Shown: positions 1 to 20,224 of the stretch, piece after piece
Position numbering within the stretch: position 1 is the first letter of the stretch
Layout: every line of letters starts with the position of its first letter
IMG/VR virus record: IMGVR_UViG_3300024259_000185
Coordinates: 1 to 20,224 of that record
Direction: 5' to 3' (one strand)
From: a virus
Length of the DNA stretch: 20,224 nt
Position numbers and translations under genes: made by a program
The notes under the pieces: generated by a model
The model's database searches: none
What the model was told of the DNA's origin: nothing
The model's input: the letters and a program-made list of their open reading frames with translations, nothing else

Positions 1-277
1 CATCGGGAAGTAAATTTTTATCGTATCCTCGGATAGAGAGAAGACCTTTCCCTTTTTCTATTCTAACACCTTGGTGGATATTGCCTTTTTCTCGTAACAA
101 ATCTAACTCACGAATAATCATGCGAGCATTATAGCCGACGCCATCTTGTCGTTTCTTGTGAGAATCAATTTCTTCGAGCACTTTAAAGGGGATTACAATA
201 TCATTTTTGCTATATTCATAGATACATTTATAGTCAGCCAAAATGGCACTTGTATCAAAGACATATGTTTTTTTCAT
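1..277 (-). CDS. PhoH-like protein, N-terminal PIN domain (partial, runs off left edge)
   Basis: Only the first 92 residues lie in the window. They begin MKKTYVFDTSAILADYK and continue with IVIPFKVLEEIDSHKK and a GYNARMIIRELD stretch. This is the order seen in the PIN domain that precedes the ATPase in PhoH2/YlaK-type proteins: an early Asp in the FDTSAIL strand, then a V-[IL]-P-x-x-V-L-E-E-[IL]-D strand-helix, then an NAR helix. PIN domains are Mg-dependent RNases, and PhoH is an NTPase that is common in marine phages. The ATPase half lies outside the window, so a PIN-only protein cannot be excluded. The start is the ATG at 275-277. The gene diverges from the protease gene at 348, with 70 bases between them. 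Confidence 0.8.
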   Translation of the reverse strand, partial: MKKTYVFDTSAILADYKCIYEYSKNDIVIPFKVLEEIDSHKKRQDGVGYNARMIIRELDLLREKGNIHQGVRIEKGKGLLSIRGYDKNLLPD

Positions 278-317
278 AGATAATCCTTATATTAGTAAAT
301 AGAAAACAAAATAGGTT

Positions 318-338
318 CTAGTTATTTTTACTAGGAGA
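318..338 (+). promoter_or_regulatory. Small hairpin and Shine-Dalgarno before the secreted protease
   Basis: CTAGT (318-322) and ACTAG (330-334) can pair across a 7-base T-rich loop. The AGGAG ribosome-binding site (333-337) overlaps the hairpin's 3' arm, ten bases before the ATG at 348. A weak five-pair helix could modulate initiation or be chance. No clear sigma70 promoter is visible in the divergent gap 278-347. Confidence 0.3.
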
Positions 339-347
339 AAAACGACG

Positions 348-1160
348 ATGAATAGTTTAAAATACCTTATATTGATGATTTCATTAATATTTTTACCATC
401 CTGTGGTGGGACATTTAATGGATATTTTGCTTTAAAACAGAAGCTTCCTTTCGATTCTTTTGTAAAGGTAGTAGCAACTTACGATGTAACAAAATGTGTA
501 GATAATACCTGTATGAACTTTAAATTAGGAGCGACTTCCAGTGGGTCGATCGTAAGAACATATCCTCACGGTTCTTATATCCTGACAACAGGACATAGCT
601 GCGATCCTAGTGCTATCTTAAACGATCTAGGAGGTAACGCCAAAGTAAAGCAGAAAACTTTTCTTATTGATATGAATGGAGTTAAACACGATACCAAGAC
701 CATAAATATCAATAATAAACTTGATACTTGTATATTGTATGCTGGCGGGTTTGATAAGGCTCCAGTAAAAATAGAGAGAAACGATGCTCCTGTAATTGGA
801 GATAAAATCTATAATATTGCGGCTCCAGTGGGAATGTTTAACGTTCAGACCGCGCCAGTCTTAGAAGGACGATACTCTGGGCATAAGTGGGGGTTTTCTC
901 TTTATACTGTGCCAGCTATAGGTGGTTCATCTGGTTCTCCTTTGTTCAACGAAAGAGGAAAACTAGTTGGTATGATTCATTCGGTTCATAGAAGATTTCA
1001 TCATCTTTCGTTTGGTCCGACGCACCCTCAACTAATCAACTATATTTATAAGCACACGCCATTTCATGTGCCGGAGGGAGTTTCTTTAGAGGTAGATGGA
1101 ACTCAAAAAGACAGTACTTTTGATACCAAAGATCATCTTTTAGATATTAAGATTAAATAA
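348..1160 (+). CDS. Secreted trypsin-like serine protease, predicted lipoprotein
   Basis: This 270-residue protein starts with a lipoprotein signal: a hydrophobic stretch (residues 5-16) ending in the lipobox LPSC, with Cys19 as the likely lipidated residue. A chymotrypsin-fold triad can be placed: His83 in LTTGHSC, Asp126 in LDTCIL, and Ser195 in GGSSGSPLF (the GxSGxP nucleophile box). After that come NERGKLVGMIHSV, the usual strand after the serine, and a short charged tail. It should act in the periplasm or at the outer membrane of the host cell. The start is supported by AGGAG ten bases upstream. It is the first plus-strand gene of a divergent pair and overlaps the convergent phosphomannomutase gene by 8 bases. 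Substrate unknown; degradation of envelope proteins or exclusion of other phages are possibilities. Confidence 0.85.
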   Translation: MNSLKYLILMISLIFLPSCGGTFNGYFALKQKLPFDSFVKVVATYDVTKCVDNTCMNFKLGATSSGSIVRTYPHGSYILTTGHSCDPSAILNDLGGNAKVKQKTFLIDMNGVKHDTKTININNKLDTCILYAGGFDKAPVKIERNDAPVIGDKIYNIAAPVGMFNVQTAPVLEGRYSGHKWGFSLYTVPAIGGSSGSPLFNERGKLVGMIHSVHRRFHHLSFGPTHPQLINYIYKHTPFHVPEGVSLEVDGTQKDSTFDTKDHLLDIKIK

Positions 1161-1899
1161 TGTCTTCAGAAGAAGATAATCTTTTAAGAATAGAAAACGT
1201 TTCACGTTCGCTTTTTACGCAATAGTAAGAATGTTCTACGTCTAGCTTTTTCATTTCTTCTACTAAGTCCCAATCGTTGCCTCCGGGCTGGGCTTGGTCA
1301 CCGAAGAACTTATAATGAACCCGGTTTTCCCCGAACTTGTGTAGAATCCATTGAAACGCTTGACCTTTGTGGTTTCCTATGGGATATATGTCTATACTTA
1401 TTTTGCCGCCGATTGAAGCCTGGAGTTCATCTTCAAAATTCTCATTAATAAAGTTGGCGACTTCTTCTCTTTCTTTAGAGCGACAGTCGTAAGTATAATA
1501 TCCTTCTCTCTGCATGTGTGAAGCGTTTCTCCCTACGATAGAAAAGTTTATCATACCTGGGCGGTGCTCGATGTGGTTCCCGGTTCTTAAGACATATCCT
1601 GTTTTATCTAAAAACCTTTTTAAATGAGTTAAAAGACGATCAGACGGCTCAAATTTGTTTTCATATACTTTTTCATTGTCAATATGAAGTACATTACCCA
1701 TGCATGTGAAGACTCCTCTAGCATTGTCCATTATTTCAAAAGGAACTTGAAATCTAGTTTTCTTTATATCACTGCCGGTAATAAGGTAATAAACCTTATC
1801 TTGACTCCATTCTAAGAAAAATTTCTTAAAACTAGATTTCATTTTTTGACGGGCGGGTGTTAATGTCCCATCAACATCAAACATGTAAATTGTTTTCAT
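1153..1899 (-). CDS. Phosphomannomutase, eukaryotic-type HAD family (alpha-PMM-like)
   Basis: This 248-residue protein is close to the normal length of eukaryotic PMM. The catalytic HAD box FDVDGTLTP places the nucleophile at Asp8 and the general acid at Asp10. PMM-specific motifs follow in order: RPGMINFSIVGR (113-124), ISIDIYPIGNHKG (167-179; the family usually has SFD-x-FP-x-G-x-DK), and FFGDQAQPGGNDWDL (198-212; FFGD-x-x-x-x-GGND in the family). The cap domain between the two halves is present. PMM interconverts mannose-6-phosphate and mannose-1-phosphate, feeding GDP-mannose and glycan synthesis. The stop of this gene's upstream neighbour (ClpP-like) overlaps its ATG by four bases, which suggests translational coupling. 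All catalytic motifs look intact, so it is probably active. A related HAD phosphatase role is the main alternative. Confidence 0.9.
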   Translation of the reverse strand: MKTIYMFDVDGTLTPARQKMKSSFKKFFLEWSQDKVYYLITGSDIKKTRFQVPFEIMDNARGVFTCMGNVLHIDNEKVYENKFEPSDRLLTHLKRFLDKTGYVLRTGNHIEHRPGMINFSIVGRNASHMQREGYYTYDCRSKEREEVANFINENFEDELQASIGGKISIDIYPIGNHKGQAFQWILHKFGENRVHYKFFGDQAQPGGNDWDLVEEMKKLDVEHSYYCVKSERETFSILKRLSSSEDII

Positions 1900-2516
1900 A
1901 TAATCTCGTCAATCAAACCGTACTTTAAGCATGTTTTGGCATCCCACCAAAGGTCTCTCTTTAACATTTCATTTAGTTCTTTTTTAGGAATCTTTGTTCT
2001 TTCAATGTAAAGATTCTTTATTGTGTCCATTAACAAATCATTGTTCTGCATTGAATCTTTAAGCTCTTCGTATTTGCCCCAGGACATCGAAGAAAGCTGA
2101 TGGATTAACATAAAGGCGTGTTCGTGCATTAATCTTGTAGAGCCACAAATGCTCATCATAGTAGCAGCGGAGGCGGCGCATCCATCGATAATCGTTGTTA
2201 CGGGAACTTTTGACTTAAGAATGTAATCAATTGTTGAAAACCCTGCGAAAACCGAGCCGCCATAAGAACTAATATGCAAATGAATAGGGGCTGTTGTATC
2301 TGTTTCTAAAAGTTCTTTTGATGTAATCAATTTACATTCAAGAGTCTTGAGTTCTTTGTTTAGATGGAGGTTGTTGACGTGATTCACGTTGCAATAAAAA
2401 TAAATCTTATTGTTGAGTACCTCTAATTTGTTTTTTGAAGAAGAAGAGCTATTGTCGAACCCATCATCAAAAATATTATTTTCTTGTTCTTTAGATAACC
2501 ACGTAAAGTCGTTCAT
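1896..2516 (-). CDS. ClpP-like serine peptidase
   Basis: This 206-residue protein has the ClpP/crotonase fold signature. HISSYGGSVFAG (81-92) forms the oxyanion strand, the nucleophile is Ser116 in GCAASAATMMS, and the triad His139 lies in HAFMLIHQ. Asp188 in KRDLWWDA matches the position of E. coli ClpP Asp171, followed by the YGLIDEI ending. The first ~35 residues are polar and Ser-rich and differ from the ClpP axial loop, so pairing with host ClpX/ClpA cannot be read from sequence. In phages, ClpP-like proteins also serve as prohead proteases. Here the triad and length fit either role. AAAGGAA lies before the ATG. The gene is the first of a minus-strand pair with phosphomannomutase, and the tmRNA gene is about 2 kb away on the same strand. 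Confidence 0.88.
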   Translation of the reverse strand: MNDFTWLSKEQENNIFDDGFDNSSSSSKNKLEVLNNKIYFYCNVNHVNNLHLNKELKTLECKLITSKELLETDTTAPIHLHISSYGGSVFAGFSTIDYILKSKVPVTTIIDGCAASAATMMSICGSTRLMHEHAFMLIHQLSSMSWGKYEELKDSMQNNDLLMDTIKNLYIERTKIPKKELNEMLKRDLWWDAKTCLKYGLIDEII

Positions 2517-2593
2517 TTTTTTTTATTCCTTTGCAGATGCTGCTTAGTGTCTCTATCTTTAAATATATATCCAATGGAGAATACTTACTAAAT
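2517..2593. promoter_or_regulatory. Divergent intergenic region between the ClpP-like and J-domain genes
   Basis: This 77-base gap separates divergent genes, so promoters in both directions are expected. The AT-rich core TTTAAATATATAT near 2558-2571 is a plausible -10 zone. A poor sigma70 match (TTGCAG at 2531-2536, 17-base spacer, TATCTT at 2554-2559) points to the plus strand. Neither side has a strong promoter. Confidence 0.3.
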
Positions 2594-3196
2594 ATGAACG
2601 AAGAAATCCTAAATAAGAAAATAAAAATGGAAATGAGGATTTCTCAAACTTTTTTAAAAGAGTCACAAGAGTTATTTTCAATCTACGATGATTTATTCAA
2701 ACAAGACTTTGAAAAAGAAATTAATTTTAAAGCAAGAAAACCTACAATCCAGGTCGAACCAGAAACATCGGTTGAAGGTGATCCTAAAAAAGAGATAAAA
2801 GAACTAAAAGAAAGAAAAGATAGAGACCCAGAACTTTACAAGATATATAAAAAGATCGCCATGAAAACTCATCCTGACAGAGCCGGAAGTGAAGATTTGG
2901 TTGACACATTTAACAAAGCGACTGAAGCTATAAACCAAAATGATTGGATGGTGATAATGAAGATTGCTTCAGAACTTGAAATAAAAATGCCCAAGCTCAC
3001 AATTGAACTCAGGCAAAAAATAAAAAACAATATCGTAGAAACTAACAAGAAAATAAAAAAGCTGCAAAGCACAACCGCGTGGGTCTGGGCTAATGCAGCC
3101 GATGAGCACAAAGAACAAATAAGGTTACAGGTTAGACAGTTAATGGGTATTGATGAAGAATCATTCCAAGAACATCTTAAATCAACTCAAGAGTAA
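2594..3196 (+). CDS. J-domain-like (DnaJ-type) protein
   Basis: With the ATG at 2594 the protein is 200 residues. Residues 80-128 resemble the core of a J domain: helix II LYKIYKKIAMKTHPDR with the diagnostic HPD (93-95), a short loop, then the helix III-like DTFNKATEAINQND. The first 75 residues are charged and helical. The C-terminal part (135-200) is Lys-rich, with a conserved-looking WVWANAADEHK. J proteins stimulate Hsp70 ATPase through the HPD loop, so the protein may steer host DnaK. No zinc fingers or DnaJ C-terminal domain are present. An upstream in-frame ATG at 2531 would add 21 residues that look unlike the rest and overlap the promoter region, so I prefer 2594; GGAGA near 2576 is only a fair ribosome site. 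Its end overlaps the convergent gene by 15 bases. Confidence 0.7.
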   Translation: MNEEILNKKIKMEMRISQTFLKESQELFSIYDDLFKQDFEKEINFKARKPTIQVEPETSVEGDPKKEIKELKERKDRDPELYKIYKKIAMKTHPDRAGSEDLVDTFNKATEAINQNDWMVIMKIASELEIKMPKLTIELRQKIKNNIVETNKKIKKLQSTTAWVWANAADEHKEQIRLQVRQLMGIDEESFQEHLKSTQE

Positions 3197-3361
3197 CTTT
3201 TTCTTTTTGTTACTCTCTTCAATCTTTTCCTTAGCTTCTTGTTCGGCTAAGATTTCTTCATGTTGAAGTGCAGCTAAATGCGGATACTTCTTAAACACTT
3301 GTTCCAGTGTCAGTTTTTCCTTTTTTTGAATTTCCTTTATTTTTTTTGTTACCACTCCCAT
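3182..3361 (-). CDS. Small charged helical protein, unknown function
   Basis: This protein of about 59 residues starts MGVVTKKIKEIQKKEKLTLE and continues with KKYPHLAALQHEEILAEQEAKEK. It is helical and highly charged, with no recognised domain. I chose the ATG at 3361 because GGAG sits seven bases upstream; a start six codons earlier has no such site. It begins inside the end of the preceding minus-strand gene (3291-3581) in another frame and is the last gene of this minus-strand run. Its stop overlaps the convergent J-domain gene by 15 bases. I do not recognise the family. Confidence 0.55.
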   Translation of the reverse strand: MGVVTKKIKEIQKKEKLTLEQVFKKYPHLAALQHEEILAEQEAKEKIEESNKKKKLLLS

Positions 3362-3581
3362 TTTTAGTCTCCTTTGCAAACGCTGGGTCTTTACGGTACT
3401 TTACAAGAAAGGTGTCATTCGCTTTGCGGCGGATTTTAGTTTGCATGTTTTCTTGTTTGTTTTCCGTAAAACTATTTTTGAGTATTTCTACTTGTTTGGT
3501 AGCTCCCTCATAAGTAGGGAACGTTTTATTAAGAGTCCACTTGGGACCAGGCTTTTGTACTTCTTTCACTTCTTCAATCAT
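3291..3581 (-). CDS. Small basic protein, unknown function
   Basis: This 96-residue protein has a well-formed first part with the pattern KWTLNKTFPTYEGA, then a helix, then MQTKIRRKANDTFLVKYRKDP. That pattern looks like a small beta-alpha-beta fold with an aromatic-basic surface. The tail (about residues 72-96) is a low-complexity Gly/Lys/Asn stretch. AGGAAA five bases before the ATG supports the start. The tail overlaps the start of the next gene by 71 bases in another frame, so the true functional part may end near residue 70. No family assigned; nucleic-acid binding is possible from the charge only. Confidence 0.6.
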   Translation of the reverse strand: MIEEVKEVQKPGPKWTLNKTFPTYEGATKQVEILKNSFTENKQENMQTKIRRKANDTFLVKYRKDPAFAKETKNGSGNKKNKGNSKKGKTDTGTSV

Positions 3582-3590
3582 TTTATTTCC

Positions 3591-3869
3591 TTATTTAAAA
3601 ACTGGGTCTTTGCTTGTATTCAACAGAGCAGGTATAAAACTTTTCTTTAGTTTTAGTAATCTTTCAAACTTCACCTGCGTACGAGCGTCAGTGTAGAGCG
3701 CTGTTGGCTTCTTGATCTCACCATCGATGAGCTGATCGGAGAAGTCATAGAATTTGGATTTGGGAGCTTTCGCTTCCGCGAAAGAAATCAAGGCTCCTGC
3801 CATCATCATAATGCCTGCTATCATCATAACAATTGCCAAGAGAATTGTTTTCTTGGAGAGATTTTTCAT
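3591..3869 (-). CDS. Small membrane-anchored protein
   Basis: This 92-residue protein has a basic N-terminus (KNLSKK), one Met/Ile-rich hydrophobic segment (about 8-30) ending at SFAEAKA, and a basic soluble tail of about 60 residues. It could be a signal-anchored inner-membrane protein, or a secreted protein cut after AEA or AKA. AGGA lies eight bases before the ATG. It follows the 3876-4133 gene by six bases in the same direction. Three of the small genes just downstream of the tmRNA encode membrane proteins. A lysis or superinfection role is possible but cannot be shown. Confidence 0.6.
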   Translation of the reverse strand: MKNLSKKTILLAIVMMIAGIMMMAGALISFAEAKAPKSKFYDFSDQLIDGEIKKPTALYTDARTQVKFERLLKLKKSFIPALLNTSKDPVFK

Positions 3870-3875
3870 TGTGTT

Positions 3876-4133
3876 TCATCCTATGCTGTCAAAGTTGAGC
3901 TTTTTGCTCATTGCAAGACTAACTAGTTCATAGGTTGGACTATCAGGTTTAAAATCGATTTTACGACTAACTAATGCCCTCTTTAAGGCAACTCTCTCGT
4001 CGATACTATGAATGACCCCAGATTTAATACAAACGGCTTTAATGAGCGATTTCTTGGGGTTTCTAGGAAGCTTGTTTAAAACGGCAGGAAAACTTTGTTT
4101 AAGCTCTCTTAAGATCTCATTAGTTGTTGCCAC
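3876..4133 (-). CDS. Small hypothetical protein (GTG start)
   Basis: This 85-residue protein starts with GTG: (M)ATTNEILRELKQSFPAVLNK. The rest is mostly helical and basic (KKSLIKAVCIKSG, VALKRALVSRKIDF), ending in KKLNFDSIG. AAGGTG five bases upstream supports the GTG. It overlaps the end of the upstream 59-codon membrane-protein gene by 14 bases in another frame, which suggests translational coupling. No domain recognised. The 18-residue pattern around SPTYELVSLAMSKK gives no lead to function. Confidence 0.6.
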   Translation of the reverse strand: MATTNEILRELKQSFPAVLNKLPRNPKKSLIKAVCIKSGVIHSIDERVALKRALVSRKIDFKPDSPTYELVSLAMSKKLNFDSIG

Positions 4134-4299
4134 GAATCACCTTCTTTGATTTAATTGGTTTTCCACACGCTGTAAGCTTATTCATGTTACTTATTTTATC
4201 AGACATTCTATCCAATCTTTTACCAAGGTATAAAGCTCCAGACCACATGGGGATGGCGACTGAACACCAGATAATTAAAAAATCAAGCGTACTAAACAT
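4120..4299 (-). CDS. Small single-pass membrane protein (59 aa)
   Basis: The protein starts MFSTLDFLIIWCSVAIPMWS, which supplies one transmembrane segment (about residues 5-26). A basic cytoplasmic-type tail with GKRLDRMSDKISNMNKL follows and ends KSKKVIRGNN. It has a strong ribosome site (GAGGAAATAAT then ATG). The stop of the preceding small membrane gene (4301) lies just upstream and its own end overlaps the next GTG gene, so the frame is embedded in a compact coupled run. Its topology (short N-terminus, one hydrophobic helix, charged tail) resembles many small phage holins or antiholins, but there is no family signature to prove it. Confidence 0.65.
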   Translation of the reverse strand: MFSTLDFLIIWCSVAIPMWSGALYLGKRLDRMSDKISNMNKLTACGKPIKSKKVIRGNN

Positions 4300-4300
4300 A

Positions 4301-4450
4301 TTATTTCCTCTTTGGTTTGTTTGTCAAGTTAGGTTGTTCTTTCACCATATTTTTTACTACCGTACTGTGCAATGCAAGGCGCCAGTTAAAATATAGAAAA
4401 GAAGCTGAGTTAATCCCAATCAATATCCATAATAATTCTTCTGTTGTCAT
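4301..4450 (-). CDS. Small single-pass membrane protein (49 aa)
   Basis: The protein starts MTTEELLWILIGINSASFLY, with one transmembrane helix at about residues 5-22, then a basic tail ending EQPNLTNKPKRK. GGAG six bases before the ATG at 4450 fixes the start. The frame stays open farther upstream, but that extension runs through the tRNA-like element and the tmRNA 3' end and is not coding. The gene begins 15 bases after the tRNA-like element, so it is probably co-transcribed with the tmRNA and freed by processing. The next gene starts two bases after its stop. Confidence 0.65.
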   Translation of the reverse strand: MTTEELLWILIGINSASFLYFNWRLALHSTVVKNMVKEQPNLTNKPKRK

Positions 4451-4464
4451 TTTTTCTCCGTTAG

Positions 4465-4510
4465 AGCCACCTGCCAGAGTCGAACTGACGATCTGCTGAA
4501 CTAAAGTGGC
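4465..4510 (-). pseudogene. tRNA-Thr-like remnant lacking the anticodon arm (46 nt)
   Basis: On the minus strand, GCCACTT (4510-4504) pairs with AGGTGGC (4472-4466) in a full seven-pair acceptor stem with one T-G pair. A perfect T arm lies inside: GTCAG, the loop TTCGACT, and CTGGC. After the acceptor comes TAGTTCAGC, the usual start of a D arm, but then AGATC leads straight to the T arm. The rest of the D arm, the anticodon arm and most of the variable loop are missing. The AGATCGTCAGTTCGACTCTGGC part looks like a bacterial tRNA-Thr (family memory, not a search). No CCA is encoded. It starts six bases after the tmRNA CCA. It may be a deletion relic or an RNase P/RNase Z processing element. 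Confidence 0.75.
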
Positions 4511-4516
4511 GTGGGT

Positions 4517-4880
4517 TGGTGGAGGTGTCGGGAGTCGAACCCGAGTCCAATATGTCTCTCTACTTCTGTCATTCACAAGGTTATCTAGTTTTTCTAAACC
4601 AGCAAAATAATCTGCAATATCCCTTATCCTATGCAGTCTCGGATATCCACCTGCTATAAGCAGGGAGCCATTATGGTTTATTGTAATGTCAGAGGAACCA
4701 CCCTCTTAGTCGCTATTGGTTAATAAGGTCAGCAACAACCCCAGAACTACGCAGCTTGTGCGTAATTCAACTCCACATTATCGTTGGCGTTTAAAAAATT
4801 GAATGTTTTTTACTGTGCCTTCATTCATCACAGCCTTGCACAGAAATGCTTCAACACAATGTCAAAACCTGTTCACCCCC
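4517..4880 (-). ncRNA. ssrA: tmRNA (transfer-messenger RNA), one-piece
   Basis: The 364-nt RNA has every hallmark. The 5' end GGGGGTG pairs with CACCTCC near the 3' end, and the third pair is G-U, the alanine identity element. The T arm is TCGGG, loop TTCGACT, CCCGA. Discriminator A and an encoded CCA (4519-4517) follow. After the 5' domain comes an H-type pseudoknot: CTGTGC/GCACAG (4843-4838 with 4818-4813), and loop TGAATG (4827-4822) pairs with CATTCA (4805-4800). Next is the resume codon GCC and a 13-residue tag reading frame. It rescues stalled ribosomes: alanine is added, the RNA switches templates and the product is tagged for proteolysis. A sigma70-like promoter lies just upstream and YkuK/Smr genes precede it. 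Large-phage tmRNAs are known, for example in some mycobacteriophages. This one is complete and probably functional. Confidence 0.97.
4747..4788 (-). other. tmRNA tag reading frame: ANDNVELNYAQAA
   Basis: Fourteen codons from the resume codon GCC to TAG, 18 bases after the second strand of the first pseudoknot's inner stem. The tag is ANDNVELNYAQAA. It starts AND as in many bacterial tags, and ends AQAA where most end in ALAA. The final AA is the part read by ClpX in known bacteria, so the degron looks kept, with Gln in place of Leu. Confidence 0.93.
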
Positions 4881-4903
4881 ATGTTTTTAAAGAACTTACG
4901 TTA

Positions 4904-4932
4904 AGTATAATAACAAACCCTTAAGTTTTCAA
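4904..4932 (-). promoter_or_regulatory. Sigma70-like promoter for the tmRNA
   Basis: On the minus strand TTGAAA (4932-4927) and TATACT (4909-4904) are separated by exactly 17 bases; each differs from the sigma70 consensus at one base. The expected start near 4897 would leave about 17 bases of 5' leader for RNase P to remove before GGGGGTG at 4880. The promoter lies in the gap after the YkuK gene stop (4941), so the tmRNA can be made by unmodified host RNA polymerase. Confidence 0.75.
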
Positions 4933-4940
4933 GTCTTTTT

Positions 4941-5411
4941 TTATTTATTATGTTTGTCTGCTACAGATGTAGCTGCGAAAGCATCTGGCTTTATTTTACA
5001 AGGGAAGCCAACTCCTTTAGCATATCCAACCAACATATCAGAGAATCTGCTTGTTGCTTCTTTTTTATCGGAAGCAGAAATATCTAAATGAAGTTCGATG
5101 TTCACAGCAGGGCATTGTCCTAAGATATTTAAAGCAGTGTTTACTGTGTTCTCAACTTCATATGTGATTCTCTCCATAAGAGTTGGGAATTTTGTTACCT
5201 TGAAGCGGGTTCGTTTAAAATAATAACGTCCTCCGATCTGGTCATTTGCTCCGTGGAGGCATATAGCAGTAGAGTAAATACATTCTTTTTTTACAATATG
5301 ACTGTCAGTCCCAATATATACTTGTCCTTCTTTGGAAGAGTGCTCTTCTATTTCTTTTAGAATATCTTCGTAAGTTGTTTTTTCGTGGGAGCCGTTTGAC
5401 CAGAGGTCCAT
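4941..5411 (-). CDS. YkuK-family (DUF458) RNase H-fold protein
   Basis: This 156-residue protein has the first-strand motif VYIGTDSHIV (31-40, Asp36), which starts RNase H-fold enzymes. It then has ICLHG, a YFKRTRFKV strand, a long helix with ERITYEVENTVNTAL, the strand NIELHLDISASDKKEATS with further acidic residues, and the family ending KPDAFAATSVADKHNK. This order matches Bacillus YkuK-type proteins, which are predicted RNase H-like and of unknown cell role. AAAGGAACAAG before the ATG supports the start. It lies between the Smr-domain gene (upstream) and the tmRNA (downstream). That suggests a role in RNA turnover or processing, but this is inference. Confidence 0.8.
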   Translation of the reverse strand: MDLWSNGSHEKTTYEDILKEIEEHSSKEGQVYIGTDSHIVKKECIYSTAICLHGANDQIGGRYYFKRTRFKVTKFPTLMERITYEVENTVNTALNILGQCPAVNIELHLDISASDKKEATSRFSDMLVGYAKGVGFPCKIKPDAFAATSVADKHNK

Positions 5412-5420
5412 CTTGTTCCT

Positions 5421-5639
5421 TTAAATGTCTGTCCTTGTTACTACCAAGCAACCAGGATTACTCAAATTTTCGTAATGACAAAAAAGTTTATATCTTTTCA
5501 CTACACTAATAACTAGCTGTTTCATTTTATCAGAGTTGCCAGTTATGATTTTAGCTGGCAGTTCTTCCCATGCTAGGAAATCTTCAACTTGGCGAATAAC
5601 ATCTTTATGACGCACATTATGTAAATCTAAAGTTTTCAT
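5421..5639 (-). CDS. Mini Smr-domain protein (DLH-type nuclease fold)
   Basis: This 72-residue protein is the size of a bare Smr domain. It has LDLHNVRHKDVIRQVEDFL at residues 4-22, matching the Smr LDLHG-x-x-x-x-x-A motif with Asp5 and His7 as the catalytic D-x-H pair. A strand KIITGNSDKMKQLV follows, at the place of the family's HG-x-G loop, and then a last strand GCLVVTRTD. The usual HGxG is TGNS here. Smr domains cleave RNA or nick DNA; E. coli SmrB cuts mRNA between collided ribosomes and feeds tmRNA rescue. The start overlaps the HTH gene by ATGA (four bases). No Shine-Dalgarno site is seen, so it probably relies on coupling. Confidence 0.75.
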   Translation of the reverse strand: MKTLDLHNVRHKDVIRQVEDFLAWEELPAKIITGNSDKMKQLVISVVKRYKLFCHYENLSNPGCLVVTRTDI

Positions 5640-5977
5640 TTTTTTGGTTTAAAGATGTTGGTTTGTTTAATGTCTAGGTATCGATTAATGTAGAGATAAT
5701 ACTCGTACATAGAGATTCCAAGAAAAGAAGCAGCTTCGCTTTTGGTCTTGGCTGCTTTGTGAGCGTAAGTTAAAACAGCGCAGCGAGTAATATCTGGTAT
5801 TGATTTCCACAAGTTAAAGCCAAACAGCTTCTTGTTGGTGGTCTTCGCAGATAGTTCCAACTTTAATGAAATCATTTCTTCAAGGGTTAAGTTTTGAAGC
5901 ATGATTTCAAACTCATCGTTAGAGCGATGTTCATTCCGCAATTGAGCCGCAATAGAACTAAATTGTTTATCTTCCAT
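5636..5977 (-). CDS. Helix-turn-helix protein, Fis-like C-terminus
   Basis: This 113-residue protein has a helical first part (LTLEEMISLKLELSAK) and then GFNLWKSIPDITRCAVLTYAHKAAKTKSEAASFLGISMYEYYLYINRY. The last 35 residues look like a Fis-type HTH: a long helix, then SEAASFLGIS as turn and recognition helix. Related proteins with the KLELSAK...KLFGFNLW pattern occur in marine T4-like phages as far as I recall; I cannot confirm that here. It may regulate transcription or bind DNA. The ATG has no Shine-Dalgarno site; a TATAAT box ends seven bases before it, so a leaderless mRNA is possible. It leads the group HTH-Smr-YkuK-tmRNA. Confidence 0.6.
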   Translation of the reverse strand: MEDKQFSSIAAQLRNEHRSNDEFEIMLQNLTLEEMISLKLELSAKTTNKKLFGFNLWKSIPDITRCAVLTYAHKAAKTKSEAASFLGISMYEYYLYINRYLDIKQTNIFKPKK

Positions 5978-5983
5978 ATAGGG

Positions 5984-5989
5984 ATTATA
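5984..5989 (-). promoter_or_regulatory. Putative -10 box of a leaderless transcript
   Basis: A perfect TATAAT on the minus strand is followed by CCCTAT and then the ATG of the HTH gene. Transcription would start at or within a base of the A of that ATG. No good -35 box is found at 16-18 bases (TTTAAT at 17), so an activator or a phage factor might be needed. Confidence 0.45.
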
Positions 5990-6019
5990 AAACCATTGTT
6001 CTAAAAATTAAAGACTTAA

Positions 6020-6688
6020 TTAGATTGGAGCGACTTCGCTTTCATCAGACATCCAATTTTGTAAATATTGTTGGTAGTTTGCAATCATTAAATCTTTAAA
6101 CTTTTGTCTCGTATCACCTGTAAGTGGAGAATAATAGTTGCCTATTTGTTTTTCTACACTCTTCCAAGCGCGGTCGGCGTATTCTTTTCCCGTGAAATCC
6201 GAGCCTTCATATTCTTTACCGGGAATTTTCTTCTCTTCATCTTCCAACTCTTCTTTGGAAGGTCTTTCATCTTCAGGAGGAATCATAGCAGGTTCGGTTT
6301 CAAGCTCATCATCATCTTGTACGGAAATGTTAATTTCCTCTTGTTCTCGAAGTTTGTTTGGTTCTTGTGTGTCTTGCTCCTCAAAAAAATCATTTAGATA
6401 TTTTAAAAAATGGTCTTCAAAAGATTGTTTCTCCTCCGGTTCCATCAAGAGACCCACCTCATCATAAACTTGTGTGGTGGTTGCTTCTAGTGCTCTATCT
6501 GCGGCGGCTTCGGCGGTTGTTGTAGGTTTATACTCTCCCTGCTCCATAATAAGATTGCGAATAATAGAGCGAAGTTGTTTTTCTTCTTTAAGAATCTCTT
6601 GCTCTTCTTTCATAACGACAGAGATATGCTCTCTAATCAGTTGTCTTAACTTCATTTCTTGTAAAAATTCTTCTCTATTTATTTGCAT
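6020..6688 (-). CDS. Acidic coiled-coil protein, probable virion or scaffold component
   Basis: This 222-residue protein starts MQINREEFLQEMKLRQLIRE, then a Glu-rich helical stretch with a second copy-like helix QLRSIIRNLIMEQ (39-50). A very acidic linker (about 105-160) with many Glu/Asp and few aromatics follows, and then a compact C-terminal helix-rich region with FTGKEYADRAWKSVEKQIGNYYSPL. Its charge and helix content resemble prohead core or scaffolding proteins, and the N-terminus carries the same type of tag as the other late proteins (see findings). GAGGATAA before the ATG supports the start. The upstream gap carries an AT-rich late-promoter-like motif. Function inferred from composition and neighbours only. 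Confidence 0.55.
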   Translation of the reverse strand: MQINREEFLQEMKLRQLIREHISVVMKEEQEILKEEKQLRSIIRNLIMEQGEYKPTTTAEAAADRALEATTTQVYDEVGLLMEPEEKQSFEDHFLKYLNDFFEEQDTQEPNKLREQEEINISVQDDDELETEPAMIPPEDERPSKEELEDEEKKIPGKEYEGSDFTGKEYADRAWKSVEKQIGNYYSPLTGDTRQKFKDLMIANYQQYLQNWMSDESEVAPI

Positions 6689-6715
6689 TGAATTATCCTC
6701 TTGATAATATTATAT

Positions 6716-6726
6716 ATTATAAGTAT
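6716..6726 (-). promoter_or_regulatory. AT-rich promoter-like motif before the acidic protein gene
   Basis: The minus-strand gap between the beta-rich structural gene and the acidic gene holds AATACTTATAAT followed by TATAATATTATC. It resembles, less exactly, the ACTACTTATAT motif found before two other late genes. It lies 27 bases before the ATG. Confidence 0.35.
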
Positions 6727-7550
6727 TAAGTTGTTACCTTATAAGGAACATTTTTCTTTCTTAAAGAGATTGGACCTTTTATAGCTGTACTGAATGGTAG
6801 TTGAGGAACACTTCTTCCAATTTGATTGACTCCTACCTCGAACGCTCTAATGGTAAAATCACCTTCGACGGCGAACTCATCACCTCTATCGTTTATAAAC
6901 CAAGGTTTACGGAGAACAAGGACAGGAGGCTTGGAATCAGAAGGACCGTCGATAAGATATGTGTTTTGACCAGAGGGTGCAGTAAATGGATTTCCGGCTC
7001 GGTCATAGGTGTAATCTAATATTGCAATAGTGACATATCTTCTTGTCATACAATGAAATTTAGCCAACTCGTTAGCAGAAAGAGTTAAAGTGTGATATTC
7101 AGCCCCGGCTGTTAATGTGTAGTAATAATTTGATCCATCAATATAATAAGCAGCACTATTAGTCCTAAACGCGGATTTCCAAGCATTTGCTCCTGTCCAA
7201 GTATTCCAAGGTGTCGCAAAATTAGTATAATCAATACTAGCTATAGAAATTCTGCCATCACCTGTAACGGAATTACAACGGATTTTTAACTGGGGATTAT
7301 CACCTAATCTAGACAAATTGCTAGGAATTTCAAACTGCAAAAACGCTCTATAAATAGCTGGGACTAAAAGCGTGGCATCTCCATTGGTACTCCCGACTTT
7401 AATGACAGACGAAGGTGAAGTAAAAGACCCTAATCCGTTCCAAGTAGGATTCCATAGAACATTGTAACTGGTTACATGACCAGAGTTTGTAGTACCCGCA
7501 AATGTTACAGGTGCTTCTGTGGTGTAACCACTCAGCCGATAATCAGCCAT
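6726..7550 (-). CDS. Beta-rich structural protein (fibre or baseplate-like)
   Basis: This 274-residue protein has no signal peptide and a beta-rich composition: many Thr/Ser/Gly/Asn and aromatic residues. Residues 65-95 (AIYRAFLQFEIP) resemble the FLQFDI strand of DNRLRE/CBM96-like beta-sandwich modules, with later strands at SNYYYTLTAGAEYHTLTL and KPPVLVLRKPWF. The basic tail has NVPYKVTT. Such modules are common in phage tail or fibre proteins and in secreted glycan-binding proteins. Its start overlaps the end of the metallopeptidase gene (TAAATG). Virion location is inferred from the neighbours and the fold-like composition. Confidence 0.55.
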   Translation of the reverse strand: MADYRLSGYTTEAPVTFAGTTNSGHVTSYNVLWNPTWNGLGSFTSPSSVIKVGSTNGDATLLVPAIYRAFLQFEIPSNLSRLGDNPQLKIRCNSVTGDGRISIASIDYTNFATPWNTWTGANAWKSAFRTNSAAYYIDGSNYYYTLTAGAEYHTLTLSANELAKFHCMTRRYVTIAILDYTYDRAGNPFTAPSGQNTYLIDGPSDSKPPVLVLRKPWFINDRGDEFAVEGDFTIRAFEVGVNQIGRSVPQLPFSTAIKGPISLRKKNVPYKVTT

Positions 7551-8150
7551 TTACTTACACCATTTTTTCACCAATTTGTCAAAGACGATTTGTCCTTTTT
7601 TAACAGCGAGTGATTCGTTAAGAGGAGTTGTTGTTTCTTCGTTAGTTGTTTTCTTTTTCATACCTTTTTTGGTCGTAAAAGCCTTCTCTCCTGTACGATG
7701 TCCATCTTCAACTTCGTCTTGGTCTTTATCTGCAACATAAGCTTCGTCTTCTTTAATTGCATCTTTTTTGAAGCGACCCATATAAGTATCATCATCATCG
7801 TCACCGCCCACACCAGACATTCCTGTGTTTTGGTCTGCACCTTCTTCCATTCCTTCATCTTCATATTTGTCATGGTCGTATTCTGCTTCATCACGCTCGT
7901 GGTCTCGGTCGCCTCTTAAAGCGCGGAGGTGATGCTCAATCTCTTTGATGTGGTCATCGTCAGCGTGTTCGTTCTTCCATTGGTGCCATGCTTCTTCTTC
8001 GCCACTATCTTCAGTGACAGTATCTTCTTCCATATAGTCGCGCTTACTAGCGCCACAATTTGTTTCTTCTACTGCCTCTTCTGTAGTTTTATTTTCAACA
8101 ACCCGCTTAATGGCTTCGCGAATTGCCTTTCTTAAAGTTTGCTCGTTCAT
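7551..8150 (-). CDS. Possible internal-start product: acidic 199-aa protein
   Basis: Inside the metallopeptidase frame, AAGGAG (8165-8160) lies nine bases before an ATG at 8150. A product from that start would begin MNEQTLRKAIREAIKRVVEN, the same type of tag that opens other late proteins here. It would hold only the acidic part: clusters of Asp/Glu with GDDDDDTYMG, then a Lys-rich tail ending KKWCK. Either two proteins arise from one frame, or the long protein is a fusion of two once-separate genes that kept the old start signals. It is in the same frame as the 566-residue protein, so sequence alone cannot tell. Confidence 0.45.
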   Translation of the reverse strand: MNEQTLRKAIREAIKRVVENKTTEEAVEETNCGASKRDYMEEDTVTEDSGEEEAWHQWKNEHADDDHIKEIEHHLRALRGDRDHERDEAEYDHDKYEDEGMEEGADQNTGMSGVGGDDDDDTYMGRFKKDAIKEDEAYVADKDQDEVEDGHRTGEKAFTTKKGMKKKTTNEETTTPLNESLAVKKGQIVFDKLVKKWCK

Positions 8151-9251
8151 TGTTTTGTTCTCCTTTTTTAAGTAACTTTCATAGGTTCTAAGACACATGT
8201 TACCTTTATCATAGGCTTCACGTTCCATTTCTCTCAAATGATCATCTGTCTCTATATAGTTCTCTCCGACGTTAAAATCTCTATCAAATTCCCCTCGACA
8301 GTTCTGAGCATGATGCACAAGTTCATGGGAAAAAGATCTAATAATATCTTTGGGATGTCTTCCATCGACAAAAATAGTCATTTGTTCGTTTGCTGGGCTA
8401 TAATAAGCCGTCTTGCCAAATGTGTCTTTGGCGTTGTTTGGGTCTGAAATCAAAGTTAGTTCTACGGGTCTATCAAAACCCAAATATTCTTTTGCGTAAG
8501 GATAGAACTTGTTTATTTCACTAATCAATTCAGCAACATCTGTTTCTGCAAGGTTGGCGATGGAGAGTTGTTCTTTAACGATTTTTTTGCTGCCCATTGT
8601 ACTAAGTAATTCTTCAACTTCCTCTTCACTGAAATTTTTTATTCTTAAGAGATCAACCATGTGATCTTTTGAAATATCAACTCTGGCATTTATTTTTAAA
8701 ATTTTCTTTCCTACCAAGTTTTTAAGAGCTTGCACCTTGCTCTTGTCTCTTTTGGAGATTGAAGCAAGTTTTGGAATAAGTTCGTTTTGGACAGATACTT
8801 CTGTAGGAGAATCTTTTAATTTATTAGAAGAATATGTATTTTCCACGTCGGATAACGCCGTATACTGAGCAATTATTTCATCTACTTGTTCAGGATATTT
8901 TACCAGAACTTTAGCAAAATCATGAGCATATTTGTCTATTCCCATACTATAATTGAATTTAGCAAGAAGTTTTTTTACTTCCGGGTTTTTCAAAATATCT
9001 TTCTTTTGGTCTTCAGGGTATGGGACAGGTATGTTAACAGAATTAATATCCGAAGGGCTGACCTCTCCTTCACCTTGAGTAGCATCAGCTTCTTGTTCTT
9101 TGTCAAAAAGTGCGCCAATTACAGGAATTTTAGTTAACCAATCTAGTGAAGCTTCATCTAAATTGTTGGCTTCTTTCACAATATGACTCCCTGTTTGGGT
9201 AATAACTTTCTTTTCCATTTTTTTAGTTAATTTTATGTTTGTTATCGTCAT
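7551..9251 (-). CDS. Zinc metallopeptidase (HExxH) fused to an acidic virion-type domain
   Basis: This 566-residue protein has two parts. Residues 1-365 are the enzyme. The active site is RSFSHELVHHAQNCRGEF, with the HExxH zinc ligands at His309 and His313 and the catalytic Glu310. The third ligand is probably Glu343 or Glu345 in LREMEREAYD. Three helical modules (about 90-245) precede it. Residues 368-566 start MNEQTLRKAIREAIKRVVEN and are extremely acidic and repetitive, ending in a basic KKGQIVFDKLVKKWCK. GGGGGAG five bases upstream supports the ATG at 9251. An internal AAGGAG and ATG at residue 368 look like a second start, described separately. It may process virion proteins or host cell wall proteins. 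Confidence 0.72.
   Translation of the reverse strand: MTITNIKLTKKMEKKVITQTGSHIVKEANNLDEASLDWLTKIPVIGALFDKEQEADATQGEGEVSPSDINSVNIPVPYPEDQKKDILKNPEVKKLLAKFNYSMGIDKYAHDFAKVLVKYPEQVDEIIAQYTALSDVENTYSSNKLKDSPTEVSVQNELIPKLASISKRDKSKVQALKNLVGKKILKINARVDISKDHMVDLLRIKNFSEEEVEELLSTMGSKKIVKEQLSIANLAETDVAELISEINKFYPYAKEYLGFDRPVELTLISDPNNAKDTFGKTAYYSPANEQMTIFVDGRHPKDIIRSFSHELVHHAQNCRGEFDRDFNVGENYIETDDHLREMEREAYDKGNMCLRTYESYLKKENKTMNEQTLRKAIREAIKRVVENKTTEEAVEETNCGASKRDYMEEDTVTEDSGEEEAWHQWKNEHADDDHIKEIEHHLRALRGDRDHERDEAEYDHDKYEDEGMEEGADQNTGMSGVGGDDDDDTYMGRFKKDAIKEDEAYVADKDQDEVEDGHRTGEKAFTTKKGMKKKTTNEETTTPLNESLAVKKGQIVFDKLVKKWCK
8160..8165 (-). promoter_or_regulatory. Internal Shine-Dalgarno inside the metallopeptidase gene
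   Basis: A strong AAGGAG on the minus strand stands nine bases before the in-frame ATG at 8150. Ribosome sites this good are missing before several of the real gene starts nearby, so it is unlikely to be chance alone. Confidence 0.55.
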
Positions 9252-9494
9252 TTAAGCTCCCCCATACGGTCCTGGAGCGCTTAATGCTCTGGTGTTTTTA
9301 GTTTTTTTAGGATAAGCAGGTCCAGGGTCTTGTGGTCCTGTTTTTAAATACTTATTTCTACCTTTTACATAGCCTTTTTCAACTGCTTTTTGAAAATCTT
9401 CTTCTTCGTCGAGAATTTCTTCTTCGAGTTGGTCGTTCACTACCTCTTCAGCAAGAAATTTCTTCCATTTTTCTAAAAGTTGAGTTAATTTCAT
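9252..9494 (-). CDS. Small late protein with WKKFLAE tag
   Basis: The 80-residue protein starts MKLTQLLEKWKKFLAEEV, an amphipathic helix with the W-K-K-F-L-A-E motif seen at the start of other late proteins here. A short acidic stretch follows (LEEEILDEEEDFQ), then a Gly/Pro/Lys-rich tail ending SAPGPYGGA. No Shine-Dalgarno site stands before the ATG; the stop of the upstream gene is three bases away. Its stop abuts the metallopeptidase start, so the two are probably coupled. A small internal virion or scaffold protein is possible. Family not recognised. Confidence 0.55.
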   Translation of the reverse strand: MKLTQLLEKWKKFLAEEVVNDQLEEEILDEEEDFQKAVEKGYVKGRNKYLKTGPQDPGPAYPKKTKNTRALSAPGPYGGA

Positions 9495-9497
9495 AAT

Positions 9498-9776
9498 TTA
9501 AATAGTTTTTTGGGCTTCCAAAAGCAATTCTTCAATCTCAAAGCCATGTTTTTTTGATGCTAGTTCAATTGCAGTTGCATAAACGTCTATATCTTCTCTC
9601 AATGCTGTTAATTCATTAAATAATTTTTCAATTTCTTTTTCTTTGTGGTCTAAATACACCGTTGCGGTGCCGAGAGCCATAAAAGTTTCTTTCCACACTT
9701 CGTGATTGCTCGCATCTACAATATAAGCAATGCCCCAGCGCTCAGCAAGCTCCATAGGGGTGATTTTTTTAGACAT
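9498..9776 (-). CDS. Small helical protein, unknown function
   Basis: With the ATG at 9776 the protein has 92 residues and starts MSKKITPMELAERWGIAYIV. It continues with WKETFMALGTATVYLDHKEKEIEKLFNELTALREDIDVYATAI, a long heptad-like helix likely to form a coiled coil, and ends with LLLEAQKTI. I chose this start because CGAGG stands six bases upstream and the longer reading from 9824 would overlap the nucleotidyltransferase gene by 47 bases. The start is one base after the upstream stop. No family recognised; a structural or assembly chaperone role would fit its size and helix content. Confidence 0.6.
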   Translation of the reverse strand: MSKKITPMELAERWGIAYIVDASNHEVWKETFMALGTATVYLDHKEKEIEKLFNELTALREDIDVYATAIELASKKHGFEIEELLLEAQKTI

Positions 9777-9777
9777 T

Positions 9778-10566
9778 TTAAACCTCGGGTTCTGATTTTT
9801 CTTTGATAGACTGTAGATTATCATAAGACATAAGCTTCAAATCGTTAAGTTTTTTCAAATACACGCTTCTTCTAAGAACTTTAAAAGCCAAGTTTTCAAC
9901 AGAGAACGCTCCGCCGGTTTCAAGACCAGATTTCCTCATATTTCTTATTTTTTCTTTCAAAAAGATAGCCTTTTCATGAACTTTTTCGTATTGTTCTTCA
10001 TCAAAGTCTCTTTGAATTTCATCAATCTCGTCCATAATGCAATTTGCCTTAATTGTCACACACTTATAATCAATTTCTGGGTTGAATTTGCTTGGTTTTT
10101 TCAGCCATTCACCCTTTTTTACTGAATAAATACCTGTTGCGACGTGCGGCTCAAGGTAATCTTGTACATACATCTCAACTTCGTAGTCCTTGACCCTAAT
10201 ATCGTGATCTCTATTCCATACACTTTTGATAGAATTGAAGTATTTTCTTACTAATTCTGCATCTTCGTTCACATCTGTGTAATCAATTACAATGTGAAGG
10301 TCAACGTCAGAAAACTTTGACCAATTATAGTTAGCCAAAGAACCAGTAAAGATAATGTCTTTAATCTCTACATGTTCTAAATCTTGATTTTTCCAAAAAT
10401 CATTAGCTATTTCAAGTAATTTTTCTCGGATATCAGACTTAAGCTGATCTTTCTCATCCCAAATCTCTCTATCAAGGTCTTCTTTTACACGTAGAGAAGG
10501 GAGAGAAAGAATTCTCCCTTCCAAAATTGCGTGTTTGAAAGCTTTCCAGTGATTTTTCATATACAT
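9778..10566 (-). CDS. Nucleotidyltransferase-fold protein (pol beta-like)
   Basis: The 262-residue protein has the Pol-beta/MNT motif IIFTGSLANYNWSKFSDVDLHIVID (71-95): G-S in the first loop and Asp87 and Asp89 as metal ligands in the D-x-D-L. The third acidic residue may be in DYEVEMYVQD. Before the domain comes a tag MYMKNHWKAFKHAILEG. The C-terminal half is helical and charged. Such enzymes add nucleotides to RNA, proteins or antibiotics; the target here is unknown. The ATG at 10564-10566 follows the zinc-ribbon gene stop by two bases with no clear ribosome site; a second ATG six bases later is also possible. Similar genes occur in large marine phages, in my general knowledge. Confidence 0.75.
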   Translation of the reverse strand: MYMKNHWKAFKHAILEGRILSLPSLRVKEDLDREIWDEKDQLKSDIREKLLEIANDFWKNQDLEHVEIKDIIFTGSLANYNWSKFSDVDLHIVIDYTDVNEDAELVRKYFNSIKSVWNRDHDIRVKDYEVEMYVQDYLEPHVATGIYSVKKGEWLKKPSKFNPEIDYKCVTIKANCIMDEIDEIQRDFDEEQYEKVHEKAIFLKEKIRNMRKSGLETGGAFSVENLAFKVLRRSVYLKKLNDLKLMSYDNLQSIKEKSEPEV

Positions 10567-10568
10567 AA

Positions 10569-10772
10569 TTAGTTATCAAGCGTGTTAATTACTTCTCCAC
10601 ACTCATTGCATTTGAATACCTGGATGGGGATCATCATTTTTTGACCTGTGGGGGATTGTAAAGCAGATACTTTCTTGATAATGAAAGAAGGAGTAAAATA
10701 CCCGCCTCCGCAACTTTCGCATAACGCGCTATCTAATTCTTCAACATCTAAATTAAAATTAAGTTTTTCCAT
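10569..10772 (-). CDS. Zinc-ribbon protein
   Basis: The 67-residue protein carries two Cys pairs: CESCGG at residues 18-21 and CNECGE near residue 55. The spacing of about 36 residues with beta-like strands (GYFTPSFIIKKV, IPIQVFKC) is that of a zinc ribbon. It could bind nucleic acid or stabilise a larger complex. AGG six bases before the ATG is a weak ribosome site. It lies between the small tag protein gene (10802) and the nucleotidyltransferase gene in the same direction, so all are probably on one late transcript. Confidence 0.75.
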   Translation of the reverse strand: MEKLNFNLDVEELDSALCESCGGGYFTPSFIIKKVSALQSPTGQKMMIPIQVFKCNECGEVINTLDN

Positions 10773-10801
10773 AGTTTGCCTGTGGTTAATTGGTTTTCTA
10801 T

Positions 10802-11101
10802 TTAATTTTCAACTTCTACTTGTTCAACTTCTTCGTCCCACTTGTCGAGTTGAATTACAATCTTTCTTAAATAAGGCTTGAGAAGTGGAGATGCTCTGCG
10901 GATGTCCTCCGCTCCCAGTTTCTTAAAGACTTGTTGTAATAAATTTAAAATTTCCAAAGGACGATCTATTTTATCTACTGCTTGATCAGGAACTCTATTA
11001 AAAAGTGCATCGACGTCCGCTTGGTCGTCGTCGTTGACTTCTAGAGTTCTCTGTAGTTCTTCTTTAATGAGGTTTTTTAATTTTTCTTTTGTAATCTTCA
11101 T
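10802..11101 (-). CDS. Small late protein with LKNLIKEEL N-terminal tag
   Basis: The 99-residue protein starts MKITKEKLKNLIKEELQRTL, a strongly amphipathic helix, then an acidic linker and a helical C-terminal half with LEILNLLQQVFKKLGAEDIRRA and KPYLRKIVIQLDKW. The end is EEVEQVEVEN, so the charge pattern is basic start, acidic end. AAGGAG at a good distance supports the ATG, and the ACTACTTATAT motif lies 18 bases upstream. This kind of N-terminus recurs in this window and resembles capsid-targeting sequences. No function can be named. Confidence 0.6.
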   Translation of the reverse strand: MKITKEKLKNLIKEELQRTLEVNDDDQADVDALFNRVPDQAVDKIDRPLEILNLLQQVFKKLGAEDIRRASPLLKPYLRKIVIQLDKWDEEVEQVEVEN

Positions 11102-11119
11102 GTTACAATCTCCTTGTGA

Positions 11120-11130
11120 ATATAAGTAGT
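11120..11130 (-). promoter_or_regulatory. Late-promoter-like motif ACTACTTATAT
   Basis: The minus-strand 11-mer ACTACTTATAT lies in the 30-base gap between the MopE/vWA lipoprotein gene and the 10802 gene. The same 11-mer occurs before the 754-residue virion-like gene. Both stand about 18-23 bases before an ATG, with a ribosome site between, where a T4-type late -10 box would lie. Confidence 0.45.
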
Positions 11131-11131
11131 C

Positions 11132-13045
11132 CTAATTTCCGCAAACTTCCGTATCAATTATCTCCATGAGATTGACGTACATGTCTGTAGGATTATGCTT
11201 AAGTTCATACCACTTACCGCCTGACTCGGCAGCCAATGGCTCCCAACCGGTCTTTCCGAACGGCATTGTGGAGTTTTTACTAGTATAATTGGTGAATGTG
11301 TAGATTGATGTGTCTGAACTAGATGCTATCATTTTTAATAAAATGCTCTGTGTTACTCCATCGTAATTTGAATTCCAGCTTGCACCTAAAATATTCTTTG
11401 GAATCATATAGCTTTGTCCATGTTCATCTGAAAATACGATAATAACTCTCTTCGCATTTGGTCTCCAATTTACTTTAAAATTTTCTAACTCAGGTATCGA
11501 TTCTGCAATAGACTGACCAACCATCGTTGCCCAGGTTAGCTCATCCAACTGCCAGGGCTCTGTCGCTGATAAATCCATCAAAGAAAGGTATACTGCATCA
11601 TACAACATTTCGAACTGTCCGTTCATAGTATTTTTGTCTAATGACGAGAAATTAGACATAAAGTCTTCGAAAGAGTTAAGGTCGCTAACCAATTCTAAAT
11701 AATTATTATTACCTGCTTGGGCTGGGACTCTAGGTCCTACAATCAATCCCCACTGAATCACTGATTCATCTTTATAGTTTTTGGCGAACTGGTTTAACGC
11801 AATCAAAACAGCTTCGATTTCTGAACTCATAGATCCAGACCAATCTACAATAAAAAGAATATCAGTGTCCTGCATTTCTTTATCTTGGTCAACTTTACCA
11901 TCACAGTCTTCGTCTACACCGTTGCACTGGTCTTCTAACAAGGGCAATATTTCATCTTTGCAATAGCCAGCTATAAACTGTCCTGAATCAGTATAATTCC
12001 CCCACGAGCCTTCGAAACATGTAGCGACCCCGGCTTGACAAATCCCTACATCCATAGTCTCAGGAGGACCTGTGTAACAGACTTCATATAAGTCTTCATC
12101 GATAAGTTGGTTGCAGTTGTCATCATGATTGTTACAAAGCTCATAAGGAAGCGGCTTGCCTCCAAAAGGATCACAATTAGGGTCCACTGGTAATTCCCAG
12201 AAACACATAGCGAAGCAAGGAGTGAAGCCTAGATTACTACAATCAGGGTTCTTGCATTCACATGTTTTGTATCCTGAACCACACAACAAAGGATCTTCTT
12301 CGCATGGGAATAATGTCCCAATATCTTGGATAGTACACAAACAGTCTAATCCTTCATCAATAGCTCCATCGCAATCGTTGTCTATGCCATCACAGATCTC
12401 AGACTCTGGCTGTTGAGCTGTACAAGAACCCCAACTGCCATCGACACAAAGCTCATAACCGTTGTCACATATAGTGTTGCAAGGTCGAATTAAATCTTCA
12501 TCAGTATCCCCATTACAATCATCATCAATGTCATTGCATATCTCAGGAAGTTCTGGACCACATTCGTTACAAGCGTTTAATTGTCCTTCATCTATTAATC
12601 CATCGCAGTTATTATCAATACCATCGCACACTTCCTCAGTGCATTCAGTCTCACACTTACCTTCTTTGATATATCCTTTGTCACAATAAATTGTTTTCTT
12701 CCCAGGAAGCCCAGCATCTGTGGTGCAGTCTTCTTCTCCCATCTTGAATTGACTGGGATCACATTCAAGGAACTCTTCACACTCGCTGATTGAAATAACT
12801 TCCGCAGGCTCTTTACAAATATCCTTTACAATAGCTATTCGAAACAAAGGACCGGAAACACCAGGACAGAAATAATATTCTGTTCTATGACAGTCTAATT
12901 TATATTGCTCTGGTGATATAACTGGAGTAGGAGGATCATTAATTGCTTGTTGAGGTTTTTCAACAATTTGAGGCTTCTCTAAAAATGCCTCGCTGCAACC
13001 GCTCAAAACGATAGCAGCAGCTAGAATTGCTTGTGTAATTTTCAT
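11132..13045 (-). CDS. Lipoprotein with five MopE-type metal-binding repeats and a vWA domain
   Basis: The 637-residue protein has a lipoprotein signal, with lipobox LSGC and Cys17 as the likely lipid site, then a Pro-rich linker. Five copies of the repeat E-x-C-[DN]-x-x-D-[DN]-[DN]-C-[DN]-G-x-x-D-E follow at about 138-154, 168-184, 216-232, 302-318 and 372-388. Two strong examples are EVCDGIDNNCDGLIDEGQ and EICDGIDNDCDGAIDEGL. Next is a vWA domain (about 394-630) with an intact MIDAS start DWSGSMS and a later KRVIIVFSDEH. MopE repeats are proposed to bind Cu or Ca, and vWA domains bind partners through a metal ion. It probably faces the periplasm or cell surface. The A/T repeat region lies upstream and no Shine-Dalgarno site is visible. 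The family is typical of deltaproteobacterial and myxobacterial surface proteins, so it suggests the host. Confidence 0.85.
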   Translation of the reverse strand: MKITQAILAAAIVLSGCSEAFLEKPQIVEKPQQAINDPPTPVISPEQYKLDCHRTEYYFCPGVSGPLFRIAIVKDICKEPAEVISISECEEFLECDPSQFKMGEEDCTTDAGLPGKKTIYCDKGYIKEGKCETECTEEVCDGIDNNCDGLIDEGQLNACNECGPELPEICNDIDDDCNGDTDEDLIRPCNTICDNGYELCVDGSWGSCTAQQPESEICDGIDNDCDGAIDEGLDCLCTIQDIGTLFPCEEDPLLCGSGYKTCECKNPDCSNLGFTPCFAMCFWELPVDPNCDPFGGKPLPYELCNNHDDNCNQLIDEDLYEVCYTGPPETMDVGICQAGVATCFEGSWGNYTDSGQFIAGYCKDEILPLLEDQCNGVDEDCDGKVDQDKEMQDTDILFIVDWSGSMSSEIEAVLIALNQFAKNYKDESVIQWGLIVGPRVPAQAGNNNYLELVSDLNSFEDFMSNFSSLDKNTMNGQFEMLYDAVYLSLMDLSATEPWQLDELTWATMVGQSIAESIPELENFKVNWRPNAKRVIIVFSDEHGQSYMIPKNILGASWNSNYDGVTQSILLKMIASSSDTSIYTFTNYTSKNSTMPFGKTGWEPLAAESGGKWYELKHNPTDMYVNLMEIIDTEVCGN

Positions 13046-13059
13046 AAAAATCGATTGTC

Positions 13060-13086
13060 TATATATAATATATATAATATATATAA
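13060..13086. repeat. Three tandem 9-bp AT repeats upstream of the MopE/vWA gene
   Basis: TATATATAA occurs three times head to tail, and the run continues as TAATATTAC. It lies 15-41 bases before the ATG of the MopE/vWA lipoprotein gene, so it may act as an AT-rich promoter with several -10 choices, or as a site of easy melting. Copy number may vary between isolates. Confidence 0.6.
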
Positions 13087-13101
13087 TAATATTACTTATT
13101 T

Positions 13102-13290
13102 CTATTTCCTAAGTCTATACTTAAGATAAGCTTTATATACTCTTTTCTTTAAATTAGATTCAAAGTATCTTAAACTTAGGAAATAAAATATTTTATCTAA
13201 AAAGAAAGATAGAAGGAATGGTATAATAAAGAATCTTCCTTTCTTATTGGTTTTAACAACTCTCCAGATAAAGCTAAGTTTATTATTCAT
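13102..13290 (-). CDS. Small basic membrane protein
   Basis: The 62-residue protein starts MNNKLSFIWRVVKTNKKGRF, has one hydrophobic segment with FFIIPFLLSFFLDKIFYFLSL (about 20-40), and a very basic tail ending KAYLKYRLRK. The start overlaps the end of the previous gene by eight bases (ATGAATAA), with GAGG a few bases upstream. Its tail would lie on the cytoplasmic side. Function unknown; membrane-active small proteins are common in phages for lysis or exclusion, but nothing specific is seen. Confidence 0.55.
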   Translation of the reverse strand: MNNKLSFIWRVVKTNKKGRFFIIPFLLSFFLDKIFYFLSLRYFESNLKKRVYKAYLKYRLRK

Positions 13291-13501
13291 AAGCCTCTAT
13301 TCTCCAATCATCATCATAAAAAATCTTATTAATAGGAAACCAGTATATTTTGTACAGTACCTGACTTTCCGATGTAGCTGTCCCTAAAACAATTCCAAAA
13401 TGACATTGTTCTACATCAGGGTCATGATGGTTTTCTTTAAGCCAATTTTCCTTAAATCTTACTAACTTACCAGTTTTAAATATTTCTATTGAAATAGACA
13501 T
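13283..13501 (-). CDS. Small SH3-like beta-barrel protein
   Basis: This 72-residue protein begins MSISIEIFKTGKLVRFKENW and then has CHFGIVLGTATSESQVLYKIYWFPINKIFYDDDWRI. The pattern F-K-x-G-x-L-V-x-[FW] then D/H-x-G-I-V-L then [IV]-x-[VI]-[YW]-[FW] resembles small SH3/KOW-like barrels frequent in marine phages. A paralogue-like gene lies at 14156-14410 on the other strand. The ATG overlaps the end of the preceding gene by 16 bases. Function unknown; such barrels often mediate protein or RNA binding. Confidence 0.55.
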   Translation of the reverse strand: MSISIEIFKTGKLVRFKENWLKENHHDPDVEQCHFGIVLGTATSESQVLYKIYWFPINKIFYDDDWRIEAYE

Positions 13502-13638
13502 TCCGTGTGTTTATAATTATACTTGTCTTTCATTATTCTTCTATCCATAACTACTTCAACTTTCTTATTATCTTTAAAGATTTCAGAAATTAACAAATGT
13601 AATTCCGTATAACCATGAGTAACTACAAACCTTTCCAT
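13486..13638 (-). CDS. Short protein (50 aa), unknown function
   Basis: The reading frame starts MERFVVTHGYTELHLLISEI and contains KKVEVVMDRRIMKDKYN, ending TECLFQ. AGGGGG nine bases before the ATG is a good ribosome site. It overlaps the next minus gene by 16 bases. The V-x-V-V-M-D-R-R strand-turn resembles small phage proteins with an alternating beta/alpha pattern, but no family is recognised. Real on balance because of the ribosome site and coupling. Confidence 0.5.
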   Translation of the reverse strand: MERFVVTHGYTELHLLISEIFKDNKKVEVVMDRRIMKDKYNYKHTECLFQ

Positions 13639-13669
13639 TATCCATTCCCCCTGAAACGCTTTTCTTATT

Positions 13670-13698
13670 TTGAAAAGAGTGAAAAATCATCCTTAAAT
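13670..13698 (+). promoter_or_regulatory. Sigma70-like promoter of the plus-strand island
   Basis: TTGAAA (13670-13675), a spacer of exactly 17 bases, and TTAAAT (13693-13698). The expected transcription start is near 13705. It resembles the tmRNA promoter in its -35 box and spacer and would drive the two plus-strand genes from 13785. Confidence 0.55.
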
Positions 13699-13720
13699 AG
13701 TCGAAAAAAATAAAATATTA

Positions 13721-13776
13721 AGGTCTCTTAATAAAAGACCTGTCTATGTATAGACAACACAATACTCTGGAGTATT
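13721..13776 (+). promoter_or_regulatory. Leader of three consecutive hairpins covering the ribosome site
   Basis: Hairpin 1: AGGTCT (13721-13726) with AGACCT (13736-13741). Hairpin 2: GTCTAT with ATAGAC (13742-13755), directly after. Hairpin 3: AATACTC with GAGTATT (13761-13776), perfect 7+2+7, and its 3' arm holds the GGAG ribosome site. Hairpins 2 and 3 have two-base loops, so they may rather be DNA operator half-sites. On the minus strand hairpin 1 is followed by a T-rich run (TTAATATTTTATTTTTTT), so it could also terminate transcripts coming from 14407. Confidence 0.6.
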
Positions 13777-13784
13777 TTAAAAAC

Positions 13785-14210
13785 ATGAAAAAATTAATGA
13801 TTCTAATAATTTGGCTCTCTTTGTCACTCCCCAGCACTTCTGCTACGGCAAATAAGTTTGTTCAAACAACCAATCAACTTCATAAATCAAAAAAGTTGAA
13901 TTATGTAGATACAGAAATTGGAAACACTTTAAATTTATATAAAATTTCTACTACAGATTCCAGCACAAAAAAGTTATATAATCCTTTAAATATTCAGATT
14001 TCCCAAACAAAGAATTTAACTTTAAGAGAAAGACGTGCATTAAAAAAGGCTCAGTTCTTCCAATCGCGCCGACAACGATCTTTTCGACGTAAGGCAAAAA
14101 AGTTCGACTTCTACCAAGAAAGAAGAAGGAAGAAATTTAAAAATCAAATGTATTTATGGAGATGGTTTCAAAAGAATCAGTTCCAACCTTTAAACAAGGC
14201 GACCTCGTAA
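13785..14210 (+). CDS. Secreted basic protein
   Basis: From the ATG at 13785 it is a 141-residue protein: MKKLMILIIWLSLSLPSTSATA gives a signal peptide with a likely cut after SATA. The middle is polar (Ser/Thr/Asn/Lys), and about residues 80-125 are strongly Arg/Lys-rich (RERRALKKAQFF, RRQRSFRRKAKKF, ERRRKKFKNQ). The GGAG is 12 bases before the ATG and is inside hairpin 3. A longer reading from 13746 would put residues before the signal peptide, so I reject it. Its end overlaps the next plus gene by 55 bases. A basic secreted protein might bind DNA, cell wall teichoic-type polymers or lipid A. Function unknown. Confidence 0.6.
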   Translation: MKKLMILIIWLSLSLPSTSATANKFVQTTNQLHKSKKLNYVDTEIGNTLNLYKISTTDSSTKKLYNPLNIQISQTKNLTLRERRALKKAQFFQSRRQRSFRRKAKKFDFYQERRRKKFKNQMYLWRWFQKNQFQPLNKATS

Positions 14211-14410
14211 AGTGGTGGTACTCCGCTCCTACAATACCACACACAGTAGATAAAGATGATATGGAAGCATGGGTGGACATAGGCATCGTGCTTACCGTAG
14301 AGAAGTGGGCAGGTGACGATGATATACGCAGTGTAATAGAAGTATACTTTGCTAAAGCCGGTTCTAACTGGTGTAACCCTAAAAGCTTAGAGCTAGTCAA
14401 TAGGTATTAG
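14156..14410 (+). CDS. Small SH3-like beta-barrel protein (plus-strand copy)
   Basis: The 84-residue protein has VPTFKQGDLVKWWYSAPT at the start, DIGIVLTVEKW in the middle, and VIEVYFAKAGSNWCNPKSLELV at the end. This is the typical F-x-x-G-D-L-V-x-W ... G-I-V-x-x-V ... [VI]-x-V-x-[FW] ... L-E-L pattern of small SH3-like phage proteins and is related in design to 13283-13501. The start at 14156 has no strong ribosome site nearby; a second ATG is six bases later. Its last four bases overlap the convergent gene at 14407. Confidence 0.65.
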   Translation: MEMVSKESVPTFKQGDLVKWWYSAPTIPHTVDKDDMEAWVDIGIVLTVEKWAGDDDIRSVIEVYFAKAGSNWCNPKSLELVNRY

Positions 14411-14640
14411 TGCTTTGTAAGAAGATAGATTTTACATTCGCCTTTTCTTTTTGCTTTCAACTTGGCGATTAAACGATCTTTATTTAATAGACTTGCTTCG
14501 CAGGTCTTTTTATTTATCTCTATTACAATTTTTTCTGCATGTTCGACTCGTGGCAGGCATACGGATAAACAAATACCGATTAAAATAATAATCAATAAAA
14601 TCGCTAACTTATAATCTAATCTTTTAAAAAACTTTTTCAC
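14407..14640 (-). CDS. Single-pass membrane protein, possible i-spanin-like or accessory
   Basis: This 77-residue protein begins with GTG: (M)KKFFKRLDYKLAILLIIIL, a basic N-terminus followed by one transmembrane segment (about 12-30), then a periplasmic-type tail with two Cys (KKTCEASLLNKDRL, KGECKIYLL). The GTGA overlap with the upstream gene (14637) implies coupled translation. The topology (N-in, short charged tail outside) fits an i-spanin or a small membrane anchor. Spanin partners were not found, so this is a guess. Confidence 0.55.
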   Translation of the reverse strand: MKKFFKRLDYKLAILLIIILIGICLSVCLPRVEHAEKIVIEINKKTCEASLLNKDRLIAKLKAKRKGECKIYLLTKH

Positions 14641-15059
14641 ACTTTATATTTCCACATCCACCCCCAACGTTTTCTTGTTTGTAGATAATCTACATCAAGT
14701 TCGTTAGTATAAGCTTCTTGTTCCGCTCTAATGCGGTGATAAGCTTTATTAGCAGCGGATGTGTATTCGCGACCACGAGTGCTCTTTTGACCCTCCCAAT
14801 CTTTCCTGTACTTAACAAGACCCCGCACCCAATCAAACAAATATAATAATATTAGTCCTACAACAAACGTTTCTAACGTTTGTTGAAAGTGGATGGTTTC
14901 ATGTCTCTTGGTGGTTTCATCCATTTCTCCTCGGGAGAATACAAGAAAGAAAATGGTAATGGCGCTGATGTTAAGTGGAGCGACTTTAGATAACCAGACG
15001 GGAATCTTAGAGTTTTCTATGAATAACGGCTTCCAATTTTTTGGTAATAATTTTTTCAT
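14637..15059 (-). CDS. Membrane-bound HExxH peptidase-like protein
   Basis: From the ATG at 15059 the protein has 140 residues. It has an N-terminal hydrophobic segment (ISAITIFFLVFS), then TKRHETIHFQQTLE with an HExxH zinc motif, directly followed by a second hydrophobic segment FVVGLILLYLFDWVRGL. RIRAEQEAYTNELDVDYL, whose RAEQEA may give the third ligand (Glu), comes before the end. HExxH immediately before a membrane helix is like small M48/M56-like peptidases. The ATG overlaps the stop of the 754-residue gene as ATGA, so I prefer it to a GTG 18 bases upstream. Substrate unknown. Confidence 0.65.
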   Translation of the reverse strand: MKKLLPKNWKPLFIENSKIPVWLSKVAPLNISAITIFFLVFSRGEMDETTKRHETIHFQQTLETFVVGLILLYLFDWVRGLVKYRKDWEGQKSTRGREYTSAANKAYHRIRAEQEAYTNELDVDYLQTRKRWGWMWKYKV

Positions 15060-17320
15060 TTTAAAAAGTTCCTCCACCCTTGGAAATGTTCATTCATCGC
15101 ATCGTCCCAAGATTTTCTTTCGGCATCAATAGCTGCTTGTTGTTCTGAACTTTCTTTCTCTTCAGTTTCTTTCTCATCCCACATGGAAAGATATCTTTTA
15201 GCAACGGTTGTATTATGAGCCATAAAATCTTCAAGCATTCCAGTCCAAGCTGCTTCGTAAGAGTCTTCAATTAAACTCCAGAACTTATCAACGTCTTGTA
15301 AGAAGCGCATGTTCCACTTAAGAGAAGCGTCTCTCAAAGGAATCTCAACATAGAAAGGGACTGTAAACTTTCCGCTTTCTGGATGATAGACCCTTTGGCT
15401 TGGAACAGTGGCGTAAGTAAAGTTGCCTAACTCGTAAGGATTATCCGCTTCTTGTAATGGAAGTTCCAATTGTTTATCAGCATCTTCTTCGGCTTTCTTG
15501 AAAATTTTTGCGATAGAAGATTTAAATCTTTGACGAGTTACACTATCGTCCATCAACCTAAGAAGCTTATTCTTTAAAAAGTCAATATAGCTTTCTTTCA
15601 TTCCACGCGACATACCAGTGAGTCCATCTTTTCTATCGTACCACTCGCCTGGTTTATCACCTGTCCCCATCTTGCGGGAAAGCTCAAAGAAATCAGCAGG
15701 GATGCGTGGCAGTTGAAGGTGAAGGTCGCCATAGGCAGTAATCTCTCCATCGCCAATCGTAATCTCATCAAAGTGTTTAAGATCTTTCTCAAGTTCAACT
15801 TGGATTTGTTGAGCATTGGCAAGTGCTTCAGATTTAAGAAGATTATTTTTATAGAGTTGGTTTAAGATTTCATCTTTTACAGCGTCGTAATTCTGGTCAT
15901 AACCTTGAACCCGGTTGGCAAAAGTTTCAAACCCGTCTGGTGTGCTGTCTTCATCATGATCTTGGGTAAAGTTCACACGGATAGAGAGAGCATCGTTCGA
16001 GCCCATTGCTCCTTTCTCACGATCCCAGACACCCCCCCATTCAAGCTCAATCTCATCAACATAAATATAGTTGTCGTCCATAGCTTGTCTGGCAATGTCA
16101 ATTACCGTCTCGTTTTCATCACCATTATAACTAAAGTCCGGTTCACCAACCCACTCATCTTCATCAATCTCATCAAACTCCCAAGTGATACCACCGGTGT
16201 AAGAATACTGACCTTCGTCATATTCATCAAACATAACATAAGCATGTTTTGCGTTTTGGTCAAACTCATCTTGGATTGCTTGAAAAGCAGCAGGGTCAGG
16301 ACCAGGAGGATTGAGTGAGATATTAGCAGAGCCTTGTTGTTCGATATCGCCTTTGATTCGAAGCAAAGAATCATAAATCCAAGTAGCAACTTCGTCACCG
16401 TCATCCAGATCAGGTTCTTCTTCTAAATCCTCGTAGGAATCAGACATCTTCGATACAATAGCTTTCCAAATACCAGGAACTTTCTTATCTTCTTCAAACC
16501 CCTCCTTCTGGGAAACTTCCCACAATTCGTTATACATCATCTGACCTTTGCCTGAATACTTTGTTCCGTCAAAAATGCCTTCAAGAACATTCACACCGAC
16601 AGCATTGTCCCATAAATCTTCATCAATAGAATCATCCGCAGCATTAAACATTTCTTCTAGCTGACCATCTCTGTCATAAACAAGTGCGATTTTCTTTTCA
16701 TTATTATCATCATCAAGGTGCTCCATGCGCACCATAACAAACCCTTTCCCATCAGCGGAATACTGGTCAAAGTAGTTTTGTGATTGTGTAGCAGAGATAC
16801 ACCATCGTGTAGCACGACCATAATAGCAAGAAGCATCAGTAGTATAAGGACGCACAGCAAAGAAGTCGCCGTTATCATAAACAATCTCCGACCCTTCCAT
16901 TGCTGTTTCTTTTTTCTTCTGCCTTTTTTCTTTGCCTGTATCGCCAAGCTTTTCTAAATCATCAAACAACTCTTTGACTGTCTTATATTGATAAAGATCT
17001 TTTTTCTTTAAACGTTGTTTGTTTAAGTGGAATTTTTTAACGCCATCTTTGGTCTTCTCAATAAAATCTTGACGAGCAGAATAAGAAGCCTGGTCTCTAA
17101 AAAAATCTGCTACCTTTTTAGCCATCCAACCAAGGTAAGCATTGTTACCACTCGGGTCTTTCGCTGAAAAATCATCGATAAGTCCTCTCTTGTCAAGCTC
17201 AACATACTTCTTCTTTACGTCTTCTAAACGTCCTTCTGCGAGAAGTTGCTCTTCTTCGGTAAGTTGTGGTTTTGTTCCTTCGTTAAGGAACCCTCTCCAT
17301 TTATTGTGATACAGCGGCAT
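15056..17320 (-). CDS. Large virion-like protein (754 aa) with WRxFL motifs at both ends
   Basis: The protein starts MPLYHNKWRGFLNEG and ends MNEHFQGWRNFLK, so the same W-R-x-F-L pattern is at both ends. A central motif CYYGRATRWCISATQSQNYF (about 165-184) with the following FVMVRMEHLDDD strand resembles the T-x-W-C-x-[AS] plus aromatic pattern seen in large phage proteins of unknown role. The middle (280-480) is very acidic, rich in Asp/Glu. The C-terminal part has VPFYVEIPLRDASLKWNMRFL. I prefer the ATG at 17320: a TTG two codons earlier has its ribosome site too close, while GGAG is eight bases before the ATG. The late-promoter-like ACTACTTATAT is 22 bases upstream. Confidence 0.65.
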   Translation of the reverse strand: MPLYHNKWRGFLNEGTKPQLTEEEQLLAEGRLEDVKKKYVELDKRGLIDDFSAKDPSGNNAYLGWMAKKVADFFRDQASYSARQDFIEKTKDGVKKFHLNKQRLKKKDLYQYKTVKELFDDLEKLGDTGKEKRQKKKETAMEGSEIVYDNGDFFAVRPYTTDASCYYGRATRWCISATQSQNYFDQYSADGKGFVMVRMEHLDDDNNEKKIALVYDRDGQLEEMFNAADDSIDEDLWDNAVGVNVLEGIFDGTKYSGKGQMMYNELWEVSQKEGFEEDKKVPGIWKAIVSKMSDSYEDLEEEPDLDDGDEVATWIYDSLLRIKGDIEQQGSANISLNPPGPDPAAFQAIQDEFDQNAKHAYVMFDEYDEGQYSYTGGITWEFDEIDEDEWVGEPDFSYNGDENETVIDIARQAMDDNYIYVDEIELEWGGVWDREKGAMGSNDALSIRVNFTQDHDEDSTPDGFETFANRVQGYDQNYDAVKDEILNQLYKNNLLKSEALANAQQIQVELEKDLKHFDEITIGDGEITAYGDLHLQLPRIPADFFELSRKMGTGDKPGEWYDRKDGLTGMSRGMKESYIDFLKNKLLRLMDDSVTRQRFKSSIAKIFKKAEEDADKQLELPLQEADNPYELGNFTYATVPSQRVYHPESGKFTVPFYVEIPLRDASLKWNMRFLQDVDKFWSLIEDSYEAAWTGMLEDFMAHNTTVAKRYLSMWDEKETEEKESSEQQAAIDAERKSWDDAMNEHFQGWRNFLK

Positions 17321-17342
17321 ATCCAAATCTCCGTTTATTTGT

Positions 17343-17353
17343 ATATAAGTAGT
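17343..17353 (-). promoter_or_regulatory. Late-promoter-like motif ACTACTTATAT
   Basis: Second exact copy of the 11-mer seen at 11120-11130, again on the minus strand in a gene gap, 22 bases before the ATG of the 754-residue gene and after the thioesterase gene region begins. Confidence 0.45.
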
Positions 17354-17361
17354 TGAAATAT

Positions 17362-17751
17362 TTAGTTAGAGGAATATTTTGCTTTAATATTCTCGTGTAT
17401 AGGAACTGGGTCTCCGTCTCCGTCGATACGAACAAAAGTCATCTCTGTTGAGCATACCACTTTTTGTGAACCATTATAAGGAGAATGTCTTCTTGCTTCT
17501 AATTTGAAGGTAACAGAAGTATTGCCTATCTTTTCGACCTCACCATAGATTTTAATAATCTGTCCTGGTCGAACGGGCTTGCGAAAAATAACTTCTGATA
17601 TTTTAACCGTCACCATTCTAGGCGACCCACAAACTTCAGCCGCGAATGCAGCACCAGCTTCATCTAGCCAAGAAAGCATTGCTCCACCAAAAAGATTCCC
17701 GTGGAAACCAACATTCTGTGTTTTACAAACATGTGTCGAGATTAATTGCAT
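17362..17751 (-). CDS. Acyl-CoA thioesterase, hotdog fold (YciA/BACH type)
   Basis: This 129-residue protein is the standard length for a single hotdog domain. VGFHGNLFGGAMLSWLDEAGAAFA (14-37) carries the family's N-x-F-G-G-x-x-[LM]-x-W-x-D-x-A-[AG] motif with Asp30 as the likely catalytic residue. VTVKISEVIFRKPVRPGQIIKIYGEVEKIG (47-76) is the second typical strand set, and VVCSTEMTFVRID closes the sheet. It hydrolyses acyl-CoA to free acid and CoA; chain length preference cannot be read. It lies between the fibre-type genes and the 754-residue gene, in line with them. Phage-borne thioesterases would be accessory metabolic genes, perhaps adjusting lipids. Confidence 0.9.
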   Translation of the reverse strand: MQLISTHVCKTQNVGFHGNLFGGAMLSWLDEAGAAFAAEVCGSPRMVTVKISEVIFRKPVRPGQIIKIYGEVEKIGNTSVTFKLEARRHSPYNGSQKVVCSTEMTFVRIDGDGDPVPIHENIKAKYSSN

Positions 17752-17753
17752 GG

Positions 17754-18791
17754 TTAAGTTGTACTAAACTTTTTGTAGAATACCACGACATCTACAATCG
17801 GTTCAGTGCTAATTCCGTCGTCTGAGTAAACTAATTTAATATCAGCGACTGATGGAAGAAGCATAGTAGCCCTTCCCGCCGGAAAACTCTGATCAGTATT
17901 GCCTAGAACATATTGCGTTCCCGCCGCAACACCTTGACCTGGGTTTGAAATCAAACTAAGTCCACTAGGGAAGGAACTACCTTTAATATTGTTGGTTTGT
18001 GAGTTGGCAGTTAAAGCAACATTCTCAAGATTATGAGACGTGCCAACCCCAGGAGTTTTAATCGTGATAAGTACATCAGTAATCATTGATCGTGCTGGCA
18101 AATCCAGTGTTGTATCCAAAGGAGAGCCACCATCTGTTAACGTAAGGCTTTCTTTAACAAGTTGTCCATAAGTTACAGCATAAGCAGTTGTATTCTCCAT
18201 TTTAAAAATATCACCTGCTGCTTCTTTTATATGTAGTCTTGCATCTGCCGCTTGGACGCCATCGCCTATAGCTACTCTCCCGCCAGTGGCAATAGAAAAT
18301 CTAGAAGATACGTCCCCGCCGTCGGATGTTGCGATTTGGAAAGTCCGTAAAGAATTATGAGTTTCTGAGTTAAGAGAAAGAATAAAAGGCTGATTAGTAT
18401 AAGAACCCGTATAACTTAAATTAGCAGTACCCTCCAGTCCCATCAAAAATTGATAAGCACCTTCTGTGTCAGTTTCTTGTGACATATACAAACTAGGGTT
18501 TTGATCTTCTCCTCCACTGTTGTCCGTGTCAGCGACCAGTCCTAGCGTTACATCCTGAGTTCCTTCTATTATAACGCTGGTATTGCCACTAGAAGGTTTG
18601 ATGTGTAATGTGCTCTGAGGCGAAGATGTAGCAATGCCAACTCTATCATTACCGGCATCGACATGCAACATATGAGTATTACCATCAGACTCTACTGTGA
18701 AATCAACATCTTTACTCTGATCATTAAAGGTTGCTGATCCTGTTACAATTATAGAACCAGATATTGTAGCATTGTCGGCGTATCTACTCAT
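17754..18791 (-). CDS. Fibre-type structural protein, copy 2
   Basis: The 345-residue protein starts MSRYADNATISGSIIVTGSA, then DVDFTVESDGNTHMLHVDAGNDRVGIATSSP, an IIEGTQDVTLGLVADTDN stretch, NPSLYMSQETDTEGAYQF, FILSLNSETH, RTFQIATSDGG and GDIFKMENTTAYAVTYGQLV. This order, a fibre N-terminal adaptor followed by a beta-helix-type repeat, is common in phage tail fibres and short tail proteins. It is a tandem paralogue of 18795-19847: long runs match at many places, but the last ~110 residues differ more. It starts three bases after the stop of that copy. A chaperone or C-terminal autocleavage domain is not seen. Confidence 0.7.
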   Translation of the reverse strand: MSRYADNATISGSIIVTGSATFNDQSKDVDFTVESDGNTHMLHVDAGNDRVGIATSSPQSTLHIKPSSGNTSVIIEGTQDVTLGLVADTDNSGGEDQNPSLYMSQETDTEGAYQFLMGLEGTANLSYTGSYTNQPFILSLNSETHNSLRTFQIATSDGGDVSSRFSIATGGRVAIGDGVQAADARLHIKEAAGDIFKMENTTAYAVTYGQLVKESLTLTDGGSPLDTTLDLPARSMITDVLITIKTPGVGTSHNLENVALTANSQTNNIKGSSFPSGLSLISNPGQGVAAGTQYVLGNTDQSFPAGRATMLLPSVADIKLVYSDDGISTEPIVDVVVFYKKFSTT

Positions 18792-18794
18792 GGA

Positions 18795-19847
18795 TTATCG
18801 CACCGTGTCAAATTTTCGGTAGTAAACTGCTACATCAACAATAGCATTAGTTGTAACATTTGCGTCTGTAAAATCAAGTTTAATATCGGAAGTACCAGCA
18901 GTATTGAGAAGACCCACACCACCCACAGGGTAATTTGGTTGAACATTGTTAAAGTAATACATTGTACCAGAAACAATGGAGGACCCATTACCGATTAAAC
19001 TAAACTCTCCAAAACTTGAGCTAAACATAGTTAGGGCAGCTGCACCATTATCTAAAGTAATATTGGTGAGATTGTATGTTGTACCCGAAGATACTGCTCC
19101 AGGTGTTGTCATCTTAATAACCACTGTATCTACAATAGAAGCTGCTGGTAAGTTCAAAGTTGTATCAATAGGTGTAGAGCCAGCAGCATTAATCGTTAAA
19201 GCAGATTTTACTAACTGTCCATAAGTCACGCCGTAAGCTGTTGTATTTTCAAGCTTAAAAATATCTCCTGCTACTGCTTTAACGTGTAAGCGGCAGTCTG
19301 CTTCCCTAGCCGCATCCGCAATTTGAATTTTTCCACCGTGTGCAATACAAAAACGCGAAGAAATCTCTCCTCCATCATCAGTTGCTATTTGGAAAGTCCG
19401 CACGGACATTGCTTGAGACTCGTCTTTCCGTGAAAGAATAAAAGGCTGGTCTGAATAAGATCCTGTAAATGATTGATCCGCGAGTCCTTCAAGTCCTATG
19501 TGAAACTGATAAGCATCGTCTGTTGAAGATTCTTGAGACATATATAAGCTAGGATTCTGATTTTCGGTAACATTATCAGTATCAGCAACAATCCATAAAG
19601 ATGAATCTCCAAGGCTTTCAATAATAACTTTAGTGTCGCTAGTACCAGGACCACTTACATGAAGTGTTCCAGAGGGCGCACCTGTTCCAACACCGACACG
19701 GTTATTGCCTGCGTCAACTTTTAACATATTTACTTCACCATCAGATTCCACTGTGAAGTCAACATCAGCACTGTCTTGATTAAAGGTAGATGACCCGGTG
19801 ACTGTTAAGTTTCCGCCTACTTCTGCATTGTTTCCATAATCACTCAT
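18795..19847 (-). CDS. Fibre-type structural protein, copy 1
   Basis: The 350-residue protein starts MSDYGNNAEVGGNLTVTGSS and has the same order as the neighbour: DVDFTVESDGEVNMLKVDAGNNRVGVGTGAP, SLGDSSLWIVADTDN, NPSLYMSQESSTDDAYQF, FILSRKDESQ, RTFQIATDDGG and GDIFKLENTTAYGVTYGQLV. The conserved part covers about 1-230; the C-terminal ~110 residues diverge. Such divergence at the end of paired fibre proteins often means different receptor specificity. GAGGGACAA before the ATG supports the start. It is the upstream member of the pair in the minus direction. Confidence 0.72.
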   Translation of the reverse strand: MSDYGNNAEVGGNLTVTGSSTFNQDSADVDFTVESDGEVNMLKVDAGNNRVGVGTGAPSGTLHVSGPGTSDTKVIIESLGDSSLWIVADTDNVTENQNPSLYMSQESSTDDAYQFHIGLEGLADQSFTGSYSDQPFILSRKDESQAMSVRTFQIATDDGGEISSRFCIAHGGKIQIADAAREADCRLHVKAVAGDIFKLENTTAYGVTYGQLVKSALTINAAGSTPIDTTLNLPAASIVDTVVIKMTTPGAVSSGTTYNLTNITLDNGAAALTMFSSSFGEFSLIGNGSSIVSGTMYYFNNVQPNYPVGGVGLLNTAGTSDIKLDFTDANVTTNAIVDVAVYYRKFDTVR

Positions 19848-20224
19848 TTATTGTCCCTCTTTTTTATCTTGCATATAAGCCGCATCAGCCATTTCTTTCT
19901 TTTTCTTACCGCTTTTCCCTTTGAACTGTGGAGCTTTTGATTTTTTAAAATCTTTAACATACGCCCCTGCACCGTCTTTAGGGTTTAACACTTCTCTTAT
20001 TCCTTTGAGATCTTTTACGATATCTATTACTCCTTGTTCCGTTGTCCCTGGTCCAAAATCGCCGTCTAGTCCAGCTTTTACTTCAGGTAATCCATCATCA
20101 ATAATTTTAAGAATTGTATTTATAGTGGTTTTGCCGGGAACGTCGGGGTCAAAATTGTCCGATACGAGATCATATAATTCATCCCATACAGCTCTATTTT
20201 TGCTCCGCGCTTTTGCATCTACTG
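19848..20224 (-). CDS. Partial late protein, C-terminal part only
   Basis: The last 123 codons of a gene that continues past the right edge. They contain a helical part VWDELYDLVSDNFDPDVPGK, then TINTILKIIDDGLPEVKAG, and a Lys-rich tail with SKAPQFKGKSGKKKKEMADAAYMQDKK. The tail motif Q-F-K-G-K-S-x-K-K-x-x-x-M-A-x-A-A recalls C-termini of proteins in large marine phages, in my memory only. The stop TAA at 19850-19848 directly precedes the ATG of the fibre copy 1 at 19847. Function unknown. Confidence 0.6.
   Translation of the reverse strand, partial: VDAKARSKNRAVWDELYDLVSDNFDPDVPGKTTINTILKIIDDGLPEVKAGLDGDFGPGTTEQGVIDIVKDLKGIREVLNPKDGAGAYVKDFKKSKAPQFKGKSGKKKKEMADAAYMQDKKEGQ

Follow-up and report, generated by a model that had tools for sequence, protein, structure and literature searches.

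The locus is best read as a phage stable-RNA block, at a probability of about 0.5, in which the genes of a Fis-like protein, a mini-Smr protein and a YkuK nuclease stand with a tmRNA that has a host-type promoter and is followed in relatives by a tRNA-Thr. The window (the whole 20,224-nt stretch analysed) comes from a large uncultured phage, of which it is a 20-kb fragment. Its first 8 kb had no match in a DNA search of 50,697 isolated-phage records, and its best relatives were IMG/VR contigs of 60-186 kb. The HTH gene, the Smr-like gene, the YkuK gene and the tmRNA were tightly packed on the minus strand; HTH and Smr overlapped by 4 bases, Smr and YkuK were 9 bases apart, and YkuK and the tmRNA 60 bases apart. 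The ClpP-like gene lay about 2 kb downstream of the tmRNA, with a weak J-domain gene beside it on the opposite strand. All parts that a first-pass annotation had named at 1896-5977 were present where it had placed them. The features were as follows.

5636..5977, minus strand: HTH gene with a weak Fis-like fold; homologue upstream of the tmRNA in 11/11 tmRNA-bearing relatives
5421..5639, minus strand: mini-Smr protein of 72 aa; DxH invariant, TGxS in place of HGxG; 4-base overlap with the HTH stop
4941..5411, minus strand: YkuK/DUF458 RNase H-fold protein; D36, E85, D110 and D152 invariant
4904..4932, minus strand: sigma-70-like promoter TTGAAA-17-TATACT in the YkuK-tmRNA gap; hexamers identical in G007 and G001
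4881..4895, minus strand: leader GTTCTTTAAAAACAT, presumably boxA-like, immediately 5' of the tmRNA; similar in most relatives, not in G003/G004
4517..4880, minus strand: tmRNA (ssrA), one-piece type; G3-U pair kept, CCA encoded
4747..4788, minus strand: tag reading frame ANDNVELNYAQAA-stop inside the tmRNA (ARAGORN)
4462..4510, minus strand: tRNA-Thr remnant lacking 27 nt internally; G001 and G007 have the intact gene
1896..2516, minus strand: ClpP-like serine protease (PF00574); a neighbour, probably outside the tmRNA/Smr/YkuK unit
2531..3196, plus strand: J-domain-like gene, weak match, diverging from ClpP; TTG start listed, true start may be further in

The tmRNA and its genetic setting

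The tmRNA, an RNA that frees stalled ribosomes, matched the covariance model RF00023 over its full length (positions 1-374; 104.1 bits, cut-off 47). ARAGORN placed the tag ANDNVELNYAQAA in it, followed by a stop. The third acceptor pair was G-U (alanine identity) in 10/10 aligned sequences, the window tmRNA ended in ACCA, and 27 of the 58 predicted pairs showed two-sided compensatory change in an alignment of ten. The complete tmRNA called earlier was accordingly real and structurally constrained. With dN/dS against relatives of about 0.1 for Smr and also for YkuK, and with the 27 two-sided compensatory helix pairs, Smr, YkuK and the tmRNA are constrained genes and not chance ORFs. The phage tmRNA looks functional and is predicted, from its sequence, to work as a charged, tagging, ribosome-rescuing RNA. 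The tag of the window and of G007 ended in AQAA rather than ALAA, an ending unusual in the clade.

The promoter-like TTGAAA-17-TATACT stood in the 60-base gap 5' of the tmRNA, with hexamers identical in G001 and G007; given this predicted sigma-70-like promoter of its own, the tmRNA would be transcribable without the upstream genes. The tRNA-Thr after the tmRNA was intact in relatives, and the window copy had lost 27 nt between short repeats. Neither the promoter-like site nor the downstream tRNA-Thr had been recorded in the first-pass annotation. The promoter-tmRNA block was 96-97% identical to that of G007 and the flanking genes about 70-73%, with the reverse pattern against G001; from this jump in identity, the tmRNA appears to have been exchanged as a unit between phage lineages. 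Two tmRNA patterns searched in bacterial genomes for a host gave no match.

A tmRNA was present in 11 related records (the window, G001, G003, G004, G007, G011, G012, G014, G015, G016 and L154). The HTH gene and YkuK were present in all 11, and in 10 HTH was no more than about 0.3 kb from the tmRNA or had only Smr-YkuK in between. The HTH protein of the window had no Pfam match and a weak fold match to Fis. The window, G001 and G007 had the order HTH-Smr-YkuK-tmRNA. In G011-G016 HTH and the tmRNA shared a strand and YkuK, lying close to them, was divergent, and in G003 and G004 the HTH-tmRNA pair was 10-13 kb from YkuK. Smr occurred in only 4/11 tmRNA-bearing records and was absent from 7, including the long G003 (147 kb) and G004 (186 kb).

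The order HTH, YkuK, PMM, ClpP and trypsin-like gene was kept in five further contigs (L150-L153, L155), with tRNAs between HTH and YkuK, or just 3' of YkuK, in 4/5. No tmRNA was detected in these five contigs, which are short, so that one may lie elsewhere in their genomes; an Rfam search at E 0.1 between HTH and YkuK in L150, L151, L153 and L155 revealed no hidden copy. Neither SmpB nor an AAA_2/ClpX-type unfoldase was found in 13 related records.

Phage-borne ssrA is listed for mycobacteriophages Bxz1, Cali and Wildcat and for Bacillus phage G (PMC4131195). The tmRNA of the window is likewise phage-borne, and the phages compared here were also without a detected SmpB; unlike the listed cases, it stands in a block with HTH, Smr and YkuK, and this tmRNA is kept across a large-phage clade.

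Smr, YkuK and their adjacency

On its own, the Smr protein of the window scored below the cut-off of Pfam PF01713 (13.9 bits, E 0.062; cut-off 25.7). A match to Smr was obtained with 10/10 family members scanned (E up to 0.1, best 3.7e-5). The predicted model had a pLDDT of 93, and its best fold matches were solved Smr domains (Z 10.8, 1.8 A over 70 residues, with T. thermophilus MutS2). By its predicted model, the small gene encodes a genuine, though divergent, Smr fold, and the mini Smr-domain gene proposed earlier was borne out by the family matches, the pLDDT of 93 and the Z of 10.8. Among 25 Smr-family sequences, DxH was invariant and HGxG was replaced by TGxS; the HGxG motif of Smr has been tied to mRNA cleavage and RNA binding (PMC10897456). 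Compared with E. coli SmrB and bacterial Smr proteins, the phage protein has DxH in common and the same fold (Z 10.8 against the Smr domain of T. thermophilus MutS2). It differs from SmrB in its length of 72 aa, in having no N-terminal extension and in carrying TGxS for HGxG, and any action of it on collided ribosomes is hypothetical. A profile scan of IMG/VR returned 330 homologous stretches, and the window Smr belongs to this large phage mini-Smr family; few of the best 80 of the 330 were close to a tRNA or to YkuK. A literature search for a phage-encoded Smr domain found none in the papers covered.

The YkuK RNase H-fold gene of the first-pass annotation was clear: the window protein matched PF04308 over its full length (97.9 bits, cut-off 25; E 7e-28), and D36, E85, D110 and D152 were invariant in 18 YkuK sequences. 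No solved structure was matched by the YkuK profile at the sequence level, and no described function of the YkuK/DUF458 family was found in the papers covered; YkuK has been placed in the RNase H1 clade (PMC3985635). The protein resembles B. subtilis YkuK (DUF458, PF04308) in its full-length Pfam match (E 7e-28) and invariant acidic residues, and differs as a phage member often found within tRNA/tmRNA arrays.

YkuK lay inside a tRNA array in Rhodobacter and Ruegeria phages, in two directly 3' of an annotated peptidyl-tRNA hydrolase (the neighbour was PTH2 in RcXuper and annotated as peptidyl-tRNA hydrolase in RpAliso). In Cronobacter phage S13 it adjoined a tRNA-nucleotidyltransferase-like gene (polyA-pol-head) of CCA-adding type. 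A permuted tmRNA lay about 500 bases from YkuK in Synechococcus phage BUCT-ZZ01, and Rfam-confirmed permuted tmRNAs lay about 50 to 510 bp from it in L287, L302 and L123. Counts expected from random positions within the same loci were exceeded in two sets of 80 IMG/VR loci each: a tRNA or tmRNA stood within 200 bp of YkuK in 69/80 of set A2 (29.9 expected) and in 26/80 of set A1 (10.9 expected). After 70% redundancy removal the excess was modest (8/13 against 5.3 at 200 bp; 13/13 against 7.6 at 1 kb). A group of YkuK genes sat in a DNA-replication setting, flanked by a gene that reads as RuvC-like (no Pfam match) and by a primase-like gene with a CHC2 zinc finger, beyond which came an SbcCD-like gene; the tRNA setting of YkuK is therefore frequent and not universal.

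Smr stood directly 5' of YkuK in further contigs besides the window group (L042-L047, L161-L164, L167), mostly overlapping or a few bases apart. These pairs followed a dUTPase and preceded an IMP dehydrogenase; ClpP stood further on, as did GroEL where the contig extended far enough. ARAGORN found no tmRNA in the scanned DNA of these contigs; the association of Smr with YkuK therefore does not depend on the tmRNA. Their adjacency is conserved, in part among phages without a nearby tmRNA. Both this pairing and the recurrence of phage YkuK within tRNA/tmRNA arrays are better supported than the link proposed earlier.

The ClpP-like protease

The ClpP-like protein matched PF00574 (E 2.7e-26). Its Ser, His and Asp were all kept (motifs AASAA, LIHQ and KRDLWW), as the earlier claim of an intact triad required. 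The NCBIfam equivalog TIGR00493 was not reached (51.5 bits, threshold 308.6); the protein was closer to NF045542 head maturation (110.6 bits, threshold 120), and its best PHROG and NCBIfam matches were ClpP-related head maturation proteases. These resemblances notwithstanding, it differs from head maturation proteases in lying outside the head gene cluster and lacking a fused scaffold domain, and in that relatives hold, in addition to it, an S77 prohead protease and, beside GroEL, another ClpP. The S77 protease, of T4 type, was present elsewhere in five relatives (G001, G003, G004, G007, G008); the gene before it in G007 reads as portal. The second ClpP was found in G003, G004, G007 and G008, near GroEL in the last three, and its catalytic Asp position aligned with Asn. 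The ClpP-like gene was neither within a head gene cluster nor the only candidate, and its identification as the prohead protease, offered as an alternative in the first-pass annotation, was rejected: because relatives carry the separate T4-type S77 protease, it is probably not the prohead protease.

In ten records ClpP and the tmRNA were about 2-10 kb apart. This nearness is not specific to a shared pathway, because ClpP was also kept where no tmRNA was detected, and ClpP is probably a separate neighbour in an independently kept gene set. The J-domain-like gene beside it agreed with the earlier claim in position and strand; its match to DnaJ (PF00226; 23.0 bits, E 8.5e-5) was below the Pfam cut-off of 27.8.

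Function of the locus

Each functional step of the stable-RNA block we infer from families and neighbourhoods. During infection, host AlaRS, SmpB and EF-Tu would charge the tmRNA with alanine and load it. The phage tmRNA would release ribosomes that had stalled on broken mRNA and thereby keep phage translation going, and tagged products would pass to host proteases. Smr may bind RNA or ribosomes and YkuK may cut or trim RNA, the pair acting as a joint RNA-handling module whose substrate would be tmRNA/tRNA, the mRNA of stalled ribosomes or another RNA. The Fis-like protein may regulate the tmRNA or neighbour it. The constrained tmRNA, the promoter-like site, HTH and YkuK in 11/11 records, the nearness of YkuK to tRNA/tmRNA, the Smr-YkuK pairs and the lack of a detected SmpB argue for the stable-RNA block. 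Against it stand the primase-linked YkuK group, the position of most mini-Smr stretches (best 80 of 330) near neither tRNA nor YkuK, the modest YkuK-tRNA excess after redundancy removal, and a shared order among related phages that is partly common descent.

YkuK might instead serve mainly as a nuclease in the maturation or quality control of phage tRNA and tmRNA, with Smr assisting and ribosome collisions uninvolved. Its place in tRNA arrays, with peptidyl-tRNA hydrolase or CCA-adding-type enzymes as neighbours, and its position next to both one-piece and permuted tmRNAs of unrelated phages are consistent with such a role, which is nevertheless rather doubtful given the Smr-YkuK pairs in contigs where scans found no tRNA/tmRNA and the primase-linked group. 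That same group, the RNase H1 clade membership (PMC3985635) and the apparent swapping of the promoter-tmRNA block between lineages (96-97% to G007 inside 70-73% flanks) would also fit loose neighbours in a shared ancestral block with no pathway, YkuK being an RNase H-type replication or recombination enzyme, Smr a nucleic-acid-binding domain and the tmRNA exchangeable cargo like phage tRNAs. Repeated nearness of YkuK to tRNA/tmRNA in unrelated phages, and Smr-YkuK adjacency kept in two different genomic settings, make this account a minority possibility. The first-pass annotation had proposed a full kit: where ribosomes collide, the phage's Smr would cut the mRNA, its tmRNA would rescue the resulting ends, and its ClpP, working with ClpX of the host, would degrade whatever had been tagged. 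The real tmRNA, Smr and YkuK beside it in one apparent operon, the invariant DxH, the kept ClpP triad, ClpP within about 2-10 kb of the tmRNA in ten records and its probable exclusion as prohead protease stood in its favour; as a single unit it was not supported. One pathway of Smr, tmRNA and ClpP was rejected as the main reading, as Smr was patchy and ClpP persisted in syntenic contigs without a detected tmRNA, and the Smr-tmRNA-ClpXP parts did not co-occur beyond shared descent. The pathway link is one that we infer at most, because Smr was in 4/11 tmRNA-bearing records, the Smr-YkuK pair and ClpP both occurred without tmRNA, no SmpB or ClpX-type gene was found in the 13 related records, and HGxG was lost. 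The 72-aa Smr without a SmrB-like N-terminal extension, a ClpP sequence closest to head-maturation relatives and a tag ending in AQAA in the window and G007, not ALAA, also weigh against the kit. A complete rescue-and-destroy kit is unproven because ClpP is probably a separate neighbour; phage-encoded collision, rescue and proteolysis in one set is possible but not favoured, and quite improbable in the form proposed.

Within the stable-RNA block, Smr-YkuK might further be a so far undescribed two-gene phage RNA module that targets tRNA, tmRNA or ribosomes that have stalled, for instance to repair or protect translation where the host switches it off defensively, and that is joined to the phage tmRNA in this clade; this is an unlikely, speculative extension. 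Phage tmRNAs are known but unexplained, and the clade of the window offers a conserved genetic setting for one. As the mini-Smr family indicates, Smr domains, which bacteria use to sense ribosome collisions, are widespread among phages. For YkuK, which is widespread and of undescribed function, the tie to a recurring tRNA/tmRNA neighbourhood gives a direct, testable lead on its role.

Surroundings and apparent exchange of the tmRNA gene

The block of the window formed by the promoter, the tmRNA and the next short ORF (about 4400-4980) had approximately 90-99% identity to G007, a related large-phage record with the same HTH-Smr-YkuK-tmRNA order, whereas its flanks had approximately 70% identity. 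From this difference in identity, the tmRNA block was apparently exchanged recently. Two further elements adjoined the tmRNA:

4881-4895, minus strand: boxA-like leader, (G/A)(T/C)TCTTT(A/G)A, abutting the tmRNA
4462-4510, minus strand: remnant of a tRNA-Thr that has lost 27 internal nt between TCAGC repeats

The boxA-like leader was found at the equivalent position ahead of most related tmRNAs, and its form in the related record G001 resembles the boxA of rRNA leaders. The tRNA-Thr was undamaged and immediately followed the tmRNA in G001 and G007, in contrast to the partly deleted copy in the window.

ClpP genes and their neighbours

348-1160, plus strand: trypsin-like protease, lipoprotein-type start
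1153-1899, minus strand: HAD-type phosphatase, top Pfam match eukaryotic phosphomannomutase
G007, about 137-144 kb: IMP dehydrogenase-ClpP-GroEL cassette

The trypsin-like protease stayed beside ClpP, or beside ClpP and the phosphomannomutase-like gene, in all subgroups. In related large phages (L044, L006 and G007), IMP dehydrogenase and GroEL formed a cassette with a second ClpP; the second ClpP of G007 retained Ser and His, with Asp replaced by Asn.

YkuK neighbours and a Cys-rich protein

In contigs L172-L188, YkuK lay between two genes, one RuvC-like and the other primase-like with a CHC2 zinc finger, and an SbcCD-like gene came next. These neighbours suggest that YkuK of this group may act in replication.

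11132-13045, minus strand: large Cys-rich protein, CDGIDNDCDGAIDEG-type repeats, lipoprotein-like start

The Cys-rich repeat protein was conserved among relatives, and may be a clue to a host that makes use of proteins of this kind.

Follow-up and report, generated by a model that had tools for sequence, protein, structure and literature searches.

A one-piece tmRNA gene with its own promoter

The window, i.e. the whole 20,224-bp virus record that was analysed, very probably carries a functional phage-encoded one-piece tmRNA that has a promoter of its own and a tag of an ordinary kind. We describe the gene and its structure, the conserved promoter, the ordinariness of the tag, the allele exchange to which relatives point and a conserved motif in the leader. 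The only RNA gene that ARAGORN calls in the window is this tmRNA, on the minus strand. The Rfam model RF00023 covers the same span end to end (104.1 bits against a gathering score of 47, E 4.4e-40, model positions 1-374), a full-length covariance match that places the RNA in the family. A first-pass annotation had proposed a complete phage tmRNA that keeps the alanine G-U pair, an encoded CCA and pseudoknot 1 with both helices, to be checked with the Rfam tmRNA model. The match above the cut-off bears this out, and all of these elements are present in the window, where pseudoknots 2 to 4 can be drawn as well. The features of the gene are as follows (L015 is a related contig introduced below):

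4517-4880, minus strand: tmRNA (ssrA), one-piece, 364 nt (ARAGORN and RF00023)
4874-4880, minus strand: 5' strand of the acceptor stem, GGGGGUG, with the G3 of G3-U70 (RF00023 and drawn structure)
4521-4527, minus strand: 3' strand of the acceptor stem, CACCUCC, followed by the encoded ACCA at 4520-4517
4528-4544, minus strand: T arm, UCGGG-UUCGACU-CCCGA (100% of cells paired, both-side changes in 3 of 5 pairs)
4800-4833, minus strand: pseudoknot 1, CUGUG/CACAG and UGAAUG/CAUUCA
4747-4788, minus strand: tag reading frame, ANDNVELNYAQAA* (ARAGORN coding part 93-134; L015 tag identical)
4745-4767, minus strand: H5 hairpin over the tag end, with the Gln codon CAA in the loop (88.9% of cells paired)
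4709-4742, minus strand: pseudoknot 2 (drawn on the window and the phage tmRNA alignment)
4673-4706, minus strand: pseudoknot 3 (drawn likewise)
4612-4646, minus strand: pseudoknot 4, predicted (only in the window and L015, identical in the paired strands)

The structure drawn on the window comprises the stem, the T arm, part of H2, H5 and the four pseudoknots, 82 pairs in all, and was scored over eight phage tmRNAs. Base pairing holds in 81.8% of 550 cells, compared with 44-46% when the partners are slid by 1-3 columns. Both-side changes occur in 28 pairs (shuffles, 15.2) and 52 cells (shuffles, 19.6), and none of 500 shuffles reaches either value. The G3-U70 alanine identity pair, a G·U wobble, is kept in all eight RNAs, including that of the window. 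The two helices of pseudoknot 1 are paired in 40% and 81.8% of cells, the low score of the first arising because the alignment, poor there outside the window and L015, is shifted. The window tmRNA has a single-strand fold z-score of -2.52, and its tag frame opens with Ala and closes with a hydrophobic/Ala stretch.

Two related contigs, L015 (185 kb) and L002 (97 kb), share the locus. L015 has the same tag as the window and lacks the encoded CCA, and L002 has the tag ANDNVVNDYALAA, ending ALAA. In both, the order is YkuK-like gene (directly upstream of the tmRNA), promoter, tmRNA, tRNA-Thr and small membrane-protein-like ORF. The corresponding features of the window are:

4941-5411, minus strand: YkuK-like RNase H-fold protein gene (PF04308, Pfam E 6.7e-28)
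4927-4932, minus strand: -35 hexamer TTGAAA (same in L015 and L002)
4904-4909, minus strand: -10 hexamer TATACT, after a 17-nt spacer (same in L015 and L002)
4462-4510, minus strand: tRNA-Thr(UGU) pseudogene, with 27 nt including the anticodon arm deleted and CCA changed to CTA (alignment with L015 and L002)
4301-4450, minus strand: small membrane-protein-like ORF, 49 aa, starting MTTEELLWILIG (same position in L002 and L015)
2516-1896, minus strand: stand-alone ClpP-like S14 protease, 2 kb downstream of the tmRNA (Pfam E 2.7e-26; PDB ClpP chains)

The window has one TTGAAA-17-TATACT (4932-4904, minus strand); shuffles lead one to expect 0.02. Both hexamers are identical in the window, L015 and L002, whereas the 17-nt spacer differs among them at 6 positions (by eye). 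The near-consensus sigma70-type promoter claimed in the first-pass annotation thus stands; by itself it would point to early expression of the tmRNA. No terminator-like site was found on the tmRNA strand between 3200 and 6800. Elsewhere in the window lie a putative lipoprotein with a MopE-type metal-binding motif (13045-11132, minus), a trypsin-like lipoprotein (348-1160, plus) and a phosphomannomutase/HAD-like hydrolase (1899-1153, minus).

Relatives of the ClpP-like protein are 57-94% identical in all 11 loci found (90-94% in L015, L016 and L017), and the records of at least six of these loci (L015, L017, L020, L021, L023 and L025) include a tmRNA as well. Its best PHROG match is a head maturation protease. 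Searching named phages by tblastn gave only matches of <60% identity in 1567 records for the ClpP-like query (best listed, 28-37%) and matches in only four records, at 28-33% identity, for the YkuK-like query.

The tag end AQAA is widespread

The first-pass annotation had called the AQAA end unusual and suggested that the Gln near it may affect ClpX recognition. We searched viral stretches and one genome per species of GTDB for tags that start with AND(N/E/D/K) and end with AQAA. The pattern occurs in 89 viral stretches, at least 53 of which have an ARAGORN tmRNA, with 21 distinct tags, all ending AQAA. In bacterial genomes it occurs in at least 119 stretches, at least 80 of them with a tmRNA, and the matches listed hold nine distinct tags. 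Among these listed matches, 71 of the 80 bacterial AQAA tmRNAs carry ANDNYAPVAQAA or ANDNFAPVAQAA and come mostly from Bradyrhizobium and other Hyphomicrobiales, judging by record titles. The other stretches with the pattern (36 viral and, among matches listed, 39 bacterial) are presumably chance matches. The claim that the end is unusual is therefore contradicted, and AQAA was rejected as a distinguishing feature. Since AQAA is common in bacterial tags, where a Gln at this place is routine, there is no reason to expect altered ClpX recognition. The full tag ANDNVELNYAQAA occurred only in the window and L015 among the tags found. An open-licence literature search for tmRNA with AQAA returned no paper on tags by title.

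A probable exchange of the tmRNA allele and a tRNA-Thr pseudogene

Three features of the locus are absent from the first-pass annotation, namely the probable exchange of the tmRNA allele, the tRNA-Thr pseudogene and the boxA-like leader. The window and L015 are 96.4% identical in the tmRNA, 71.6% in the 1 kb upstream and 78.7% downstream, and the window and L002 are 60.4% identical in the tmRNA, 76.2% upstream and 81.4% downstream. The phylogeny of the tmRNA, as read from these identities, is at odds with that of its flanks, which suggests that the tmRNA allele was replaced by recombination and behaves as an exchangeable allele at a fixed locus. As the AQAA/ALAA difference accompanies a difference of the whole tmRNA allele, AQAA is no selected point change.

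The tRNA-Thr next to the tmRNA is intact in L015 and L002 at the same place. The element at 4510-4462 is therefore a deletion product, and the 27 nt were probably lost between CAG repeats. ARAGORN calls no tRNA at 4510-4462, and the anticodon arm expected of a tRNA-Thr gene is missing. A DNA pattern for the element matched no viral stretch. A functional anticodon-less mini-tRNA or a processing signal at this place was considered and rejected, given the intact tRNA-Thr of the relatives.

Probable function of the tmRNA

In a working tmRNA, host RNA polymerase would start at the TTGAAA/TATACT promoter, and the transcript would contain, in order, a leader of about 15-17 nt beginning with the boxA-like element, the tmRNA, the remains of the tRNA-Thr and the downstream gene. 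RNase P and 3' nucleases of the host would trim it, host AlaRS would charge it through the G3-U70 pair, and the tmRNA would partner with host SmpB. SmpB (PF01668) was found in none of 14 related virus records, most of which are fragments and none rated near-complete, and the control search found PF01668 in 10 of 14 known genomes, all bacteria; we therefore infer that the SmpB of the host is used. Ribosomes stalled on broken mRNA during infection would then be rescued, and ANDNVELNYAQAA would be added as an ordinary degradation tag to products that are subsequently degraded.

The cassette might instead lack a rescue function, as a decoy or as a passenger in decay. With a decayed tRNA-Thr in the window and the encoded CCA lost in L015, the cassette could be drifting, which counts against a working tmRNA. 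In addition, the truncated tmRNA of phage DS6A, consisting of the tRNA-like domain only, is likened to a tmRNA inhibitor in the available text of PMC4131195. We consider such a loss of function improbable, since the core domains are all intact and paired, with compensatory changes, and since the open tag frame and the promoter hexamers are conserved in L015 despite a flank identity of about 72-79%. Another explanation is that the phage has modified its tag to AQAA so as to direct tagged products to certain proteases or keep them away from these, the phage ClpP-like protein at 2516-1896 possibly among them. It would fit the occurrence of ALAA in L002 and AQAA in the window and L015 at one locus, as well as the nearby ClpP-like protein, present in all 11 loci and at least six times with a tmRNA in the same record. 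Yet AQAA ends are common in bacteria and unrelated phages, the AQAA/ALAA difference is tied to alleles of 60% identity rather than to a selected point change, and the protein is closest to a head maturation protease, all of which makes protease steering very improbable. A working tmRNA with an ordinary tag is the reading we retain.

A boxA-like element in the leader

Between the -10 hexamer and the mature 5' end of the tmRNA, the leader contains the following feature:

4885-4895, minus strand: boxA-like element GTTCTTTAAAA, 4 nt before the mature 5' end (exact match to GYTCTTTAANA)

The consensus GYTCTTTAANA was derived for gamma-proteobacteria (PMC5725501, available text). GTTCTTTAAAA is its only match in the window, where 0.29 are expected by chance; the match alone therefore means little, and it is place and recurrence that count. 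The core TCTTT[AG]A[AC]A stands 12-13 nt before the tmRNA in the window, L015, L002, L020, L021, L023, L025 and L029, against a background rate in viral loci of 7.7e-5 per position. The leader of L002 has GATCTTTAACA, which breaks the consensus Y; the same substitution, an A in place of the pyrimidine, is found in about a quarter of the clusters described below, among matches listed. No boxB hairpin was found in the window. A G+C-rich hairpin (GCCCCCTCG...CGAGGGGGC) directly precedes the boxA-like core in L020, L021, L023, L025 and L029, and in L315 (Acidobacteriota); this hairpin-core order is the boxB-boxA order of rrn leaders.

We scanned IMG/VR for the core followed by 1-6 nt and a tmRNA 5' end. 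At least 119 viral stretches match, compared with one when the core is scrambled to TTTCTARAM in an otherwise unchanged pattern, a control of one permutation only. The place of the motif, close to the beginning of an untranslated transcript, is thus conserved. Among matches listed, the 119 stretches represent 86 distinct genes in 58 clusters (<85% identity). A G two positions before the core, which the pattern leaves unspecified, is present in 55 of these 58 clusters, against a background of 15%, as in boxA, and a TATAAT-like hexamer (5 of 6) lies 2-12 nt before the core in 22 of the 58. Of the 121 core matches among those listed, 87 coincide with the start of a tmRNA called by ARAGORN and 34 do not; when 11 of the 34 were run against Rfam, eight had RF00023 there, one (L347) a permuted-family match and two (L353 and L361) none. 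L362 has, within 1608-1035 on the minus strand, a boxA-led tmRNA (RF00023, 1235-1608) and a group I intron (RF00028, 1035-1282) that overlaps its 3' part, and L376 and L384 each have two tmRNA 5' ends with boxA-like leaders, about 0.6-0.7 kb apart.

A less biased sample comprised at least 120 stretches, of which, among those listed, 29 have a standard tmRNA, 49 a permuted one and 42 no ARAGORN tmRNA. Among matches listed, the distinct standard phage tmRNA leaders, chosen without regard to the leader, contain the exact core in 3/27 cases and the core with at most one mismatch in 7/27, where shuffled leaders give 0.02 and 0.42. Most phage tmRNAs are without the core (20/27 among matches listed). 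Allowing one mismatch, the core is found in 2/27 leaders of Acidobacteriota (one exact) and 4/30 of Bacteroidota (in the GTDB sense), all at positions -13 to -15, and in none of 28 Pseudomonadota and 25 Bacillota leaders sampled; the whole pattern is absent from 299 Pseudomonadota genomes. Among 469 distinct tRNA leaders taken from the same viral loci, only five contain the core, so it is no general RNase P leader. The five tRNA genes, with the core at most 25 nt upstream, are at L440 2064, L429 10529, L376 360, L450 164 and L537 3946; about 0.6 would be expected at the background rate.

In the named phages Kumao, QDWS595, BUCT628 and S-CRM01, the tmRNA gene, permuted in three of the four, is not preceded by a boxA core, which counts against universality. 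By blastn, the boxA-led tmRNAs of L346, L357 and L348 matched no named phage, and that of L399 matched a single one, Synechococcus phage S-CRM01, which has a permuted tmRNA.

Antitermination as a possible role of the leader

A tentative reading, which we regard as possible, is that many phage tmRNA genes, the window's included, and a minority of those in Acidobacteriota and Bacteroidota (in the GTDB sense), begin with a boxA that recruits host NusB-S10, shields the transcript against Rho and aids pairing of its ends. The NusB-S10 machinery, normally reserved for ribosomal RNA, would be recruited right at the start of the transcript, and the polymerase would thereby resist Rho across about 430 untranslated nt of tmRNA and tRNA. 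Given this length and the lack of a terminator-like site between 3200 and 6800, shielding from Rho would benefit the tmRNA and the downstream genes alike. The acceptor 5' strand GGGGGUG, 1-6 nt after boxA, would be held until its 3' strand emerges about 350 nt later, modelled on the proposed rRNA leader-trailer helix. According to the available text of PMC10250234 and PMC6614801, the rrn boxA alone is necessary and sufficient for a Rho-resisting antitermination complex, and boxA-NusB tethering is suggested to retain the leader until it can pair with the emerging trailer. The 20 of 27 sampled phage tmRNAs and the four named phages without the core speak against the reading, as does the A that replaces the consensus pyrimidine in L002 and about a quarter of the clusters among matches listed.

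Alternatively, the motif may be no boxA at all, and may reflect an RNase P leader preference or a promoter-proximal element inherited with tmRNA genes. The motif does lie no more than 15 nt from the site cut by RNase P, and some bacterial tmRNA leaders in Bacteroidota and Acidobacteriota have it with at most one mismatch, which makes inheritance possible. We find this explanation somewhat doubtful: the motif is rare in the tRNA leaders of the same loci, its distance from the 5' end ranges between 1 and 6 nt, the G two positions before the core, for which the pattern did not select, fits boxA, and the Pseudomonadota and Bacillota leaders sampled lack the motif despite being cut by RNase P as well.

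The tmRNA itself is one more among several hundred known phage tmRNAs, with an ordinary tag, and it is the leader that would matter. If the boxA reading is true in dozens of phage lineages, these genes would form a class of Nus-complex targets outside rrn, suhB and the lambdoid nut sites, and the reading would explain how a long and stable untranslated phage RNA is made where Rho silences untranslated transcripts. It would also offer an easy test of whether the rRNA antitermination complex aids the pairing of distant RNA ends, since closure of the tmRNA has a simple read-out, charging by AlaRS. A boxA before tmRNA was not found described in the available text of open-licence papers on both (PMC10931766, PMC9873259 and the boxA text of PMC3395615), and the published boxA survey did not, in its available text, consider non-coding RNAs (PMC5725501).

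Comparison with known systems

The window tmRNA shares with one-piece bacterial tmRNAs (RF00023) the tRNA-like domain with G3-U70, pseudoknot 1, the tag frame, H5, further pseudoknots and the CCA. It differs in being phage-borne, and its score of 104 bits is lower than that of most sampled tmRNAs from Pseudomonadota (28, with 105-287) and Acidobacteriota (28, with 99-213). The C-terminal AQAA is common to the window, Bradyrhizobium and other Hyphomicrobiales and marine phages; however, the Hyphomicrobiales tags ANDNYAPVAQAA and ANDNFAPVAQAA come from permuted genes (ARAGORN), whereas the gene of the window is one-piece.

With the boxA of rrn leaders and suhB, the NusB-S10 site, the window has in common the consensus GYTCTTTAANA (PMC5725501, available text) and a place at the start of an untranslated structured RNA. 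Here the boxA-like element stands before a tmRNA and has no boxB hairpin, unlike the L020 group, where a hairpin precedes it, and NusB-S10 binding is putative.

Phage tmRNAs are known from eight mycobacteriophages (Bxz1 and Wildcat among them), Bacillus phage G and DS6A (PMC4131195), from 402 of 18,146 phage genomes and phage Melnitz (PMC9004378) and from huge phages (PMC7162821), as given in the available text of these papers, in which no mention of boxA was found. As in the window, these include complete ssrA genes in phage genomes. The tmRNA of Melnitz, too, is placed behind an early promoter by its authors (PMC9004378, available text). It is made of two pieces and comes with a glutamine riboswitch, whereas the tmRNA of the window is one-piece and has a boxA-like leader.

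Follow-up and report, generated by a model that had tools for sequence, protein, structure and literature searches.

In T4, the internal proteins IPI to IPIII and Alt, which are processed by gp21, are unrelated proteins that share a short N-terminal peptide. IPII and IPIII start with MKTYQEFIAEA; residues 4 and 7 of this tag serve targeting, residues 8 and 10 serve processing, and Alt is cut at its C-terminus too (PMC9026906). In P1, the N-terminal residues of DarB suffice to bring a reporter into the head (PMC9024508). In phiKZ and SPN3US, the ejected proteins are processed after x-x-E by a gp21-related protease, and the propeptides carry A-X-E or S-Q-E and are often longer than 100 residues (PMC10052503, PMC5694885). 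Our literature search, with subscription journals mostly outside its scope, found no paper on such tags beyond T4-type, P1 and phiKZ-type phages, and nothing useful on virion proteomics of phage immuto.

Here we analysed a window of 20,224 nt (positions 1 to 20,224 of IMG/VR record IMGVR_UViG_3300024259_000185), with gene starts taken from a simple ORF caller (31 proteins). A near-DNA search of the window among phages gave no match. The first-pass annotation had proposed that late proteins of unrelated type begin here with one of two tags, W-[KR]-x-F-[LK] or L-x-x-[LI]-I-[KR]-E. All six peptides that it named are present in the minus-strand sequence, and five lie at predicted protein starts: MPLYHNKWRGFLNEG (17320), MKLTQLLEKWKKFLAEEV (9494), MKITKEKLKNLIKEEL (11101), MQINREEF..LRQLIRE (6688) and MKNHWKAFKHAILEG (10560, where an ATG further upstream would prepend MY). 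The sixth, MNEQTLRKAIREAI, is internal, at residue 368 of a 566-aa ORF. Both tag classes are genuine and above chance. Three of the 31 proteins have the W class within their first 25 residues, versus 0.13 expected from its rate in the remainder of the proteins (mean 0.04 and maximum 1 in shuffled N-termini), and two of the 31 have the L class, versus 0.00 expected.

Two further traits stressed in that annotation were dropped. The [LI]-x-E motif, when taken alone, has no N-terminal preference either in the window (14/31 versus 8.2 expected, with a shuffle maximum of 14) or in a 185-kb sister contig (71/219 N-termini versus 65 expected), and is uninformative as evidence. Regarding the amphipathic helix, two of the six window peptides beat their shuffles at the 5% level and the other four did not, so it does not define the tags. 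Note that a bare tag, a short and low-complexity query, gave no tblastn match among cultured phages, and that bare tags gave weak matches only in a PHROG scan (E 0.0075 or worse).

Table 1. Tags, tagged genes and candidate promoters in the window.
Feature	Coordinates	Strand	Basis or remark
222-aa acidic protein, L-class-like N-terminus	6020..6688	-	ORF
N-terminal MQINREEFLQEMKLRQLIRE of 222-aa protein	6629..6688	-	motif enrichment
566-aa ORF, HExxH metalloprotease-like plus acidic domain	7551..9251	-	own start untagged
Candidate 199-aa second product of the internal start MNEQTLRKAIREAI, with L-like tag and acidic domain	7551..8150	-	
HELVH motif, residues 309-313 of 566-aa ORF	8313..8327	-	HExxH type
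80-aa tagged ORF	9252..9494	-	joined to next gene in sister (638 aa)
W-class tag MKLTQLLEKWKKFLAE of 80-aa ORF	9447..9494	-	motif enrichment
Candidate late promoter ACTATTTA, upstream of 80-aa ORF	9499..9506	-	motif
Nucleotidyltransferase-like protein (phrog_36119)	9778..10560	-	profile match
W-class-like peptide MKNHWKAFKHAILE of nucleotidyltransferase-like protein	10519..10560	-	missing in 9 homologues elsewhere
99-aa L-tagged protein	10802..11101	-	ORF
L-class tag MKITKEKLKNLIKEELQRTLEV of 99-aa protein	11036..11101	-	motif enrichment; tandem L-class pattern
Candidate late promoter ACTACTTA, upstream of 99-aa gene	11123..11130	-	motif
754-aa tagged protein	15056..17320	-	family match over residues about 40-255
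Second W-R-N-F-L-K, C-terminal, of 754-aa protein	15059..15076	-	WRSFLK in sister
W-class tag MPLYHNKWRGFLNE of 754-aa protein	17279..17320	-	W..FL.E spacing = T4 IPIII Y4..F7 I8.E10
Candidate late promoter ACTACTTA, upstream of 754-aa gene	17346..17353	-	motif

In IMG/VR, unrelated proteins with either tag class number in the dozens. The two classes have a common register (W8/L8, F11/I11, L12/I12, E14), equal in spacing to the tag of T4 IPII/IPIII (Y4, F7, I8, E10), the hydrophobic spacing and the Glu of the W class and of the first L unit being fixed by the search pattern itself. At positions 16-22 of the L class, which the search left unconstrained, the pattern is repeated, with L20-x-E22 in 50/138 (shuffles: mean 3.5, maximum 13). 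In the W class, W8 was found in 21 of 41 in-frame matches, and S, A or G directly followed the Glu in 16/30. Moreover, tags were enriched at the N-termini of the cultured relative immuto (20/207 versus 4.0 expected) and of T4 (10/156 versus 2.6), weakly so in Mel-JY01 (9/229 versus 4.5) and not clearly in SPO1 (5/128 versus 2.1) or T5 (3/122 versus 1.9). For the aromatic-only form of the tag, none of immuto, Mel-JY01 and T4 showed enrichment. It could be argued that these N-termini converged because AAA-rich codons and a charged helix favour translation start or solubility, with no targeting involved, as A- and K-rich starts are presumably common in AT-rich phage genes. We consider this highly improbable: it conflicts with the fixed spacing, the L/I and Glu at search-free positions, the in-frame bias, the W8 register and the much smaller number of tags in SPO1 and T5, and also with the swapping of tags described below.

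In the SAM-lyase family (48 loci, 45 after leaving out 3 without an N-terminus), 36 members are W-tagged and the rest carry T4-like tags. The metalloprotease-like domain, in Synechococcus phage B23, starts with MNYKQFLREST instead, a T4-like tag. As far as the sequences go, the tags are interchangeable with T4-like capsid-targeting sequences on homologous cargo. The cargo domains are SAM lyase, which passes the Pfam cut-off, a kinase-like domain, which falls below it, and metalloprotease-like and nucleotidyltransferase-like domains. Another possibility could be that the tags guide proteins to the chaperonin instead of the head. According to the title of a paper cited in PMC10052503, this is what the N-terminus of T4 gp23 does, and the capsid proteins of T4, the sister, immuto and Mel-JY01 have N-termini with K-W or Q-W followed by L-L-E-G, resembling the W class. 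This is very unlikely, as it leaves unexplained the conservation of E14/E22, the tandem repeat and the exchange with T4-type peptides on homologous proteins.

The 754-aa protein has a counterpart in the sister contig that is 92% identical and whose tag is MSLYHDKWRGFLSE; in the window protein, cleavage is predicted after E14, before G15. The stretch from residue 40 to 255, approximately, falls in a phage family that matches PcfJ-like proteins and PA5oct structural proteins, and the PA5oct homologue carries the annotation structural, ESI-MS/MS. The model of this domain (pLDDT 82) gave no Foldseek match at E <= 0.001 and no VIA match at Z >= 5 against the PDB; against BFVD, it matched the PA5oct structural protein and PcfJ-like proteins. 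Of the 79 loci of the family, 51 were kept after dropping 4 open ends and near-identical N-termini; 18 of these are tagged, compared to 2.0 in shuffles, and the tag classes differ between homologues. The 754-aa protein also finishes in W-R-N-F-L-K (W-R-S-F-L-K in the sister), which the first-pass annotation had not mentioned and which we liken to the C-terminal cut of T4 Alt.

The nucleotidyltransferase-like protein is the weakest case, because none of the 9 homologues read from other phages has the tag; its sequence had no match among solved structures. In the 222-aa protein, whose sister counterpart is at 6035-6697, MQINREEFLQEMKLRQLIRE is followed by a second such helix, LRSIIRNLIMEQ. The 566-aa ORF carries HELVH, which we take to be a metalloprotease-type HExxH motif. 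This protease-like ORF is untagged; it is the 80-aa ORF directly upstream that bears the tag, and in the sister both form one fused gene. A second in-frame start at MNEQTLRKAIREAI is plausible, since in window and sister alike its ATG is preceded by AAGGAG and a 9-nt spacer (GGAG at 8160-8163 in the window). Between window and sister, the part downstream of this start is far better conserved than the upstream part.

A candidate late promoter precedes 5 of 13 tag genes, and also scaffold-like, neck-like and sheath-like genes; note that both the motif and the list of 13 were picked by eye, after the data were seen. No prohead protease was found within the window, a 20-kb fragment. As occurs in T4, the sister phage has a protease of the gp21 family (Pfam Peptidase_S77, E 5.5e-32) and a gp23-type major capsid protein (90620-92479; phrog_138 major head protein, E 4.7e-70). 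The sister contig has further tagged genes, with tags enriched at N-termini. Among contigs of at least 28 kb (33 L-class, 29 controls and 39 W-pattern, with 2 in-frame non-tags uncounted), S77 was present in 22/33 L-tag contigs versus 4/29 controls. Of the 14 large contigs that carry the 754-aa family, 11 had it, as did all four SAM-lyase contigs of at least 100 kb. The link was not significant for the W class (5/14 versus 4/23, p 0.19) or for L-tag contigs of at least 90 kb (12/15 versus 4/7, p 0.27). Kinship may lie behind part of the association, since tagged contigs with a capsid gene have mostly a single capsid type (the capsid-gene control covered 50/52 contigs).

Our results suggest that the tags are probably T4-type capsid-targeting propeptides, which would bring their proteins into the head, be clipped and leave the cargo to be injected with the DNA. 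Support for this is strong but indirect, and comes from the S77 protease of the sister, the T4-IPIII spacing, the L-x-E at free positions, the swapping of T4-like, W and L tags between homologous cargoes, the structural PA5oct homologue and the candidate late promoter; the nucleotidyltransferase fits least well. The tagged proteins could instead be core or scaffold helpers that enter the prohead via their helices and are then digested or exit, without any injected cargo. The 222-aa and 199-aa products do have acidic domains, a small sister protein adjoining the protease (82710) has an L-like N-terminus, and the immuto and Mel-JY01 proteases themselves bear the motif. This alternative is unlikely, as the SAM lyase, kinase-like, metalloprotease-like and nucleotidyltransferase-like cargoes do not resemble scaffold, and the PA5oct homologue of the 754-aa protein is retained in virions.

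For capsid targeting, we infer scaffold binding, cleavage and injection as successive steps. The tag unit would be a hydrophobic or aromatic residue, two residues, a hydrophobic pair, any residue and Glu, as in the T4 sequence, which likewise holds [LI]-x-E; the W class (W8 x x F11 L12 x E14) would be a single unit, and the L class two units in tandem (L8 x x I11 I12 K E14; L16 x x V19 L20 x E22). Late in infection, the tag would bind the prohead scaffold core, so that its protein becomes part of the prohead. The S77 protease, which is expected to trim the capsid protein too, would cut after [LI]-x-E, most likely after E22 in the L class. The released cargo would remain among the packaged DNA and be injected at the next infection.

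At the level of sequence, the shared N-terminal peptide, the junction spacing, the sister S77 protease and the interchangeability were all found as in the T4 type. The tags differ from those of T4 in that the W class has its W at residue 8 and the L class is a tandem of 22 residues; they also have many more carriers, with cargo types for which we found no report in T4. DarB of P1 likewise has an N-terminal head signal, in another phage type with another protease. A head propeptide of the phiKZ/SPN3US type does not fit, as the tags have L/I, not A/S, three residues before the predicted cut. The locus is best read as T4-type capsid targeting with a W8 or a tandem L tag.

On balance, we lean towards the view that a single delivery code is common to distant T4-like phages from the uncultured biosphere. 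It would have three interchangeable dialects, the T4-like Y/F..F[IL].E, W8..F11 L12.E14 and the tandem L8..I11 I12.E14-L16..V19 L20.E22, and would single out dozens of uncharacterised proteins as cargo for injection, readable from the tag alone. If so, the cargo would comprise SAM lyase, kinase-like, metalloprotease-like, nucleotidyltransferase-like and PcfJ-like proteins, and an injected SAM lyase would deplete the cofactor of restriction as it enters. From a signature of 14 to 22 residues, one could then predict which anonymous genes in large uncultured phages encode proteins that are delivered together with the DNA, among which counter-defence enzymes are expected. Laboratory phages used for protein delivery would also gain new packaging tags, and the sharing of one scaffold-binding code across very distant T4-like phages would become testable.

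The window is a complete IMG/VR record of 20,224 bases, and a DNA search of 50,697 phage records revealed no near match to it. Protein searches identified a single close relative, contig IMGVR_UViG_3300037876_000116 (the sister; 185,507 bases, read over its full length), whose copy of the tagged 754-aa protein is 92% identical. The sister carries genes for a terminase and a gp21-family prohead protease (Peptidase_S77, here S77, E 5.5e-32; phrog_207, E 7e-59); its capsid protein is of the gp23 type (phrog_138, E 4.7e-70). The acidic protein at 89505, ahead of the capsid gene, was called scaffold-like from position and composition only. By capsid protein, Flavobacterium phage immuto and Microcystis phage Mel-JY01 are among the nearest isolated phages.

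Features observed in the window and its relatives
Genome	Location	Feature	Remarks
Sister	146356-148323	W-tagged 655-aa protein	S-AdoMet_lyase domain; second, internal L-class tag MKISKSKLEQIIREEV
Sister	158709-159617	W-tagged 302-aa protein	Kinase-like; Pfam Pkinase match at E 5e-6 falls short of the cut-off
Sister	46-1959	637-aa protein	Counterpart of window 11132-13045
Window	11132-13045, minus	637-aa lipoprotein-like protein	Pfam Cu-binding_MopE repeats
Window	1896-2516, minus	ClpP-like protease	Hit to PHROG families of head maturation proteases (E 3.9e-45); S77 also in sister
Window	4517-4880, minus	tmRNA gene	Tag peptide ANDNVELNYAQAA
Window	19848-20222, minus	Lysine-rich protein	Runs off window end
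Mel-JY01	22429-23595 of stretch read	ADP-ribosyltransferase-like gene, by eye	Beside prohead protease and scaffold

The first-pass annotation had proposed that unrelated late proteins share N-terminal tags like the T4 capsid-targeting sequences. Five of its six peptides do start predicted proteins, and the sixth is internal. Its patterns, W-[KR]-x-F-[LK] (W class) and L-x-x-[LI]-I-[KR]-E (L class), were N-terminal beyond chance in the window (3/31 and 2/31 vs 0.13 and 0.00 expected) and in the sister (2/219 and 4/219 vs 0.19 expected each). A looser L pattern gave 8/219 (0.19 expected), at least one of which (164623) has no tag by eye. As an N-terminal mark, [LI]-x-E alone failed, since sister N-termini resemble the rest of the proteins (71/219 vs 65 expected). 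The general motif [WYFLI]..[FLIVM][LI].E, scored per genome in the first 30 residues, was found in 20/207 N-termini of immuto (4.0 expected, p 1.1e-8), 16/219 of the sister (5.7), 10/156 of T4 (112 kb; 2.6), 6/31 of the window (0.28; those at 4941 and 13486 do not resemble tags), weakly in 9/229 of Mel-JY01 (4.5), and in 5/128 of SPO1 (100 kb; 2.1) and 3/122 of T5 (100 kb; 1.9). An aromatic-only version of the motif showed no enrichment in T4, immuto or Mel-JY01.

W-class tags were collected from IMG/VR with a free gap from ATG to W-K-x-F-L-x-E; the 80 loci listed held 84 matches, 41 in frame. Among these listed matches, 21 of the 41 have one common gap, placing W at residue 8, the consensus is MK(L/K)I(L/M)(E/N)(N/E)WK.FL.E, and S, A or G directly follows Glu in 16/30 tags. 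The DNA pattern for MKITK..LK.IIKEE (at least 120 stretches in IMG/VR, 80 loci listed) gave, among the matches listed, at least 147 distinct L-tagged reading frames (138 once similar ones were removed), whose proteins differ from each other behind the tag (median length 112.5 residues). Both classes share one register, W8, F11, L12 and E14 corresponding to L8, I11, I12 and E14. T4 IPII and IPIII start MKTYQEFIAEA (Y4, F7, I8, E10); as described in PMC9026906, residues 4 and 7 serve targeting, 8 and 10 processing, and cleavage by gp21 falls after [LI]-x-E.

The L-class pattern placed no constraint on positions 16 to 26. Among the matches listed, they are hydrophobic at 16 in 92%, at 19 in 67% and at 20 in 57%, with Glu at 22 in 46%; L/I/M20-x-E22 occurs in 50/138 tags (shuffles, mean 3.5, max 13) and the full repeat (hydrophobic 16, 19 and 20 plus E22) in 33 (0.3, max 3). 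Because free positions 16-22 repeat the pattern of 8-14, the L tag is, judged from its sequence, one unit present twice. The window 99-aa protein keeps the first unit and not L20-x-E22.

Among the matches listed, S77 was present in 22/33 L-tag contigs of at least 28 kb vs 4/29 random-start controls (p 2e-5). Below 90 kb the counts were 10/18 vs 0/22; from 90 kb upwards (12/15 vs 4/7), and for the W class (5/14 vs 4/23 out-of-frame controls), the differences were not significant. S77 was also found in 11/14 contigs of at least 93 kb carrying the 754-aa family, and in SAM-lyase contigs in 4/4 of at least 100 kb and 2/34 smaller ones. Capsid genes of the gp23 type occurred in 23/47 tagged vs 10/50 control contigs (9 controls over the cut-off). 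Most tagged ones match the gp23 model in the same two pieces, and therefore one lineage may dominate this set.

The motif ACTA[CT]TTA occurs in the 70 bases ahead of 14/219 sister genes, five of which belong to the 13 tag genes (p 5e-4); others include the gene for the scaffold-like protein (89505), one with a head-tail-adaptor match (93607) and one that by eye encodes a tail sheath (96321). It precedes 4/31 window genes, three being the tagged 80-, 99- and 754-aa genes, and, among the matches listed, 8/30 W-class and 10/147 L-class loci, vs 0/79 control starts. Because this candidate late promoter was found after looking, its association with tag genes is a lead only.

A candidate internal start, AAGGAG with GGAG 9 bases from ATG, stands before MNEQTLRKAIREAI in the window and, with the same spacing, before MSLNEETLRKAIREAI in the sister. 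Between the two, the acidic part downstream is far better conserved than the part ahead of the metalloprotease-like domain. Such a start would not be strange, because in T4 a short form of gp21 is also translated from a start inside the gene (PMC9026906).

Homologous cargo carries different tags. In the 754-aa family, 18/51 non-redundant homologues from viral contigs show the strict motif within their 30 N-terminal residues (shuffles, mean 2.0, max 8), with W-type (MFNKIFEGYRKFLTE by motif, MQKILTEWRRYLNE by eye), L-type (MKNVIKQIIKEELQRLNE) and T4-like (MRFREFLIEY) starts; the PA5oct member, annotated as structural by ESI-MS/MS, begins MKLFEVFTLYED. The metalloprotease-like domain stands on its own in Synechococcus phage B23, starting MNYKQFLREST. 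The tag is absent from the nine nucleotidyltransferase homologues read, which counts against swapping. Searching with the sister 655-aa protein (S-AdoMet_lyase E 4.9e-13, 49.6 bits vs cut-off 28) minus its tag, we found the W tag in 36/45 readable relatives, many near-identical; others start MKSFQEFMVE, MVSTFSEYLQE or, in Mel-JY01, MQFKQYILGE. The junction Glu is followed by S or G in 45/45, and may be an enzyme residue as well.

The best reading of these sequences is T4-type capsid targeting, cutting and injection: the tags would bind the scaffold core and bring cargo to it, S77 would cut after [LI]-x-E, and the cargo would then be injected. The immuto and Mel-JY01 proteases carry the tag motif near their own N-terminus (FKGLLTES and VQKIIKES, respectively), and in the capsid proteins Q-[LI]-x-x-E lies close to the cut expected from T4. 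T-even capsid-targeting peptides and their anti-restriction cargo are already known (PMC3012670, PMC12373910, PMC9391042); the literature searched showed no report of the tandem L class, the W8 register, SAM-lyase cargo or such breadth in uncultured phages. By its place, the Mel-JY01 ADP-ribosyltransferase-like gene could encode an Alt-like cargo, and the sister S-AdoMet_lyase protein would be a virion-delivered anti-restriction enzyme.
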